Assembly: GCF_018599245.1 (NCBI RefSeq)
Contig: NZ_JAHEVJ010000005.1
Span: 186,001-250,000 of the forward strand
DNA: 64,000 nucleotides
Origin: Aliiroseovarius lamellibrachiae
Lineage (GTDB): Bacteria; Pseudomonadota; Alphaproteobacteria; Rhodobacterales; Rhodobacteraceae
Reading direction: 5' to 3'
This document shows positions 1-64,000 of the stretch, in pieces. Within the stretch, counting starts at the first letter, position 1. Each line of letters opens with the position of its first letter. The notes beneath the pieces were generated by a model. That model worked only from the letters and a program-made list of their open reading frames with translations, did not search any database and was not told the DNA's origin. A program made the translations under genes and the position numbers.

Positions 1-137
1 GCGTCATCAACCCCACTCTGGCCCTCGCCATAGTCTGCAAGCAGCCGATAAAAATCAGCCACCGGATGGGAACTGCCAGGCAACCCTGCATAAGCTGCTT
101 TCAAAGCTAAGATCTGATTATCGGAAAGTGTGAACAT
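1..137 (-). CDS. Partial hypothetical protein (5' end only)
   Basis: An open frame begins at an ATG at 137-135 on the minus strand and runs off the left edge, giving 45 codons. The visible N-terminus starts MFTLSDNQILALKAAYAG and has no signal peptide or membrane segment; it looks like the start of a helical cytosolic protein. I do not recognise the family. It lies 72 bases downstream of the next minus-strand gene and may share its transcript. It could be a chance frame, although its amino acid composition looks coding. Confidence 0.45.
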   Translation of the reverse strand, partial: MFTLSDNQILALKAAYAGLPGSSHPVADFYRLLADYGEGQSGVDD

Positions 138-209
138 GCTTTTCTCAATTCTTTATACTAACAATATTTATGTAGGTGTCTTGTTTGGCTGTGGCGGATT
201 TTCAATGGA

Positions 210-875
210 TCACAAAAACCTGTTCCAACAATGCATCAAGCCGGCGCAAACTCTCTTGCCAATCTTGGATGTTTGCATCTTGCGTGGCGGGCCAACCGTC
301 ATTGAACGCGCCATTATTGTACCAGCGAGAGTATTCACATTGATGATAACCCCGATATCAGGGGCAATTTTGAACCGGAGCTTGCAGTTTTGCCCCCCAA
401 TCGCCTTTGACTGAGGGTTCAGCGATGGGTGGCAACCCAAATAAGCGGGGTGTCCAAGAATTTCGAGATTCAGGTCGGGAACCACGATCCCGTGCATATT
501 TAGATCTTTAAATTGTGGAAGTGGATTGAAGTGATAAGTGGGTTTTTCGGGCAATATGCGGCCACGCCTAGTACCTATCCAAATATTCCCGACACCGTCA
601 GGAACCGTGAAACCGTTACGACTTAGCCACTGTGCACTTACAGGTAGGCGCATATTATCTGCGATCTTGTGTGAAATTCGTGCACAAACCTTTGCGTAGG
701 TTGACCCAAGATCAAACGACCCAACCGGACAGGAGAGTGTCACTGGTTTGGTTTTGCTTTCCTCACTTCCGGCGTCTGTATCATCTGCTTGACCTGCAGC
801 CGGAAGCCAGCACGCCGCGCAAAACATCGCCTGCAATATGTAACGCCTCCAGCCCACTGAGCACACTCCCCACAA
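210..875 (-). CDS. Secreted hypothetical protein
   Basis: A frame of up to 221 codons. The N-terminal part is a positively charged stretch followed by a hydrophobic segment ending in alanine and glycine residues (AACWLPAAGQA), which reads as a Sec signal peptide, so the product is probably periplasmic or secreted. The mature part contains several cysteines and no family motif I recognise. The start is uncertain: the longest frame begins at TTG 875, a GTG at 857 would give a well-formed signal peptide (MGWRRYIL...), and a GGAGG sits about 9 bases before a TTG at 836. The gene is isolated from its neighbours by short spacers. Function unknown. Confidence 0.55.
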   Translation of the reverse strand: MWGVCSVGWRRYILQAMFCAACWLPAAGQADDTDAGSEESKTKPVTLSCPVGSFDLGSTYAKVCARISHKIADNMRLPVSAQWLSRNGFTVPDGVGNIWIGTRRGRILPEKPTYHFNPLPQFKDLNMHGIVVPDLNLEILGHPAYLGCHPSLNPQSKAIGGQNCKLRFKIAPDIGVIINVNTLAGTIMARSMTVGPPRKMQTSKIGKRVCAGLMHCWNRFL

Positions 876-902
876 TAGCTAAATCAACTTTTAGGTGAAT
901 TG

Positions 903-1151
903 CTAGCTGGGCTTGGTGAGCCTGTAAAGCATCACGTGAAGGCAGGTTATTTTGTAGTGAGGGGGGCAATGGGAACATCTATTTTTATGCATGCGGTATC
1001 CCTGTTTGGGAGCCCGCGTGCGCGGCGTCACGGGGCTGAGGGTTGTCGATGCGTCGACCATGCCGTCGATCACCGCCGGAAACACGAATGCCCCCACAAT
1101 GATGATCGCGGAAAATGTGTCGGATATGATCTTGAGAACGTGAGACGCCAA
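903..1151 (-). CDS. Possible small membrane protein downstream of rmuC
   Basis: An 82-codon frame following rmuC on the same strand. Residues about 8-30 form one hydrophobic, probably membrane-spanning segment ([19 protein letters not shown]), followed by a basic, cysteine-containing tail. The only start is TTG 1151, without a clear ribosome binding site. The same frame stays open and protein-like for about 16 codons upstream (reading [10 protein letters not shown]) back to a TGA, which suggests the true N-terminus is longer or that the gene is decayed. No family recognised. Its composition and position make it more likely than a chance frame, but it could be a remnant. Confidence 0.35.
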
Positions 1152-1215
1152 GGCTCGCCAAGCGGCCCGAAGGATCTGACGCGTGCCTAAATCAGGTGTT
1201 CAAACGGCGTTGCCC

Positions 1216-2445
1216 CTATCCGTTTCCAATGGGCACCACTGTTTGATCGTCACCCTCGACCTCTTCAAAGTCGAAATTATCCAAGCGTTTCGCGCGATTG
1301 CCCGCTTTTTCGGCGGAAATCTTGATGTCCGAAATATCCTTGGACGCTTGATGAAAATGCCGGTCAAGGTTCGCCACACGATCGCCCAACCGCCCCACAT
1401 CCCCTGACAACAGGTGCAGTTCTTTGCGAATGGCGCCCGCCTGTTCCCGCATCCGCGCATCCTTCAAAATCGCGCGCATTGTGTTCAACGTGGCCATGCA
1501 GGTCGTGGGTGACACGATCCAAACGCGGGCCTCGAACCCCTCGCGCACCAGCTCTGGGAAATTGGCGTGAAGCTCTGCATACACGGCCTCGGACGGCAAA
1601 AACATCAACGCCCCATCGGCTGTTTCGCCTTCCAGAATGTACTTTTCCGAAATCGCTTTGACATGCGCGCGAATGGCGACTTTCATCGCACGGCCCGCCT
1701 CAACCAAGGCGGCTTTATCCTCGGCCCGGCGCAAACCTTCGTAAGCTTCCAGCGGGAACTTACTGTCGATCACGATCGGACCGGGAGGGTTCGGCAAATG
1801 GATCAGACAATCCGCCCGTTTGCCGTTCGAAAGGGTCGCTTGCATCGTATAGCTGTCTTTCGGCAACGCCTTTGAAACAATGTCATGCAGTTGAATTTCG
1901 CCAAACGCCCCGCGCGTTTGCTTGTTCGACAAAATATCCTGCAAGGACAACACGTCGCCCGACAGCCGGGTGATATTGTCTTGTGCCTTGTCGATCACTT
2001 TCAGACGCTCTTGCAATTGCGTCAGGCTTTCGGTGGTTTTCACCGCTGATCCCTGAAGGGTTTCTTTCATCCGCTCTTGCATCTCAACCATGGAACGTGC
2101 GGATTTCATCGCGTTGTCATGCAGTCGGTCGTTCATTTGCTGCTGCACCGCGCCAAGGCGGGCTTCCATCGCCTGAAGCACCTGCGCCTGCCCCGACGCC
2201 TGCGCGTCCGACACTGTGCGCAACCCGCCAGACAGTTGATCTTGCCCGGCCCCCAGCACCTGAACCGCATGCCCCAGCCCACCCAATTGGCGCGCAAGCT
2301 CGGAACTGGCCCGCGCGGATTGCCCGGCCCGGCGCACGGAGACAATCAACAATACAATCACCAAAACCACCGCCAAGATAGCCGCCATCAGCGCAAATCC
2401 AGTGGCAGAATTAAGTGCGATTTCCATTTCACCAAACTTGATCAT
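1216..2445 (-). CDS. rmuC: DNA recombination protein RmuC
   Basis: Product of 409 residues if started at ATG 2445, which overlaps the mutL stop as ATGA, the usual sign of translational coupling. An N-terminal membrane anchor (residues about 13-38, rich in V, L, I) is followed by a long coiled coil (about 40-160) and the RmuC nuclease-like core, with signatures such as GAFGEIQL and [12 protein letters not shown]. RmuC-family proteins are predicted to limit DNA rearrangements; the core resembles restriction-endonuclease folds. A later ATG at 2427 is an alternative start. The pairing with mutL places two genome-maintenance genes in one transcript. Confidence 0.93.
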
Positions 2446-4322
2446 GTGCGTCCAAACAATCTTTCGATATCGCTGAGTTTCAGCTCTACATACGTGGGGC
2501 GGCCGTGGTTGCATTGGCCGGAATGGGGCGTGGCTTCCATTTCACGAAGCAAGGCGTTCATTTCCTCGGCGCGCATCCAGCGCCCCGATCGGATCGACCC
2601 GTGACACGCCACCCGCGACAGCACAGCCTCGATTTTGGCTTGCACCATATTGCTGTCACCCTGATCGGCCAACTCATCCAACACATCGCGGATCATCGCA
2701 GCGGCGTTCACCTCGCCCAAAATCGCGGGGGTTTCACGCACGGCGACGGCGGTGCCGCCAAAAGGTTCAATCACCAACCCAAGCGTCTTCAACGCCTCGG
2801 CGGCCTCCAGCAACCGGCCGATGTCACCCGCCGACAATTCGATGATCTCGGGGATCAACAACGCCTGCGACGCCACCCCGTTTTCCGCCATCTGTGCCTT
2901 GAGCTTTTCATAGACCAACCGTTCATGTGCCGCATGTTGGTCCACGATCACCATGCCAGTTTCCGTCTGCGCGATGATATAGTTTTCATGGACCTGCGCA
3001 CGGGCCGCCCCCAACGGCAACTGGCTGGGGTGTGGCGCTTCCGGTAAAGCCTCGTCGATGCCGACCGACGGTTCAAACCGTGCCGATGGCGCGGCCATTT
3101 CCGCAAACCCAGGGGCCTCAACCAAGTGGTCAGGCGCCTGACCGTAATAGGCGCCTCGAAGGGCGCCCTGACTGGGCCGATCCATTTGATATTGACGCGG
3201 AAGACCCGAAGCGGTGGGCAATTCGGGCCGCATCGCGCCCAAGGTCGCCCCGGCCACGGTTGTGGATGCCCGATGCCCCGCCTCGGCCAGCGCATGACGC
3301 AGGCCCGACACGATCAATCCCCGTGCTAAACCGGGATCGCGAAAACGCACCTCTGACTTCGCGGGGTGGACATTCACATCGACGAGCTGCGGATCACAGG
3401 TGATGAACAATGCAGCGGCCGGGTGACGATCGCGGCTGAGAAAATCAAAATAGGCGGCGCGCAGCGCCCCTGTCAGCAATTTGTCCTTCACCGGGCGGCC
3501 ATTCACAAACAGGAATTGCGCCACCGCCGCCCCGCGTGAGTAGGTCGGCAGGGCGGCATATCCCGTCAGGCGAAGCCCTTCGCGGGTGGCATCAATCGCC
3601 AATGCATTTTCGGTGAATTCGCGACCCAGAATTTGGCCCAACCGCCCGTAAAGCGCATCAAAAAGATCGCCCGTTTGCGCGTCGGCGCGGAAAGTCACAC
3701 GCCCTTCGCCGCCACCGGACACATCCCGCAAGGTAAAGCCAACATGCGGTTCGGCCATCGCCAAACGCTTGATCACATCACCAATGGCCTGCGCCTCAGC
3801 GCGATCCGTGCGCATGAACTTTAAACGTGCGGGCGTGGCAAAAAAGAGATCGCGCAGCTCAACCACCGTGCCTTCGGAAAGGGCCGCGGGTTTGACCGGG
3901 CTCATCGCCCCGCCCGACACCCGAATGGTCGCCGCCTCATCCCCCGGAACGCGGGACGTGATGTCCAATCGCCCCACCGCCCCCAAGCTGGGCAAGGCTT
4001 CGCCGCGAAAACCAAAGGTGTGAATATCCAGAAGGTCAGAGCCATCAATTTTCGACGTGGCATGGCGCGACAAGGCCAATGACAGATCATCCGGCGCAAT
4101 TCCGCAGCCATTATCCGTCACGCGGATCAGTGTCTTACCCCCATCCGCGTAGCTTACATCAATCCGCGTGGCCCCCGCATCAATGGCGTTTTCCACCAGT
4201 TCTTTGACGGCCGAAGCAGGGCGTTCCACCACTTCCCCCGCGGCAATGCGGTTGATGGCAGCATCGTCCAATTGGCGAATAACGGGCCGTTTCAGGCTTA
4301 TATGGGGGGTATCATCAGGCAT
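2442..4322 (-). CDS. mutL: DNA mismatch repair protein MutL
   Basis: 626 residues from ATG 4322. The N-terminal GHKL ATPase carries the family motifs: [26 protein letters not shown] (given here only as the block at residues about 18-43), DNGCGI, and GFRGEALPS. The C-terminal dimerisation and endonuclease region contains the VDQHAAHER block and ends in ERLFGRT. MutL couples MutS mismatch recognition to strand removal. The C-terminal region has CHGSIRSG and GRPTYVEL blocks; I did not make out a DQHA(X)2E(X)4E metal site beyond [12 protein letters not shown], which fits it. The open frame extends upstream, but the extension lacks MutL similarity. The stop overlaps the rmuC start. Confidence 0.97.
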
Positions 4323-4392
4323 ACCACAAAACTTAGCACGCTCTGATCCGATTCGACCATGCTCAAACCAATGCCCTGTGCGGCGATCAGAG

Positions 4393-5709
4393 TTAATTCG
4401 CGACGGCGGGTTCTGCCAACCCAACCGGTTGCCCAATCACCACAAATGTCAGGGCCGCTGGGTCAAAAATCCGCTTCGCAACACGGTTGGCGTCTTCCAA
4501 CGTCACCGCGAGAACTTTGTCATTCCGCGTGCTGATATAATCAATCGGCAGCCCTTCCATTTGCATCCCAACAAGGATGCCGGCGATGGTTGAATTGCCG
4601 TCGAACCGCAAAGGATATGAGCCCGTCAGATAGGTTTGCGCGGCGGTCAATTCCTGTTCGGTGATGCCATCCCGCGCCATTTTTGCCCATTCTTCCCGCA
4701 CAACCTGCACCGCCTCCGCCATGCTGGCATTTTGGCTGGAAAACTGCCCCATGACGCCTTCGGCATGATCCAGTTCGAACAAAAATGCACTGATCCCATA
4801 GGTCAGTCCGCGCTTTTCACGCACCTCTTGCATCAATCGCCCATCGGACCCCAGCCCGCCCATGACCTGACTGACAATATAGGCCGGGAAAAAATCGGGA
4901 TCCTCGCGGCGCAATCCTTTATGGCCAAATCGCGCGATAGATTGCGGAGTGTCGAAGGGAATGATGGTTTGCGCGCCATCCAGGGCAAGCTCGACCCGAT
5001 CTGGCAAATCGCCCCCGGTGGCTGGCAGGCCCGACAGCAGTTCGTCCAGCAAGGTTGCCAACTCCGTTGCGGTGATGTCGCCGACGGCCCCGATGTACAT
5101 CTGGTCGCGCGCAATCGTATCGGCAAAAGCCGCAAGCAGATCGTCGCGGGTTAACGCCTGAACGCTCGCCTCAGTGCCCCCATCATAGCTGCCATATGGA
5201 TGGTCGCCAAAGGCCATCTTATCCCATGTCTCCGACAGGATATCGCCGGGATCAGCCGCCCGTGACTTGAGGTTTGACAACAGCTGTCCACGCACCCGTT
5301 CTATCGCGTCTTCGTCGAACCGGGGCGCAATCAAAGCGGCGCGCAACAGTGCCGCCGCCTTATCGCGGTTTTCGGTGAGGAACTGGGCAGAGATGTTGAT
5401 TGCGTCACGGCTCGCGTGGAATCCAATCGACGCCGCCATCGCCTCACGGGCTTCGGAATAGGCGCGCGCGTCCATGTCGCCAGCACCTTCCTCAAGCAAA
5501 GATGTCATCAGTTCGACTGATCCGCGTTTGTCCGGACGATCAAGGGATGTACCGCCCCTAAAACTGATTTCAAGCGCCACAAACGGCAGGCTGTGTTCCT
5601 CGACCAACCACGCTGTATGGCCGCCTTGCGAGGTCACATTTTGGATCGCAACCTCCGCCGAGGCCGGCAGGGCAAACAGGATCAGGGCAATCAACGCATG
5701 TCGCAACAT
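4393..5709 (-). CDS. M16 family peptidase-like protein, non-catalytic partner
   Basis: 438 residues with a signal peptide ([18 protein letters not shown]), so periplasmic. The fold is M16 (pitrilysin/mitochondrial processing peptidase type), but the place of the zinc motif HxxEH is taken by a [12 protein letters not shown] segment, so the protein should lack zinc catalysis. Later M16 features are present ([10 protein letters not shown]). The next gene upstream encodes the HxxEH partner; ATG 5709 shares one base with its stop (TGATG), or GTG 5712 overlaps it. Such pairs are known to form heterodimers in which one subunit is catalytic and the other shapes the substrate chamber. Substrate unknown. 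Confidence 0.9.
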
Positions 5710-7043
5710 CACATTTCCTCTCCGTTTTCCGGAACAAGCCAGCCGGTCACAGATTGGCGTTTATCAAGCACGTTTCTGGCCACACGCATCACATCGTCGG
5801 GGGTGACGGATTGCAAAATCCCCTGCCACTGGTCGATATCCTCAAGCGTCAGGCCGGAACTGAGCGCCCGACCATAGCGATCCGCCCGGGAATAAGCATC
5901 GTCTTGGGCATAAATCTCGCCCGCCCGGATTTGGAATTTGATCCGCTCAAACTGCTCCGCATCAACGCCCTGTTCAAAGAAACTGGCGATTTGCGCATCT
6001 AATGCTTCCTCGGCGTTTCGAAGGGTGACGCCCTCTGCTGGAACGACAACAAATCCAAAGCCGCTGTCGTCCATGGCCACGGATGAATAGTTCGCGCCAA
6101 CATAAACCGCAATTTGCTGGTCAAATTGCAACGCACGCCCAAGCACCGATGTCGCGCCCGATCCGCCCAGAATTTCCGCCAAATACACCAGTGCCGCGGC
6201 ATCCTCTTGCGCACCGGAATCACGTTCCGGGGCCAGATAGCTGCGCATCAAATAGGGCTGTGCCACCCGAGGGTCCGCCATGCGCAGGCGCCGCGCCGCC
6301 AATTGCGGTGGCTCTTCCACACGTTTTCTGACGCCAAGATCAGCGGTGGGCTTAAGGGGCCCATAATGGGTTTCGGCCAGGCTGCGCACCTCATCCGGTT
6401 GCACATCCCCCGCGACGACAAGCGTTGCATTGTTGGGGGCGTAATAGCGGCGGTAAAAGTCCAACGCATCTTGCCGAGAGAGGGTTTCCATTTCATGACG
6501 CCAGCCGATGACCGGAATGCCGTAAGGGTGGTTTAGGTAAGACGCCGCACGAAACTGTTCGTAAAAAAGAGCACCGGGGTCGCTGTCGGTTCGCTGGGCG
6601 CGCTCTTCCAAAATCACCTCACGCTCGGTCAGGATATCCTCTTCGCTCAAGCGAAGATTACGCATCCGGTCCGCTTCCATTTGCATGATCAACCCAAGGC
6701 GATCGGCCGCAATACGTTGATAATAGGCGGTATAATCTTGGGTGGTGAACGCGTTGTCAGATCCGCCGTTTTCGGTGACCACCCGCGACAATTGCCCAGC
6801 CGCCATCGTGTCGGTCGCCTTAAACAGAAGATGTTCGAGGAAATGTGCCACGCCAGAAACGCCCGGCTTTTCATCCGCAGCCCCCGCCCGATACCACAGC
6901 ATTTGCACCACAACCGGCGCCCGGTGGTCTTCGATCACGACAACTTGCAAGCCGTTGTCCAGCTTGAACTCTGTCACCCCTTTGGGGGTGGCGAAGGCAG
7001 GTAGCGCCACGCAAGCGGCAAGGGCAGCGAGGAATAATCGCAT
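5709..7043 (-). CDS. M16 family zinc peptidase, catalytic subunit
   Basis: 444 residues from ATG 7043, with a signal peptide (MRLFLAALAACVALPAFA) cleaved near residue 18. The zinc motif HFLEHLLF (HxxEH) lies near residue 70, and the distal zinc ligand region (LTEREVILEE) about 75 residues later, the spacing expected of M16B enzymes. The C-terminal half repeats the fold without the motif. It is probably a periplasmic oligopeptide- or protein-degrading enzyme that works with the non-catalytic M16 protein encoded next, whose start overlaps this stop. The longer frame to 7103 adds 20 residues before the signal peptide and is unlikely to be used. Confidence 0.93.
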   Translation of the reverse strand: MRLFLAALAACVALPAFATPKGVTEFKLDNGLQVVVIEDHRAPVVVQMLWYRAGAADEKPGVSGVAHFLEHLLFKATDTMAAGQLSRVVTENGGSDNAFTTQDYTAYYQRIAADRLGLIMQMEADRMRNLRLSEEDILTEREVILEERAQRTDSDPGALFYEQFRAASYLNHPYGIPVIGWRHEMETLSRQDALDFYRRYYAPNNATLVVAGDVQPDEVRSLAETHYGPLKPTADLGVRKRVEEPPQLAARRLRMADPRVAQPYLMRSYLAPERDSGAQEDAAALVYLAEILGGSGATSVLGRALQFDQQIAVYVGANYSSVAMDDSGFGFVVVPAEGVTLRNAEEALDAQIASFFEQGVDAEQFERIKFQIRAGEIYAQDDAYSRADRYGRALSSGLTLEDIDQWQGILQSVTPDDVMRVARNVLDKRQSVTGWLVPENGEEM

Positions 7044-7138
7044 GAGGGTCTCCCGTGAATATGCGACCAAACTAGACACTGTGGCGCGGGCCGCAAGCCT
7101 CACCCACGCAAAGTTGAAGACCAGTTAACGGATCATTC

Positions 7139-7669
7139 TCAGTTCACGACTTGCGGCGGGGCCGATGGTGTCCAGACACCAAGGCGGCGCAGGCGTTCCA
7201 ATTCATGGTTCTGATCCAGGTGCATGTTCGTATATGCGCGATAATAGACATTCACATTGAACAAACGTTCCAGCAAGCGCCCTTTATTATCACGGCGCCA
7301 TTCCAGATCCTCGGCGGCCAATTGGTTGCGAATGGATCCAGAAACACCATGGCGCGAGGCATAATTCACCACGCCCGCTTCACCAGAGCGAATGCCGGTA
7401 CGATCCAGACGGTCGGGACGCCCGCCCAATGCCGCCACCGCATCTTTCATCGGGGTCACATCCGAGCGGTTTGCGCCACCGGGGGTGGGCGCAGGCAATG
7501 CCTTATAGCTTTCCGGCTCCTGCAACGGTTTGGTTGGCAGGATGGAAAATTCATCCGGCCCCGATTGCGTTGCCTTAAGGTTCATAAGCTGAGGCTCTTT
7601 GTCGCCACAGGCTGACAAGGTCAGCACCATTGCAAACAAGGCCAGAGTTTTTACCGTGATGTCACGCAT
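7139..7669 (-). CDS. DUF3035 lipoprotein (BamF-type)
   Basis: 176 residues starting at ATG 7669. A lipoprotein signal ends in LSAC, so the mature protein should be lipidated at that cysteine and sit in the outer membrane. The body is short and proline-rich (SILPTKPLQEPESYKALP), then a helical, charged region. This matches the DUF3035 family, which I recall being annotated as the alphaproteobacterial BAM subunit BamF; a role in outer-membrane protein assembly is by family, not shown here. It follows lspA, the enzyme that processes lipoprotein signals, and precedes the M16 peptidase pair. Confidence 0.82.
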   Translation of the reverse strand: MRDITVKTLALFAMVLTLSACGDKEPQLMNLKATQSGPDEFSILPTKPLQEPESYKALPAPTPGGANRSDVTPMKDAVAALGGRPDRLDRTGIRSGEAGVVNYASRHGVSGSIRNQLAAEDLEWRRDNKGRLLERLFNVNVYYRAYTNMHLDQNHELERLRRLGVWTPSAPPQVVN

Positions 7670-7722
7670 TAGACGCAAAACCCCCATTTCCTACTGCTTC
7701 TTAGCCCATCTGGAAACGCGCG

Positions 7723-8193
7723 TCACGGGGTCTTGTTCGTATCGGCGAAAAGCACCAGGCCAAACGCCCCCGCAAAGACGAAAATATCCGCGACATTAAA
7801 GGAATACGGGTTGTTTATGCCGCAGCACGACATGTTCAAAAAATCAACAACGGCCCCGTAAACCAAGCGATCAATGATATTTCCAACCGCGCCACCAACC
7901 AAAAGACCGGCACTGACGAATGCCAGTGCGCGCGATTGGCTGCGTCGCACCCAAATGATAACCCAAGCAGAAATCACCAGCCCCAACGCAATAAGCACCC
8001 AGCGCATAATGTCCGTATCGGACCCAAACAGGCCAAAATTCACACCCCTGTTCCACGCCATCTGAAAATTAAGATAGGGCGGGAACACCTCGACCCAGCC
8101 GCGATTGGCCAGCTCGAGGGATTTGAGCACAAAGATCTTGCTGCCCTGATCCAAGGCAAGGGCGAGAACAGCAAAGATCGTGATCAGTTTCAT
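7723..8193 (-). CDS. lspA: Lipoprotein signal peptidase
   Basis: 156 residues from ATG 8193, the usual length for LspA. Four hydrophobic segments are visible. The two catalytic aspartates are in the conserved blocks GGAVGNIIDRL and VVDFLNM...FNVADIFVF, and the WNRGVNFGLF block (usually NxGAAFG) is slightly unusual in having RGVNFG. It cleaves the signal peptide of diacylglyceryl-modified prolipoproteins in the inner membrane. It lies between purH and the DUF3035 lipoprotein gene on the same strand. Confidence 0.96.
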   Translation of the reverse strand: MKLITIFAVLALALDQGSKIFVLKSLELANRGWVEVFPPYLNFQMAWNRGVNFGLFGSDTDIMRWVLIALGLVISAWVIIWVRRSQSRALAFVSAGLLVGGAVGNIIDRLVYGAVVDFLNMSCCGINNPYSFNVADIFVFAGAFGLVLFADTNKTP

Positions 8194-8200
8194 GGGCAGA

Positions 8201-9790
8201 TCAGTGTTTAAAGTGGCGCATGCCGGTGAACACCATGGCAAGGCCTGCGTCATTGGCGGCTTTGATCACTTCGTCATCGCGCATGGATCCACCCGGCTGA
8301 ATGACGCAAGTGGCGCCCGCAGCGGCCGCTTCCATCAACCCGTCGGGGAAGGGGAAAAACGCATCCGACGCCACGGCAGATCCTTTGGCAAGGCTTGCAT
8401 CCAGTCCCAATTCATCCGCCATACGCTGCGCTTTTGACGCGGCAACATTGGCACTGTCGAGGCGGCTCATCTGACCCGCGCCAACGCCCACTGTGGCATG
8501 GTCTTTCACGTAAACAATCGCGTTGGATTTCACATGCTTGGCAACTTTCCAAGCAAACAAAAGATCCTCAAGCTGTTCATCCGTTGGCGCCTTTTCGGTG
8601 ACGACCTTCAGATCATCCAACCCGATGTACCCAACATCTTTGTCCTGCACGAGCATCCCACCGGCGACCTGCTTATAAGACACAATCGGCGCGCGCGTAT
8701 CCGGCAGAGCGTCTGTCAGCAAAAGGCGCAGGTTCTTCTTGGCTGCAAAAATCTCTTTCGCTTCATCGGACGCACCGGGGGCAATCACAACCTCGGTGAA
8801 AATCTCTACAATCTTGGTCGCGGTTGCCGCGTCCAGCGGTTTGTTCAGCGCAACAATGCCACCAAAGGCCGAGGTGCGATCGCAATCAAACGCCTTTTGA
8901 TAGGCCTCTTCCAAGGTCGCGCCCTTGGCCACACCACACGGGTTGGCGTGTTTGATAATCGCAACAGCAGCCGTTTCAGCGGGATCAAATTCCGAAACCA
9001 GCTCATAGGCGGCGTCGGTGTCATTGATGTTGTTATAGCTCAGCTCTTTGCCCTGCAACTGGGTCGCGGTGGCCACGCCAGGGCGGTTAGACCCATCGGT
9101 ATAAAACGCCGCTTTCTGGTGGCTGTTTTCGCCATACCGCAGGGTTTGCTTCAACTCACCAGCAAAGGCCCGGCGCTTGGGCGCGTCCAGCGACAGCGCA
9201 TTTGCCATCCAGTTCGACACAGCCGCATCATAGGCTGCGGTGCGCGCATACGCTTTTTGCGACAGCTTGCGACGGAATTTCGGGCAAGTGGCCCCACCGT
9301 GCTGATCCATGTCGCCCAAAAGCTTGTCGTAATCCTCAACATCCACAACCACATTCACAAAGGAATGGTTTTTCGCCGCGGCACGGATCATCGCCGGGCC
9401 GCCAATGTCGATGTTTTCAATACAGGTGTCATAATCAGCACCCTTGGCCACGGTCGCCTCAAACGGATAGAGGTTCACAACCAACAGATCGATCGCGCCA
9501 ATGCCATGCTCATCCATCGCGGCAACATGTTCGGCATTGTCGCGCAGCGCCAAAAGACCCCCATGTACATTCGGGTGCAGCGTTTTTACGCGCCCGTCCA
9601 TCATCTCTGGAAAACCGGTCACATCCGCCACGTCTTTCACCGCAACGCCCGCATCGCGCAGCGCTTTGGCCGATCCGCCGGTCGACAGAATTTCGACGCC
9701 GCGCGCCTCCAGCTCTTTGCCCAGCTCAATAAGGCCAGTTTTGTCAGAAACGGAAATAAGCGCACGGCGCACAGGATGAAGATCGGTCAT
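8201..9790 (-). CDS. purH: Bifunctional AICAR transformylase / IMP cyclohydrolase
   Basis: 529 residues from ATG 9790. The N-terminal MGS-like IMP cyclohydrolase domain (about 1-200) shows [25 protein letters not shown] and the [12 protein letters not shown] block; the C-terminal transformylase shows [22 protein letters not shown] and [10 protein letters not shown]. It performs the last two steps of de novo IMP synthesis. The frame extends 64 codons upstream without similarity, so the ATG near the conserved start was chosen. It lies 7 bases before lspA and 58 bases after the heparinase-fold gene, in an order common in Rhodobacterales. Confidence 0.97.
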
Positions 9791-9848
9791 TGTGGTCTGG
9801 CCCCCCTTAGGCCCAGAAATGGCAGTCACTGAATGTCTCAGCAATTCT

Positions 9849-11597
9849 CTACGGCAATTCGCGGGCGTCACGCTCAAGATCACGCAAGACCGAGGGGGTC
9901 TCTTGTGCCTTTGCCAACGACCAACGGATGCGCGTCGCATAATCCATTGTGACCGCGCTGAGAACCACCTGTTTCGTCGCACGGGGCTTTAATCGCGTTT
10001 TTTCCATGTAAACGCTGTTTTCCAGCGTCATTTCCACCCGACCTTTGGCCCGGAACACCCAAATCTCGCCAGACCGCAGCGCCATCGACACCGCGGTCCC
10101 CCCAAGGTCAAGTTGCGCGTCAACCTCGGGGTGCAAATGAAAACGCACCGTAAAAGGAATACCCTGAAGCTTGTGTTCATCCATCACACGGTTAAAACGT
10201 TTTTGGTTCTCGATGCCCAGCGCGGCAAGTGTCTCTTCCCCCTGAACCTCCCGCCCATCCACGCTCAAATCCAAGCGGCGCATGTGCAAAAGGCCGTGAC
10301 TGTTCAAATACCCATCGTGATCGGCAAACAATCCCGATTTGCCCGGTTCCGTGGTCAGCTCCACCTGAACCTCGCGTGGGGTTTGCTCCAAATACGTGCG
10401 TTGCGATTTGCCGGGCGTCCCCAACCGAGACGACGACAGCCCCGCCAGACCCAACGTCGAATGCGACGGGGTGGCCCGCCCAGCCTTGCGCCATTCTTCA
10501 CCGAATTGCGCACCGGACCCGCAGTTTACGATCAATGGCCGGCGACCCGACGTAAGCTCAAAGGCCAGCGTCGACGCATGCGCATTCGCCGAGGCCCGGC
10601 CCGTTGGAGGAATGGCCGCATCCACGATCATACTGGTGCGCCCCGCCGCCAGTCGCGCAAACCCCATCGACAAACCGGACCGCGCCGGCCCTTTGATGCC
10701 AGAACTCGCCAAAGCATGATCCAAACGACCTTCAAGCCCACGCCCGCCACCATGAAACCGCGCCAAAGCCCCGTCCGCATGGCGCAGGGCGCGCAGGGTT
10801 GGGGCGATGCGTTCGATCGCGGCCAAATGCTCATGCGCGGCCATATCACCGCTTTCGGATAGGGCTTGGGCGGCCCAGTTCAACAGCGTGAACACCTCTA
10901 GCAATTCTTCCGGGTTTCGGGTCGGAATGCCCCCATCCACGTCAATTTGTTCACGACATTCGCGCGCCAGAGCTTTGATCGCCGGGGCGACATGCTGCTC
11001 CATGCCCGTCAGGCTGAGCCCGGCATAAATCATCCCGGTCAATGCCTCAAATCGTGGCAATCCGGGGCTGGCGGCTTGCCAGCGCCGCGACAGGAAAATC
11101 GTTTGCTGGGCAAGGGATTGGAAAATCCGAGCGCTGTCTTCTCTGGGCATTCCCGCCATTAAAAACAAAGCGTGATTGATCCAGCGGATCAGGCGACGAC
11201 CGGTTAAATCCGGCGTCCAGCCCGGCCCTTTTCCATTGCCAAAATTGTCAATCCAGCCCAACAGCCACGCTTGCCCACGTTTGCGCGCCGCAAGGTCGCC
11301 AAAGCTTGCAAGATCGTCAAGCCAGATGAAACCCTGAAGCTCTTGCGCATATTCCGCGCTTGGCGGAGCAATCTCCCAAATGGATTGATCGGGGGCATTC
11401 ACCAAATGGCCCGCAAACAAAAAATTGCCCGCCACCAACTGTTTGCCACGCGCAAAAGCGCCAATCGTTCGGGGTTCGGGTTGAGACACAAAACCTGTGG
11501 CCGCAGTTGCCCGCGTCGCACGCCATGCGTGCCAGCGGTTCGCCAGCCGGGTGCGAAATTCAGAAGGGTTGCTTTCGTGCGCCACGCGGGGCCTCAC
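9849..11597 (-). CDS. Heparinase II/III family protein
   Basis: 582 residues from GTG 11597 (a second GTG at 11585 is possible). The N-terminal half is an alpha/alpha-barrel with tryptophan-rich blocks ([29 protein letters not shown]), and the C-terminal half is a beta-sheet domain with [20 protein letters not shown] and [18 protein letters not shown], both typical of the heparinase II/III family. No signal peptide is obvious. Family members cleave uronate-containing polysaccharides, but the copy always found next to rsmB and purH in alphaproteobacteria has no established substrate, so the role is open. Confidence 0.88.
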
Positions 11598-11697
11598 CTC
11601 GATCTGCCAATTGGCGGCACAGCGCCGCGTTACGCCCCTCTTTCGGGAGCCTTGGCCAAATCATACAACCCTAGAACCAAGGTGTCATCCGGCGATT

Positions 11698-12981
11698 TTA
11701 CGCCTTGCGAAATGAGGTGATGAAAAAGCCGTCCATCCCGCCCTGATCCGCAAGATAGTTTGGCAAAATCCGCAGGCCCTCTGGCCCAATCCACTCTGCA
11801 TCAACACCCGGAAGGCGCAACGCCTCCAGATCAAGGCTGATGTTGTTATGGCGCGTCATTGCATCGCGCACCTGCTCTTCGCCCTCATCAATCAGCAAGC
11901 TACAGGTGCAAAACACCAACCGACCGCCGGGCTTTAACAGGCCAATCGCACGGTCGATCATGTATTCCTGCAACTCAAACAACCCGGGAAATTCGCTTCC
12001 GTCCTTGGCGCGGGGCAGGTCTGGGTGGCGGCGGATCGTACCTGTGGCGGTACAGGGCGCATCCAGCAAGATCGCATCATAGGGCCCGCCTTCATGCTCA
12101 AGCGCGTCGCCGACAAGGCAATCCGCCGTCAGGCCCGTACGGGCAAGATTTTCACTGACCCGCTTCATCCGAACTTCGGACACATCCAATGCCGTAACCG
12201 TTGCCCCACTTGCGGCCAATTGCATGGTTTTCCCGCCGGGGGCGGCGCAAAGATCCAAGATCGCCTCGCCAGCTTTGGGGGCCAGCACCTTGGCAGGAAG
12301 GGCCGCGGATGCATCCTGAACCCACCAATCCCCGTCACTATATCCGGGAAGGGCTGTGACTTGCCCCGGATCCATCAGCCGCACCGACCCGGTGGTTAGC
12401 AGCGCACCTTGCACCGCATCAGCAAGCGCTTGTGGATTTGATTTCGCGGTCAGATCAAGCGGCGCACCGGCAAAATGCGCCGCCTCAATCGCTTCAACCG
12501 TGGGCTTGCCGTAATCCGCGATCAACGGTTTGCGCAGCCATTTTGGCAAGCGCGGAATTGGCAGCTTGTCCCATTTATCCACCTCACCGGCCACTTTGCG
12601 CAAAATCGCATTCACAAGGCCGGACATGTTTTTGGTGGTGAAATCGGTGCGGGTTGCCTCGACACAGGAATTCACAATCCCATGCGCGGCGCCCCCTTCG
12701 CAAATTTCAGCCACACCAAGACGCAGGATGTTCAACACCCGTTCCGGCGGGCGTTTTTGCAAATGCGGCCCAAGCATACGGTCGGCGCGGTCCATGACCC
12801 GCAAGGTCAAAATGGTCAAACGCTGCACCCGCGCGCGCACATCCGGGGACTGGCGCGCCAGCCGTTTGGGCAGCGCTTCTGACAGCAGCCGTTTTTCCAC
12901 AAGCACGTCATCCAGCAGGTCCACAACAATGTGACGCGGATCTATTGCGGTGGTTTTTGCCGGTTTCTTCGCCTGCGCCAT
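11698..12981 (-). CDS. rsmB: RsmB/NOP family 16S rRNA m5C methyltransferase
   Basis: 427 residues from ATG 12981. An N-terminal NusB-like RNA-binding domain (about 15-150) precedes an SAM-binding Rossmann domain with LDLCAAPGGKT (motif I), LLDAPCTATG (catalytic-site PC) and FCTCSLL (the TC cysteine nucleophile). RsmB methylates C967 of 16S rRNA. The frame extends 17 codons upstream, but MAQAKKPAK fits family starts. It is divergent from the small SDHAF4-like gene and followed by the heparinase-fold gene. Confidence 0.93.
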   Translation of the reverse strand: MAQAKKPAKTTAIDPRHIVVDLLDDVLVEKRLLSEALPKRLARQSPDVRARVQRLTILTLRVMDRADRMLGPHLQKRPPERVLNILRLGVAEICEGGAAHGIVNSCVEATRTDFTTKNMSGLVNAILRKVAGEVDKWDKLPIPRLPKWLRKPLIADYGKPTVEAIEAAHFAGAPLDLTAKSNPQALADAVQGALLTTGSVRLMDPGQVTALPGYSDGDWWVQDASAALPAKVLAPKAGEAILDLCAAPGGKTMQLAASGATVTALDVSEVRMKRVSENLARTGLTADCLVGDALEHEGGPYDAILLDAPCTATGTIRRHPDLPRAKDGSEFPGLFELQEYMIDRAIGLLKPGGRLVFCTCSLLIDEGEEQVRDAMTRHNNISLDLEALRLPGVDAEWIGPEGLRILPNYLADQGGMDGFFITSFRKA

Positions 12982-13049
12982 GACAGCTCCTTTGCCTTTC
13001 CGATCTTCGCGGCCTATATCATCCTTACCCAAGCGACAAGGATATCAAC

Positions 13050-13232
13050 ATGTCCGATGACAAACGAGATCTTCCCCCCGCCGCCAAACGCGCGCTGGCC
13101 GAAGCAGAAGAGCGGCGCGAAAAGGCGCGGGCCGAGGGCAAAACCCTTCCAACCGAATTGGGTGGGCGCGACGGCCCAGAGCCGGTTCGATTTGGGGATT
13201 GGGAAAACAAAGGCCTCGCGATTGATTTCTAA
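13050..13232 (+). CDS. DUF1674 / succinate dehydrogenase assembly factor 4-like protein
   Basis: 60 residues. A charged helical N-terminus is followed by the conserved tail GGRDGPEPVRFGDWENKG, then LAIDF. This matches the SDHAF4 family, whose mitochondrial members help mature the flavoprotein subunit of succinate dehydrogenase. The full family signature (RDGPEP-x-R-x-GDWE-x-KG-x-x-x-DF) is present, so it is a complete gene despite its size. It is transcribed divergently from rsmB with 68 bases between starts. Confidence 0.9.
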   Translation: MSDDKRDLPPAAKRALAEAEERREKARAEGKTLPTELGGRDGPEPVRFGDWENKGLAIDF

Positions 13233-13303
13233 TCACCCGCCCTTTTAATCCTTCGTGTTGTTGCTTTGCGGCATGTTTGCATGGCTGAGCAACAGCCCCA
13301 GTT

Positions 13304-14113
13304 TTACAGGCCCAACACGTCCAACATATCATACTCGCCGGGCTTTTTACCCTGCCCCCACAGCGCGGCCTTTAACGCACCGCGCGCAAAAACGCTGCGG
13401 TCACTGGCCACATGGCGCAGGGTGATCCGTTCGCCGTTGGCGGCAAAAAGCACATCATGTTCGCCAATAATGTCACCGCCGCGGATGGCGTGAAAACCGA
13501 TATCGCCACGTTTTCGCGCGCCGGTGATGCCGTCCCGACCACGGTCTGAGACGTCGGACAAATTAACACCGCGCCCTTCGGCCGCAGCCTCGCCCAGCAT
13601 CAAAGCGGTGCCAGATGGTGCATCAACCTTGTGATGATGGTGTGATTCGATGATCTCAATGTCGTAATCTTCGTCCAGGGCGGCCGCGACCTTCTTGGTC
13701 AGTTGGGTCAAAAGATTGACGCCAAGGCTCATGTTTCCGGCGCGCACAATGGTCGCGTGACGCCCGGCGAGGCTGAGTTTTTTCAGATCCTCATCGGACA
13801 AACCTGTGGTGCCAATCACATGCACGGCGCGGGCTTGGGCTGCAATTTCCGCCATCGCCACCGTTGCTGCTGGGGCCGTGAAATCAATCACCGCCTGCGC
13901 CTTGGACATCACCTCAAGCGCATCATCGCTGACCGTGACACCCATCGCCTGACCACCCATGCATTCGCCAACATCGCGACCAACCCAATCATGGCCCGTG
14001 CGTTCCAACGCGCCCACCAAACGGGCTTTATCAGAGGCCACAACTTCATTGATCAACATCTGGCCCATCCGCCCCGATGCGCCCATCACTACGATGCCCG
14101 GCAATTCGCTCAT
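13304..14113 (-). CDS. dapB: 4-hydroxy-tetrahydrodipicolinate reductase
   Basis: 269 residues from ATG 14113. The NAD(P)-binding motif GASGRMGQ is near residue 11, the substrate and catalytic block [15 protein letters not shown] (EaHHxxKxDAPSGTA type) is near residue 155, and the VGTT-like IGTTG loop is present. It reduces the dehydrated DHDPS product in lysine and diaminopimelate synthesis. dapD and dapE are elsewhere in this window. It lies divergent to rbfA; a longer frame upstream is out of family. Confidence 0.97.
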
Positions 14114-14208
14114 GTCAGTCTCCTTTGCTTGCCCGTTTCCTAGCCTGCCTTGACGCAATTGGCAAAGCCCCGCTTGCACAGACCCACATTTCGCCCTATG
14201 TGAGCGCC

Positions 14209-14625
14209 ATGGCAAAGAACAGATTCAGTGAAAACAAAGGCCCGTCGCAGCGCCAGCTTCGTGTGGCAGAATTGATCCGCCGCACCTTGTCAGAGGTGTT
14301 GATGCGCGGCGAAATACATGATCCTGACTTGGCGCGGATGTCGATCACCGTGGGCGAGGTTCGGGTGACGCCCGATCTGCGGATCGCAACCGTTTTTGTG
14401 CTGCCGTTGGGTGGCGAAGGCAAAGACGAGGTTGTCGCCCTGCTTGCGCGCAACAAATATGAAATTCGCCGCGCGTTGAACAAAGCCGCCCAGTTGAAAC
14501 ATTCGCCCGACCTGCGATTTATGCTCGACGATACGTTTGATCAGATGGACGCGACCCGGAAGCTGTTTGAAAAAGACGAGGTTCGCCGCGACCTTGAAAA
14601 AGATGACGAAAGCGATCCAGAATAA
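14209..14625 (+). CDS. rbfA: 30S ribosome-binding factor A
   Basis: 138 residues from ATG 14209. It is a small KH-fold protein with the conserved blocks [14 protein letters not shown] and [14 protein letters not shown] and the helix [15 protein letters not shown]. RbfA binds the immature 30S subunit near helix 1 of 16S rRNA and assists late maturation. The C-terminus is an acidic, lysine-rich tail ([10 protein letters not shown]). It leads into truB 73 bases later, the usual bacterial pairing of two RNA-maturation genes. Confidence 0.96.
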
Positions 14626-14698
14626 ACCGCCAATCCGGCGCAATTGATCCCCGAACCCCGGCCCTTTTTGGGTCGCCGCATTAGATTTGGAAGACGAC

Positions 14699-15604
14699 AT
14701 GGCACGCAAGCGCAAGGGACGTGACATTCACGGTTGGCTGATTGTGGACAAACCCGCGGGCATCAGCTCTAACGCGGTCGTCAACAAAGTGCGATGGGCG
14801 ATGGACGCGAAAAAGGCGGGTCATGCGGGGACGTTGGACCCAGAGGCCACCGGTGTTTTGGCCGTCGCCTTGGGCGAAGCCACCAAAACCGTGCCTTACG
14901 TGACTGACACGCTGAAGGCTTATACTTTTACCGTGCGCTTAGGCCAATCCACCAACACCGACGACAGCGAAGGCGAAGTGATTGCTGAAAGCGATCTGCG
15001 CCCAACTGATGAGGACATCACCGCCGCGCTTGCCCAATTCACCGGGCAAATCATGCAGGTTCCACCCAAATTTTCCGCTGTGAAAATTGATGGGGAACGC
15101 GCCTATAAATTGGCGCGCGATGACGAGGACTTCGAAATCGCTGCCCGCCCGCTTTGGGTCGAAGAGCTAAAGATGTTGGACCGCCCCGATGCCGACCATG
15201 TCACGCTGGAAATGACCTGTGGCAAAGGCGGCTATGTGCGCGCCATTGCCCGTGATCTGGGCGAGGCTTTGGGCTGTCTTGGCTATGTGCGCGAGCTGCG
15301 CCGCATTTGGTCCGGCCCCTTTGAGGCCGAAGATGGCGTGACGATGGAACTGGTCGAAAGCCTTGCCAAAACCGGCGAGCTGGATCAGTATCTTTTGCCG
15401 CTGGAAGAGGGCTTGTTTGAGCTGTCAGAACTGCGCTGCACCGCCGAAGGAGCCACGCGCCTGAAGCATGGCAACCCCGGTATGGTCTTGAATTCAGACG
15501 TGGAATACGGCGACGAGGCGTGGGCGTCATATGACGGCAAAGCCGTTGCGGTCGGGATTTTCCGCTCGGGTGAATTGCACCCCAGTCGCGTGTTCAACCA
15601 GTAA
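14699..15604 (+). CDS. truB: tRNA pseudouridine(55) synthase
   Basis: 301 residues from ATG 14699. The TruB signatures [27 protein letters not shown] (catalytic Asp in GTLDP) and [13 protein letters not shown] are all present, followed by the C-terminal domain including [13 protein letters not shown]. It forms pseudouridine at position 55 of tRNA. A nearby ATG at 14687 would add four residues (MEDD). It is convergent with deoA, with only five bases between the genes. Confidence 0.97.
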
Positions 15605-15609
15605 TCTGG

Positions 15610-16920
15610 TCAGCTGTCGACAATCAATCGAACCGGCGCTTCAACCTCGACTGCACCCCCAAACGTATAAGCCGCAAGGACCTGCGCTTTGGCGGTTTCC
15701 GCGCTGGTTTGGTCGTCTGCATGGATCATTGCAATCGGGTCGCCTTTGCTCACGGATACGCCCACGTCGAGCAATCCGGTCAGGCCAACCGATGGGTTTA
15801 CGATATCATCTGCACGGCGACGACCACCGCCCAATTCAACAACCGCAAGCCCAATCTCACGGGTGGAAATCGCGCTGATCTGCCCCGCTTCTGGTGCCTC
15901 AACCGCCAACGTCAGCTTTGCGCTTGGCAGGATTTGATCCATCCGCTCGATCAAATCAGATGGCCCGCCCAGCGCGGTTACCATTTGCCCAAATTTCTCA
16001 GCGGCAGCGCCCGTATCAAGCGCGGCTTGCGCGGCGGCCACGGCGTGTTTCCGATCTGAATACAGACCCGCCGTCAAAAGCATCTCACCACTTAAAGCGA
16101 CGGTCACCAACTCCAATCGTGGGTCCCGATGGGCACCGGTCAAAAACTCCACCGCGTTTCGCACCTCCACCGCATTTCCCGCTGCACTCGCGAGCGGTTG
16201 GTTCATATCCGTGAGCAAAGCATGACACGGCAAGTTGGCCGCGCGCGCCACACCGGTGATCGAGCGCGCCAGCTTTTCAGCCTCATCAAAGCTGCTCATA
16301 AAGGCGCCATTGCCGAATTTCACGTCCATCACAAGGGACTGAAGCCCCGCCGACAGTTTTTTTGACAAGATCGACGCGGTGATCAGGGGGATGCTTTCTA
16401 CTGTCGCTGTGACGTCGCGAATGCCGTAAAACCGTTTGTCTGCCGGGGCAAGATTGGCGGTTTGTCCGATCACCGCACAGCCAACCTCCGCAACCACTTT
16501 TGCGAACAGGTCATTGTCCGGCGTCACGGTATAGCCGGGGATCGCCTCCATTTTATCAAGGGTGCCGCCCGTGTGCCCAAGCCCACGCCCGGAAATCATC
16601 GGGACATACCCACCGCAGGCGGCAACGATCGGGGCGAGCATCAAGCTGACGTTGTCCCCGACCCCGCCGGTTGAATGTTTATCCACCACGGGGCCGGGCA
16701 AATCGGACCAGTTGAAAACGTCACCGCTGTCACGCATTTCGCAGGTCAGGTTTGTGGCTTCGGCCCGTGTCATACCTTGGAAAAATACCGCCATCGCAAA
16801 GGCAGCAACCTGCCCTTCGCTTGCGCTGTTGTCAGAGATACCAGCGACCATGGCCGAAATTTCTTGCGGCGACAGCTCTGCCCCGTCGCGTTTCTGGCGG
16901 ATAATCTCTGCGATCAACAT
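15610..16920 (-). CDS. deoA: Thymidine phosphorylase
   Basis: 436 residues. The nucleoside phosphorylase II signature is present: VVDKHSTGGVGDNVS near residue 80 and the block SGRGLGHTGGTLDKMEAIPG near 114. It converts thymidine and phosphate to thymine and deoxyribose-1-phosphate in pyrimidine salvage. Three domains are visible: the N-terminal helical, the phosphate-binding alpha/beta and the C-terminal pyrimidine nucleoside phosphorylase domain. It is alone rather than in a deo operon, and converges on truB. Confidence 0.95.
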   Translation of the reverse strand: MLIAEIIRQKRDGAELSPQEISAMVAGISDNSASEGQVAAFAMAVFFQGMTRAEATNLTCEMRDSGDVFNWSDLPGPVVDKHSTGGVGDNVSLMLAPIVAACGGYVPMISGRGLGHTGGTLDKMEAIPGYTVTPDNDLFAKVVAEVGCAVIGQTANLAPADKRFYGIRDVTATVESIPLITASILSKKLSAGLQSLVMDVKFGNGAFMSSFDEAEKLARSITGVARAANLPCHALLTDMNQPLASAAGNAVEVRNAVEFLTGAHRDPRLELVTVALSGEMLLTAGLYSDRKHAVAAAQAALDTGAAAEKFGQMVTALGGPSDLIERMDQILPSAKLTLAVEAPEAGQISAISTREIGLAVVELGGGRRRADDIVNPSVGLTGLLDVGVSVSKGDPIAMIHADDQTSAETAKAQVLAAYTFGGAVEVEAPVRLIVDS

Positions 16921-16996
16921 GGTGGATCCTTTCTTGAAGAGATCAGCTTTTACCTTTTGGACAAAAATTGCAAGAGGCTTGCATTTGGGCCCTTCA

Positions 16997-17542
16997 ATGG
17001 ATCACAAACCAAGCATGATTGAACGAGAATTTCAAAAAGGCGATGCCGCCTCTGTTGCGATCTATTCTGACTGCGAACGCTACCGCTATGCCTTACGGCG
17101 CGTGTGGGATGCGCAGGGCAAGAAGGCTCTTTTCATCATGCTGAACCCGTCAAAGGCGACAGAACAACAAAACGATCCAACCGTTGAACGCTGTGAACAG
17201 CGGGCACGTCGGCTGGGGTTCGGGGCGTTTGGTGTGGTGAATATCTTTGCTTGGCGTGAGACACATCCCAAGTTGATGCGCTTGGCCGCCGACCCCAATG
17301 GACCAGAGAACAACACCCAGCTGCTCGAGGCATGTAGATGGGCGGATGTGGTGATTTGCGGTTGGGGCACGCATGGTGTGCATCTCGGTCGCGGGCCTGA
17401 GGTGGCGATTTTATTGCGCCAAAATGGCGTCAAGCTCCACCATCTGGGCCTCACCAAAGATGGGCATCCCAGACACCCATTGTATATCTCATACGCCACA
17501 CAGCCCACCCACTGGGAGCATGGCGGATCTGTCGACTGTTGA
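16997..17542 (+). CDS. DUF1643 domain-containing protein
   Basis: 181 residues from ATG 16997 (a second ATG at 17015 is possible; neither has a strong ribosome binding site). The family features are FIMLNPSKATEQQNDPT, the FGVVNIFAWR block and the WADVVICGWGTHG block followed by LGLTKDGHPRHPLYIS. DUF1643 proteins are small, predicted nucleic-acid or nucleotide-associated proteins with no established biochemical function. The open frame extends far upstream over deoA but without similarity. The gene stands alone, divergent from deoA. Confidence 0.88.
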   Translation: MDHKPSMIEREFQKGDAASVAIYSDCERYRYALRRVWDAQGKKALFIMLNPSKATEQQNDPTVERCEQRARRLGFGAFGVVNIFAWRETHPKLMRLAADPNGPENNTQLLEACRWADVVICGWGTHGVHLGRGPEVAILLRQNGVKLHHLGLTKDGHPRHPLYISYATQPTHWEHGGSVDC

Positions 17543-17649
17543 CATGTATTACGGTGTTCGCATCACATCCGCTTCAGCTAACACTGTCGGACTCGATGGT
17601 TTCACAGCGCGGGCTGATACATGATGCTTCACGGCAAACTCGGGCCGCT

Positions 17650-18933
17650 TTAGGTATAAATGTCTTGAGCGACCTCGACATAGACGTCAGCACTGGTTGC
17701 ATCTGGGGCACCTTCCAGAACAGCAATGATCTCGCCATTCACCACAACCACACCATCAGCACCATCCTCAGAGGCCTTGACCTCCAACGTTACATCATCC
17801 GGGTCTTCATCCGGGTCCAAGGTCACCTTAAGGAAGTCTTCACCCGGAACAAAATCGGTAACATCGGCATGCCCTTCACCTGAATCATCGTCAAAATAGA
17901 GGTGGAAATTGTCCGCCCCGACACCGCCCGTTGCTGTGTCTGCGCGGTCGAAGATAATGGTGTCATCGCCTTCGCCACCATCCAGTGTGTCGGCTTCATT
18001 ATCGATATGCCAGTCAAAGCTGCTGCGTTCCGCCCCGCTTTGTTCCATGGCATGTCCAAGGTGGTTCAGAACATCGTTTCCTTCATCGCCTGCAATAACA
18101 TCGGCGCCATAACCGCCATTGATTTGGTCATCCCCGGCGCCACCAGACAGCGTGTCATCATCGGGGCCTTCGCCATTGTCGTCATGCTGCCCGCCAAAGA
18201 TCAGGTCGATCCCTTCACCACCGCGCACGAGGTCATTTCCGATGCCCCCGTCAAGATAGCCAGAGTATTCATCACTTGCCGCTGTATAGGCCCCAATGAT
18301 TTCATCATCGCCTTCACCGCCGAAAACAGCAGCGGGGGCAGCCCCAACCGTGATCTTGTCGTCGCCTTCACCACCAAACGCAAAGCTGGCATTGTCACCG
18401 GTTGTGATTGTATCGTCGCCGCCCTGACCATCAATAACGCCAACCAATCCATCTTCTTCCATTTCGACAAAGGGTGTGCCGTTGAACAGTTTTAGCGCGG
18501 CGTCTGCTTTGATGCCATCGCTGGTCCCCGTATAGCTGTCATCGCCATCACCAAGCAGCATCGGGTCTGTTTCGCCCATGACATGCTGGTAATCTGGCAA
18601 GCCGTAAATGGCATCGCAGTTTTTACCCAGAAGCCCGTCCAAAAGCGTTGCATCAGAGCCGCCCGGTGCGCCTTCGCCGGGTTGATCAATTGGGTTCAGG
18701 ACATCATCGGGATCTGCGGTATCATCAGTTGAGGTATCAGGATCATCGGTTGAAGTATCTGGCGGCGACAAGAAATCGCCTGTCCCGTTGTCACCTGTCC
18801 CGTTGCCAGGGGGCAAGTCGTCAGAAGGCGAATCCTGCCCCTCATCCGGTTCCACTTCGTCCCGGCCATCCATAAAACCGTCTGCCAAAAACACAGCCGG
18901 AACCATCCCGAGAAATAACAAACCAAACAACAT
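17650..18933 (-). CDS. RTX (hemolysin-type calcium-binding) repeat protein with N-terminal membrane segment
   Basis: 427 residues from ATG 18933, which has an AGGTG ribosome binding site. The N-terminus has a hydrophobic stretch (residues 1-19), then an acidic, proline, serine and threonine-rich linker with repeated TSTDD and NGTGD units (about 25-85). Several glycine/aspartate-rich calcium-binding nonapeptides follow (GGEGDDKITVG, GGAGDDQINGG, GGEGDDTIIFD). The C-terminus is hydrophobic and acidic, as in type I secretion substrates. The N-terminal segment is unusual for a type I substrate and may be a signal peptide or anchor. No enzyme domain is seen. Confidence 0.85.
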   Translation of the reverse strand: MLFGLLFLGMVPAVFLADGFMDGRDEVEPDEGQDSPSDDLPPGNGTGDNGTGDFLSPPDTSTDDPDTSTDDTADPDDVLNPIDQPGEGAPGGSDATLLDGLLGKNCDAIYGLPDYQHVMGETDPMLLGDGDDSYTGTSDGIKADAALKLFNGTPFVEMEEDGLVGVIDGQGGDDTITTGDNASFAFGGEGDDKITVGAAPAAVFGGEGDDEIIGAYTAASDEYSGYLDGGIGNDLVRGGEGIDLIFGGQHDDNGEGPDDDTLSGGAGDDQINGGYGADVIAGDEGNDVLNHLGHAMEQSGAERSSFDWHIDNEADTLDGGEGDDTIIFDRADTATGGVGADNFHLYFDDDSGEGHADVTDFVPGEDFLKVTLDPDEDPDDVTLEVKASEDGADGVVVVNGEIIAVLEGAPDATSADVYVEVAQDIYT

Positions 18934-19107
18934 GTGGCACCTATTTGTTAATGGCCAACTGACATACGATACCCGAACGAGGGGTGAGTAGACTCACACA
19001 AACGCTTATGGGCATTTTACCAAGAGCTCAGAAAACTCCCAGAAGAATATACCTACAACTTTCTCTAATAGCATATAAAATCGGGGAAATGGTTAACGGA
19101 GGCCACT

Positions 19108-19392
19108 TTGCAAAATCTTGATTCTGACCAACTGAGCCAAGAGGTCGCGGCCCTGCGAAACGAGGTGCATCGGCTGAATTCCCACCGCTTTATCCTGTTG
19201 CATGACAGCCTGTGGAAACTGGGTTTATTTCAACTTTATCGCGGACTGGCCTTTGGGTTGGGCTCTGTTCTCGGCGCCACCATCCTCGTCGCCTTTGTGG
19301 TGCAAATGCTGTCATCGGTGAATTTCATCCCCGTGATTGGTGATTGGGCGCAACAGGTCATTGACCATCTGGACATCGCAGATCAGCCCTAG
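19108..19392 (+). CDS. DUF5665 domain-containing small membrane protein
   Basis: 94 residues. An N-terminal heptad-type helix (residues about 5-25) precedes the HRFILLHDSLWKLGLFQLYR block and a membrane span (about 47-70), a pattern I associate with DUF5665. No function is established. The start is TTG 19108, five bases after CGGAGG at 19097-19102. An ATG at 19089 just upstream opens a different frame that reads 10 codons and stops at 19121. The gene precedes rpsO; a terminator does not separate them. Confidence 0.8.
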   Translation: MQNLDSDQLSQEVAALRNEVHRLNSHRFILLHDSLWKLGLFQLYRGLAFGLGSVLGATILVAFVVQMLSSVNFIPVIGDWAQQVIDHLDIADQP

Positions 19393-19533
19393 CGCGCCTT
19401 TTCCTTTGCCTTTTCGCAAGAATCCCCCTATGAGCGCGCATCGGCTTGCATTCCGCAGGCCGTCTTCTCCATGGGCCTTGCTGGACGACGTCCCGGCATG
19501 TGCCATCACTCTAACCTTGTTAAGGAGACCCCG

Positions 19534-19803
19534 ATGTCGATTACACCTGAAGAAAAAGCTCGTCTGATCAAAGAGTTCGGCACCAAAGAAGGTGACACTG
19601 GTTCGCCCGAAGTTCAAGTTGCCATCCTCAGCTCGCGGATCGCGACTTTGACCGAGCACTTTAAAACCCACAAAAAAGACAACCACGGTCGCCGTGGCCT
19701 TTTGAAAATGGTTGCTCTGCGTCGTAAGCTTTTGGATTACGCCCGTGCGAAAGATGAGGCCCGTTACCAGGACCTGATCAAACGTCTCGGCCTGCGCCGC
19801 TAA
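19534..19803 (+). CDS. rpsO: 30S ribosomal protein S15
   Basis: 89 residues from ATG 19534 with AAGGAG at 19521-19526. The sequence has the whole S15 fold, including [36 protein letters not shown] and [15 protein letters not shown], and ends in RLGLRR. S15 binds 16S rRNA helices 20-22 in early 30S assembly and can repress its own translation. A strong terminator follows. pnp lies about 1.6 kb downstream on the same strand, separated by two minus-strand genes that break the classical rpsO-pnp pair. Confidence 0.98.
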
Positions 19804-19828
19804 CGTATTTCCAGTTTTTGGAATTCAG

Positions 19829-19859
19829 AACGCCCGTCTTGCAAAAGGCGGGCGTTTTT
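19829..19859 (+). terminator. Rho-independent terminator after rpsO
   Basis: The arms AACGCCCGTC (19829-19838) and GGCGGGCGTT (19847-19856) pair with one G-U or mismatch at most and are separated by an 8-base loop, followed by a run of T (19857-19859 plus two within the arm). Confidence 0.85.
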
Positions 19860-19863
19860 CTAC

Positions 19864-20361
19864 TTAAGACTGGTAGTGATCCGCCAGCGAAATCGCGCCC
19901 TCTGGCGTGAAGCAGATGAAAAAACTGTCGTAATCTAGGCCCAGTCCGCTACACGCGCCCAATGAATAAAAAACGCAGTCGCGTACATCCTTGTCACCTG
20001 TGTAACGCTCAAATTCACCTAAAAAACTTGGCGAACCAAGCAGATCCATAACAAATGTTTTATCGGCGCCTTCTTTAGACAGGTGATCATTCATAATTGA
20101 ACCAACCATCGAAGCTCTGATACAATTACCCTCACTGTCAGGCCACATTACGCCAGCCATCCAGTCATCCTTCACAAAAGTCTCCTTTTGGAACGGCCAT
20201 TCATGAAGCGCAAACCGTACAAACGACAACTCGCTTCGGGAAAAAGCACTGAAAAACGGTGAGACCCACCAAACGATGACCAAACACACCAAAGCATAGC
20301 TCAGCAGTGCGATAGAAACGCCTACTCTTCGACTAATCTGAAATTTGGGTTTGTTTTCCAC
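19864..20361 (-). CDS. Single-span membrane hypothetical protein
   Basis: 165 residues. A basic N-terminus is followed by one membrane segment (about residues 13-37) and a periplasmic domain of about 125 residues with five cysteines (C in EGNCIRA, RDCVFYSLGACS, FICFTPEG), which suggests disulfide bonds. The C-terminal part reads LGLDYDSFFICFTPEGAIS. No family recognised. It shares the intergenic space with an SGNH hydrolase on the same strand and converges on rpsO. Lower GC than its neighbours suggests later acquisition or weak selection. Confidence 0.55.
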   Translation of the reverse strand: MENKPKFQISRRVGVSIALLSYALVCLVIVWWVSPFFSAFSRSELSFVRFALHEWPFQKETFVKDDWMAGVMWPDSEGNCIRASMVGSIMNDHLSKEGADKTFVMDLLGSPSFLGEFERYTGDKDVRDCVFYSLGACSGLGLDYDSFFICFTPEGAISLADHYQS

Positions 20362-20400
20362 TTTGTAATGTATCCCTCTCTCGTGAGTTCTAGTGAAGAC

Positions 20401-21096
20401 TCACCGCCCCTGATCCACCCGCCTAATCAAATCAACCACCCGCGCGCCAATCGCCGCACTGCCTTTCGGGGATGGGTGGATCATGTCGCCACCATGAAAG
20501 CTACGATCCCCGTGGGGCACAAGGTCAGCGTTTGAGATGAAATAGACCCCCTCCAACGCATCCGCCATCGTCCCCAGCCGCGCCTCATAGGCGTCGCCAT
20601 CATCTTTACAGCTTTCGATGACGGATCCCACACCGGGGCTGCGCAGATAGCCGATCATCACCACTTTGGCGCCAGAGTTGCGGATCCGTTTCACCAAACC
20701 CGGCACCATGCCTTTGCGTCCATCCGCCGAGACCATTTTCCCAATGCGCCGATCACACCGCGAACAGCCACAGCCAAACCACAGATCATTACCGCCGCCG
20801 GACAGGATCACCCAGTCCCATGCGCCGACAGGAAGCTGCCGAGGGATGCTCAGCCCAAGCGCCCCCGTGACCGGCAGGTTATAGATCATCCGCGCGCCCC
20901 CCACTGATCGGTTGCGCACCGGTTCATTCAGCGATTTGGCCACAACATCCGCAATCGAACGCCCGCGCCCTTTGTGCCAAGCCATCAAGCTGTCGCCAAT
21001 CGCCAGAATGCGCGGCGAAGGCGATTTGGTTTCGGCCTGGAGCGGCGCGATAAAACACACCACCACAAGAGCAATAAGAGAGAGGAAAGATTTCAT
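20401..21096 (-). CDS. SGNH/GDSL-family hydrolase, secreted
   Basis: 231 residues from ATG 21096, with a signal peptide (MKSFLSLIALVVVCFIAPLQA). The four SGNH blocks are present: AIGDSLMAW (Ser), a glycine block near SVGGARM, SGGGNDLW (Asn) and DMIHPSPKG (Asp-His). It should hydrolyse esters or acyl groups in the periplasm. A cysteine-rich insert FGCGCSRCDRR after block III is unusual and may bind a metal or form disulfides. It is downstream of an AT-rich spacer and convergent neighbours are absent. Confidence 0.85.
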   Translation of the reverse strand: MKSFLSLIALVVVCFIAPLQAETKSPSPRILAIGDSLMAWHKGRGRSIADVVAKSLNEPVRNRSVGGARMIYNLPVTGALGLSIPRQLPVGAWDWVILSGGGNDLWFGCGCSRCDRRIGKMVSADGRKGMVPGLVKRIRNSGAKVVMIGYLRSPGVGSVIESCKDDGDAYEARLGTMADALEGVYFISNADLVPHGDRSFHGGDMIHPSPKGSAAIGARVVDLIRRVDQGR

Positions 21097-21279
21097 AATA
21101 AACTCGTTTTGAAAGACGGTTGGCCACAAGACAATACTGCACATGTATATCTGTCATAAACGTATATAAATACCACAGCGAAAATCCACGGCGTTTTTGC
21201 GCGACACTCGCCTGCAAAACCACACCCTCTTCCCAAACCTGCCCATTTCCTGTATGGCGCAAAGGTCTGAGAATGCGCC

Positions 21280-21378
21280 CCGACCCCGGCGCACAGAAAT
21301 GATATGCGGGGTCGGCGGCATGGGGCCGCCATTGAAACGGGAGACCCGGAGGGCCGGGACCACTCCCAACTAGGAAAA
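21280..21378 (+). promoter_or_regulatory. Structured 5' leader of pnp
   Basis: Three stems precede the pnp start: CGACCCCG (21281-21288) with CGGGGTCG (21307-21314); GGCGGC (21314-21319) with GCCGCC (21325-21330), which competes with the first stem for two bases; and nested GGGAG/CTCCC (21339-21367) plus CCCGG/CCGGG. Such a leader fits the known RNase III/PNPase autoregulation of pnp in other bacteria. The ribosome binding site AGGAAAA is at 21372-21378. Confidence 0.55.
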
Positions 21379-21379
21379 C

Positions 21380-23521
21380 ATGATGTTTGACGTAACTAAG
21401 AAATCAATGGAGTGGGGCGAAGAAACCCTCACTCTGGAAACGGGCAAAGTTGCCCGTCAGGCTGACGGTTCGGTGATCGCCACTTTGGGCGAAACCTCTG
21501 TCATGGCCAACGTAACCTTCGCGCGCCAACAAAAGCCCGGTCAGGACTTTTTCCCGCTGACGGTTCACTACAACGAGAAATACTATGCCGCCGGTAAAAT
21601 TCCGGGTGGCTTTTTCAAACGCGAAGCGCGTCCGACCGAAAAAGAGACGCTGACATCGCGTCTGATCGACCGTCCGATCCGCCCGCTGTTTGTTCCCGGC
21701 TTCAAAAACGAAGTTCTGGTGATCTGTACCGTTCTGTCACATGACTTGGTCAACGACCCTGACATGGTTGCGATGATCGCGGCCTCGGCTGCCCTGACCA
21801 TCTCTGGCGCACCGTTCATGGGCCCGATTGGCGCATGCCGCGTTGGCTTTGAAGGTGGCGAATACGTTCTGAACCCAACTTGCGATGACATGCACAAGCT
21901 GCGTGACAACCCTGATCAACGCCTTGATCTGGTTGTGGCCGGCACCAAAGATGCGGTTATGATGGTTGAATCAGAAGCTTACGAGCTGACCGAAGAAGAA
22001 ATGCTTGGCGCGGTAAGCTTTGCTCACGAGCAAATCCAGCCCGTTATCGACCTGATCATTGATCTGGCCGAAGACGCCGCGAAAGAGCCGTTTGACTTCC
22101 AGCCTGCTGACTACTCCGAGCTTTACGAAGCTGTGAAAGCCGCTGGCGAAGACAAAATCCGCGCAGCTTACGGCAACACCGACAAGCAAGAACGCGTTGC
22201 TGCTGTTTCGGCCGCAAAAGCTGACATCATTGCGTCCCTCACTGAAGAGCAACAAGAAGATGCGAACCTTGGTTCCGCTTTGAAAAAGCTCGAAAGCGCA
22301 GTGGTTCGTGGCGACGTTGTGAAAACCGGCAAGCGTATCGACGGTCGCGCGCTGGACACTGTTCGCGCCATCGACAGCTCGGTTGGTATCCTGCCGCGCA
22401 CCCATGGTTCGGCCTTGTTCACACGCGGCGAGACCCAAGGTCTGGTTGTGACCACATTGGGCACCGGCGACGACGAGCAAATGATCGACGCACTGACCGG
22501 CACCTATAAGTCGAACTTCCTGCTGCACTATAACTTCCCTCCCTATTCGGTTGGTGAAGTGGGTCGTTTTGGCCCTCCCGGACGCCGTGAAATCGGTCAC
22601 GGGAAACTGGCATGGCGTGCGCTTCAGGCTGTTTTGCCGGCACCAACTGACTTCCCTTACACCATTCGTTTGGTGTCTGAGATCACCGAATCAAACGGCT
22701 CGTCCTCAATGGCGTCTGTTTGCGGCGGCTCACTGTCGATGATGGACGCGGCTGTGCCGCTCAAGGCCCCAGTTGCGGGTGTGGCCATGGGCCTGATCCT
22801 GGAAGACGACGGGTCCTATGCGGTTCTGACCGACATCCTGGGTGACGAAGATCACTTGGGCGACATGGACTTCAAAGTGGCAGGCACCGAAGACGGTATC
22901 ACCTCGTTGCAGATGGACATCAAAGTTGCCGGCATCACCACCGAAATCATGGAAAAAGCATTGGCCCAAGCGAAAGCTGGCCGCCTGCACATCCTTGAAG
23001 AGATGTCGAAAGCCTTGACCGCTGGCCGGACCGAATTCTCGGCCCACGCCCCACGCATCGAAACCATGAACATCCCAACCGACAAGATCCGTGAAGTGAT
23101 CGGGTCCGGCGGTAAGGTGATCCGTGAGATCGTTGAAGTGTCGGGTGCCAAAGTGGACATCAACGACGACGGTGTGATCAAAATCGCATCCGCCAACGGT
23201 GAAGCCATTCAGAAAGCTTACGACATGATCCATTCGATCGTGGCAGAGCCAGAAGAAGGCGCAATCTACAACGGTAAAGTTGTGAAGATCGTCGATTTCG
23301 GCGCCTTCGTGAACTTCTTCGGGAAACGTGACGGCCTTGTGCACGTCTCGCAAATCGAAAACCGTCGCCTGAACCACCCGTCGGACGTGTTGAAAGAAGG
23401 CCAGGAAGTAAAAGTGAAACTTCTGGGCTTTGACGACCGCGGTAAAGTTCGCCTGTCGATGAAAATGATCGATCAGGAAACTGGCGAAGAGATCGTACCT
23501 GAGAAAAAAGACGAAGCGTAA
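21380..23521 (+). CDS. pnp: Polyribonucleotide nucleotidyltransferase
   Basis: 713 residues from ATG 21380 (tandem ATG at 21383). Two RNase PH-like domains are separated by a helical domain; the second carries [14 protein letters not shown] and GFPP-like [15 protein letters not shown]. The KH domain has [15 protein letters not shown] near residue 570, and the S1 domain has [13 protein letters not shown] and [11 protein letters not shown]. PNPase is the phosphorolytic 3'-5' exonuclease of the degradosome. It is preceded by a structured leader and followed by a strong terminator. Confidence 0.98.
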
Positions 23522-23542
23522 CCAACGCCTCTTTGACAAACG

Positions 23543-23574
23543 AAAGCCCCGGTGGAAACGCCGGGGCTTTTTTG
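23543..23574 (+). terminator. Rho-independent terminator after pnp
   Basis: A perfect 10-bp stem, AAAGCCCCGG (23543-23552) and CCGGGGCTTT (23561-23570), with an 8-base loop and then TTTT. It may also serve the convergent minus-strand gene. Confidence 0.9.
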
Positions 23575-23588
23575 CTTATATGACCTGA

Positions 23589-24365
23589 TCAAAACTTGCC
23601 GTTGTCATGCGCCATCTCGTCAGGAATGGCAGAAATTGTATCCCAGTGTTCAACGATCTTTCCCCCTTCCACGCGGAAGAGATCAAAGAATGCCGTGTGC
23701 TGATCGCCTAAAGTGCCCTCTGATGCCGTGAAGACAAAATTTCCATCTGCCACCACCATATGGGTGTCGGTATAGGCCATGGCCTGTCCGGCTTCAGCCA
23801 TTGCCGTCAGCGCGGTCCCAAGACCCTCCAGCCCATTTCCAACCATCGGATTATGCTGAATATAGGTCTCGGTTGAGATGTAATCCGTGATTTTTTCGGG
23901 TGCCGCACCATGCAACACATCTGCCACAAACCCCTTTACCAATGCCTTGTTCTCGGCGGTTTTTGCGTGATCCGTGATTTCGGTCACCCCATCGGTCATC
24001 GTGTTGCCCGACGCGGTCTGATCCGCTGACACCGCAACCTGTAAGTTGTCCCAATGCTCGGCGACCTTACCATCTTCAATCCGAAATACGTCAAATGCCA
24101 CAAGGGTTTCGCCACCAAAGGCCTGTGCATTATGTAGCGTCGAATGGAGGACTACCAAATCCCCCTCTGCAATAACACGATGGGGCTCAGCGCTCAGGCC
24201 GCTTTCTTTAAGCGTCGGCAGAAAACCCAAGATCGGTTCAGCCCCGGTAGGCACCGCCGGATTGTGTTGGATATAATCCTCGTTCAAAAGCTTGCGCCCG
24301 GCCTCTGGATCAAAATCCACAAACAGGGCGGTGACAGCAGCAAGAACAGTTTCAGTCGGGGTCAT
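23589..24365 (-). CDS. Tandem SnoaL-like (NTF2-fold) protein
   Basis: 258 residues without a signal peptide. Two NTF2-fold SnoaL-like modules are seen, each starting with a YIQHNP motif (residues about 31 and 168) and ending with KxxEHWD (KVAEHWDNLQ and KIVEHWDTIS), so the gene arose by internal duplication. SnoaL-like proteins often act as small-molecule cyclases, isomerases or hydrolases; the substrate is unknown. It is divergent from an HxlR regulator across a 91-bp spacer with tandem repeats, so it is probably its target. Confidence 0.85.
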   Translation of the reverse strand: MTPTETVLAAVTALFVDFDPEAGRKLLNEDYIQHNPAVPTGAEPILGFLPTLKESGLSAEPHRVIAEGDLVVLHSTLHNAQAFGGETLVAFDVFRIEDGKVAEHWDNLQVAVSADQTASGNTMTDGVTEITDHAKTAENKALVKGFVADVLHGAAPEKITDYISTETYIQHNPMVGNGLEGLGTALTAMAEAGQAMAYTDTHMVVADGNFVFTASEGTLGDQHTAFFDLFRVEGGKIVEHWDTISAIPDEMAHDNGKF

Positions 24366-24406
24366 TTCGTATCCTTTCGAATCAATTGTTATTCTGTGCT
24401 GCAGTA

Positions 24407-24442
24407 AGTATCATTTACGCACCTAGTATCAATTACGCACCT
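24407..24442. promoter_or_regulatory. Two tandem 18-bp repeats, candidate HxlR operator
   Basis: AGTATCATTTACGCACCT (24407-24424) is followed directly by AGTATCAATTACGCACCT (24425-24442), differing at one position. They lie between the divergent SnoaL-like gene and the HxlR gene, just before the HxlR start. Their placement suggests regulator binding sites that control both genes; this is inferred from position and repetition. Confidence 0.6.
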
Positions 24443-24456
24443 TAAAGGAACCAAGT

Positions 24457-24828
24457 ATGGTAAAAGTAACCGCACTGACAAAAGAAGAGGCCGCAAACTG
24501 CCCGGTTCGGCAGGTCCTGTCGCAAGTCACAGGCAAATGGCAAATGCTAATCTTGTTCGCGCTGGATGATGGCAACCTGCGTTTCGGCGCATTAAAACGC
24601 TCGGTTGGGGATATCACGCAACGGGTGCTCACCGAAAACCTGCGTAAAATGGAACGGGACGGTTATCTCAATCGTAGCGTTGATGCAGGCCCGCCAGTCT
24701 CTGTCACCTACGCGTTGACAGAAATGGGAGAGGAGCTTTGCACGCATCTCAAGCCGCTTTTGTTCTGGGCAGCCGAGCGGCATGAAGCAGTAATCAGCTC
24801 TCGAGAAGCCTATGAGGCAAATGCGTGA
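24457..24828 (+). CDS. HxlR family transcriptional regulator
   Basis: 123 residues with the HxlR winged-helix layout: an N-terminal cysteine (NCPVRQVL), the GKWQMLILFALDDGNLRFGAL recognition region, ITQRVLTENLRKMERDG and the wing SVTYALTEMGEEL. HxlR proteins sense redox or electrophile stress, often through the N-terminal cysteine. Tandem 18-bp repeats lie directly upstream and the SnoaL-like gene faces it, which suggests regulation of that gene and of itself. Confidence 0.92.
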   Translation: MVKVTALTKEEAANCPVRQVLSQVTGKWQMLILFALDDGNLRFGALKRSVGDITQRVLTENLRKMERDGYLNRSVDAGPPVSVTYALTEMGEELCTHLKPLLFWAAERHEAVISSREAYEANA

Positions 24829-24834
24829 TACTGG

Positions 24835-25593
24835 TCAAAAGTGAGATAATTGGGTCTCGAGCTTGACATCCTTCCGCCCACCAGCCCGCAAGTTCCAAGC
24901 CTCGCGCCCTTCGATCACCACGACACCAATGTCTTTGCCATGCCCGGCCCCGGTGTCAATGTTCAACCGATTGCCGTAATGCGTGACCTCATCCACAGGC
25001 GTGTGCCCATGTACAATAAGCGGCCCGTGGTCGGTATTTGAGTTATGAAACTCCTGCCGGATCCAGATCAGGTCATCTTCCACTTGATCCTCAAGCGCCA
25101 CACCGGGGCGGATGCCCGCGTGTACAAAACACAGATCGCCCACGCGGTGCATCACCGGCAAGCCCTCAAGAAAATCGCGGTGTGCCTTGGGAACAGCGGT
25201 TAGAGCGGCAGCATGAAGCTGATAGGTTCGGATACCTTCAGGCACCTCAACCCCGTAGCTCGCCATCGTCTCAATCCCGCCGAGGCGTGGATGGAACCAG
25301 TTGAAATCATAGAGTAACATGTGATCCACCATCGGAGTGTCGCGCAAAAACATCGCCGCCATCCGGTCATGATTGCCCTTGAGCACCACCCAGTTTTCAC
25401 CACCGGCTTGCCCATCCATCAGATATTGGATCACCCCGCGACTGTCCGGCCCGCGGTCGACCAAATCGCCCACATGCACAATCGGCGCATCCATGTCACC
25501 ACAGCGCGCGCGATCCTCGGCAATCAATGCATGCACCGCCTTCAGCTTGTCCAAATGCCCGTGCACATCCCCAATAGCGTAAACCCGATCCAT
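24835..25593 (-). CDS. Serine/threonine protein phosphatase-like metallophosphoesterase
   Basis: 252 residues with every metallophosphoesterase motif in order: YAIGDVHGHLDKL, VHVGDLVDRGPDSRGV, VVLKGNHDRM, FVHAGIRPG and IVHGHTPVDE. These hold the two metal ions. Such PrpA/PrpE-type phosphatases act on phosphoproteins or on Ap4A-like nucleotides; which one cannot be told. It converges on the HxlR gene, 6 bases apart. No signal peptide is visible, so cytosolic. Confidence 0.92.
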   Translation of the reverse strand: MDRVYAIGDVHGHLDKLKAVHALIAEDRARCGDMDAPIVHVGDLVDRGPDSRGVIQYLMDGQAGGENWVVLKGNHDRMAAMFLRDTPMVDHMLLYDFNWFHPRLGGIETMASYGVEVPEGIRTYQLHAAALTAVPKAHRDFLEGLPVMHRVGDLCFVHAGIRPGVALEDQVEDDLIWIRQEFHNSNTDHGPLIVHGHTPVDEVTHYGNRLNIDTGAGHGKDIGVVVIEGREAWNLRAGGRKDVKLETQLSHF

Positions 25594-25703
25594 TTCGATG
25601 CCTCATCCTGTGTGGTGCCAAGCGCGCCCAAATTCCCCGCGACCCAAAAAGGTCAGCCCGGCACAATGAGCGGTATAGAAAACGTGTAACAGGGGAAGAC
25701 CTT

Positions 25704-26387
25704 ATGAAACAAGCAATTGCCGAGTTTATTGGCACCATGACATTGGTGCTGTTTGGGTGTGGCGCGGCCGTAATTGCGGGCGGCGATATTGGGTTAACTG
25801 GGATCAGTTTCGCCTTTGGCCTTGCGCTGATTGGCATGGCCTATGGGATCGGGAGCGTTTCTGGCTGTCACATCAATCCGGCCGTCACCATTGGCGCGGT
25901 GATCGCAGGGCGGCTCGATCTGTCCAAAGCAAGCACCTATGTTTTCGCGCAAATCGCAGGGGCAGTTGTAGGCGCCGGTCTTTTGTTTGTGATCGCCAGC
26001 GGCAAAGGCGGCGGCTTTGATGTGGCAACGTCCGGCCTTGGTCAAAACGGTTGGGGCCCTGGTTATTTGCACGAATACAACATGACCTCAGCCTTTGTGT
26101 TTGAACTCGTCGCAACCTTCCTGTTTGTGGTGGTGATTTTGGGATCAACCGGGGTGGGCGCACCGGGTGCTGTCGCCGGGATCGCGATTGGTCTGACGCT
26201 GGTGGTGATCCACCTGGTCGGCATCAATGTGACAGGCGTCTCGGTGAACCCCGCACGGTCCATTGGGCCTGCGTTGTTTGTAGGCGGTCACGCGATTGGT
26301 CAGCTGTGGTTGTTTATTCTGGCCCCTGTGTTGGGGGCTGTGGCCGCTGGATTGCTGTTCAAAACCGGGCTTCTGGACGCCCAGTAA
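25704..26387 (+). CDS. aqpZ: Aquaporin Z
   Basis: 227 residues, six membrane spans and two pore NPA motifs (HINPAVTIG near residue 61 and VNPARSIGPAL near 183). The aromatic/arginine filter is consistent with a water channel: Phe in the first span, His in the HLVGINVTG segment, and Arg in NPARS. It conducts water across the inner membrane. GGGGAAG-like ribosome binding sequence precedes ATG 25704. A bidirectional terminator follows, and serA converges from the other side. Confidence 0.95.
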   Translation: MKQAIAEFIGTMTLVLFGCGAAVIAGGDIGLTGISFAFGLALIGMAYGIGSVSGCHINPAVTIGAVIAGRLDLSKASTYVFAQIAGAVVGAGLLFVIASGKGGGFDVATSGLGQNGWGPGYLHEYNMTSAFVFELVATFLFVVVILGSTGVGAPGAVAGIAIGLTLVVIHLVGINVTGVSVNPARSIGPALFVGGHAIGQLWLFILAPVLGAVAAGLLFKTGLLDAQ

Positions 26388-26405
26388 ACTTTGGCCAAAA
26401 CAAAG

Positions 26406-26431
26406 AAAGCCCCGAGAACACTCGGGGCTTT
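26406..26431. terminator. Bidirectional terminator between aqpZ and serA
   Basis: A perfect 11-bp stem, AAAGCCCCGAG (26406-26416) and CTCGGGGCTTT (26421-26431), with the four-base loop AACA. It lies between two convergent genes and has T-rich sequence on both sides (TTT on the plus, CTTTG on the minus). Confidence 0.85.
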
Positions 26432-26451
26432 CTCAATTCCATTACAACGAC

Positions 26452-28044
26452 TTAGACGTCAAATTGCAAAGGTGTGATCGAGTTGAACAACCCGGTGCCT
26501 TTCAGCTTTTCACGCACATCTGTCGGCACAGGCGCATCCACATACAAAAGCGCAATCGCGTCCCCGCCTGCCTCTTTCCGGCCCAAGGTAAAGTTCGCGA
26601 TGTTCACCCCGTTTTCACCCATGGTTTCCCCCAAGGCGCCGATAATACCCGGCACATCGTTGTTGGTGGTGTAAAGCATGTGGCTGCCGATTTCCGCGTC
26701 AATGTTGATGCCTTTGATCTGGATAAACCGTGGTTTCCCGTCTGAAAATACCGTCCCCGCGATCGAGCGTTCGCGGTTGTCCGTGACCACAGTCACCTTG
26801 ATATATCCGTCAAATGTGCCGCCCTTGGATTGGGTGGTGGTTGAGGTTTTGATGCCCCGATCCGCCGCCACAACCGGGGCCGAAACCATATTCACATCAG
26901 GGGTTTGCGGCTTCATCAGACCTGCGATCACTGCGCAATCCAGCGCCTTCAGGTTCATCTCTGACGCAACACCGTCATAAAGGATGTTCACCGCTTTGAT
27001 CGGCTCGTCCGTCATCTGGCCGACAAAGGCCCCAAGGTGTTCCGCCAGTTTGATCCACGGGCCCATGACCTTGGCTTCTTCGGCTGTAACCGATGGCATG
27101 TTCAGCGCGTTTTGCACGGCGCCTGTCAAAAGGTAATCTGACATTTGCTCGGCCACTTGCAGCGCCACATTTTCCTGAGCTTCGGTTGTCGCCGCCCCAA
27201 GATGCGGGGTGCAGACAACATTTGGCAAGTTGAACAAAGCGTTTTCTTTGGCGGGTTCCTCGGCGAAAACGTCAAAGGCCGCACCAGCCACATGACCCGA
27301 TTTCAACAGGTCAGCCAGCGCCTCTTCATCGACCAAGCCACCACGGGCACAGTTGATAATACGCACGCCTTTCTTAGTCTTTTCAAGGGCTTCACGCGAC
27401 AGAATATTCTTTGTCGCCTCGATCATCGGCACATGCAACGTGATGAAATCCGAACGGGTCAACAGCTCGTCCAGCTCAACTTTTTCAACGCCCATTTTGT
27501 CAGCCTTCTCTTCCGGCAGGAAGGGATCATAAGCGATGACCTTCATTTTCAGCCCCAGCGCGCGGTCGCAAACGATGCCGCCAATGTTGCCCGCGCCGAT
27601 CACGCCCAGCGTCTTATTGGTCAACTCAACACCCATGAATTTCGACTTCTCCCATTTGCCCGCATGGGTCGAGGCAGACGCCTCTGGGATCTGGCGGGCC
27701 ACTGCAAACATCATCGCAATCGCGTGTTCCGCGGTGGTGATCATATTGCCGAAAGGTGTGTTCATAACGATCACGCCTTTCTTGGAAGCTGCTGTTTTAT
27801 CAATGTTATCCGTGCCAATTCCGGCACGCGCGATCACTTTCAGATTGGTCGCGGCCTCCAGAATGGTGGGGGTCACTTTGGTCGCGGACCGAATGGCAAG
27901 ACCGTCATATTCGCCGATCAGCGCGGCCAATTTTTCTTTGTCTTTTCCAAGCTCGGGCATGAAATCCACATCAATGCCACGGTCGCGGAAAATCTGTACG
28001 GCGGTTTCCGAAAGCTTGTCGGATACGAGAACTTTGGGGGCCAT
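26452..28044 (-). CDS. serA: D-3-phosphoglycerate dehydrogenase
   Basis: 530 residues, the long SerA type. The N-terminal substrate domain (1-95) and NAD-binding domain (GVIGAGNIGGIVCDRA; catalytic RGGLVDEEAL and HLGAATTEAQENVA with the active His) are followed by an intervening ASB-like domain and a C-terminal ACT domain (VPGIIGALGETMGENGVNIANF). It oxidises 3-phosphoglycerate, the first step of serine synthesis. It is downstream of serC across a spacer with unusual repeats; a strong terminator follows. Confidence 0.97.
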   Translation of the reverse strand: MAPKVLVSDKLSETAVQIFRDRGIDVDFMPELGKDKEKLAALIGEYDGLAIRSATKVTPTILEAATNLKVIARAGIGTDNIDKTAASKKGVIVMNTPFGNMITTAEHAIAMMFAVARQIPEASASTHAGKWEKSKFMGVELTNKTLGVIGAGNIGGIVCDRALGLKMKVIAYDPFLPEEKADKMGVEKVELDELLTRSDFITLHVPMIEATKNILSREALEKTKKGVRIINCARGGLVDEEALADLLKSGHVAGAAFDVFAEEPAKENALFNLPNVVCTPHLGAATTEAQENVALQVAEQMSDYLLTGAVQNALNMPSVTAEEAKVMGPWIKLAEHLGAFVGQMTDEPIKAVNILYDGVASEMNLKALDCAVIAGLMKPQTPDVNMVSAPVVAADRGIKTSTTTQSKGGTFDGYIKVTVVTDNRERSIAGTVFSDGKPRFIQIKGINIDAEIGSHMLYTTNNDVPGIIGALGETMGENGVNIANFTLGRKEAGGDAIALLYVDAPVPTDVREKLKGTGLFNSITPLQFDV

Positions 28045-28060
28045 GTGCTGGGCTCCTATT

Positions 28061-28172
28061 CTTTAAAGTTTTGAAAGACCGCGGACCCAAAACTTTAAAC
28101 TCTTTAAAGACCTCAAGGGGCAAAGTTTAAAGTTTTCACAGGGTCCAGCGGGGAATGTTTAAAGTTTTTGGG
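28061..28172. repeat. Cluster of GTTTAAAGTTTTGGG-type repeats between serC and serA
   Basis: Five related units lie in 112 bases: CTTTAAAGTTTTG (28061-28073), CCCAAAACTTTAAAC in the opposite direction (28086-28100), the palindrome TCTTTAAAGA (28101-28110), GTTTAAAGTTTTC (28125-28137) and GTTTAAAGTTTTTGGG (28157-28172). Together they could fold into alternative hairpins or bind a regulator. No other such cluster was seen in the window. The function is unknown. Confidence 0.75.
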
Positions 28173-28176
28173 CGCC

Positions 28177-29319
28177 TTAAAGCGCTGCGATTTCCGCGTT
28201 GAACGCCCAATCAAGCCACGGCATTAACGCCGCCACATCGGACGCTTCCACCGTGCCACCGCACCAGATGCGAAGACCGGCCGGCGCGTCGCGATAGGCA
28301 CCCACATCCAGGGCCACGCCTTCGGCTTCCAATCGCTTGGCAACCGCTTTGGCAAATGCCGCCCCATCGGTGATGCGCGCGTCGTTGAACTTCACGCAAA
28401 CCGAGGTGTTGGACCGGGTCGCCGGATCATCGGCAAGAAAGTCGATCCAATCGGTGGCCTCGACAAATTTGGTGACCTCCGCCGTGTTGGCATCGGCCCG
28501 CGCAATCAGCCCCTGAAGCCCACCAACCGAGCGCGCCCAATCCAGCGCAAACAGGTAATCCTCAACCGCCAGCATCGACGGCGTGTTGATGGTGGCGCCG
28601 GTAAAGATCCCGTCGATCAGCTTGCCACCTTTGGTCATGCGAAAGATTTTCGGCAGGGGCCATGCAGGCACGTAAGTTTCAAGACGTTCAACCGCGCGCG
28701 GTGACAGGATAATCACCCCGTGCGCCGCTTCGCCGCCCAGCACTTTTTGCCAGCTAAAGGTGGTCACATCCAGCTTGTCCCACGGCAGATCCATCGCAAA
28801 CGCGGCGGATGTCGCATCGCAAATCGCCAGACCCTCGCGGTCGGCGGGGATCCAATCACCGTTGGGCACCCGCACACCAGATGTGGTGCCGTTCCAGGTG
28901 AAAACGACATCATTGTTGAAATCAACCGAGGCCAAATCCGGAAGTTGGCCATACGCCGCCACCTTGGCCACCGCATTCAGGTTCAGCTGTTTGTTCACAT
29001 CCGTGACCCAGCCGGACCCGAACGATTCCCAGGCCAGCATTTCCACACCGCGTGCGCCCAAAAGCGACCACATCGCCATTTCCATCGCGCCCGTATCAGA
29101 GGCGGGGACAATGCCGATTTTGTAATCTGCGGGAATGCCAAGCACCTCACGCGTGCCTTCGATTGCTGCCTTCAACTTGTCTTTGCCGATGGCGGCGCGG
29201 TGCGAACGGCCCAAGGCAGCGTCCGACAAAGCATCCAAAGTCCATGTGGGGGGTTTGGCACAGGGGCCAGAAGAAAAACGCGGATTTGCCGGGCGCGTGA
29301 CCGGTTGCTGATTAGCCAT
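28177..29319 (-). CDS. serC: Phosphoserine aminotransferase
   Basis: 380 residues from ATG 29319 with an AAGGAT ribosome binding site. It is the alphaproteobacterial-type Ser[14 protein letters not shown] at the start, [18 protein letters not shown], the PLP-lysine block [15 protein letters not shown] and [13 protein letters not shown]. It transaminates 3-phosphohydroxypyruvate to phosphoserine, step two of the pathway. It is upstream of serA and divergent from serB, so the three serine genes share one locus. Confidence 0.96.
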
Positions 29320-29585
29320 TTCTGCTATCCTTACAGATAAATGCCCTTCGTTGGGGAAGGGTGTCCCACTGACCGAAATAAGCGGCGCGGTTGGTGCGCA
29401 CAAGTGAGAAAATGTCGGATTTACCGCAAGGGACGTCGAATTTGGGCGCAAAATGACCACGATCGGAAACTTTTGTCACCAACGGGTGCAAGGGTTTTGC
29501 GGGGCAAATCCGGATTTCACCTTGCGAAGGGGTGCAAAATACCTCCTTTTGGGCGCAACACCTGCCCCTTGAGGAAAGCTGACTT
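29320..29585. promoter_or_regulatory. Divergent serC/serB control region
   Basis: This 266-base spacer has no gene. It holds the 12-bp palindrome AAATCCGGATTT (29506-29517), flanked by TTTTGC (29495-29500) and GCAAAA-type sequences, plus a repeated GGGTGCAA / GGGCGCAA word (near 29442, 29485, 29531 and 29550). These could be binding sites for a regulator of serine synthesis. No promoter could be fixed with certainty. Confidence 0.4.
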
Positions 29586-30464
29586 ATGTACACCGCCACA
29601 CTTCTGACCGCCCCGACCGCTCGCAATCTGGATGCCGCTTTGGTGGACAGTCTGCGCAATGCGTGGGGGGGTGGCGATGCGATCTGGTTGTCCCCGGATG
29701 AGGCAGCAGAGTTTGCGTTGCCCAAGATGCCCGACAATCGCTGGGACGTCTGGGCGGACCTTCAGGACATGGGCGTCGACTTGGTGATCCTGCCATCTGA
29801 TACGCGGCGCAAAAAGATGCTGCTGGCCGACATGGACAGCACGATGATCCAGCAAGAATGCATTGATGAACTGGCGGATGAAGCGGGCGTGGGCGCGCGT
29901 GTGAAAGACATCACCGCCCGTGCGATGAACGGCGAGCTCGACTTTGACGGGGCGCTGAAGGAACGCGTCGGCCTGTTGAAAGGCCTGCCTGAAAGCGTGA
30001 TTGGCGATGTCATTGAGAAACGCATCACCTTCATGCCCGGCGGCGCGGCGCTTTTGGCGACAATGAAAGCAAACGGTGCTTATGCGGCGCTGGTGTCCGG
30101 CGGGTTCACCGCCTTCACCGGCCATGTGGCAAATGCGCTTGGCTTTGATGAAAACCGCGCCAACACATTGCACGTTGAAAACGGTCAGCTGACCGGCACC
30201 GTGGGCCTTCCCATCTTGGGGCGCGAAGCAAAGGTGCAAGCGCTAAAAGAGATCTCCAGCCGCCTTGACCTAGCCCACGCCGACGTCATGGCCGTGGGCG
30301 ACGGCGCCAATGATTTGGGCATGTTGGGGCTGGCCGGCGCGGGGGTTGCGCTGCATGCCAAACCGTCTGTCGCGGCCGAATGTGACATCCGCATCAACCA
30401 CGGCGACCTCACCGCGCTTTTGTATATCCAAGGCTATTCCAAAGACGAATTTGTCGATGTTTGA
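29586..30464 (+). CDS. serB: Phosphoserine phosphatase
   Basis: 292 residues. It is a HAD hydrolase with the nucleophile in LADMDSTMIQQECID (Asp82, Asp84), motif II VSGGFTAFT and motif III VMAVGDGANDLGML, and a short N-terminal extension without a clear ACT domain. It releases serine from phosphoserine, the last step. GAGGA lies about 11 bases upstream of ATG. The TSUP transporter start overlaps its stop by eight bases. Confidence 0.95.
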   Translation: MYTATLLTAPTARNLDAALVDSLRNAWGGGDAIWLSPDEAAEFALPKMPDNRWDVWADLQDMGVDLVILPSDTRRKKMLLADMDSTMIQQECIDELADEAGVGARVKDITARAMNGELDFDGALKERVGLLKGLPESVIGDVIEKRITFMPGGAALLATMKANGAYAALVSGGFTAFTGHVANALGFDENRANTLHVENGQLTGTVGLPILGREAKVQALKEISSRLDLAHADVMAVGDGANDLGMLGLAGAGVALHAKPSVAAECDIRINHGDLTALLYIQGYSKDEFVDV

Positions 30465-31227
30465 GGGGCTGTTTCAAGTCTCAGCCGAGCTTTTGATGCT
30501 CCTCTTGGCGGCAGGGTTTGTGGCTGGCTTTGTTGACAGTATCGCAGGCGGCGGTGGGTTGATCACCGTACCCGTTTTGCTGTTGGCAGGTGTGCCGCCG
30601 ATCACAGCACTCGCCACCAATAAAATACAAGGGCTGTTTGGGGCCGGGATGGCCGCAATCACCTATGCACGCGCGGGGCATGTGAATTTACGGCGGCAAA
30701 TCCGCCCGGCTATTTTGGCATTTTTCGGGGCTGTTCTGGGCGCGTTGTTGGCATCCACCCTACCGACAGATGTGATCCGCCTGGGCCTGCCCATCCTATT
30801 GATCGGCGTTGCGGTTTTCTTTGCCCTCAAACCCGGATTGGACGATGTGGACAAACAGGAACGCCTCTCACCGTTCGTCTTTTCGCTCACCTTTGTCCCG
30901 GCCATTGGCCTTTATGACGGTCTGCTTGGCCCCGGTGCGGGCGCGTTTTACATGCTTGGGTTTGTCAGCCTCGCGGGCTACGGCATCCTGCGCGCCACGG
31001 CCCACACAAAACTGTTGAACTTCGCCTCTAATGTCGGGGGTCTCGCCGGTTTCATGCTGGTCGCCTCGCCGCTTTGGGCGCTTGGCTTGGCGATGGGGGT
31101 TGCGCAGATTGCCGGGGCTTATGTGGGGTCCACCCTCGCCTCGCGGATCGGGTCAAAACTGATCAAACCGGTGCTGGTCATCGCCTCAACCGCGCTTGCG
31201 ATTAAGTTGATGACCGCCTGGTTCTGA
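30457..31227 (+). CDS. TSUP family (TauE/SafE) membrane transporter
   Basis: 256 residues from ATG 30457, which overlaps the serB stop by eight bases. About eight hydrophobic segments are visible with the family signatures GFVAGFVDSIAGGGGLITVP near residue 20, ATNKIQGLFGAG, and the second-half repeat GLYDGLLGPGAGAFYM. The family moves sulfonates, sulfite or organic acids. The tight link to serB hints at export or uptake of a related small anion, which is only a guess. Confidence 0.88.
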   Translation: MFEGLFQVSAELLMLLLAAGFVAGFVDSIAGGGGLITVPVLLLAGVPPITALATNKIQGLFGAGMAAITYARAGHVNLRRQIRPAILAFFGAVLGALLASTLPTDVIRLGLPILLIGVAVFFALKPGLDDVDKQERLSPFVFSLTFVPAIGLYDGLLGPGAGAFYMLGFVSLAGYGILRATAHTKLLNFASNVGGLAGFMLVASPLWALGLAMGVAQIAGAYVGSTLASRIGSKLIKPVLVIASTALAIKLMTAWF

Positions 31228-31228
31228 C

Positions 31229-31266
31229 CTTTTCCTCTTTCCAAAAATATCCCCGCCGGAGGCAAG
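31229..31266. repeat. Dispersed intergenic motif, copy 1 (minus orientation)
   Basis: On the minus strand this reads GCCTCCGGCGGGGATATTTT then TGGAAAGAGG. Related sequence occurs at 56683-56714 and 61282-61320, always between genes. It lies between the convergent TSUP and asparaginase genes. Confidence 0.6.
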
Positions 31267-31276
31267 ACATTCTGTG

Positions 31277-32293
31277 TTACGCAGACCAAAGCGCTGCTGA
31301 CGGCCGAATTTCACCGGTGTCCAACCCTGCGAAATTCAGCACCCGTGGGTTCAGGCGCTTCTTGATCATCGGATCCGCGGCATCCGCCACGCCGAGCCGC
31401 GCAAGAATGGCCGCAATGGCACATTCAGATGCGCGGGTAGAGCCGTCGTTGATTTTCAGCGCCACGCCCAAACCTTGTTCGGGCAGGATTGCGATGAAAA
31501 ACGCTTCGGCCCCGGTTTTTACCGCCACACGGCCCGGCAGGGCGCGCATAATCTCGGTGCAGGCGCGGCCCTCTCCAGCGACCAATTCTGGGTGCAACAT
31601 CATCGCCTCGCGCAGCCGCACCATGGCGGTGTCGCGCGTCGACCGACCGGATTGCGCGCCCGCAAAGCTCGCCATCGCCCGTGCCATGCCGTGCAAGGAT
31701 GTCGCGTGGTTCGGGGCCGAACAGCCGTCGATGCCGTAACCCGGACTGTCCATGCCCGTGACCTCTTCGAACGCCAGTTTCGCCGCTTGTTGCACCGCAT
31801 GATCCGGGTTCACATAATCGGCCTGATCCGCGCCAAGATGCTGTGCCAAGGTCAAAAACCCTGCGTGTTTTCCAGAACAATTGTTGTGGATTTTGCAAGG
31901 GCTTTCGTCCGCACAAATCAGCGCCTTTTTCGCCGGGCGATCATCGGGCATTTGCGGACCACAGCACAGGTCATCATTGCCCAGCCCCAGATCCCCAAGC
32001 CAAGCGCGCACGCGGTCGGTGTGAATGGCGGCCCCTTGGTGGCTGGCGCAGGACAGTGCCAATTGCTCGGTGGTTAGGCCCGCCGCATCCGCGGCCCCGC
32101 TTTCCACCAAAGGCAGCGCTTGCAGCATCTTAGCCGAGGATCGTGGCAGGATCACCTCATCCGGGTTGCCCCAGCTTTCAACAATCTCACCTTGGGTATT
32201 GCACACCACGGCGTGCCCCAGATGTTGCGATTCCATGAAATCGCCACGCCATATTTCGACCAGCCGCTCCGCCGCATTCACATCTTGCACCAC
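31277..32293 (-). CDS. L-asparaginase II family protein (rhizobial type)
   Basis: 338 residues from GTG 32293, with GGGAGAG about five bases upstream. Family blocks: LPRSSAKMLQALP, LSCASHQGA, KIHNNCSGKHAGFLTL and YGIDGCSAPNHATSLHGMA, then AVKTGAEAFFIAILPEQGLG. These match the asparaginase_II class of Rhizobium etli, which differs from the bacterial type I/II enzymes and carries a zinc-linked cysteine. It should hydrolyse asparagine. No signal peptide is seen. Confidence 0.9.
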   Translation of the reverse strand: MVQDVNAAERLVEIWRGDFMESQHLGHAVVCNTQGEIVESWGNPDEVILPRSSAKMLQALPLVESGAADAAGLTTEQLALSCASHQGAAIHTDRVRAWLGDLGLGNDDLCCGPQMPDDRPAKKALICADESPCKIHNNCSGKHAGFLTLAQHLGADQADYVNPDHAVQQAAKLAFEEVTGMDSPGYGIDGCSAPNHATSLHGMARAMASFAGAQSGRSTRDTAMVRLREAMMLHPELVAGEGRACTEIMRALPGRVAVKTGAEAFFIAILPEQGLGVALKINDGSTRASECAIAAILARLGVADAADPMIKKRLNPRVLNFAGLDTGEIRPSAALWSA

Positions 32294-32511
32294 GATACTC
32301 TCCCTTTACTGCGACACCGCTTTGGGGTGCGCGCGATTTTCCGCCGCATAATCCAGTTCTGGGGCTTTCACAACACCCACATTTCACGTTAGACTAGGCG
32401 GCAAAGGAATAAAACGCTTCATGCGGCGCGATTTAATAAGAAGAAAACCGCTTTAGATGGTTGGGCTTCGCAGGGGCAAGAGGCAGAGACAGCTTGGAGG
32501 CTGTAACGGAC

Positions 32512-33042
32512 ATGAAACGAGTGATCACAGGGGCAATTTGTGGCGCGTTCTGCGCAATGGCCCTCAGCACATCTGGTGCTCTCGCACAGGAAAGCACCAA
32601 CCGGGTAGCGGCAAACACGGATTGGAGTGTTTTTGTCGAGGACAATCCCACCGAATGTTGGAGTGTTTCCAAACCCAAGGAAACCGTAAACACACGCGAT
32701 GGCCGGGCTGTGGCCGCGAAACGTGGTGATATCTTGCTGTTTGTCAGCTATCGCCCCGGATCCAAAGTCAAAGGTCAGGTGTCATTTACCGGTGGCTATC
32801 CTTTTGCCAAGGGATCTACCGTGTCTTTGACGGTTGGCAGCAACGCCTATCAGATGTTTACAGATGGCGAATGGGCCTGGGCGGCACCCGCGGATGACGC
32901 CAAGATTGTATCCGCGATGAAGCGTGGCGCATCCGCCATTCTTCGCGCGCAATCGTCGCGTGGCACCAAAACCAAAGACACATTTTCGCTGTTGGGCTTC
33001 ACGGCGGCTGTGGACGAGGCTGGCAAGCGCTGCGGCGGTTAA
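32512..33042 (+). CDS. Invasion-associated locus B (IalB) family protein
   Basis: 176 residues from ATG 32512. A signal peptide ends near GALAQES. The body has the IalB fold: DWSVFVEDNPTECWS, the RPGSKVKGQVSFTGG strand block and conserved cysteines (TECWSV, KRCGG at the end). Family members are periplasmic proteins required for host-cell entry in Bartonella; in free-living alphaproteobacteria the function is not known. It is monocistronic, divergent from the asparaginase gene. Confidence 0.9.
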   Translation: MKRVITGAICGAFCAMALSTSGALAQESTNRVAANTDWSVFVEDNPTECWSVSKPKETVNTRDGRAVAAKRGDILLFVSYRPGSKVKGQVSFTGGYPFAKGSTVSLTVGSNAYQMFTDGEWAWAAPADDAKIVSAMKRGASAILRAQSSRGTKTKDTFSLLGFTAAVDEAGKRCGG

Positions 33043-33212
33043 GCTGTTTCAATTCTCATACGTGCCGAACACCCAAAGAGCTGTTTCAACCATATTCGAC
33101 TGTCGCCCCCGGACCGCACTCGCGGGCGGGGTTGTGGCGCGTGGCCTGATGGGGTGACAAGCCCTGCCCCTTGGGCTATAGACTGCGACCCTGCGAACAA
33201 AGGACGCGCGCC

Positions 33213-34409
33213 ATGGAACCGACTGCCCCGATCACACAAGATGTGTTGACCCTGCCCCGCAAGGATGACCCATCCGCCAAGCCAAATCTGGTGGGTATGA
33301 CGCGCGATGCGATGCGCGCGGCACTGATTGACATGGGCACCAAGGAAAAACAGGCCAAGATGCGGGTGAACCAGATCTGGCAATGGATTTACCAATGGGG
33401 CAAGCGCGATTTTGACGCGATGACCAATCTGTCCAAGGATTATCGCGCCCAGCTGGCGGATCATTTTGTGATCGAAATCCCCGAGGTGGTCAGCAAGCTT
33501 GTGTCGGATGACGGCACCCGAAAATACCTTGTGCGCATCGCTGGCGGGCATGAGGTAGAGGTCGTGTATATCCCAGAGGACGGGCGCGGCACGCTGTGCA
33601 TTTCGTCCCAAGTTGGCTGTACTCTGACCTGCACTTTTTGTCATACAGGCACGCAGAAACTGGTGCGCAATCTGACCGCCGCTGAGATTATCGGTCAGGT
33701 GATGATGGCGCGTGATGATCTGAATGAGTGGCCCGAACCCGGCACCCGCACCGATCAAAACCAGCCGCGTCTGTTGTCGAACATCGTGCTGATGGGCATG
33801 GGCGAGCCGCTTTATAATTTTGAAAACGTGCGCGATGCGATGAAGATCGCGATGGACCCGGAAGGCATCCAACTGTCGCGCCGCCGCATCACGCTGTCGA
33901 CTTCTGGCGTGGTGCCGGAAATTGCCCGCACGGCGGATGAGATTGGCTGTCTTTTGGCGATTTCTTTCCACGCCACCACCGATGAGGTGCGCGACAAGCT
34001 GGTTCCGATCAACAAGCGCTGGAATATCGAAGAGCTGCTGGCCGCGCTGGCCGCCTATCCAAAGGTCTCAAACTCTGAACGGATCACTTTTGAATATGTG
34101 ATGCTGAACGGGGTGAATGACAGCGTTGAAGATGCGCACCGCCTGGTGGACCACATCAAACGCCATGAAATCGCTGCCAAAATCAACCTGATCCCGTTCA
34201 ACGAATGGCCGGGTGCGCCCTATAAACGGTCGTCAAACAACCGGATCCATGCCTTTGCGGACATCATCCATGAGGCCGGGTATGCCAGCCCCATTCGTCG
34301 CCCGCGTGGCGAAGATATCATGGCCGCCTGTGGTCAGCTGAAGTCCGCAACCGAGCGCGCGCGCAAGTCGCGCAAGCAAATCGAAGCCGAGGCGGGGATG
34401 GGGTCATAA
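33213..34409 (+). CDS. rlmN: 23S rRNA / tRNA adenine-C2 methyltransferase
   Basis: 398 residues from ATG 33213. The radical SAM cluster motif CTLTCTFC is at residues 136-143; other blocks are [37 protein letters not shown] and [17 protein letters not shown], whose Cys forms the covalent intermediate. RlmN methylates A2503 of 23S rRNA and A37 of some tRNAs. A further 14 codons upstream are open but unlike the family. Confidence 0.97.
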
Positions 34410-34523
34410 GGCGCCATTCCTTTTGGTTAACAATTCCCTAAAATTGCCACGATTGCGCACAATTTGTGCCACGTCCTCGCGCGATCCTGCCTTTGAGGTA
34501 AATGAAACTCAAAGGAGCCTATC

Positions 34524-34733
34524 GTGACCACCTGCGATCTTGACCATGTTGAAACCGAAAGCGTGCTGCGTTTCTTGTCGCGCGAGCGGAAAAAAGTACT
34601 GAGTTTGTTTGAGTTTAAACATCGGCTGCGGAACTACGGCTATTGCCTTAAACGCTCCGAAGGGGTGTTTTATGTGTTGACCCTGCCGCATCGCAAGCGG
34701 GTCTGTGCCCTGCCACGCGAGCTTTTGTCGTAA
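34524..34733 (+). CDS. Small hypothetical protein
   Basis: 69 residues from GTG 34524, with AAAGGAG seven bases upstream. It is basic, with two predicted helices (VLRFLSRERKKVLSLFEFKHR) and no membrane segment. A terminator directly after its stop supports a real gene. No family recognised. Confidence 0.65.
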   Translation: MTTCDLDHVETESVLRFLSRERKKVLSLFEFKHRLRNYGYCLKRSEGVFYVLTLPHRKRVCALPRELLS

Positions 34734-34735
34734 AA

Positions 34736-34761
34736 AAACCCCGGTCCATTGGCCGGGGTTT
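34736..34761. terminator. Terminator between small gene and LOG gene
   Basis: The stem AAACCCCGG (34736-34744) pairs with CCGGGGTTT (34753-34761) around an 8-base loop. An A run before and T-rich sequence after suggest it can act in both directions between the convergent genes. Confidence 0.75.
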
Positions 34762-34779
34762 CGCTTTTGTTACCCAACC

Positions 34780-35634
34780 TTACCGGCCCGGCAAATTCTC
34801 ACGCAGTTCATCTGCGCAATCCCAGCAATCAATCGCTTCTATCGCCTCTTCGGCGGTTTCAACAAACCGGAACAGGTCCAGATCTTCGGCGCTGATGGTG
34901 CCCGCATCCGACAGCGCGTCCCAATTGACAATCTTGCGCCAAAAGTCGCCGCCAAACAGCAGGATCGGTACTTTTTTCATCCGCCCGGTTTGCACCAAGG
35001 TCAGGGTTTCAAACAACTCGTCCAAGGTGCCAAAACCGCCGGGGAACACCGCGAGCGCCTCTGCGCGCATCAGGAAGTGCATCTTGCGGACGGCGAAATA
35101 GTGAAAGTTGAAACATAGGTCAGGCGTCACATATTCATTGGGCGCCTGTTCATGTGGCAACACGATGTTCAAGCCGATGGAAACGCCGCCCGCGTCCTGC
35201 GCGCCGCGGTTTCCCGCTTCCATCACGCCGGGGCCACCACCGGTAACCACCACATGTTCTGTGCCGCCAGTCGCCTTGGATCGTTCGGTCATCAGCCGGG
35301 CAAAATTGCGCGCTTCGTCATAGAATTTCGACAGATCCGACAAGGTTTTGGTCCGTGCGCTGTCTTTCTTGGCAGGCTCGGGAATACGCGCGCCACCAAA
35401 CAGAACCACGGTGCTTTGCACGCCATATTCGGTCATCATCAATTCGGGCTTCAAGAGCTCAAGCTGCAAGCGGACCGGGCGCAGGTCTTCTCGGCACATG
35501 AAATCCTGATCATCATACGCCAGCCTATAGGCGGGCGCGCGGGTTTGTGGCGTATCAGGCGTGTGGTGTGATGCTTCGCGGTCTTGGCGCGAACGGCGCA
35601 GGGGATGCCGAGGGGGGGGCGTTTGGTCGGTCAT
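34780..35634 (-). CDS. LOG/TIGR00730 family Rossmann-fold protein
   Basis: 284 residues from ATG 35634. A low-complexity, basic N-terminal extension of about 70 residues precedes the Rossmann domain with VVVTGGGPGVMEAGNRGA and the LOG motif PGGFGTLDELFE. Family members are cytokinin-nucleotide phosphoribohydrolases or AMP/IMP nucleosidases; some act as purine nucleotide hydrolases. It lies at the left edge of the metal island, which may begin after its start. Confidence 0.88.
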   Translation of the reverse strand: MTDQTPPPRHPLRRSRQDREASHHTPDTPQTRAPAYRLAYDDQDFMCREDLRPVRLQLELLKPELMMTEYGVQSTVVLFGGARIPEPAKKDSARTKTLSDLSKFYDEARNFARLMTERSKATGGTEHVVVTGGGPGVMEAGNRGAQDAGGVSIGLNIVLPHEQAPNEYVTPDLCFNFHYFAVRKMHFLMRAEALAVFPGGFGTLDELFETLTLVQTGRMKKVPILLFGGDFWRKIVNWDALSDAGTISAEDLDLFRFVETAEEAIEAIDCWDCADELRENLPGR

Positions 35635-35825
35635 GAATAAATCCTGTTCAATGCTCGTTTTCACCTATTGTTAGCGCTTGCGGCAGGGCGTGACCAGTCA
35701 CACCGCGTCACCTTTTGGTGCAAAGGCACGCAGTCCGACACGATCCCCTGGTGGCGCGCCTGTCAATTCGGATCACCCGCGGATCACGGTTGCCCCCTTC
35801 CCCGCGTCCGCGAGCGTGTTGAACA

Positions 35826-36233
35826 TTACCTCTTGCGCCGGATGGTGCCCGACAGTGTGGTCGCCCCGGCCAACGTGTTGTAGATGGTGCCGTATTTTTG
35901 CAAGTTGCGATGCAGCAGGTCGATCCGCTGATCGCTTTCGTCGGTGTCGACCACGATCTCATAGTCGATGCGCACCATCTTTGGCGGGCTGTCCTGTCTT
36001 TGCCCCTGCAGGCTGACCTCGATCCCGCGCAGATCGAAGCTCAACATCGGGATCAGGCGCTCGGTCCCCTTCAGAATACAGGCGGCAAGGCTTGCCAGTA
36101 ACATCTCGGCCGGATTAAAGGCATCCGGCCGCCCCGCCATATCCGTATCAAGAACGATTATGGCGTCTTTTGTCTGGGCTTGCGAACCATGACCGTCAAT
36201 GCGACGGGCAGTGACGTGATAGTCCAACATCAT
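35826..36233 (-). CDS. OsmC family protein with a single cysteine
   Basis: 135 residues from ATG 36233, which overlaps the MBL stop (ATGA). The OsmC/Ohr fold is clear: FNPAEMLLASLAACILKG around the first cysteine and the C-terminal KYGTIYNTLAGATTLSG block. In peroxide-reducing OsmC/Ohr the second cysteine lies in that C-terminal helix (often KCPVYNT); here it is replaced by KYGTIYNT, so a classical two-cysteine peroxidase cycle is not possible. It closes the seven-gene operon headed by an ArsR regulator. Confidence 0.88.
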   Translation of the reverse strand: MMLDYHVTARRIDGHGSQAQTKDAIIVLDTDMAGRPDAFNPAEMLLASLAACILKGTERLIPMLSFDLRGIEVSLQGQRQDSPPKMVRIDYEIVVDTDESDQRIDLLHRNLQKYGTIYNTLAGATTLSGTIRRKR

Positions 36234-37141
36234 TCCCACTCCATCTGCTGGTATGCGGTCTGTGCGTTGCGTCCGGCGAGACTGTCGAACTGTTCGAGAT
36301 AGGAAAATGCCGATTGATCGACGGCCGGGGCATCCATGATGTCGCCGCCTTCGTCCAACAGCGCCCCAATCTTCCCGCGCAGGTTCATCAGATAATCATA
36401 TGTGTCCGCACGGGCCTGATCCAATGTCGTGGCATGGCCGTGACCCGGCACCAGATGCGTCGCACCAGTGGCCTCCATCGCTTTGAAGGTCTCCGGCCAT
36501 TCGGCAATCGAACTCTGTTCGCCGACACCGAGAATGCGTTCGACATAGACAATGTCGCCTGTGAACACCGTGCCGCGTTGTGGCACCCAGACAAAGCTGT
36601 CGCCCGGCGTATGGGCGGCACCCGGATGCACAATTTCGAACGTCATCCCGCCGAGATCCAGCGTGTAGGTATCGTCAAAAGTGACGCTCGCATAGGCCGG
36701 TTCCGTCCCCTCCAGCTCCGCGCCCAGAAACTGCGCCAACCCCGTCATTTGGATCGATCCGCGGTTTTGGTGATCAGCAACAGCATCTTCAGAGGCGATC
36801 ACAACCGCCCCCTGCGCTTGCCAATAACCATTGCCGAGCCAGCGATGGTCCTGCCCGCCGGTATTGACCACATATTTAACGGGCTGGTCCGTCACGGTTC
36901 GAATGGCGGCATGAAGCGCCTCTGCCCCTTTCCAGGATCCACCCGGATCAACCAGAACCGCGCCATCCTCTGTCGCGATAAGCCCGAAGGTGGCGTTGTT
37001 CGCGAGGTTTTCCGGGCTGCGCTGCTGTTTTTCACCAACGATGGCCCAGACACCATCGGTCACGGGCTGGATTTCGAGGGCTTGCGCGGTCGCAAGACCG
37101 GGCAAAAGCAACGTTGCGGAAACGACGAGTGTACGGATCAT
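36230..37141 (-). CDS. MBL-fold hydrolase-like protein, divergent metal site
   Basis: 303 residues from ATG 37141, overlapping the upstream stop as ATGA. A signal peptide (IRTLVVSATLLLPGLATAQA) directs it to the periplasm. The MBL fold is present (LVDPGGSWKG, HPGAAHTPGDSF with His-x-x-x-x-Asp-like order, FTGDIVY, LVPGHGHATT), but the usual HxHxDH is changed to NTGGQDHRWLGN. It resembles the SoxH / quinoprotein-relay metallohydrolases. A second paralogue is at 60239-61186. It may bind one metal or act as a thiol/sulfur-related enzyme. Confidence 0.85.
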   Translation of the reverse strand: MIRTLVVSATLLLPGLATAQALEIQPVTDGVWAIVGEKQQRSPENLANNATFGLIATEDGAVLVDPGGSWKGAEALHAAIRTVTDQPVKYVVNTGGQDHRWLGNGYWQAQGAVVIASEDAVADHQNRGSIQMTGLAQFLGAELEGTEPAYASVTFDDTYTLDLGGMTFEIVHPGAAHTPGDSFVWVPQRGTVFTGDIVYVERILGVGEQSSIAEWPETFKAMEATGATHLVPGHGHATTLDQARADTYDYLMNLRGKIGALLDEGGDIMDAPAVDQSAFSYLEQFDSLAGRNAQTAYQQMEWE

Positions 37142-37374
37142 GTGGACAGCCATCCTTCGAGTTTTGCCGCATCTGGCAGACCGCCAGCATGGACGAGCTT
37201 TCCGTCAAGCGAAATTCCCGGCGTGGACATCACACCCGCCATCGCGATCTCGCGCGGGTCGCTCACCTTGGTCACATCGACCTCGACGCCCAGCTTGGCA
37301 GCCGCATCTTTGACCATGGTTTCAGTGGTTTCGCATCGTTTGCAGCCGGGGCCGTAGACTTTGATGGTTTTCAT
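37138..37374 (-). CDS. Small redox-active disulfide protein (thioredoxin fold), copy 2
   Basis: 78 residues from ATG 37374, with GGAGG six bases upstream. It has the CxxC motif CKRC near residue 11 and the cis-proline loop MSTPG near 49, as in the small redox-active disulfide protein 2 family. It lacks a signal peptide, so is cytosolic. It is about half identical by eye to the copy at 38143-38379, and the two flank the VIT-type transporter gene. A TTG upstream (37389) is out of SD spacing. Confidence 0.9.
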   Translation of the reverse strand: MKTIKVYGPGCKRCETTETMVKDAAAKLGVEVDVTKVSDPREIAMAGVMSTPGISLDGKLVHAGGLPDAAKLEGWLST

Positions 37375-37410
37375 ATTTTCCTCCTTCAAAGGTGGGTTTT
37401 GGGTTGAGTG

Positions 37411-38115
37411 TTACGAAATTGTGGTGCCAAACAGCGCGCCCACAAGGGCCGTCGCCGCCATTGCCGCAGCCCCCCAGAACGTGACCCGCATCACGGCGCG
37501 GGTGATGGGGGCACCCCCTGTCGAGGCCGACATACCGCCCAGAAGACCCAGAGCGATGACCGATGCGACCGTCGTGTTGATTGTAATCCAGGACTGCGGC
37601 GATAGGACCACTGCGGCCAGGGGCAACGCCGCGCCCACCGTAAAGGAGGCCGCTGACGAAAGCGCAGCCTGAATTGGCCGGGGCTTTGACGCCATTGTAA
37701 TGCCCAGTTCGTCGCGGGCATGGGTGGCCAGCGCGTCCTTGGCCATCATCTGCTCGGCGACCTGTCGGGCAAGGTCGGGATCAAGCCCGCGCTGGACATA
37801 GATATCCGCGAGTTCCTGACGCTCGAATTCCGGCTGCGTGCGAAGTTCCTGTGCTTCACGCGCCAAATCGGCTTTTTCACTGTCGGCCTGTGAACTGACC
37901 GAGACATATTCCCCGGCGGCCATCGACATGGCCCCCGCGACCAACCCGGCGGTGCCGGCCAAAAGAACATCGCTGACCGGAACGCCGGCGCTGGCGACCC
38001 CGGCAATAAGGCTGGCGGTCGAGACAATCCCGTCATTCGCCCCCAGCACCGACGCGCGCAGCCATCCGGCGCGGTTGAAGTAGTGGTTTTCCTGTGAAGC
38101 GGCGGTTTCGGTCAT
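37411..38115 (-). CDS. VIT1/CCC1-type transporter
   Basis: 234 residues from ATG 38115, with AAGGA eight bases upstream (ATGs at 38121 and 38124 are possible). The family signature is near the N-terminus: RAGWLRASVLGANDGIVSTA and GAMSMAAGEYVSV in span 2, followed by a cytosolic helix (about 80-145) and three more spans. VIT/CCC1 proteins move Fe2+ or Mn2+ across membranes. The link to an ArsR regulator and two thioredoxin-like proteins suggests metal stress. Confidence 0.92.
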   Translation of the reverse strand: MTETAASQENHYFNRAGWLRASVLGANDGIVSTASLIAGVASAGVPVSDVLLAGTAGLVAGAMSMAAGEYVSVSSQADSEKADLAREAQELRTQPEFERQELADIYVQRGLDPDLARQVAEQMMAKDALATHARDELGITMASKPRPIQAALSSAASFTVGAALPLAAVVLSPQSWITINTTVASVIALGLLGGMSASTGGAPITRAVMRVTFWGAAAMAATALVGALFGTTIS

Positions 38116-38142
38116 ATTCATCATCCTTCTTGAGTGTCCGCC

Positions 38143-38379
38143 TCAGGCGGCGCTTAGCCACGCCTCGATCTGCGCCCGGTCCGGCACCGAACCGACATGA
38201 ACCAGTTTGCCGTCAATCAGCACTCCCGGTGTTGACATGATCCCGTGGCTCACGATCACGGCCATGTCCTCTACCTTGGTTACGGTAACGTCCACGCCAA
38301 GCTGGCTGGCGATGGACGTGATTTGCGCGGCAGTGGTTTTGCACTTGGCACAGCCCGCCCCGAGAACCTTGATCTCCAT
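38143..38379 (-). CDS. Small redox-active disulfide protein (thioredoxin fold), copy 1
   Basis: 78 residues. CAKC near residue 10 and MSTPG near 48 mark the same family as the copy at 37138-37374. The family is commonly found beside DUF318 permeases and ArsR regulators and is thought to give or receive electrons or a metal. It is 10 bases after the permease stop, in one transcript. Confidence 0.9.
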   Translation of the reverse strand: MEIKVLGAGCAKCKTTAAQITSIASQLGVDVTVTKVEDMAVIVSHGIMSTPGVLIDGKLVHVGSVPDRAQIEAWLSAA

Positions 38380-38389
38380 CTCATAGCCC

Positions 38390-39451
38390 TTAGAAAATCA
38401 GGTTGAAGAGAAAGCCGACCGCAAGAATGCCGCTGGCAACCACGCCGACAAACACCGCGATCAGGCGCAGGGTCAGCACTTGGCGCAGGATGATCATTTC
38501 GGGCAAGGACAGCGCGATCACGCTCATCATGAAGGCCAGCACGGTGCCAAGGGCCGCGCCCTTGCCCAACAGCGCCTCGACGATCGGGATGACGCCAGCG
38601 GCGTTGGTGTACATCGGCACGCCCATGACCACCGCAGCAGGAACCGACCACCAAGCTTCGGCGCCCATGATCCGCACCATCAGATCCTCAGGCACATAGC
38701 CGTGGATCAGCGCACCCATGCCAATGCCAAGGATGATCCAGATCCAGACCTTGCCGAAAATCTCGCGCACGGCCTCGATGCCCAGCGCGTAGCGGTTGAT
38801 CATGGTGAGGGGCTCATCCTCTCCCACCACGGGGGTATTTGCGCCCGAATGGATATCGCGCACCCAGTCTTGAAGCCAGCCTTCCAACCGGAGTTTGCCG
38901 ATAACAAAGCCAGCCACGATGGCGATGCCAAGCCCGAAGGCAAGATAGGTGACCGCCACCTGCCAGCCGACCAGACCAAAGAGCAGCACCAGCGCCACCT
39001 CATTCACCATCGGGGCCGCAATCAGGAAAGAAAAGGTCACGCCAAGCGGCACGCCTGCCGATACAAAACCGATGAACAAAGGCACCGCCGAGCACGAACA
39101 AAACGGCGTCAGGATACCAAGGCCCGCCGACATGACATTGCCAACGCCTTCGCGCTTACCCGACAACAGCGCGCGGGTTTTTTCGGGCGAGAACCAGGTG
39201 CGCACAACGCCCATGGCAAAGACGATGAGCGTGAGAAGCATCATCACCTTGGGCACGTCATAGAAGAAAAATGCGATGGCCTCGCCGGTGTGGCTGTGGC
39301 GGTCAATTGGGAACAGCGCCGTCACCCATTCCGAAAACGGGATCAACTGTTGATAGACCAGCCACCAGACAACGAGAAAGGCGACAACACCCAAATGCCA
39401 CTGCCAGTCTGGCCGCGCGGGGAGAACGGGATGGGAGGTTTCGGCGCTCAT
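38390..39451 (-). CDS. DUF318-type permease with a CSC motif
   Basis: 353 residues from ATG 39451, which overlaps the ArsR stop as ATGA. About eight membrane spans are visible. The block LTPFCSCSAVPLFIGF (Cys118, Cys120) is shared with ArsP-type permeases of organoarsenicals and the wider YraQ/DUF318 family. A second half repeats the fold (PMYTNAAGVIPIVEAL). Metalloid or thiol transport is likely, but the substrate is not established. Confidence 0.9.
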   Translation of the reverse strand: MSAETSHPVLPARPDWQWHLGVVAFLVVWWLVYQQLIPFSEWVTALFPIDRHSHTGEAIAFFFYDVPKVMMLLTLIVFAMGVVRTWFSPEKTRALLSGKREGVGNVMSAGLGILTPFCSCSAVPLFIGFVSAGVPLGVTFSFLIAAPMVNEVALVLLFGLVGWQVAVTYLAFGLGIAIVAGFVIGKLRLEGWLQDWVRDIHSGANTPVVGEDEPLTMINRYALGIEAVREIFGKVWIWIILGIGMGALIHGYVPEDLMVRIMGAEAWWSVPAAVVMGVPMYTNAAGVIPIVEALLGKGAALGTVLAFMMSVIALSLPEMIILRQVLTLRLIAVFVGVVASGILAVGFLFNLIF

Positions 39452-39738
39452 GCGGCAGCCCTTTCCTTGGTTTGCGCGGCGGCCAGAACCGCGTCCACCA
39501 CATCTGTGATTTCGCCAGGCATGTCAGGGTTCAGACGATACCGGACCCACTGCGCATCACGCCGGTCGATGACCAGACCGGCCTGTTTCAAAGCCTGCAT
39601 ATGCCGCGACATCCGGCTTTGGCTTGCATCAAGTTTCTTCATCAATTCGCACACGCAGTGCTCTGACCCATCGGCCAAAAGCAGGACTGCCTGAAGGCGG
39701 GTCGGTTCGGCCAAGGCGGACAGGATGGCGAGAATCAT
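39448..39738 (-). CDS. ArsR/SmtB family regulator with Cys-x-Cys
   Basis: 96 residues from ATG 39738, chosen because AAAGGAA lies eight bases upstream. An ATG at 39756 would add six residues but lies at the end of the operator-like dyad. The winged-helix DNA-binding domain has LSALAEPTRLQAVLLL and SQSRMSRHMQALKQAGLV; the metal-sensing loop HCVCEL (Cys28, Cys30) matches the arsenite-sensing ELCVCDL helix of ArsR. It should repress this operon until a metal or metalloid binds. Confidence 0.92.
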   Translation of the reverse strand: MILAILSALAEPTRLQAVLLLADGSEHCVCELMKKLDASQSRMSRHMQALKQAGLVIDRRDAQWVRYRLNPDMPGEITDVVDAVLAAAQTKERAAA

Positions 39739-39754
39739 GGCAGCTTTTCCTTTC

Positions 39755-39802
39755 ATGCGTATATGCGCATACACACATAAGCGCATTTTTATCCCCTTGC
39801 AA
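39755..39802 (-). promoter_or_regulatory. ArsR promoter/operator dyads
   Basis: The palindrome TATGCGCATA (39762-39771) lies within the dyad ATGCG (39755-39759) / CGCAT (39766-39770), and the half-site ATAAGCGCAT repeats at 39777-39786. On the minus strand TTGCAA (39802-39797) and TATGTG (39779-39774) are a candidate -35/-10 with a 17-base spacer. The dyad overlaps the -10 end and the leader, as expected for a repressor. Confidence 0.55.
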
Positions 39803-39932
39803 TACCGTTCGACTCCGCTGGCCTGCGTCATGGTGTCATCGGGGCTTCACGAGACACCCTAACGCCTTAAGTTCGGGAAAGTTGGATTTTGATTGGCGCC
39901 TCGCATGCGTTCGACACGCTGATGCCGGGACC

Positions 39933-40115
39933 GACTTGCCCTCTTACCGCTTGCGCGTCGTTGGGCTGATGTTGTCGCTTTGCACGTCACGAAGGGAGGC
40001 GCGCAACATGCCGGCTGAACGCGGGGGTGCCGTCGACACCTCCACCGTTCATCGCTGGGTTCACAAAATCGGCCCTGAGACCCGCAAGCGGCCCATCATT
40101 CGGACATCATTGTAA
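39933..40115 (+). pseudogene. IS6-family transposase remnant
   Basis: A short open stretch ends with AERGGAVDTSTVHRWVHKIG then PETRKR, which matches the conserved IS6 (IS26-like) N-terminal block (AERGVxVDxSTVxRWV). The upstream part (LMLSLCTSRREARNMP) is out of register and no DDE domain follows. Thus only a piece of an old transposase is left, with no inverted repeats located. It marks past mobile-element activity inside the island. Confidence 0.6.
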
Positions 40116-40401
40116 GCTGGAACACCTCCACCGAACCAACGCGCCGTCGCGATGCTCGCTGTTTCGCAGCGCTGAATTTCGCATAGGATGTCTCCAACCG
40201 TATTAACGCGTCAGTTCGCTCGTCGATCAGGCGACGGATGCGCGAGCGTTCAGAGCCGATTGCCCCACCATAGGGCATCCGGTTGGCAGGAAATATGGTG
40301 CGCATATTTTCCCGCGCCGATTGCAGAGCGGCATCTGCTTGCAAAAACCGGCGATACGTTAGGGCAAGAAGCCGATAATAAGCCAATATTTCGTCATTCA
40401 T
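40096..40401 (-). CDS. Hypothetical helical protein in the island
   Basis: 101 residues from ATG 40401, with AGGAAGAAG upstream. It is predicted to be nearly all helical and basic (YYRLLALTYRRFLQ, RRLIDERTDALIRLETSYAK). No family recognised. Its 3' end overlaps the IS6 remnant by about 20 bases, so the C-terminus may have been altered by the insertion. It could be regulated with the dnaJ/cbpM genes, 53 bases away. Confidence 0.5.
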   Translation of the reverse strand: MNDEILAYYRLLALTYRRFLQADAALQSARENMRTIFPANRMPYGGAIGSERSRIRRLIDERTDALIRLETSYAKFSAAKQRASRRRVGSVEVFQLTMMSE

Positions 40402-40454
40402 TTTCTTCTTCCTCCGGCGCAAATTAAATGTTTATGCGCAGCCACCGATGCGCG

Positions 40455-40802
40455 TCAGTCTGTTTCGGAACCGGTGTCGTCCCACAGTTGAGGGCGACGG
40501 CGTGCGGTCCGTTGAAACGCCTCGGGGTTGTCGGCCACAACCTCAGCTAGGGCGCGCAGGTCCCGTCTTGTTCGGTGAAGCTGATCCATCAGGTTCAGGA
40601 TGATCGCCATGGCGTCCGGGGACACGGCCATGTCGTTTCGCAAATCGCGCACCAACCTGACGCGCGCAACATCCATCGCGTCAAACATGGGCGCCCCGTC
40701 CCGGTTTACGGGCCGCACCCACCCCAATTGCATCCATTGGCGAAGTTCTCGCCGTGTCACACGTCGTACCTGTGTCAGTACCATTTTTTCCGTCAGGGTC
40801 AT
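40455..40802 (-). CDS. cbpM: CbpM-like chaperone modulator
   Basis: 115 residues from ATG 40802, overlapping the DnaJ-like stop as ATGA. It has the MerR-like fold of CbpM, which binds the J-domain of CbpA: TRRELRQWMQLGWVRP, VARVRLVRDLRNDMAVSPDA, a central helix and a charged tail. The pair with the DnaJ-like gene supports this. It would modulate the partner co-chaperone. Confidence 0.85.
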   Translation of the reverse strand: MTLTEKMVLTQVRRVTRRELRQWMQLGWVRPVNRDGAPMFDAMDVARVRLVRDLRNDMAVSPDAMAIILNLMDQLHRTRRDLRALAEVVADNPEAFQRTARRRPQLWDDTGSETD

Positions 40803-41740
40803 GTCATCCTCCGCAAATCCGCGCGTGGGTCCTCGTGGACCTCGTCCCGCCAACGCCGGGCCAGATCTTTCATCCCGTCATCCACATCTTTGGGCAGAAC
40901 AATTTCAAGTTCGACGATCTGGTCGCCCGGCGTTCCACCCTTGCCCTTAAGTCCCTTCCCTCGCAGCCGGAGTTTACGTCCGGAAGACGACCCAGCCGGG
41001 ATCGAGACCGAAGCAAGCCCCGATATCGTCGGGACATCGACTTTACCGCCCAAGACGGCCTCGTCAAAGGTGATCGGGACGTGCACATGGATGTCAACGC
41101 CCTCGCGCTGGAACACTGGATGCGGCCGCACGGTAATGGACACCAGCGCGTCGCCGGGGCCACCTTTGCCAATCCCGTCAGCCCCCTTGCCGCGCAAGCG
41201 TAATGTCTGGCCATCGCGGGTGCCCGGCGGGATCGAAATCTCCAACCGCTGACCGTTTGGCATGGTCACACTTTTTTTCACCCCGCGCGCGGCATCAAGA
41301 AAGTCGACCTCTAGATGATACCGCAGATCCTGTCCGCGCGCATGGACATCCGCGCCGAAGCCCGCATCGCGACCTGCGCGTTGGTTAAAGAACTGGCTGA
41401 AGATGTCCGACAGATCCTCGTCCGCGGCGCCGGCACCAAACCCGGGGCCGGTATCATAGCGGCCGCCGGCGTCCTGCCCTGCGTATTGGTGATAATACTG
41501 CCGATCGGGTCGTTCCTGGCCGCTCGCGTCTATTTCACCGGCGTCAAAACGGCGCCGTTTCTCGGGATCTCCGAGAATATCATAAGCGGACGCGACGTCC
41601 TTGAACCGCTCGTGCTTGGCATCATCGTCTGGGTGAAGATCCGGATGAAGGTCTTTTGCGAGCTTGCGATAGGCCTTTTTGATCTCAGGTTGTGAGGCGC
41701 TGTGGGAGACGCCCAGTATTTCATAGGGATCGTTGTTCAT
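40799..41740 (-). CDS. CbpA-like J-domain co-chaperone
   Basis: 313 residues from ATG 41740, with AAGGTGAC upstream. The J domain (residues 4-70) has the HPD motif at 32-34 (LHPDLHPDD). A glycine-rich linker (about 85-135) and a DnaJ C-terminal domain (PGTRDGQTLRLRGKG twice in form) follow. There are no zinc-finger cysteines, so it is type II (CbpA-like) and should act with DnaK. It is next to cbpM and a truncated hsp20 gene. Confidence 0.92.
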   Translation of the reverse strand: MNNDPYEILGVSHSASQPEIKKAYRKLAKDLHPDLHPDDDAKHERFKDVASAYDILGDPEKRRRFDAGEIDASGQERPDRQYYHQYAGQDAGGRYDTGPGFGAGAADEDLSDIFSQFFNQRAGRDAGFGADVHARGQDLRYHLEVDFLDAARGVKKSVTMPNGQRLEISIPPGTRDGQTLRLRGKGADGIGKGGPGDALVSITVRPHPVFQREGVDIHVHVPITFDEAVLGGKVDVPTISGLASVSIPAGSSSGRKLRLRGKGLKGKGGTPGDQIVELEIVLPKDVDDGMKDLARRWRDEVHEDPRADLRRMT

Positions 41741-41774
41741 GGCGTCACCTTGATCGTTTCTGAATGGTTTTCGG

Positions 41775-42008
41775 TCATGCTGCTGCGTCCCCCCGCGCGA
41801 CATTGCCCTGGCCTAAACTGTCACTGTTGGTGGGGGCGACATCTGGCAACTCTGCTGTGATTTCGACGGCCTCATCGGGCTGCCAAACGGTGACGGCGGG
41901 GAACGCGCGTGGCACCCCGAGCGCGGACTTGGCAGGTTTTGGGATGTGCAGCATCGAACGCGTGAAAGCGAACGGGTCGCTGCGCCGTATGAAATCTGGA
42001 TAGAACAT
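41775..42008 (-). pseudogene. hsp20, 3'-truncated
   Basis: A 77-codon frame from ATG 42008. It starts like a small heat-shock protein (SDPFAFTRSMLH) and continues into the start of the alpha-crystallin domain (FPAVTVWQPDEAVEITAELP), then ends with an unrelated tail (NSDSLGQGNVARGDAAA). About half of the domain is missing. The truncated gene is beside dnaJ and cbpM, so a complete three-gene stress locus was probably once present. Confidence 0.75.
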
Positions 42009-42388
42009 GTGTCGCTTCCTCGCTTCCTCGCGTCCAAACAATCGCGCAACTCTCGTTACGCCAGTTCGAAACGCCCACGAAGGACAGTCACAGATAAAGG
42101 CCCACCGCCAAAGCGGTGGTTGGTAATCTTCGCAACGCCACACCGTTCCCTTGAAAGCGAACGCGCGGCGGTCCGCTGTTTCAGCCGAACCTTTTCTGCG
42201 TCTCCGTGAAACCCCAATTGGGCGTTTCTGATACTGATAAAATCATGCCAATCGGTAACATCAAGGGTCGAGGTGGAAAATCTTTTGGTATGCTGCCAGG
42301 GCATAAGGCGTGGCGCTGTCACTGATCGATGGTTTTTGCATCATGGTCGACCAGGCCATTATCTGGATCCGCGCGCTCGTTCTTGGGG
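42009..42388. other. Spacer without a supported gene
   Basis: This 380-base stretch holds only short frames without family features. It lies between the hsp20 fragment and merR (both minus strand) and probably joins two island modules. The near-palindrome CCACCGCCAAAGCGGTGG at 42101-42118 could be a terminator stem for merR. Confidence 0.4.
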
Positions 42389-42817
42389 CTATGTGGCGAC
42401 ACCCACCTCAAACAGCGTGTCGAGAATTGGACAGTCCGGAACATCGCCGCGACCGCATTCTGCCGCCATCGTTTCCAGCGCGTGTTCCAGCCGGTGCAGG
42501 GCCAATATCTTCTCTTTGACGGACGCGAGGTGTTCGGTCGTCATGCTGTGGACCTCGCCGCAGGTGAAGTCGCTGCGATCAACCATTGTCAGCAAAGCGC
42601 GGATTTCCTCGATGCTAAAGCCAAGCTCGCGCGAGCGCTTGATGAACGACAGGCGTTTGAGCTGGTCGTGATTATACTGCCGATTGCCGCCTGCTGTTCT
42701 GTCCGGTTTTGGCATAATCTCGATCCGCTCATAGTAGCGGATCGTCTCAATGTTCACGCCGGTGCTCTTGGACATCTCACCAATTGCGTAGCCTCGCGTT
42801 TTCGTGAAGTCGGACAT
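42389..42817 (-). CDS. merR: Mercury-responsive MerR regulator
   Basis: 142 residues from ATG 42817. An N-terminal winged helix (YAIGEMSKSTGVNIETIRYYER) is followed by the dimerisation helix. Cysteines at 86, 121 and 129 match the three Hg-binding cysteines of Tn501 MerR (82, 117, 126) in spacing (35 and 8, against 35 and 9). It faces merT across a 19-bp-spaced promoter, so it should repress and, with Hg(II), activate the operon. Confidence 0.93.
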   Translation of the reverse strand: MSDFTKTRGYAIGEMSKSTGVNIETIRYYERIEIMPKPDRTAGGNRQYNHDQLKRLSFIKRSRELGFSIEEIRALLTMVDRSDFTCGEVHSMTTEHLASVKEKILALHRLEHALETMAAECGRGDVPDCPILDTLFEVGVAT

Positions 42818-42829
42818 CGATAAAACCTC

Positions 42830-42868
42830 TTGCATCTGTAGCCGCTACAGATCGCATGTTACAGCAAG
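42830..42868 (+). promoter_or_regulatory. merT promoter with MerR operator
   Basis: A -35 TTGCAT (42830-42835) and a -10 CATGTT (42855-42860) are separated by 19 bases, the overlong spacer typical of MerR-controlled promoters. The dyad ATCTGTAG (42834-42841) / CTACAGAT (42845-42852) lies within the spacer. The predicted start of transcription near 42868 excludes the ATG at 42856, so merT starts at 42892. Confidence 0.75.
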
Positions 42869-42891
42869 AAACTCAAACTGCGAGCGTTTAC

Positions 42892-43296
42892 ATGTCCGAC
42901 TCAATAAATGTTGAAGTGAACCAGACCGACCCCGACAGCCGCAAAGCGCGGATGATCGCAGCCGGTGGCATCCTCGGCGCCCTTGCGGCATCGACCTGTT
43001 GTATCGTCCCGCTGATCCTGTTCAGCCTTGGTGTTTCCGGCGCCTGGATCGGAAACCTGACGGCCCTAGAGCCCTATAAGCCGATTTTTATCGCGATAAC
43101 GCTGGGCTTTCTCGGTTACGGCTATTGGATGGTCTACCGCAAACCCAAGGCCTGCGCACAGGGTGAAGCCTGTGCGCGACCGCTTCCCAACCGGCTTGTC
43201 AAATCCGCGCTTTGGGTCGCAACAGTGCTTATCATGATCGCGCTGTTCTGGACCTGGATCGCCCCGGTTGTCGCCCCCATTCTTCTTGGTCTTTGA
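42892..43296 (+). CDS. merT: Mercuric transport protein MerT
   Basis: 134 residues from ATG 42892. Three membrane spans are visible, with the vicinal Cys36-Cys37 pair in the first (LAASTCCIVPLILFSLG) and a second pair, Cys88 and Cys94, in the cytosolic loop (ACAQGEACA). Spacing and sequence match MerT of Tn501/Tn21. MerT passes Hg(II) from MerP to MerA. A frame from 42856 is longer but starts upstream of the predicted transcription start. Confidence 0.94.
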   Translation: MSDSINVEVNQTDPDSRKARMIAAGGILGALAASTCCIVPLILFSLGVSGAWIGNLTALEPYKPIFIAITLGFLGYGYWMVYRKPKACAQGEACARPLPNRLVKSALWVATVLIMIALFWTWIAPVVAPILLGL

Positions 43297-43307
43297 AAGG
43301 ACACACA

Positions 43308-43604
43308 ATGAAACTCAAAACTTCCGCTTTGGCCCTGATTGGCCTGATGGCTGCCGGACAGGCATTTGCCGCTGAACAGACTGTCACATTTTCGGTTCCT
43401 GGTATGACCTGCGCCAGCTGCCCTTTTATCGTTGAAAAGGCGATGAGTGGTGTTGATGGTGTCATGCAGGTGGTGGCAGATGCGGACACCAAGACAGCGG
43501 TCGTTGTCTTTGATGATGCCATTGCAAACGTGGATGGCATTGCGCTTGCGTCAATGGCGGCAGGATATGAAGCTGCGCTTGTGCCTGACGCCGACAATTC
43601 CTGA
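43308..43604 (+). CDS. merP: Periplasmic mercury-binding protein MerP
   Basis: 98 residues from ATG 43308. A signal peptide (MKLKTSALALIGLMAAGQAF) is followed by a ferredoxin-like HMA domain with GMTCASCPFIV (Cys35, Cys38) and the VPGM block. It binds Hg(II) in the periplasm and passes it to MerT. It is 11 bases after merT and 6 bases before the next small gene. Confidence 0.94.
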   Translation: MKLKTSALALIGLMAAGQAFAAEQTVTFSVPGMTCASCPFIVEKAMSGVDGVMQVVADADTKTAVVVFDDAIANVDGIALASMAAGYEAALVPDADNS

Positions 43605-43610
43605 GCCGCG

Positions 43611-43874
43611 ATGAAAGAGAGTGCAACAGGTGGTCTTCTGGCCTTCATCATCGCCGCCCCTGTCGTCGTGATCTGTTGTGGTGGAAAAGCTGTGCTGTTT
43701 GGAACCGTGCTGTTTGGAACGGCTGGTTTTCTGACAGGTGCCAAAATGCTGACGATTGCCCTTGTCGCAACACTTGGCGGCATCGCTGTTCTTGCCACGC
43801 GATCATTCATACGGGCACGCAAAGCCAACCAAGTATTGAAAAGGAACGACCAAAGTGAACGACAGACTTCTTAA
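43611..43874 (+). CDS. Unnamed mer-operon membrane protein with vicinal cysteines
   Basis: 87 residues. Two hydrophobic segments are seen (about 9-32 and 42-63). The first holds a vicinal pair, Cys22-Cys23 (VVVICCGG), in the same relative position as in MerT, MerF, MerE and MerC. The C-terminus is basic. It is not MerF, MerE, MerC or MerT by sequence, and overlaps merF by 20 bases, so the two are likely translated together. It is a candidate additional Hg transporter. Family not recognised. Confidence 0.8.
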   Translation: MKESATGGLLAFIIAAPVVVICCGGKAVLFGTVLFGTAGFLTGAKMLTIALVATLGGIAVLATRSFIRARKANQVLKRNDQSERQTS

Positions 43875-44058
43875 GATGGGCATCATCGGCACGGTCATTG
43901 CCGCGCTGTGTTGCTTCACACCGGTTCTCGTGGTGCTTTTTGGCGTCGTTGGCCTGTCGGCTGTCGTCGGCTACCTCGACTATGTTTTATTGCCCGCCCT
44001 TGCTGTGTTCGCACTGATCACAATCTACGCTCTGATCCGCCGCGCGCGGAGAACCTGA
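43855..44058 (+). CDS. merF: Mercury transporter MerF
   Basis: 67 residues from GTG 43855, with AAAAGG upstream (about 11 bases). It has two membrane spans and the block AALCCFTPVLVVLFGVVGLS, with Cys19-Cys20, then GYLDYVLLPALAVFAL, which is close to MerF. Canonical MerF has a second CC pair at the C-terminus; here it ends RRARRT, so that pair is missing. The start overlaps the preceding gene by 20 bases. Confidence 0.92.
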   Translation: MNDRLLKMGIIGTVIAALCCFTPVLVVLFGVVGLSAVVGYLDYVLLPALAVFALITIYALIRRARRT

Positions 44059-44076
44059 ATTGAAAGATAAAACATC

Positions 44077-45510
44077 ATGTCCAACTGCTGCACGCCCCAC
44101 TCGACTGACGCCGATACATTCGACCTTGCCGTAATCGGCGCGGGTTCTGCCGGATTTTCCGCCGCGATCACCGCCGCCGAAGATGGTGCGCGGGTTGCCC
44201 TTATTGGGTACGGAACCATTGGCGGCACCTGCGTCAATGTCGGCTGCGTCCCATCCAAGGCAATGATCCGCGCTGTTGAAACCTTGCATTCAGCAAAGGG
44301 CGCGGCGCGTTTTGAGGGTGTGGAAGCCACCGCGCAGGTGACGGATTGGCCCGCGATGGTGGCCCAGAAACAAGCGCTCGTGGATGAGCTGCGTGCCGCA
44401 AAGTACATTGATGTTTTGCCAAACTATGAGGGTGTCACCTATATCGAGGGTCAAGCACGCTTTACAGCGGACGGGGCACTTATGGTTGGGGACCGCACCA
44501 TTCGCGCGCCAAAGGTGATTGTCGCCACGGGGTCGTCACCGCATATTCCCGATATTCCCGGGCTGGACGATGTCGATTGGCTGGACAGCACCTCGGCGCT
44601 TGAATTGCCGCAGCTCCCGAAATCGCTGGTGGTGATGGGCGGTGGTTATATCGGGGTTGAAATCGCCCAGATATTCGCGCGGGCGGGTGCCCAAGTGACC
44701 ATCGTCACGCGCCGCGGATTGCTGCCGGAGGCGGAACCGGAAGTCAGCGACGCCCTGACGAAAGCCTTTTCCGATGAGGGCATCAAGGTGATGGACGGGC
44801 TGTCCTATGATCGGTTTGAAACATCCGGCGATGGCGTTGTCCTTCATGCAACACATAACGGTGCGACCGTCAGGATCGAAGCTGAAAAGCTTTTGCTGGC
44901 GACGGGCCGCGTTCCGAACACGGGCTCTCTGGCGCTTGATGTTGCAGGTATCGACACGAATGCGCGCGGCGGGATTATTGTCGACCCACAGATGCGAAGC
45001 TCGCGGGATGGCGTTTACGCCACTGGCGATGTGACTGGAACCGATCAGTTCGTCTATATGGCGGCATATGGCGCGAAGCTCGCCGCCAAGAATGCGATGA
45101 ATGGAAATGCGCTGAGCTATGACAATAGCGTCATGCCTGCGGTGGTCTTTTCTGATCCACAGGTTGCAAGCGTCGGCTTGACCGAGGCACAGGCCAGGTC
45201 AGCGGGTCATGATGTGGCCACCTCTGTCTTGGGTCTCGAACATGTTCCCCGCGCGTTGGCGGCACGCGACACACGCGGCGTGATCAAGCTTGTTGCGGAT
45301 AAGAACAGCAAGAAGCTGTTGGGCGCGCATATCATCGCCCCGGAAGGCGCGGACAGCATCCAGACGGCTGCCATGGCCCTGAAGATGGGGATGACCTACG
45401 ATGATTTGGGCGCGATGATCTTTCCCTATCTCACGACCGTTGAAGGGCTCAAATTGGCTGCACAGACCTTTGAAAAGGATGTTGCAAAGCTGTCTTGTTG
45501 TGCGGGGTGA
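44077..45510 (+). CDS. merA: Mercuric reductase
   Basis: 477 residues. It has the FAD motif AVIGAGSAGFSAA, the redox disulfide GGTCVNVGCVPSK (Cys52, Cys57), the NAD motif VVMGGGYIGVEIAQ, the ATGDVTG block and the C-terminal Cys474-Cys475 pair (SCCAG). There is no N-terminal NmerA (HMA) domain, only an N-terminal CC in MSNCCTP. It reduces Hg(II) to volatile Hg(0) with NADPH. It is the last gene of the operon, followed by a G/C hairpin. Confidence 0.96.
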   Translation: MSNCCTPHSTDADTFDLAVIGAGSAGFSAAITAAEDGARVALIGYGTIGGTCVNVGCVPSKAMIRAVETLHSAKGAARFEGVEATAQVTDWPAMVAQKQALVDELRAAKYIDVLPNYEGVTYIEGQARFTADGALMVGDRTIRAPKVIVATGSSPHIPDIPGLDDVDWLDSTSALELPQLPKSLVVMGGGYIGVEIAQIFARAGAQVTIVTRRGLLPEAEPEVSDALTKAFSDEGIKVMDGLSYDRFETSGDGVVLHATHNGATVRIEAEKLLLATGRVPNTGSLALDVAGIDTNARGGIIVDPQMRSSRDGVYATGDVTGTDQFVYMAAYGAKLAAKNAMNGNALSYDNSVMPAVVFSDPQVASVGLTEAQARSAGHDVATSVLGLEHVPRALAARDTRGVIKLVADKNSKKLLGAHIIAPEGADSIQTAAMALKMGMTYDDLGAMIFPYLTTVEGLKLAAQTFEKDVAKLSCCAG

Positions 45511-45533
45511 AGGCGCGCCTGCCAGTTGGGATA

Positions 45534-45566
45534 CCCCCCCCCCCTTTACGCGGCAAAGGGGGGGGG
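45534..45566 (+). terminator. Unusual C11/G9 hairpin after merA
   Basis: A run of 11 C (45534-45544) then TTT pairs with AAA and a run of 9 G (45558-45566) around the 7-base loop ACGCGGC. A long T tail is absent on the plus strand, so it may be a terminator of an unusual type or a break-prone homopolymer. Homopolymer length may differ between clones. Confidence 0.5.
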
Positions 45567-45625
45567 CGTGCCATTGCAACCCTCGCGCAAAGCCGACAGG
45601 ACGATTGGTTAGAAAAATCCGTTTT

Positions 45626-46816
45626 TCACTCGACAGGTGTTCCGAATATCGCGACCGCCATGCCCATCATTGCCAAACCGGCAAAGCCGGCCCCTTGCAA
45701 CGAAAGTCCGCGCCCTGATGCGCGGATCGCCGCGATGCAAGCCTGTATCGCGTAATAAAGTGCAAACGCCCGCGATGCGTAGCTGATGATTTCAAAGATG
45801 TTCGCGGACCAAGTCAGCACGACACCTGTGCCAACCAACAAAGCATACGCAAGCCTTTCGGAAACGACGCCTTTGGTCGCCTCGGCGATCAAGCCGCCTG
45901 ACCCGTTTGTATCCGCGATTGCGGCGCTGAACTGGGCACTAAGGGCAGCAACAACCAAGAGCAAAGGCAGGATCGGGGCGACAACCTGCATCAGATCAAT
46001 GATCGCCGTTTCATCAAGAGACAGTGGATCGGACCGAAACGCGTAGGTCAGCAACCCAATGTACAGGAGATAGATTCCGGTGGAGATCAACTGTGCCAAC
46101 CGCATGGATTTGATACGCAAGGGCGCGCTATAGGTTGCACCAAGATAGCGCGAGGTTTCAAAACCTTGCACAGTCACGATCAACCCGGCCATCAACGTGA
46201 CGCCCGCCCATCCCGTGACTTGCGGCGGGCCGAACTCCAACGCCCCTTGGGCCGTGACTTGCCCAAAATGCGCAACAAGGCCAGCCAACAACCCCGCTAT
46301 GATCGCCAATTTCAGGCCGACCGAGATCTGCTCCATGCGTTCAAGTGCCGTAAAGCCGCGGGTCACCCCGATGAAAAGGATCAGGACAAAAACCGCCGTC
46401 GTCAACAAATTGGCATGATAGGCATCGTCCAAAGCCGTCAGGCTAACCGCAAATGCGCCAAAGAGATTGAGGTAGTACGCAACAGAAACAACGAAGGCGA
46501 AGGCAAGTACAACCGATGCTGTCGTCTCAAGCCCTGTGAGCAATGAGGACCGAGCCGCCTGTGTTTCGATCTCCGCAATGTTGAACCTGATCGCGGATCC
46601 AAACAGATACGCAATTGCGCATAATCCAGCCATAACAAGAGGGGCGTATCCGCCATAACTGACGTCAAGGATTGGCCCCAAAACGAGAAAACCACTCCCG
46701 ATTATCGAGGCCAAAGGGGTGATCGTTGCATGCCATAGCGGCGCGTTGGCCACACGAGGCCAGATCATCAATGCGGCTGCGAGGACCACGGTTGCAACAA
46801 TTACGACGTTCAGCAT
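45626..46816 (-). CDS. APC/LeuT-fold-like membrane protein
   Basis: 396 residues with about ten hydrophobic segments. Features include an early break (SIIGSGFLVLGPILD) and GFETSRYLGATYS in the middle, which recall the APC superfamily, so amino-acid or related transport is likely. It lacks other specific motifs and the substrate is unknown. It lies between the mer operon and the PLP-dehydratase gene and may be the first chromosomal gene after the island. Confidence 0.7.
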   Translation of the reverse strand: MLNVVIVATVVLAAALMIWPRVANAPLWHATITPLASIIGSGFLVLGPILDVSYGGYAPLVMAGLCAIAYLFGSAIRFNIAEIETQAARSSLLTGLETTASVVLAFAFVVSVAYYLNLFGAFAVSLTALDDAYHANLLTTAVFVLILFIGVTRGFTALERMEQISVGLKLAIIAGLLAGLVAHFGQVTAQGALEFGPPQVTGWAGVTLMAGLIVTVQGFETSRYLGATYSAPLRIKSMRLAQLISTGIYLLYIGLLTYAFRSDPLSLDETAIIDLMQVVAPILPLLLVVAALSAQFSAAIADTNGSGGLIAEATKGVVSERLAYALLVGTGVVLTWSANIFEIISYASRAFALYYAIQACIAAIRASGRGLSLQGAGFAGLAMMGMAVAIFGTPVE

Positions 46817-46983
46817 GTAAGTGTAAGATCACATCCAAGTCAGAAGCGCAACAAGCGCGACTCTGTGAATAAATTCAACGTTTTGTTCATCTGCCGCCCG
46901 AGAGATTAAACATTTGGAACTTCCATCAGGCGCCCGACACAATCCCTTGGTTGTGCGCCTTTGGCGTTTCATGCAACATCTTA

Positions 46984-47080
46984 GAGCGCTTCCAATTTAT
47001 TGAATCGCTTGCCCGCTGCGTTTTCTGCGCCCAGACGCAAAAAACGCAAACGGATGCGTCGACGCAAACTGGAATCACCT
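46984..47080. repeat. Dispersed hairpin repeat, copy A
   Basis: The outer arms CTTCCAATTT (46989-46998) and AAACTGGAAT (47067-47076) nearly pair. An inner GCGTTTT / AAAACGC stem and GGATGCG also occur. The element resembles 51528-51626 over its whole length (about two thirds identical by eye). It sits just before the PLP-dehydratase gene. Confidence 0.65.
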
Positions 47081-47101
47081 TACGCAACCAAAGGAGCGGG
47101 T

Positions 47102-48040
47102 ATGGACTGGCAAGACGAAATCAATGCGGCGGCGCATCGGATCGCGGATCACATTCAGAACACCCCCACGGTGGATGTCGCGGCAGATTGGCTGCCCTGC
47201 CCTGTCGCCTTTAAACTGGAACAGATGCAACACACCGGCACCTTCAAGGCACGCGGCGCGTTTAACTCGCTTTTGTCGGGCGACATGCCAAACATCGGGC
47301 CAAAGGCCGGGATCGTTGCGGCATCGGGCGGCAATCACGGGGCGGCGGTGGCCTATGCCGCGCATAAGCTTGGGTATAAAGCGGCGATTTTTGTGCCGGA
47401 AATGGCAGGGCCGTCCAAGATTGATCTGATCCGCCGGGCCGGTGCTGATTTACAGGTTGTGCCGGGGGAATATGCCGATGCGCTGCGCGCCGCACAGGCG
47501 TATGAGGCAGACACCGGGGCCGCGCAAATCCATGCGTATGACGGGTTGGGAACCGTTGTGGGCCAAGGCACGATGATGCGCGAATGGGAGGCACAAGGAC
47601 TTGCGGCGGATACGATCCTGATCGCTGTCGGTGGCGGCGGGTTGATCGGCGGGTCCCTCGCCTGGCTTCAGGGCGCACGCAAGGTTGTCGCGGTGGAGCC
47701 TGAAACCTCTTGCGCGCTCAACGCCGCATTGGCCGCGGGAAAACCGGTGGATGTCAACGTCAGTGGCGTGGCCGCCAACGCGTTAGGTGCAAAACGCATT
47801 GGGCAATACTGCTTTGATTTGGCGCGCGCGCATTTGGGCGACAGCGTGCTGGTCCGTGATGATGCGATCACCCAAGCGCAGCTTTTGTTGTGGCAAAACC
47901 TGCGCCAATTGGTGGAACCGGCGGGGGCCACCGCGCTGGCCGCGCTTTTGTCAGGCGCTTACACACCGGCCCCCGGCGAACGGGTTGCCGTGCTGATTTG
48001 CGGCGCCAACCCGGCCCCGGACCCGCTTTTGGCACAATGA
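47102..48040 (+). CDS. Serine/threonine dehydratase-like PLP enzyme
   Basis: 312 residues from ATG 47102, with AAAGGAG eight bases upstream. It is a fold-type II PLP enzyme: TGTFKARGAFN with the Schiff-base lysine, SGGNHGAAVAYAA, and the phosphate loop VGGGGLIGGS. It deaminates serine or threonine, or may act as a racemase; no ACT domain is present. A diverged hairpin repeat lies directly upstream. It is followed by dapD. Confidence 0.9.
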   Translation: MDWQDEINAAAHRIADHIQNTPTVDVAADWLPCPVAFKLEQMQHTGTFKARGAFNSLLSGDMPNIGPKAGIVAASGGNHGAAVAYAAHKLGYKAAIFVPEMAGPSKIDLIRRAGADLQVVPGEYADALRAAQAYEADTGAAQIHAYDGLGTVVGQGTMMREWEAQGLAADTILIAVGGGGLIGGSLAWLQGARKVVAVEPETSCALNAALAAGKPVDVNVSGVAANALGAKRIGQYCFDLARAHLGDSVLVRDDAITQAQLLLWQNLRQLVEPAGATALAALLSGAYTPAPGERVAVLICGANPAPDPLLAQ

Positions 48041-48144
48041 TGTAACACATCAGGGGCATTTTCGGTCGTTTTGGCAATTGAGCGCCGCGCCCTGCGCCCT
48101 TATACACGGCCAAGCAAAATTGACCGAAAGCCACGGAGTGACCC

Positions 48145-48972
48145 ATGTCGAACGCGCAACTTGAGACCGCCATCGAAGCCGCCTGGGAGGCGCGCGAAAC
48201 CATCACGCCATCCACTGGCGGCGAGACCCGCGAGGCGATTGAAGCCACGCTGAACGCGCTGGATGGGGGCACATTGCGTGTCGCAGAACGTCGCGACAAT
48301 GGTGATTGGCACGTAAACCAATGGGCCAAGAAAGCGGTTCTTTTGGGCTTTCGCATCAAAGATATGGAGCCGATGTCAGGGGCCGCACAAGGCGCTGATT
48401 GGTGGGATAAGGTTGACAGTAAATTCCTGGGCTGGGACGACGCCGCGTGGCGCAAAGCTGGTTTTCGCGCCGTGCCCGGTGCAATTGCCCGCAAATCCGC
48501 CTTTATCGCCCCTGGTGTTGTGCTGATGCCGTCCTTTGTGAACCTTGGTGCATATGTCGATGAGGGCACGATGGTCGACACTTGGGCCAGCGTTGGGTCC
48601 TGTGCGCAGATCGGCAAAAACGTACACTTGTCAGGTGGCGTTGGCATTGGCGGTGTGTTGGAACCGATGCAGGCTGGCCCGACGATCATCGAGGACAACT
48701 GCTTTATCGGGGCACGTTCCGAGGTGGTTGAGGGCTGTATCGTGCGCGAAGGGTCTGTGCTGGGCATGGGCGTGTTCATCGGCCAGTCGACCAAAATCGT
48801 CGATCGTGAAACCGGCGACGTGATGTATGGCGAAGTGCCTTCAGGTTCTGTTGTCGTGGCTGGATCAATGCCGTCGAAAAACGGGGTGAACCTGTATTGT
48901 GCTGTGATTGTAAAACGCGTTGATGCAAAAACCCGGTCCAAAACCTCGATCAATGAGTTGTTGCGCGACTGA
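48145..48972 (+). CDS. dapD: Tetrahydrodipicolinate N-succinyltransferase
   Basis: 275 residues. The C-terminal two-thirds is a left-handed beta-helix of hexapeptide repeats ([20 protein letters not shown] region). Other blocks are [20 protein letters not shown] and [15 protein letters not shown], as in DapD. It succinylates tetrahydrodipicolinate in the succinylase branch of lysine synthesis; the desuccinylase dapE is about 7 kb downstream. ACGGAG precedes the ATG. Confidence 0.97.
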
Positions 48973-49004
48973 CGTCACCACCTAAATAGCTGACCATATT
49001 ACCA

Positions 49005-49274
49005 ATGCTTTTTGCAACGCTTGCTGAAAACACAGACCGCGCCGGGCCACATGGTCGGCGCGCTCTGGCGATACTTGATCTCGGCTGTCTGGCCGGGTTT
49101 TCTGTGCTGACCTTTGATCCGCTTTTGCTGCTGACCCATCTTTTCCAGACCGGCACCCTGTGGCGGTTCGCGATATTCATTGGTTATCTTGCGCCGATTT
49201 TTGGGCTGGTCGCCTTGGCGCTACGGGCATTTTTAAAACAGGATGACGGGGGCGATGGGTCGCCTGTCGATTAG
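49005..49274 (+). CDS. Small membrane protein
   Basis: 89 residues with two hydrophobic segments (about 25-45 and 53-75), basic N-terminus and an acidic C-terminal tail. It follows dapD and overlaps the convergent channel-like gene by four bases. No family recognised. Confidence 0.5.
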   Translation: MLFATLAENTDRAGPHGRRALAILDLGCLAGFSVLTFDPLLLLTHLFQTGTLWRFAIFIGYLAPIFGLVALALRAFLKQDDGGDGSPVD

Positions 49275-50359
49275 CGTGACGCCCCAAAATGCTTGCGCCG
49301 AAGCTGGTCATACTGGCCGCTTTCGCGCAGGGAAAGAAGGGCGCGGTTGATGTCTTCGGTCAGCGGGCTTTCAGACGGAAGGGCCACCCCATAGTTTTCC
49401 GGCTTAAACACCCGCGGCAACAGACGGCCATATGCGGCCCCTTGGTTGTTGATGTACCACGCCAGAATCGGGCCATCAAACACCACGGCGTCCAATTCAG
49501 ACACTTCAAACGCCTCTAAAAGATCACTGAGGTTATCATAACCTATATGCGCCATGTCGCGCCGGTCCAAAAAGGTGGACGCCGTTGATCCGGTGGTGGT
49601 TCCGATACGCCGCCCATCCAGATCCGCAAGGCTGTCAATATTTCCAGTGATGGCCGCGACGGTCATTGCCGCGGTGATTTTCGCCACAAAGACCGACACG
49701 ATGAACAGCGATGAGATCACCAGAAGCACCGCAAAGACCCGCCCGCCGCGCGACTGGGGCACACGTTCCTCAAAGCCGCCATTCACCACCAGGTTCAGCG
49801 CCCACCAAAACGACGGGAACATCGCGTCCCCAAAGGGGCGATCGAAATAGGCCTGCCGCTTGCGTTCAAACAGCCACATCATCATGCCGCCGCCAAACAA
49901 CAACGCCGCCGCCGCCAGCACCGCCAGCACGATATCCCAGCTAAACAGCGCCGAGAAAAGACTGATGCTGTCGGCACCTGCCGGGGGCACCATGATTTGC
50001 AGGCCTGCGCCAAAGATCGAGTGCGAAAAGTCGAACGTCTGTTCGCGCCCGGCGGTGATGGAAATATTGGCCACCGCGCCCTGCACCTCGCCGGCCTCAA
50101 TTGCGGTAAACATGTCGCCAAAGCGTTTGTACATTACAAAGTCCACCGGGCGGCCCATTTCTTTGCCAATGGCCCGCATCAAGTCGATGGAAAACCCGCC
50201 AATGTCACGCCCAGTGGTGAAGGAAAAGGGCGCGCGCTCCACGGTGGCAAAGGTCAAAGGTGTCGTGTCTTTCCCCTGTGCCATGGCACCAAATGGCACC
50301 AGCCCAACCAGAAAAACGACACAGGCGAAGGCCCGTGAAAAATCGCGAAAGCGGCACAT
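49271..50359 (-). CDS. Ionotropic glutamate receptor-like ligand-gated channel
   Basis: 362 residues from ATG 50359. A signal peptide (about 1-28) is followed by lobe 1 of a periplasmic ligand-binding domain (residues about 30-115), a membrane span (WDIVLAVLAAAALLFGGG), a P-loop-like re-entrant segment (FPSFWWALNLVVNGGFEERV), a second span (FAVLLVISSLFIVSVF) and lobe 2 (about 225-355). This is the layout of prokaryotic GluR0. The selectivity filter is not TVGYG; it reads VVNGG. Ligand and ion are unknown. It could also be an odd solute-binding protein. Confidence 0.8.
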   Translation of the reverse strand: MCRFRDFSRAFACVVFLVGLVPFGAMAQGKDTTPLTFATVERAPFSFTTGRDIGGFSIDLMRAIGKEMGRPVDFVMYKRFGDMFTAIEAGEVQGAVANISITAGREQTFDFSHSIFGAGLQIMVPPAGADSISLFSALFSWDIVLAVLAAAALLFGGGMMMWLFERKRQAYFDRPFGDAMFPSFWWALNLVVNGGFEERVPQSRGGRVFAVLLVISSLFIVSVFVAKITAAMTVAAITGNIDSLADLDGRRIGTTTGSTASTFLDRRDMAHIGYDNLSDLLEAFEVSELDAVVFDGPILAWYINNQGAAYGRLLPRVFKPENYGVALPSESPLTEDINRALLSLRESGQYDQLRRKHFGASR

Positions 50360-50520
50360 GTCCGTGAGTCCCATCCAGTATCTCGCGCTCGTCATACACA
50401 TTCCACTTGCAAAGGGCCAGTCGCCGGAAAGGACAGGTCACACCCGGCGCGACAATCACAGCGCACTGGACCTTGCGACCAAAATTCGGCATGTGGGGGC
50501 AAGCAAAGAGGATCCCCGCG

Positions 50521-50898
50521 ATGAACGACACGCCGCAAAAACCAAAAAAGCCGAAGAAAAAACATCACGTCTATACCTTGCTGGTTGAGGTTGGTCGCAA
50601 AGAGGGTGACGGCCTGCCAAAAAAGGCCACCGGTGGGGCGTTGATGTGTTACGCCTCTGGCGTGGACGAGGCGGAAGCGGTGCGTGAAACCGTGGCCATC
50701 CTGAAACAAGCCGATTTGGCGCCGCTGGATGTGACAGGCTATGGGTCGCTTGATGAACGTCTGGCCGAGGGGCATGACATTCCCGATGAGGAACGCGAAT
50801 TGATGGCGCGCGCACTGGCCGAAAACTCGGTTGTGATTGCGCAAATGACACCGTTTTACGATGGACGCCGATTGGACGATACGGCAGGTGAGGCGTGA
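50521..50898 (+). CDS. Hypothetical protein beside a HAD phosphatase
   Basis: 125 residues from ATG 50521. The N-terminus is very lysine and proline-rich (QKPKKPKKKHHVY), and the remainder is an alpha/beta region with GGALMCYASGVDEAEA. No family recognised. Its stop overlaps the start of the HAD phosphatase by one base (TGATG), so they are coupled. Confidence 0.7.
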   Translation: MNDTPQKPKKPKKKHHVYTLLVEVGRKEGDGLPKKATGGALMCYASGVDEAEAVRETVAILKQADLAPLDVTGYGSLDERLAEGHDIPDEERELMARALAENSVVIAQMTPFYDGRRLDDTAGEA

Positions 50899-51530
50899 TG
50901 GGCGCCGTTTATTGGGACCTTGACGGCACACTGACCGACCCGAAAAAAGGCATCACGGAAAGCATCCAATTTGCGCTTCGCGAGCTGGATTTACCCGTGC
51001 CGCCCGCCGATGATCTGACCTGGTGCATTGGTCCCGCACTTTTGTGGAGCTTTGAGCGGTTGGGGGCCCATGATCCCGAAGCCGCCCTTGCCCATTACCG
51101 CGCGGTTTACACCACCAAGGGGCTTTATGACTGTACCCTTTACGATGGTATTCTTCAGGCTCTGGGCGCAATTGGTGCGGATCATCCGATGCATCTGGCC
51201 ACCGCAAAACCCCACAGCTATGCCAAGAAAATCACCGCGCATTACGGTATTGCCCCGCATTTGACCCATGAATTTGGGCCAGAACTGGATGGTACCCGCA
51301 ATGACAAAGGGGAACTGCTGGCCCATGCGCTTGACATCACCGGCGACGATCCGGCGACGTCCGTGATGGTTGGTGATCGCCACTACGATATGAAAGCGGC
51401 GCGGGATGTGGGGATGAGGTTCATCGCCGTGGGCTGGGGATATGGGGCTGATGACGATCTGTCCTCGGCCGATGCCCATGTGAAAACGCCCGCCGAGTTG
51501 GCGGGCGCTGTCGCGTCTTTGATCGGTTAG
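50898..51530 (+). CDS. HAD-superfamily phosphatase (Gph-like)
   Basis: 210 residues. The HAD motifs are VYWDLDGTLTDPKKG (Asp nucleophile), motif II TAKP, and VMVGDRHYDMKAARDVG (motif IV). It is of the phosphoglycolate phosphatase (Gph) subfamily; substrate unknown. An additional GTG at 50895 is possible. A 12-bp inverted repeat of the dispersed hairpin repeat starts at its stop. Confidence 0.9.
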   Translation: MGAVYWDLDGTLTDPKKGITESIQFALRELDLPVPPADDLTWCIGPALLWSFERLGAHDPEAALAHYRAVYTTKGLYDCTLYDGILQALGAIGADHPMHLATAKPHSYAKKITAHYGIAPHLTHEFGPELDGTRNDKGELLAHALDITGDDPATSVMVGDRHYDMKAARDVGMRFIAVGWGYGADDDLSSADAHVKTPAELAGAVASLIG

Positions 51531-51626
51531 CGTTTCCAGTTCACACCGGTTCGCTTGTTCGCTGCCTTTCGCTCCGCTCAAACGCGAAAAGCGATTACGG
51601 ATGCTTCTATGAAAACTGGAAACGCC
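51528..51626. repeat. Dispersed hairpin repeat, copy B
   Basis: The perfect 12-bp arms GCGTTTCCAGTT (51530-51541) and AACTGGAAACGC (51614-51625) enclose 72 bases. Inside, TTTCGC pairs with GCGAAA. The element is homologous to copy A at 46984-47080 and abuts the HAD gene stop and the lipoprotein gene stop. Confidence 0.75.
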
Positions 51627-52220
51627 TTATTTCGCTTTCAGCGTCACATCAAAGCTGGCTGGCAAGTTTGCATCCTGCGTCAGGATTGCGGCCAGCGGAA
51701 TGTGCATGGTTGCGGATGTCCCATCGTCTGACAGGGTGCCATTGGTCTCCACGATCTCTTTGCCAACGACGGTGATGGTCATGCCGTGCCCTTCAAAGGC
51801 TTGCATCATCGAGCCCATCATCGCGGGGTCCATTCCAGATTCTGCAGCCCCTTCACCAAGGCTTGCAAGATCAAAGGCAACCTTCACCAAACCGCCGTCC
51901 AGACGCTCAAGCGTGAAGCCTTCGGACAGATTCATCGGGCCTTCTTGACCCTCTTGTACTTGCTTCAAATCCGCCACGATATTGTCGAGCGTATCGGTTT
52001 CTTCGATGGTGCAGATATAGCCGCCATCCGCCTGTGCCTCGCCCACGCCCTCTTCACAGGGGTCTTCGCCCGACGATGCGATCATGCCGTACATTTCCGG
52101 ACCCATCGACATTACGGCGCGCATGGTGGCGGTGTCATCACCGTTGACGGTAAAGGTCATATCCGCGTCAAAACACCCGGCGAGGGGCAATAAAAACAGG
52201 GCAAACAATAGCTTTTTCAT
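51627..52220 (-). CDS. Lipoprotein of unknown function
   Basis: 197 residues. The signal peptide ends in the lipobox LAGC (residue 16), so the product is lipid-anchored. The mature protein has a beta-rich start (MTFTVNGDDTATMRAVMSMG), two cysteines and methionine-rich segments (GMDPAMMGSMMQ). No family recognised. It converges on the HAD gene, separated by the hairpin repeat. Confidence 0.7.
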   Translation of the reverse strand: MKKLLFALFLLPLAGCFDADMTFTVNGDDTATMRAVMSMGPEMYGMIASSGEDPCEEGVGEAQADGGYICTIEETDTLDNIVADLKQVQEGQEGPMNLSEGFTLERLDGGLVKVAFDLASLGEGAAESGMDPAMMGSMMQAFEGHGMTITVVGKEIVETNGTLSDDGTSATMHIPLAAILTQDANLPASFDVTLKAK

Positions 52221-52319
52221 GTGATCTCCTAGCCCCAGCCCGGTTAAAATCTGCCCCGGAATAAGGGATATTTCGTTTGCGGGCAGGCTACGCGTGTTGC
52301 CGCGCGCGGTCCAGAGCGA

Positions 52320-53492
52320 TCAGGCGTGCAGCGCTGTGACAAGGTTGCGCGCCTCAAAACGCGACAGGCTGGGCGTGGGCATCAGCTTGTGGATCGGCAC
52401 GTTCAGCGGCGGCATGTCAGACAGTACAGTGGTGCGCAGCATGTCAGGCACCATCGGCCCGACAAACAAGCTTTCACACCAGAGCCCTTGCAGGGACAGG
52501 CAATCGTGGCTGTCCAAAAGAACGGCGTAATACCGCACCAAGGGGCGCGGCGTCGCCCAACGGGCGGCATGGCCGTGGCGCAGGTGACGCGCATGGATCA
52601 TCACCGCGTCTTCACCGTAAAGATATTCGGCCTCGCCACCCGACAACAGCAGGCGTTGGTGCGGGGCGATCAGCACATCATGGGACAAGCCCAAAAAGGG
52701 CGCACGCAATTGCAACGGGCGCATCAGGCCCAACGCCGGCACCTGCCGCGCGGCCAAATGGCGCACGGGTTTCGCCTCGCCGGAATTGGTCAGAACCAGA
52801 TCACCGGGGCGCAAATCCTCAATCGGGCGCAGACCGCAAGGGGTGTCAATCTGGCTGCCTTCGGCAAGACCGGGGGCCAACGCAACCGGCGCAATCCCCT
52901 GCGCCACACCAAGCGACAGAATGGCGGCGTTGTCCGGGGTATGTTCATGGTCTGTCGATGCGCTTTTCACAAGCCGCTCGCCGTCAATATGCGGCAGGGG
53001 AAGCGGGTCGTGGAACCGGGTTTGATGCAGGGTTTCAGCGTCCAGATGTTCCACGCTCAGCACGCCAGCGCGCGCGGGGGCATCCCAGCTCAGGGTGATG
53101 CGCAGATCACATTCACCAATCACCGGCGCGATGGCGACCGAGGTTCGGCGCAGCTCATCCCCTTGCACCATATCCACCACCAAACGCCCATCCGCGCGGT
53201 AGGTGATGATCACGCCGCGCAACCAACGGTCTTTGGCGCCGTAACGCAGAATGCACACATCCCGACCGGGCCAGGGTTCGACACGGGCTTCGACCACCAA
53301 AGACCCGGTGGTGATGAGACCATCCGGTCCGGGATCAGAGATCACAGGTGTCATCGCCGCGTTCGGCTGCGCGATCTGCGCCCGACCCAGACCCATGCGG
53401 TGGTAAAAAACCCGCCCGCCCCCAGCGATGCCCAACCAGGTCACGGGACCCGCGGATATGGCTTTGGGCGGGCAGGTCAAGTTGCACCCCAT
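52320..53492 (-). CDS. Hint-domain protein
   Basis: 390 residues from ATG 53492 (weak ribosome binding site; the frame stays open upstream). The first 180 residues are beta-rich (VEARVEPWPGRDVCILRY, DLRITLSWDAPARAG), then a Hint module starts near residue 213 (LAEGSQIDTPCGLRPIEDLR, GDLVLT, HDVLIAPHQRLLLSGG). The cleavage-cysteine block that the next gene has (CFVSGT) is replaced here by LAEGSQI, so splicing or autoprocessing is doubtful. No signal peptide is seen. Confidence 0.8.
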   Translation of the reverse strand: MGCNLTCPPKAISAGPVTWLGIAGGGRVFYHRMGLGRAQIAQPNAAMTPVISDPGPDGLITTGSLVVEARVEPWPGRDVCILRYGAKDRWLRGVIITYRADGRLVVDMVQGDELRRTSVAIAPVIGECDLRITLSWDAPARAGVLSVEHLDAETLHQTRFHDPLPLPHIDGERLVKSASTDHEHTPDNAAILSLGVAQGIAPVALAPGLAEGSQIDTPCGLRPIEDLRPGDLVLTNSGEAKPVRHLAARQVPALGLMRPLQLRAPFLGLSHDVLIAPHQRLLLSGGEAEYLYGEDAVMIHARHLRHGHAARWATPRPLVRYYAVLLDSHDCLSLQGLWCESLFVGPMVPDMLRTTVLSDMPPLNVPIHKLMPTPSLSRFEARNLVTALHA

Positions 53493-53599
53493 GGTCGTGC
53501 ATCGGACCCCGAACCGGCGACGGATCGCAGGCGGGGAATTACAGTGGCATACGTGTTTGCCAAATGAGGGGGGATCGACACGCGCATGGTCGTCCCCTC

Positions 53600-55186
53600 C
53601 TAGGCCGCTTGGCCTTGGGCCACCAACAGCTGCGCCTCATAGCTGCGCAACATGCGGCGGGCGGCGGGGGAATAGCCTTCGCCGGTTTCCGGGTTCAATT
53701 CGGGGAACAAGGCACAAATCTCTTCGACCACATCGCGTTCCATCATGCTTGTGACCTGCGGTCCGGGCAAGAAACTTTCGGTGGCCAGACCTTCGGAATA
53801 GACCACTTGGTGTTCGTCAAAGAGGATGTGGATATACTCCACCTCGCCGCCTTCGACAGGTCGCACAGTGCTGTCATTGACCAGATCTTTGGCCGCCACC
53901 AGCACCTCGGATTCGCCAAACAAAAGATCCGCCAACACGTCGCGGATCAGGATCCGGTGTTGTGGTGACAACAAAAGCGCGCCGTGTGTGCCAAAGGTAT
54001 TGGCGGCGATTTGAATTGGGGCAAACTTGCCCTCGGCGGCGACCTTGCGGCGGCCAATCCAACGCAGCGGTTGTGCGCCATTGTCATGGGTTTGAACCAT
54101 GTCACCCGCGGTCAGGCTTTCCACGGGAACGCGCCGACCATCGGCCAGTTCAATCAAGGTGCCCGACACGAAACACGGCACCGCGCCCACGGTGACCATG
54201 CCGGTGTCGGTTGTGCCCGACACACTGTCTTCAATCGCATATGTGAACGAGAAATCTTCGTCGCTGCCATCGCCAACAACGGTCAACGTGCCGTCAGCAT
54301 TCAACGTCACGGTCTGACCGGTGGTCAGCGTGACCGTATCGCCCACATTCACGGCAATCCCGTTGATGTGGGTAATTGTCACGACCGCGCCGGATGGGGT
54401 TTGGTCATTGTCCAGAACATGCGCGATGCGGGTGTCGTTGCCGAGCAGTTTAATCTCGTCGTCAAAGGCCAGAACGTCGCCCTGCACGCTGCCGCCCGCG
54501 ATCAGAATGCTACTGTCATAGCTGCTGTCCGACACGTCGGCGACGCCAATTTTAAGCGAGTTCACCTGACCGGGGATCACCGGGATTTTCACCGAAAGCG
54601 TCACGGTGAACCCGTCCATTTCAGTGTTATACTGATCGCCCGTGTTGTCGTTATAAAGGTTCTGGTTGTCTGTGCCGTTCACATTGCCAACACTGGATGT
54701 CCCGATGGACAGGTCCACAGGGTTGCCATCCACCCAGATCCCCACCGCGTCATTGTAGATCGAGTTGATGTATTCCGGGTATTCATCCGAGGCGAACACA
54801 AATTGGATCGAGATATAGTTCACCCCCTCATCAGGTGTGAAATCAATCTCAAGAAACGACGCGTCATAGGTCCGCGTCCCCGCCAGGTCATCGAAATCAT
54901 CGTCGCGATCGACCCCGTTGCGCATATTGGACGATTTGCTATTGGACTGGTTCGACTGGCCGTTTGAATTGGTGAAATCCTTGGCCTTACCGGTCGACAG
55001 GATGACCCCCGTGTCCGATGGCGTCACGCCGGGCGATGTGTTGTCGCCGCCCGAGAACGTCCCCGAGCTGCGGTTGTCGCCAGAATAGGACGCCCCGTTC
55101 ACGGTCACCCCGTCCCCAAGGATCGTCTGCGCCATATTGATGGCGCTTGCGTTTGTGTTGATCGAGAGCTCTGATGCTGCGACCAT
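53600..55186 (-). CDS. Choice-of-anchor L / Hint-domain protein
   Basis: 528 residues from ATG 55186, with GGAGG seven bases upstream. The N-terminal 200 residues form a choice-of-anchor L-type beta domain (SGTFSGG, GVILSTGKA, FVFASDEYPEY), then an Ig/cadherin-like stretch, then a Hint module from AVPCFVSGTLIELADG (Cys) through GDMVQTHD to LLSPQHRILIRD. The N-terminus lacks a Sec signal, so a type I route is possible. The Hint domain suggests autoprocessing. It is upstream of the second Hint protein and transcribed with it. Confidence 0.87.
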   Translation of the reverse strand: MVAASELSINTNASAINMAQTILGDGVTVNGASYSGDNRSSGTFSGGDNTSPGVTPSDTGVILSTGKAKDFTNSNGQSNQSNSKSSNMRNGVDRDDDFDDLAGTRTYDASFLEIDFTPDEGVNYISIQFVFASDEYPEYINSIYNDAVGIWVDGNPVDLSIGTSSVGNVNGTDNQNLYNDNTGDQYNTEMDGFTVTLSVKIPVIPGQVNSLKIGVADVSDSSYDSSILIAGGSVQGDVLAFDDEIKLLGNDTRIAHVLDNDQTPSGAVVTITHINGIAVNVGDTVTLTTGQTVTLNADGTLTVVGDGSDEDFSFTYAIEDSVSGTTDTGMVTVGAVPCFVSGTLIELADGRRVPVESLTAGDMVQTHDNGAQPLRWIGRRKVAAEGKFAPIQIAANTFGTHGALLLSPQHRILIRDVLADLLFGESEVLVAAKDLVNDSTVRPVEGGEVEYIHILFDEHQVVYSEGLATESFLPGPQVTSMMERDVVEEICALFPELNPETGEGYSPAARRMLRSYEAQLLVAQGQAA

Positions 55187-55493
55187 ATCTGCCTCCTGCC
55201 CCTTAAACGAGACATGAGCGCACAGAAACGGGGCGCGCAAAGCGGCCGCTGTTTTGAATTCTGCTCGTCGGACCATGCGCTTTTGCGCTTATATGTCAGT
55301 CCGTTGCCCTGCCTCGGGTCATATTATTGACGCGACTATGGCAAGATTTTGCCGAAATGTTAACCCTTTGATAAGCAATTTTTTCACATCGCGCCAAGCT
55401 GACACATTTTTGCACTTTTCAAAGGGGATTTGCCGAAGCCCCCCTTTTCTCTTTGCCCATCAAACAGGTAACACTGTGCAAAAGGAGAGCCAT
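55187..55493. other. Divergent spacer with a hairpin upstream of dapE
   Basis: This 307-base AT-rich spacer holds no gene. AAAGGGG (55421-55427) and CCCCTTT (55441-55447), with a 13-base loop and a T-rich tail (TTTTCTCTTT), form a terminator-like hairpin 46 bases before the dapE start. This could be an attenuator. Confidence 0.45.
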
Positions 55494-56654
55494 ATGCCCG
55501 CACCCATCGACCCCGTTGCTCTGACCCAACGCCTGATCCGTTGCCCTTCTGTCACGCCAATTGAGGGCGGCGCGTTGGTGTTGCTCGAAGAGATGCTGAC
55601 GACGGCGGGCTTTGTCTGCACGCGCATTGACCGGGGGGACACCTCGAACCTCTTTGCACGCTGGGGATCGAAAAACGCGCGCACGCTGGGCTTTAACGGC
55701 CACACCGACGTGGTGCCGGTGGGTGACGAAGCGGCCTGGACGGTGGATCCTTTTGGCGGCGAGATCAAAGACGGGGTGCTGTGGGGGCGTGGGGCGACAG
55801 ATATGAAATCCGGCGTGGCGGCTTGGGTCGCGGCAGCGATTGATTTCGTGGCGGACGCGCCCGAAGACGCATCCATGGTGATCACCATCACCGGGGACGA
55901 AGAAGGCGACGCCACGGACGGCACCATCGCAATCCTCGATTGGATGGAGGCCCAAAGCGAGGTGATCACCGATTGCATCGTCGGCGAACCCACCTGTCCA
56001 AACGTGATGGGCGAGATGATGAAAATCGGCAGACGCGGGTCGATGACGGCGTTTTTCACCGCAAAAGGCGTGCAAGGCCACGCGGCGTACCCGCACCGCG
56101 CGAAAAACCCGGTGCCCGCGTTGGCGCGTCTGATCGCGGATCTGGACGCGCATGTGCTGGACGAGGGTACCGATCACTTTGATGCGTCCACTTTGGCTGT
56201 GACCACCATGGATGTGGGCAACCCGGCAACCAATGTGATCCCATCCGAGGCGCGCGCGACTGTGAATATCCGGTTCAACGACGCGCATTCCTCGGATGAT
56301 CTGATCCGTTGGTTGCGGGATGAAGCGGACCGCGTGGCTGGGGAAACAGGCATTGAATTTGAGATGCGCGTGAAGGTCTCGGGCGAAAGCTTTGTGACCC
56401 CTCCCGGCGCGTTGTCTGACTTGGTTGCGGCCTCGGTCGCGGCGGAAACTGGGCGTTCACCTGAACTGTCGACCTCTGGCGGGACATCTGATGCGCGGTT
56501 CATGAAAAACCACTGTCCGGTGGTGGAGTTTGGCCTTGTGGGCAAGACCATGCATCAGGTGGATGAGCGGGTTGAGGTGGTGCAGATTGAACAGCTTAAG
56601 GCGATTTATACCCGTGTGATGCGCGATTATTTTGCCGGGCAATTGACCAAGTAA
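55494..56654 (+). CDS. dapE: Succinyl-diaminopimelate desuccinylase
   Basis: 386 residues from ATG 55494, with AAAGGAGAG seven bases upstream. M20 metalloenzyme signatures are: [10 protein letters not shown] (metal His), [10 protein letters not shown] (metal Asp), [11 protein letters not shown] (catalytic Glu) and the dimerisation domain ([16 protein letters not shown]). The C-terminal metal His is in [10 protein letters not shown]. It removes succinate from succinyl-diaminopimelate in lysine synthesis. Confidence 0.97.
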
Positions 56655-56682
56655 GGGGCGCTGCCCCTCTGCTTTCAGCATT

Positions 56683-56714
56683 CACCCCGAGGTATTTTCG
56701 GCAAGAAAAAGAGG
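56683..56714. repeat. Dispersed intergenic motif, copy 3
   Basis: CCCGAGGTATTTTCGGCAAG (56685-56704), followed by AAAAAGAGGG, aligns with the other two copies of the ATATTT motif. It lies between dapE and rnr. Confidence 0.55.
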
Positions 56715-56771
56715 GCTATTGGGGGGAGGCACAGACTTTCTCATTCCGCGCGGCTGTGTTAGGGGCTGGGC

Positions 56772-59021
56772 ATGAAACAGATGCCCACCAAAGACGAGAT
56801 CCTGAAATGGATCAGCGACAATCCCACCCTGACCTCTAAGCGCGACATTTCTAAAGCGTTTGGGATCAAGGGGGCTGCGCGAATTGACCTTAAGCGGATC
56901 TTGAAAGAGTTGGAGGCCGAAGGGCATCTGGCCAAGCGCAAGAAAACCTATCGTGATCCAGAGGGATTGCCGCCGGTTTCTGTGTTGATGATCGGCGAGG
57001 CGGATGCGGATGGGGATCTGTTTGCCGAACCTTTGGAATGGCAGGGCGAAGGCGTGATGCCACGCATTCTGATGGTGATGAAATCGTCAGAAGCGGCGCT
57101 GAAAAAGGGTGATCGCATCTTGGGTCGGTTGACCAAAGTGGATGCTGAGGATCACAGCTATCAAGCGCGGATCATTCGCAAAATCGGTCATAATCCCATC
57201 ACCATTCTGGGCCTGTTCCGGGCCAATGCCGAAGGCGGTCGCATTGTGCCGATCGACAAGGGGGCGGACCGCGAATGGGTGGTGCCAGCGGGTGCCGATG
57301 ACGGGGCCAAGGATGGCGAATTGGTTGAGGCGCAGCAAACGGGGCCGAAATCTCGTATGGGGTTGCCGAAGGCCCGCGTGATCGCACGCCTTGGCGATCC
57401 AACAGCGCCGCGTGCTGTTAGCCTGATTGCGATTCATCAACATGGTATCCCGGATCGTTTCCCGGACAAGGTGATTTCAGAGGCGGACGCGCAGAAACCG
57501 GCGGGCTTAAAAGGCCGCGAGGATCTGCGCCATCTGCCCCTTGTGACCATTGATCCGCATGATGCGCGCGACCATGATGATGCGGTGTATGCCCATGCCG
57601 ATGACGCCCCGAACAATCCCGGCGGGCATGTGGTTTGGGTGGCCATTGCCGATGTTGCCCATCACGTACAGCCCGGATCCGAACTGGATCATGAGGCGCG
57701 CAAACGGGGCAATTCAACCTATTTCCCGGACCGCGTGGTGCCGATGTTGCCGGACCGTTTGTCCGGCGATCTCTGTTCACTGCATGAGGGCGTTTCGCGC
57801 GCCTGTCTTGCTGTGCGCATGGTGCTTGACGCGAAGGGCAACAAGATCAGCCATTCGTTTATTCGCGGCTTGATGCTGTCGCATGCGTCGCTGAATTACG
57901 CCGAAGTTCAGACCGCTCAGGACGGGGCGCCGAACGAGAAATGCGCGCCATTGATGGAAGAGGTGATCGCGCCGCTTTATGACGCCTACGCCGCGACGAA
58001 ACTGGCGCGCGCGGCCCGTCAACCGCTGGAATTGGACCTGCCAGAGCGCAAAATTGTGCTCGGCGAAGACGGCAAAGTTGCCTCGGTCAATTTTGCCGAA
58101 CGCTTGGATGCACACCGGTTGATTGAGGAGTTTATGATCCTCGCCAATGTCGCCGCCGCCGAGGAATTGACCCGCCTGCAACGCCCTCTTTTGTTCCGGG
58201 TGCACGAAGAGCCCAGCCCGCAAAAGCTGGATGCATTGCGCGAGGTTGCGCAGGCGTCTGGGTTCACGCTCGCCAAGGGGCAGGTGCTGAAAACCCGGCA
58301 TTTGAACCAATTGCTGACGCAGGCCGAAGGGTCAGAGTTTGACGAGCTGGTGAACATATCAACCCTGCGGTCGATGACGCAAGCCTATTACCACCATGAA
58401 AACTATGGGCATTTCGGGCTTGCGCTGCAATCTTACGCGCATTTCACCAGCCCGATCCGCCGTTATTCCGATCTGATTGTGCACCGGGCGCTGATCTCTG
58501 GTCACAATTGGGGCAAAGACGGGTTGTCGCCACAGGATATTGAGCAGCTTGAGGCCACAGCCGAGCACATTTCGCAAACGGAACGCCGGTCGATGGTGGC
58601 GGAACGCGACACCAATGACCGCTATCTCGCGTCCTATTTGTCCGAACGTGTGGGCAACGAATTTACCGGACGCATTTCTGGCGTTCAGCGGTTTGGGCTG
58701 TTTGTAAAACTCGATGAAACCGGCGCGGATGGGTTGATCCCCATCAGTTCCATCGGCACCGAGTATTTCCGGTTTGTCGAAGAAGAACAGCGACTGGTTG
58801 GCGAGCAATCAAACATCTCGTTGGGGGTTGGTGCGCGTGTGACCGTGCGTTTGGCGGAAGCCATTCCAACGACCGGCGGCCTGACGCTTGAGCTTTTGAC
58901 GCTGGACGGAAAGGCGTTGCCGCGCCGTGGACGGGGCCGCAAGACCTATGTCGTGAGGCGGAAAGCCAACAAAGGGCGGCGGAAACAGGACAAAATCAAG
59001 CGCAAGATCACGAGAAAGTGA
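56772..59021 (+). CDS. rnr: Ribonuclease R
   Basis: 749 residues. An N-terminal winged helix (KDEILKWISDNP), cold-shock domains, the RNB catalytic domain (TIDPHDARDHDDAVYA, with the metal aspartates) and a C-terminal S1 domain (GRISGVQRFGLFVKLDETGADG) are followed by a lysine/arginine-rich tail. It is a 3'-5' exonuclease that degrades structured RNA. It is flanked by dapE and a transglycosylase gene on the same strand. Confidence 0.96.
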   Translation: MKQMPTKDEILKWISDNPTLTSKRDISKAFGIKGAARIDLKRILKELEAEGHLAKRKKTYRDPEGLPPVSVLMIGEADADGDLFAEPLEWQGEGVMPRILMVMKSSEAALKKGDRILGRLTKVDAEDHSYQARIIRKIGHNPITILGLFRANAEGGRIVPIDKGADREWVVPAGADDGAKDGELVEAQQTGPKSRMGLPKARVIARLGDPTAPRAVSLIAIHQHGIPDRFPDKVISEADAQKPAGLKGREDLRHLPLVTIDPHDARDHDDAVYAHADDAPNNPGGHVVWVAIADVAHHVQPGSELDHEARKRGNSTYFPDRVVPMLPDRLSGDLCSLHEGVSRACLAVRMVLDAKGNKISHSFIRGLMLSHASLNYAEVQTAQDGAPNEKCAPLMEEVIAPLYDAYAATKLARAARQPLELDLPERKIVLGEDGKVASVNFAERLDAHRLIEEFMILANVAAAEELTRLQRPLLFRVHEEPSPQKLDALREVAQASGFTLAKGQVLKTRHLNQLLTQAEGSEFDELVNISTLRSMTQAYYHHENYGHFGLALQSYAHFTSPIRRYSDLIVHRALISGHNWGKDGLSPQDIEQLEATAEHISQTERRSMVAERDTNDRYLASYLSERVGNEFTGRISGVQRFGLFVKLDETGADGLIPISSIGTEYFRFVEEEQRLVGEQSNISLGVGARVTVRLAEAIPTTGGLTLELLTLDGKALPRRGRGRKTYVVRRKANKGRRKQDKIKRKITRK

Positions 59022-59092
59022 GAGCGAAGAACTTGGGAATTTTGCCCCCCGCCCCGTAGCATCCCAAAAGCTTGAGCCCGGAGGACCAGACC

Positions 59093-60235
59093 GTGACCCC
59101 CGCAGACCTGACCAATTTTGAAAATTGGCGTTCCGACTTTATTACCCGCGCCGAAGAGGAAGGGGTGTCGCCAAGGACCATCCGTTTGTTCCTGGAGCAT
59201 AGCTGGCTATTGCCTGATGTATTGGAACGTCAGGAAAACCAGAAAGAAATCCTGTGGTCGGTGCGCGATTATCTGGACATTACGGTGTCGGATGAACGGG
59301 TGCGCAAAGGGCGCAAGGCGCTTCGGGCCAATCGCCCGCTGATGGCCGCTTTGGAAGAGAAATACCAGGTTTCCGCCGATGTCATTTTGGCGATCTGGGG
59401 GTTGGAAACCGGGTATGGTGCGGTGCGGGGCAGTTACGAAGTCCTGTCAGCGCTGGCGACTTTGGCCAGTCGGGGGAAGCGCACGGCGTTTTTTGAAAGC
59501 GAACTGATTGCGGCGCTGAAGATTGTGCAAAAGGGCCATATCGCCCCGCAAAACATGGTTGGATCTTGGGCCGGAGCCATGGGGCATGGGCAATTTATGC
59601 CGTCCAGCTATCTCGCCTATGCGGTGGATTTCGATGGGGACAAGCGGCGCGATATTTGGGGGACTGACCCGACTGATGCGCTCGCGTCGATTGCCAATTA
59701 CCTGCATAAATTTGGTTGGCGCTATGGGCAACCTTGTTCGGAAGAGGCGTTTTTGCCCGCGGGATTTGATCTGTCGCTGACCGGGCGGGATCAACCGCGT
59801 GATGTTATGGAATGGGGCGCGCTTGGGGTGCGCCTGTCCAAAGGGCTGACGCCGTCAGATTATGGCATGGCCAGTTTGATTTTACCCGCAGGGGCGAATG
59901 GTCCTGCGGTTCTGGCCTATCAGAATTTCGATGTGATTTTGAAGTATAACAATGCACTTAGCTATGCGCTGTCGGTGGGGTGTTTGGCGCATCGCATTGG
60001 TGGCAATCAGAAGTTTTCACAACCCTGGCCTGAGGATCAGCGTATTTTGACCCGCGCCGAAATGCAGGACTTGCAACAGCGCTTGACGCACGCGGGTTTT
60101 GACACGCTTGGAGCCGACGGGTTGGCTGGGCCAAACACGCACCGCGCGCTTCGGGCGTTTCAGCAGGCAGAAGGGCTGCCCGCTGATGGTTTCCCATGTG
60201 GTGCGATGCTTGATCGGTTGATGGCCGTCGCCTAG
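59093..60235 (+). CDS. MltB-type lytic murein transglycosylase without a visible signal peptide
   Basis: 380 residues from GTG 59093, chosen because CGGAGG lies eight bases upstream (a TTG at 59072 gives 7 more). The SLT-like lytic domain has WGLETGYGAVRG with the catalytic Glu, GAMGHGQFMPSSY and the ALASIANYLHKFGW block. A C-terminal peptidoglycan-binding domain (about 310-375: GADGLAGPNTHRALRAF) follows. No signal peptide or lipobox is seen at either start, which is odd for a periplasmic enzyme. Confidence 0.88.
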   Translation: MTPADLTNFENWRSDFITRAEEEGVSPRTIRLFLEHSWLLPDVLERQENQKEILWSVRDYLDITVSDERVRKGRKALRANRPLMAALEEKYQVSADVILAIWGLETGYGAVRGSYEVLSALATLASRGKRTAFFESELIAALKIVQKGHIAPQNMVGSWAGAMGHGQFMPSSYLAYAVDFDGDKRRDIWGTDPTDALASIANYLHKFGWRYGQPCSEEAFLPAGFDLSLTGRDQPRDVMEWGALGVRLSKGLTPSDYGMASLILPAGANGPAVLAYQNFDVILKYNNALSYALSVGCLAHRIGGNQKFSQPWPEDQRILTRAEMQDLQQRLTHAGFDTLGADGLAGPNTHRALRAFQQAEGLPADGFPCGAMLDRLMAVA

Positions 60236-60238
60236 CCG

Positions 60239-61186
60239 CTATTCAAATTCCATTTCGGAAAACACCTGACCCGCATTTTTTGTGGCCAGTTCTTTGAATG
60301 TGTCGTGATGCGCGTAGGGGGATTGGTCGACATAATAGGCGTCTTCCAGGGTGCCGCCATTTTCAATATGCTCGCCAATTTTGCCGCGCAGATGTTTGAG
60401 GTAGCCGATGGTGTGATCCTCGACCTGTGCCAGGTTCGTGGGGTGGCCGTGTCCAGGGATGATATAGGTTGGGTTTAGCGGCGCAAAAGCGGTTTCCCAA
60501 GTTTCAATCCAGCAGCTTGTGCAGGTGTCTGCAAAAATCGGTGGGATGCGGTTATGAAAAGCGATGTCACCAGCGATCATCATACCCTCAGCCGGGATCC
60601 AGACCTGCGTGTCACCGGGGCTGTGCGCCTCGCCGAGATGTAGCACTTCGATGGTGAACCGCCCCATCTCGATCACCTCTTTATCGTCAAAGGTGCGGGT
60701 TGGCCCCATCGGATCTGTGCCTTCCCAGTTTTCCTGCGCATAGCGTTTCATATTGGCAAAGAGCGCGCCGTTTTCTTCTTCAAAGCTCTCGGCGGCATCC
60801 ACATGGGCGAGCACCTCAACCCCTTGGTCGATCCAGTAATTGTTGCCGAGCATGGCATGCCCCTGCCCGTTTTCATTGATCACCAGCTTGACGGGTTGGT
60901 CGGTGATCGCTTTGATTTCATCATGTAATGCCGCGGCCAGTTTGGCGTTGGCGCCTGCATTCACCACAATCACACCATCGCCGGTGACGATAAAGCTGAG
61001 GTTGTTGTTGTGCCCGGCATTTTCATATCCGGGAGGGGCCGTGGCGCCGATGGCCGACCACACATCCGGGATCACTTCGACGGGTTTTTCGTAAAGAACC
61101 GACCCGGGATATTGGTCTTTGATGTCTTCATCTGCAAAGGCTGGGGTGACCAAAAGGGCGATCAGAACGGCGGCGTGGCGGAGCAT
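60239..61186 (-). CDS. MBL-fold protein with a divergent metal site (second copy)
   Basis: 315 residues from ATG 61186 with a signal peptide (LRHAAVLIALLVTPAFA). It is a paralogue of 36230-37141: VVNAGANAKLAAALHDEIKA, HLGEAHSPGDTQVW, IAGDIAFHN and IPGHGHPTNL. The HxHxDH motif is NENGQGHAMLGNN, so only one histidine is left. It contains CTSCWIETW, a cysteine pair absent in the other copy. It converges on the transglycosylase gene. Confidence 0.83.
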   Translation of the reverse strand: MLRHAAVLIALLVTPAFADEDIKDQYPGSVLYEKPVEVIPDVWSAIGATAPPGYENAGHNNNLSFIVTGDGVIVVNAGANAKLAAALHDEIKAITDQPVKLVINENGQGHAMLGNNYWIDQGVEVLAHVDAAESFEEENGALFANMKRYAQENWEGTDPMGPTRTFDDKEVIEMGRFTIEVLHLGEAHSPGDTQVWIPAEGMMIAGDIAFHNRIPPIFADTCTSCWIETWETAFAPLNPTYIIPGHGHPTNLAQVEDHTIGYLKHLRGKIGEHIENGGTLEDAYYVDQSPYAHHDTFKELATKNAGQVFSEMEFE

Positions 61187-61281
61187 GGGGACCTCTTTGC
61201 TTCTCGTGTTAAGAAGAAACATAGGCGTATTTGCATGTGTTTATCCAGAGTTTTGATTTGCGCCCGTTGTTTGACAGATTC

Positions 61282-61320
61282 CGTGCCTCCGGCGGGGATA
61301 TTTATGACAAGAAAAAAGGG
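61282..61320. repeat. Dispersed intergenic motif, copy 2
   Basis: GTGCCTCCGGCGGGGATATT (61283-61302), continuing to TATGACAAGAAAAAAG, aligns with copy 1 read on the minus strand and with copy 3. It lies between the MBL promoter side and the rpe terminator. Confidence 0.6.
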
Positions 61321-61340
61321 GCACCGGTTGGGCACCCCTT
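61316..61340 (-). terminator. Candidate terminator after rpe
   Basis: On the minus strand AAGGGG pairs with CCCCTT (61335-61340 and 61316-61321), with a 13-base loop, then a run of T from 61315 down to 61312. The stem is short, so this is moderate evidence. Confidence 0.5.
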
Positions 61341-61365
61341 CGTGACGTCACAGAGCATTTGTGGA

Positions 61366-62049
61366 TCAGGCTTCTACGGACGCGCGAATGGCGCGGATGT
61401 TTTCGCCGTAGACGTCTGCGTTGGCAACAGAGCCGCCTTTAAAGACGGCAGATCCCGCGACCAGAACGTCGGCACCGGCCGCTGCCACCAAGGGTGCGGT
61501 TTCGGTGGTCACGCCGCCGTCGATCTGAATGTGGATCTCTCGGTCGCCAATCATCTCACGCACACGGCGGGTTTTCTCGACGCCGGAGTGGATGAATTTC
61601 TGGCCGCCAAAGCCTGGGTTTACGGTCATCAGGACAACCATATCGACCATATCCATCACATGTTCGATGCTTTCGACTGGCGTGCCGGGGTTCAGGCAAA
61701 CCCCCGCCTTTACGCCTTGAGCTTTGATCGCTTGAAGGGTGCGATGGATATGGGGGCCAGCCTCGACATGGGCGGAAATCATATCGGCGCCCGCCTCGGC
61801 GTAGGCTTCGATATATTGATCCACTGGCGAGATCATCAGGTGCACATCCATGAAGGTGTTCACATGCGGACGGAACGCTTTTACCGCGGGGGGGCCAAAG
61901 GTCAGATTCGGCACAAAATGCCCATCCATCACATCCACATGCACCCAATCGGCGCCTTGGGCCTCGATGGCTTGGATTTCCTGGCCAAAATTGGCGAAGT
62001 CAGCAGACAGGATCGACGGGGCGATCTTGATGGAACGATCAAAAGACAT
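61366..62049 (-). CDS. rpe: Ribulose-phosphate 3-epimerase
   Basis: 227 residues, a TIM barrel with IAPSILSADFANFG, VHVDVMDGHFVPNLT, MDVHLMI, MTVNPGFGGQKFI and the DGGV phosphate site. It interconverts ribulose-5-phosphate and xylulose-5-phosphate in the pentose phosphate pathway and Calvin cycle. Nothing nearby suggests which. It is monocistronic. Confidence 0.97.
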   Translation of the reverse strand: MSFDRSIKIAPSILSADFANFGQEIQAIEAQGADWVHVDVMDGHFVPNLTFGPPAVKAFRPHVNTFMDVHLMISPVDQYIEAYAEAGADMISAHVEAGPHIHRTLQAIKAQGVKAGVCLNPGTPVESIEHVMDMVDMVVLMTVNPGFGGQKFIHSGVEKTRRVREMIGDREIHIQIDGGVTTETAPLVAAAGADVLVAGSAVFKGGSVANADVYGENIRAIRASVEA

Positions 62050-62139
62050 TGGGTTCTCCGGCGTTGCGTGATGGGCGCGTTATAGCCGGAAATCGGCGAA
62101 TGCGAAGGGGGAAAGCGGAGGGCGCGTCGAAAAGACAGG

Positions 62140-62631
62140 TTACCTTTCAGGCAATTCCGGATCACAGCCGGTGCCGCGCATACAGGATTTCATCTGATAG
62201 AGCATTTCCCCACGAGGATCGCCAAAGGCAAAACCACCGCAAGGGTTGGTTTCAAGCAGATAGCCATCTTTGGTTTGCTGAACAAATGCCAGATAGGTTT
62301 CACCATTGGTCAGGCTGGAACACCACGGGCCGTAGCATTGCACATTCACCGAGATTTCTTCACGAAATGGTAGCACAAAACCGCGCTTGGCTAGGCTGTG
62401 ACCCTCTAGCCGGGCGGTGAACACATTGTCGGGCTTCACGTTTTCTTGATGTTCCCAATCCACTTTTGGCAGATTTTTGTCATCAAATTTCAGCGTTCCG
62501 ACCACAACCAAATAGGGTTCAGACGCGGCTTGGGCGTCAATAAACGCCTGTGTCGCGTTGTAAGGCATACAAGACAGGGCAACCACCGGGGTGGCGAAAC
62601 AGGTCATCAGAATCGTCGATAACACACGCAT
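62140..62631 (-). CDS. Secreted hypothetical protein with several cysteines
   Basis: 163 residues from ATG 62631. A signal peptide (MRVLSTILMTCFATPVVA) precedes a body with six or more cysteines (CMPYNA, VQCYGPWCSS, ETNPCGG, SCMRGTGC) and the YLAFVQQTKDGYLLETNPC block, which suggests disulfide-rich folding in the periplasm. A frame opening at TTG 62703 would overlap rppH by four bases but lacks a binding site. No family recognised. Confidence 0.6.
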   Translation of the reverse strand: MRVLSTILMTCFATPVVALSCMPYNATQAFIDAQAASEPYLVVVGTLKFDDKNLPKVDWEHQENVKPDNVFTARLEGHSLAKRGFVLPFREEISVNVQCYGPWCSSLTNGETYLAFVQQTKDGYLLETNPCGGFAFGDPRGEMLYQMKSCMRGTGCDPELPER

Positions 62632-62699
62632 ATCAATGGCTTTCTTGGGCTTTTGGGCGGCACTCATGCTGATCGAAATACTGAAGCTGAAGCGGCCGT

Positions 62700-63206
62700 T
62701 CAAAGGTTCGGCGCGAACCCTTTCACCACTTTAGCATAGATTTCGCGTTTAAAGGGAACGATGTTCTCGGCGACGTCATTTGCGCTCATCCATGCCCATT
62801 GGGAAAACTCGGGATGTTCGGTCGCGATATTCACATCCGCATCAGTGCCGTTGAAACGCAGAAGGAACCAGCGTTGTTTTTGACCGCGATAACGCCCTTT
62901 CCAAATCTTTGGCACGACATCATGGGGCAGATCATAGGGCAGCCAATCGTCCAATTCGGCCTCAACCGTGACCAGATCTGCGGTCACACCGGTTTCTTCC
63001 CACAACTCGCGCAGGGCGGCGTCACGCGGGTCTTCGCCCTCATCCACACCACCTTGCGGCATTTGCCACGCGGTTTTGGTGCCAAGCTTTGGCGCGTCCA
63101 GCCGTTGGCCGACAAAAACCTTCCCGTCGGCATTGGCCAGCATGATCCCGACACAGGGGCGGTACGGCAGTTTGGCGATCTCTTCGGCGGTCATTGTGCG
63201 GGTCAT
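62700..63206 (-). CDS. rppH: RNA pyrophosphohydrolase
   Basis: 168 residues from ATG 63206 (ATG 63194 is possible). Nudix box: [23 protein letters not shown] is at residues about 51-73. RppH-type features include [11 protein letters not shown] and the [18 protein letters not shown] segment. It removes pyrophosphate from the 5' end of mRNA and so starts decay. It lies downstream of the ctpA-like gene, separated by a terminator. Confidence 0.93.
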
Positions 63207-63263
63207 TTGGACATCCAATTCAAGCGTTCTGCCCTCTTGTTAATCGCCCCGTCTCAGAAATGC

Positions 63264-63293
63264 AAAAGGCCACCCGTCGCAGGGCAGCCTTTT
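63264..63293 (-). terminator. Terminator after the ctpA-like gene
   Basis: On the minus strand AAAAGGC (63293-63287) pairs with GCCTTTT (63270-63264), with an inner CCC/GGG stem. The T run is only as part of the arm. Confidence 0.6.
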
Positions 63294-63337
63294 GTGACAT
63301 CACGCATGAAACACCCCGGTTGTCGGGGGCGTCACGC

Positions 63338-64000
63338 TTATTTCTGGGCCATCGCAATCGCTGACAGGCCTTTGATCAGATCCACAGCATAAGACAGCTG
63401 GAAATCATCGTCACGCAGCTTGGCCGCCTCTTCCGCCGCCTCGCGTTCATCTTCGATCTTACGGCGTTCGTCATCTGTCAGGCTGTCATTGTTCAGGCTG
63501 CCGCGCAGGTCAGCCTCTGACCGCGTGTTCTTAACCTCTTCCTCGCCGGTATCGGTGTCAGGGTGGCGTGGAGGTTGCTCCACCACAATATCAGGTGACA
63601 CGCCCAGCGCCTGGATCGAACGGCCTGACGGCGTGTAATACCGCGCCGTGGTCAAGCGCATCGCGCCATTTGACGCCAGCGGCATCACCGTTTGGACCGA
63701 GCCTTTGCCGAAGCTTTTGGTGCCAACCACGATCCCGCGACGGTGATCTTGCAAAGCACCTGCAACGATTTCAGACGCAGAGGCGGACCCGCCATTGATC
63801 AGCACAACCATCGGCTTACCCTCGGCCAGATCACCAAGTTCGGCATTCACGCGTTCGCTTTCTGCGGCGTTGCGACCACGGGTCGAAACAATCTCGCCGC
63901 TGTTCAGGAACGCGTCAGACACCGCGATGGCCTGTGTCAGCAAGCCGCCGGGATTGTTGCGCAGATCAAGTACAAAGCCGTCGACCTTGTCGAAGCCGCC
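63338..64000 (-). CDS. ctpA: S41 family carboxy-terminal processing protease, 3' part
   Basis: The C-terminal 220 codons of an S41 peptidase; the 5' part lies beyond the right edge. The block VLDLRNNPGGLL is at the edge, then VLINGGSASASEIVAGAL with the catalytic Ser and VVGTKSFGKGSVQTV with the catalytic Lys. The C-terminus is charged and helical (DDERRKIEDEREAAEEAAKL). CtpA-type enzymes are periplasmic, PDZ-domain proteases that process C-termini. A terminator follows. Confidence 0.95.
   Translation of the reverse strand, partial: GGFDKVDGFVLDLRNNPGGLLTQAIAVSDAFLNSGEIVSTRGRNAAESERVNAELGDLAEGKPMVVLINGGSASASEIVAGALQDHRRGIVVGTKSFGKGSVQTVMPLASNGAMRLTTARYYTPSGRSIQALGVSPDIVVEQPPRHPDTDTGEEEVKNTRSEADLRGSLNNDSLTDDERRKIEDEREAAEEAAKLRDDDFQLSYAVDLIKGLSAIAMAQK

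Follow-up and report, generated by a model that had tools for sequence, protein, structure and literature searches.

Several described systems resemble parts of the locus analysed here. ArsEFG, reportedly the subject of a 2019 study by Chen, Zhang and Rosen, has in common with it one protein family, TIGR00412, which NCBIfam names MTH895/ArsE and to which both small proteins of the locus belong. The unit on plasmid pRCB133 of Rhodobacter capsulatus shares an ArsR regulator, a permease (78% identical), a Trx1-type protein and the same operator, but a rhodanese replaces VIT-Trx2-MBL-OsmC and the resulting ArsR-permease-Trx-rhodanese set lies between ACR3 and ArsJ/GAPDH. In the available text of Yang et al. 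(2015, PMC4435449), ArsP permeases of ars operons are sorted by the motif before their CSC, the meaning of the cluster difference being left uninvestigated; members of cluster 2 share with our permease a membrane C(S/T)C after TPF and an ArsR gene in front, whereas the partners here are two thioredoxin-like proteins, a VIT transporter, an MBL-fold protein and OsmC. Arsenic islands with aioBA (PMC3834237) are comparable in that several of the cassettes described below adjoin aio genes; a term search of the available text returned no OsmC, permease or thioredoxin, and the genome considered here has no close AioA. The selenocysteine-assisted organometal (SAO) system, judging from the accessible part of PMC13188914, likewise combines a related permease with a thioredoxin-like protein in a metal(loid) setting, with selenocysteine where our locus has cysteine.

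The seven genes studied lie in a stretch of 64,000 nucleotides from Aliiroseovarius lamellibrachiae, referred to as a whole as the window. We consider it fairly probable that they form one arsenic-defence operon, in which two kinds of cassette are combined and which arrived with an island of metal(loid) resistance. Such an operon most likely brings in families that do not normally figure among arsenic genes, foremost an OsmC with a single cysteine. If this is right, one-cysteine OsmC, SoxH-like MBL and VIT become candidate arsenic-island genes; cluster 2 of ArsP acquires partners and an operator, with a host in which it can be tested; and the genome exemplifies arsenic defence without an ACR3 or ArsB match. 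The same-core unit on pRCB133 of R. capsulatus SB1003, a widely used laboratory strain, opens the question to bench work.

Gene layout and protein families

The preliminary description listed seven tightly packed minus-strand genes at 35826-39738, together with several cysteine motifs: HCVC (ArsR), CSCS (permease), CxxC (both thioredoxin-like proteins) and the lone cysteine of OsmC; the packing is borne out and every motif is present (Table 1). From arsR downwards the spacings are -4, 10, 18, 36, -4 and -1 bases with OsmC starting at its second ATG (36230), that is, overlaps of a few bases or gaps of 10-36 bases; if OsmC starts at the first ATG (36233), its overlap with MBL is ATGA as well. 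From this spacing we infer a single transcript. Consensus scans returned neither a sigma-70-like promoter upstream of arsR nor a terminator directly 3' of OsmC on the operon strand.

Table 1. Features of the operon and of the surrounding island (window coordinates; scores in bits).
Feature	Position	Strand	Supporting match or remark
ArsR/SmtB metalloregulator (arsR)	39448-39738	minus	NF033788 (HTH_metalloreg) 88, cut-off 55; motif HCVCELM
ArsP_1 permease, cluster 2 type (TPF-CSC)	38390-39451	minus	PF03773 233.5, cut-off 32.3
Trx1, MTH895/ArsE-family thioredoxin-like, CAKC	38143-38379	minus	TIGR00412 92.5, cut-off 62
VIT1/CCC1-family transporter	37411-38124	minus	PF01988 (VIT1) 229.4, cut-off 28.1
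Trx2, second MTH895/ArsE-family protein, CKRC	37138-37374	minus	TIGR00412 77.9, cut-off 62
SoxH-like metallo-beta-lactamase-fold protein (MBL)	36230-37141	minus	PF00753 (Lactamase_B) 65.5, cut-off 22.7
One-cysteine OsmC protein	35826-36233	minus	PF02566 51.1, cut-off 27.5
Predicted operator, palindrome ATGCG-N6-CGCAT	39755-39770		exact match, 16 bases before arsR start codon
11.4-kb island: operon, DnaJ/CbpM-like pair, mer operon, membrane protein	35725-47091		missing at same site in G008, G001
Mercury operon in island: merR (-), merT, merP, merF, merA (+)	42389-45510		MerA 548 over 454; MerF 104 over 50

The regulator is of the arsenic type by both its NF033788 score and its CxC pair, which we take to be the arsenic-type ArsR sensor. 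Of 53 cassette regulators, 51 have this pair and two are fragments; the third cysteine of the E. coli type (C-V-C-x-x-C) occurs in none of the 53. Upstream of arsR the palindrome is exact in 30/50 cassettes and within one mismatch in 35/50, compared with 0.3% of shuffled sequences. As a rare word it was rejected, the window holding six occurrences at one mismatch against 6.6 expected; its weight comes from its place in relatives. An FNR-type box (TTGAY-N4-RTCAA) also precedes the cassettes, exactly in 22/50 and with at most one mismatch in 30/50 (1.1% of shuffles with one mismatch). Upstream of the window operon it is absent, the sequence there having three mismatches, and we therefore do not claim oxygen control here.

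Judged by its motif, the permease falls into "cluster 2" of ArsP: C118-S-C120 corresponds to the membrane C(S/T)C of ArsP, and TPF stands in place of the LAV that precedes CSC in cluster 1 (rule from the available text of PMC4435449). Among 54 homologues, 53 have TPFC[ST]C and none has LAVC. The ArsP family also takes in SaoE and the SO_0444 Cu/Zn proteins, a point against arsenic as substrate. A structure model built from 35 sequences (mean pLDDT 61) was too poor to place the CSC or the conserved polar residues and was left unused. Among NCBIfam models, SaoE matches the permease best (120 bits, cut-off 325), and the locus could in principle be a cysteine-only cousin of the SAO system, serving as an organometal or organomercurial efflux unit. 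SAO includes a thioredoxin-like protein, SaoT, and such selenoproteins are tied to Hg and As in the accessible part of PMC13188914; the window OsmC gives a weak match (21.6 bits, cut-off 95) to a model of OsmC-related (seleno)proteins, and mer genes lie nearby. We nevertheless hold this reading to be very improbable, given that SaoE remains under its cut-off, that no other SAO model is among the matches listed for the eight proteins scanned (for MBL, the best 25 of 44 families), and that the island proteins scanned include no MerB-like lyase.

Both thioredoxin-like proteins belong to the MTH895/ArsE family by TIGR00412 and CxxC, and Trx1 matches MTH895 itself (1ilo, E 5e-10). When VIT is aligned to plant VIT1 (6iu3), four glutamates are identical in one stretch of the metal-binding domain; because these residues, which presumably bind metal, are kept, VIT probably transports a divalent metal, not the metalloid. 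In MBL the HxHxDH of hydrolytic metallo-beta-lactamases is replaced by GGQDHRW, and Q97, H99, H177, D196 and H234 are invariant in 18/18. Its nearest NCBIfam models are SoxH-related (TIGR04559, SoxH_rel_PQQ_2, 162 bits, below the cut-off of 280), and a signal peptide is likely. Its structure model (pLDDT 89.6), searched against the PDB with Foldseek, recovered the MBL fold (best match 8d2z, TM 0.78-0.80) and indicated no function.

OsmC/Ohr peroxidases have two catalytic cysteines. The window protein has the OsmC domain (Table 1); Cys52 and N119-T120 are invariant in 12/12, and the position of the second cysteine holds none. The literature searched, in which most subscription papers were not included, contained no description of OsmC as an arsenic-operon gene. 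Speaking against arsenic, an ordinary osmC is down-regulated in one arsenate transcriptome, according to the available text of PMC4852401.

Cassettes in other genomes

The refuting condition set in the preliminary description, that the genes do not stay together in other genomes, fails for a core and, for the full seven, holds by half. ArsR-ArsP-Trx(-MBL)-OsmC is found repeatedly in other genomes, with MBL, VIT, CDF and rhodanese as optional members, and these cassettes also confirm that a permease, ArsR and a small disulfide protein occur together, as the preliminary description stated. The complete order appears in one other genome (G033) among the loci examined, with its first thioredoxin gene truncated, and the set looks like a rare composite of two recurring cassette kinds. 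OsmC is present in 17 of 341 sampled genomes of the order and, in 12 of these 17 (our own genome included), no more than 2.2 kb separates it from this permease; since the core recurs and this proximity is frequent, the grouping is not due to chance.

Neighbourhoods of OsmC point to arsenic. Markers of the ars or aio type lie within 10 kb of OsmC relatives in 30 of 59 loci of at least 15 kb, whereas none of 40 control regions of 20 kb has one (Fisher 3e-9), the 80 OsmC loci leaning to Alphaproteobacteria and not being independent, and test loci and controls having been drawn from different genomes. When all OsmC loci are counted the figure is 39/80; where both flanks are full, the marker lies within 5 kb in 21/51 and at 5-10 kb in 6/51. 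Clustering of neighbours without preset names gave ArsP (32 loci), ACR3 (19), ArsC-type (16), CDF (15), ArsR (15), MBL (11), ArsH (10), Trx (10), VIT (8) and AioA (7). What looks from its sequence like a glutaredoxin-type ArsC accompanies OsmC in 9 loci. Other common neighbours, which count against the arsenic link, are ABC ATPases (11 loci, and also 9/40 control regions) and a short-chain-dehydrogenase-like protein (8 loci).

OsmC sits inside an aio operon in L124, and aio genes occur in the OsmC loci L057, L064, L087, L090, L091, L099, L105, L112 and L131; on Pseudosulfitobacter and NT-25 plasmids they stand beside OsmC or its cassette. ArsJ/GAPDH is found near ArsR-permease-Trx in Cereibacter, and G075 has the order ArsR-ACR3-OsmC-VIT. 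OsmC and AioA co-occur in 7/341 genomes (1.0 expected; p 1e-5 with kinship left uncorrected). Other observations count against arsenic: four of the seven belong to a single genus (g150), and only in G197 do both genes share a contig, 71 bases apart; neither an ars marker nor ArsP is found in 18/80 OsmC loci, annotated ars or aio genes appear in only 4 of 12 plasmid regions around OsmC/MBL matches (none in view in the other 8), and the ArsP-Trx units of G030, G027, G036 and G023, near relatives of the permease, have no ars marker in the stretches examined.

Arsenic and competing substrates

The thiol-based detoxification path for a metal, metalloid or sulfur species suggested in the preliminary description fits these data, and the OsmC neighbourhoods, the ArsP cluster 2 permease, the CxC pair and the operator narrow it towards arsenic. 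Against arsenic, no ACR3, ArsC, ArsH or aio gene stands beside the operon, whose nearest resistance genes are mer. This sharing of an island with mer is also in keeping with an operon directed at metals, divalent or soft (Fe, Zn, Co, Cu, Hg), exported by the permease and VIT and sensed by ArsR. So are the 6iu3 glutamates retained by VIT, the distant resemblance of the permease to SO_0444 Cu/Zn efflux, and the CDF, P-type ATPase or DmeF genes that accompany the cassette or OsmC in relatives, as in Agrobacterium and Shinella plasmid regions, where OsmC-VIT is found alongside the Co/Ni exporter DmeF. However, the neighbourhood counts favour arsenic, the regulator carries the arsenic-type CxC, and the NCBIfam models for SO_0444 (89 bits, cut-off 300), CmtR and BigR score well short of their cut-offs, which makes a dedicated metal operon distinctly improbable.

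Handling of arsenic-sulfur species or persulfides, whether thioarsenates or sulfide-derived sulfane sulfur in arsenic-rich settings, by the permease, the thioredoxin-like proteins, OsmC and, in relatives, rhodanese appears unlikely. In its favour, a single rhodanese query, from Comamonas, found rhodanese in 6/7 Trx1-type and 0/34 Trx2-type loci; the R. capsulatus and Comamonas units each include one; relatives have TauE/SafE or SulP neighbours; MBL is nearest to SoxH-related models; and in L094 a flavoprotein, scanned as a stop-free stretch, adjoins Trx1, OsmC and VIT, its first NCBIfam match being type III sulfide:quinone reductase (48 bits, cut-off 525). Yet the window operon has no rhodanese, and nothing points directly to any thioarsenical. 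Nor were sulfur families borne out as the commonest neighbours in a Pfam scan of 76 neighbour ORFs that bore no label (75 taken from 423 candidates, hand-picked from the nearest 140 and mostly on the plus strand, plus the L094 flavoprotein): ArsC was commonest (5/76), and not a sulfur family.

For arsenic defence we propose the following working. Judged by motif and family, ArsR would sit on the palindrome and be released when a trivalent arsenical binds the CxC pair, whereupon the permease would use its invariant CSC to export an arsenical that reacts with thiols. Both MTH895/ArsE-like proteins would reduce the arsenical, or reload the thiols of permease or OsmC. More tentatively, OsmC, whose single cysteine lacks a partner, might serve as a thiol that carries or scavenges arsenic-thiol adducts or peroxides; VIT might clear the cytosol of a divalent metal (probably iron or manganese) when the cell is under arsenic stress; and the exported MBL-fold protein might work in the periplasm, the site of arsenite oxidase in relatives. 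A bolder version, improbable in our estimation, is a thiol relay in which the permease, the two ArsE-like proteins and OsmC dismantle or export thioarsenicals, with the exported SoxH-like protein and its altered metal site as periplasmic arm. If true, thioarsenical resistance, for which mechanisms are expected but not verified in the available text of a 2018 review (PMC6205960), would for the first time have a gene set of its own. Some relatives add a rhodanese or a sulfide:quinone-like enzyme.

The island and the rest of the genome

This genome carries an ArsR-ArsC fusion, GAPDH and ArsJ but has no match to ACR3, ArsB or a close AioA, and hence no classical ars operon with an ACR3 or ArsB pump. 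The sister genome G008 (87% complete) likewise lacks ACR3, so that loss of ACR3 cannot be attributed to the gain of the operon.

Several common traces of mobility were sought. Base composition between 30000 and 46000 does not mark the island; its 300-base ends share at best a 10-base word and no inverted word, and searches with single ends likewise gave nothing to account for insertion; the window contains no tRNA; reading of the island ORFs revealed no integrase; and 0/39 matching plasmid records cover 80% of the island. In two congeners the island is missing: in G008 the site is empty, with 71 bases between flanks about 88% identical, and in G001 the flanks are separated by 820 bases without the island. 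The island membrane protein looks like an APC-type permease. The mercury genes beside the operon, absent from the preliminary description, comprise MerA and MerF above their cut-offs (Table 1) and MerR, MerT and MerP as best model matches below theirs.

Gene families and proposed mode of action

The preliminary description had reported seven tightly packed minus-strand genes, and both the gene set and its packing were confirmed: neighbours overlap by 1-4 bases or are otherwise separated by gaps of 10, 18 and 36 bases. Pfam and NCBIfam assign the products to an ArsR/SmtB regulator, an ArsP_1 permease, two thioredoxin-like proteins of the MTH895/ArsE family (Trx1 and Trx2), a VIT1 transporter and an OsmC-domain protein, whose single cysteine is invariant in 12/12 aligned relatives. 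For the MBL-fold protein the closest NCBIfam models are SoxH-related, with scores under their cut-offs. It carries GGQDHRW at the HxHxDH position of hydrolytic relatives; Q97, H99, H177, D196 and H234 are invariant in 18/18 proteins, including a paralogue encoded in the window. Its structure model is good (pLDDT 89.6) and shows likeness to 8d2z (TM 0.78-0.80, 25% identity).

Most likely, the cluster-2 ArsP permease would export an arsenical under ArsR control, thiol proteins would handle the arsenical alongside it, and VIT would counter a secondary disturbance of iron or manganese. The cluster label follows a motif criterion set out by Yang et al. 2015 (PMC4435449), who describe the meaning of the cluster 1/2 difference as yet to be investigated. 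According to PMC6205960, ArsP of C. jejuni is a methylarsenite exporter. The named system closest to the window permease is SAO (PMC13188914); membership of the permease in SAO was ruled out by its NCBIfam score.

Arsenic genes around relatives

An OsmC alignment was scanned against genome contigs, and the best 80 of at least 497 confirmed relatives made up the set of loci. With a panel of reference proteins, ArsP was detected in 40 of these 80 loci, a marker (an ars or aio gene) in 39, and neither in 18. Markers occurred in 30 of the 59 loci of at least 15 kb, versus none of forty 20-kb control stretches placed at round coordinates in related genomes other than those of the test loci (Fisher 3e-9, the loci not being independent), and they thin out with distance, from 21/51 loci at less than 5 kb to 6/51 at 5-10 kb. 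Name-free clustering of neighbouring ORFs, antisense shadow ORFs excluded, agrees with these counts; its other frequent neighbours are ABC ATPases, seen in 11 loci, and a short-chain-dehydrogenase-like protein, seen in eight. Among 76 unlabelled neighbouring ORFs scanned (75 of 423 candidates plus one added), ArsC was the commonest family, with five.

Across 341 genomes of the order, OsmC is present in 17, AioA in 20 and both in seven, against 1.0 expected; four of the seven belong to one genus, and a single one (G197) has the two genes on one contig, where they are adjacent. The permease lies within 2.2 kb of OsmC in 12 of the 17 OsmC genomes, and since it occurs in 55 of the 341 genomes, most permease genomes lack this OsmC beside it.

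Arsenic genes are in view in 4 of 12 annotated plasmid regions around OsmC or MBL matches and in none of the other eight (Table), and in both regions inspected for the permease (plasmid pRCB133 of R. capsulatus SB1003, and Cereibacter). The eight regions lacking them shift the balance marginally from the arsenic reading towards a role in metal handling. The Pseudosulfitobacter arsenite oxidase carries the record label arsenate reductase (azurin). Two loci, L096 and L100, show ACR3-ArsC-OsmC on contigs labelled Acidobacteria-type, which are possibly mis-binned or transferred. Locus L094 holds no ars marker of the panel; its flavoprotein distantly resembles a type III sulfide:quinone reductase.

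Table. Features of the window, of its genome and of related loci
Location	Coordinates	Feature	ars/aio genes
Window	35826-39738	seven-gene operon, minus strand
Window	39755-39770	exact ATGCG-N6-CGCAT upstream of arsR
Window	35725-47091	island carrying the operon (11.4 kb)
Window	40455-41803	DnaJ-like protein and MerR-domain partner, between arsenic operon and mer genes
Window	42389-45510	mer operon on island: merR / merT-merP-(unknown, 43611-43874)-merF-merA
Window	60239-61222	SoxH-related MBL paralogue, ~38% identical to operon MBL; motif NGQGH
Own genome, contig 20 (L264)	8270-11339	ArsR-ArsC fusion, ArsJ-associated GAPDH, ArsJ	second arsenic locus
Own genome, contig 12 (L002, L003)	~82163-82579	333-aa reading frame; two VIT1 matches, both partial
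L228 (G032)	6975-7884	permease-gene relative broken into three pieces beside its own arsR
L094	8501-11509	Trx1-like protein, OsmC, VIT 81% identical to window VIT, flavoprotein
Pseudosulfitobacter plasmid		ArsR-permease-Trx-MBL-OsmC-CDF, then TauE, Glp, nitroreductase	arsenite oxidase
NT-25 plasmid		OsmC between putative aio regulator genes and pst genes	genes read as aio regulators
Comamonas plasmid		permease-Trx-rhodanese-OsmC-CDF	ars operon precedes
Neotabrizicola plasmid		ArsR-permease-Trx-OsmC-CDF	flanked by ArsJ and ArsH/ACR3
Hoeflea plasmid		five-gene cassette, then metal P-type ATPase	none in view
Pannonibacter plasmid		MBL alone	none in view
SC52 plasmid region			none in view
Paracoccus plasmid		ArsR-permease-Trx-OsmC	none in view
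Loktanella plasmid		ArsR-permease-Trx-OsmC	none in view
Agrobacterium and Shinella plasmids		OsmC-VIT beside DmeF	none in view
Sulfuricella plasmid		OsmC beside RND efflux and CcdA	none in view
R. capsulatus SB1003		ArsR-permease-Trx-rhodanese	ACR3 on one side, ArsJ on the other
G075		ArsR-ACR3-OsmC-VIT	ACR3

Probable composite make-up and putative operator

Among the 80 OsmC loci, seven encode a Trx1-like and 34 a Trx2-like protein. A rhodanese accompanies the former in 6/7 loci and the latter in 0/34; some Trx1-type units end in CDF-VIT (L068, L084), MBL often accompanies the Trx2-like protein, and one locus (L064) combines Trx1, rhodanese and MBL. The window sets Trx1 and VIT beside Trx2 and MBL, an arrangement suggestive of a merger between the two cassette types. 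Identity to the window differs by gene: the permease reaches at most 88% in cassette loci and 91% in genome G215, and top values are 86% for OsmC, 75% for MBL and 81% for VIT. The other case of the full seven-gene order, in genome G033, has its first thioredoxin gene truncated, with CDF and aioA downstream of the set.

Of 50 cassettes, 30 carry an exact ATGCG-N6-CGCAT palindrome upstream of arsR and 35 carry it with no more than one mismatch, compared with 0.3% of shuffled sequences; three of 53 cassettes were dropped as fragments or for short upstream stretches, the window arsR start was set by hand at 39738, and some chosen start codons probably lie too far upstream, masking further copies. 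In many relatives an FNR-type box (TTGAY-N4-RTCAA; L054, L060, L070, L077, L086, L090, L115, L130 and others) stands just upstream of the palindrome (the putative ArsR operator), frequently at a distance of 7 bases, and suggests low-oxygen control there; the box is absent upstream of the window arsR.

The island and other loci of the genome

The island's flanks, ~88% identical in the near relative G008, are separated by 71 bases there and by 820 in the congener G001. A search of 20 congeners yielded no match to the OsmC protein; in these genomes the best match to the operon MBL is a paralogue of 38-42% identity, and G011 (56% complete) lacks any. The DnaJ-like/MerR-domain pair, which we read as CbpA/CbpM, is also absent from the sister genome's site. 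No integrase was recognised among the island ORFs, no tRNA in the window, and no terminal repeat accounting for insertion at the island ends. One island membrane protein without NCBIfam match looks like an APC-type permease. The merA match begins at residue 15, so an N-terminal MerP-like domain is missing.

Neither ACR3 nor ArsB has a match in the own genome, so the operon may be its main route for trivalent arsenic, as judged against these two families. There is also no close AioA (best partial matches 27-29%). ACR3 matches occur in 18 of 20 congeners, 17 above the cut-off, and are missing from G008 and G016. The 333-aa frame on contig 12 is perhaps, at a guess, a ferritin-VIT fusion.
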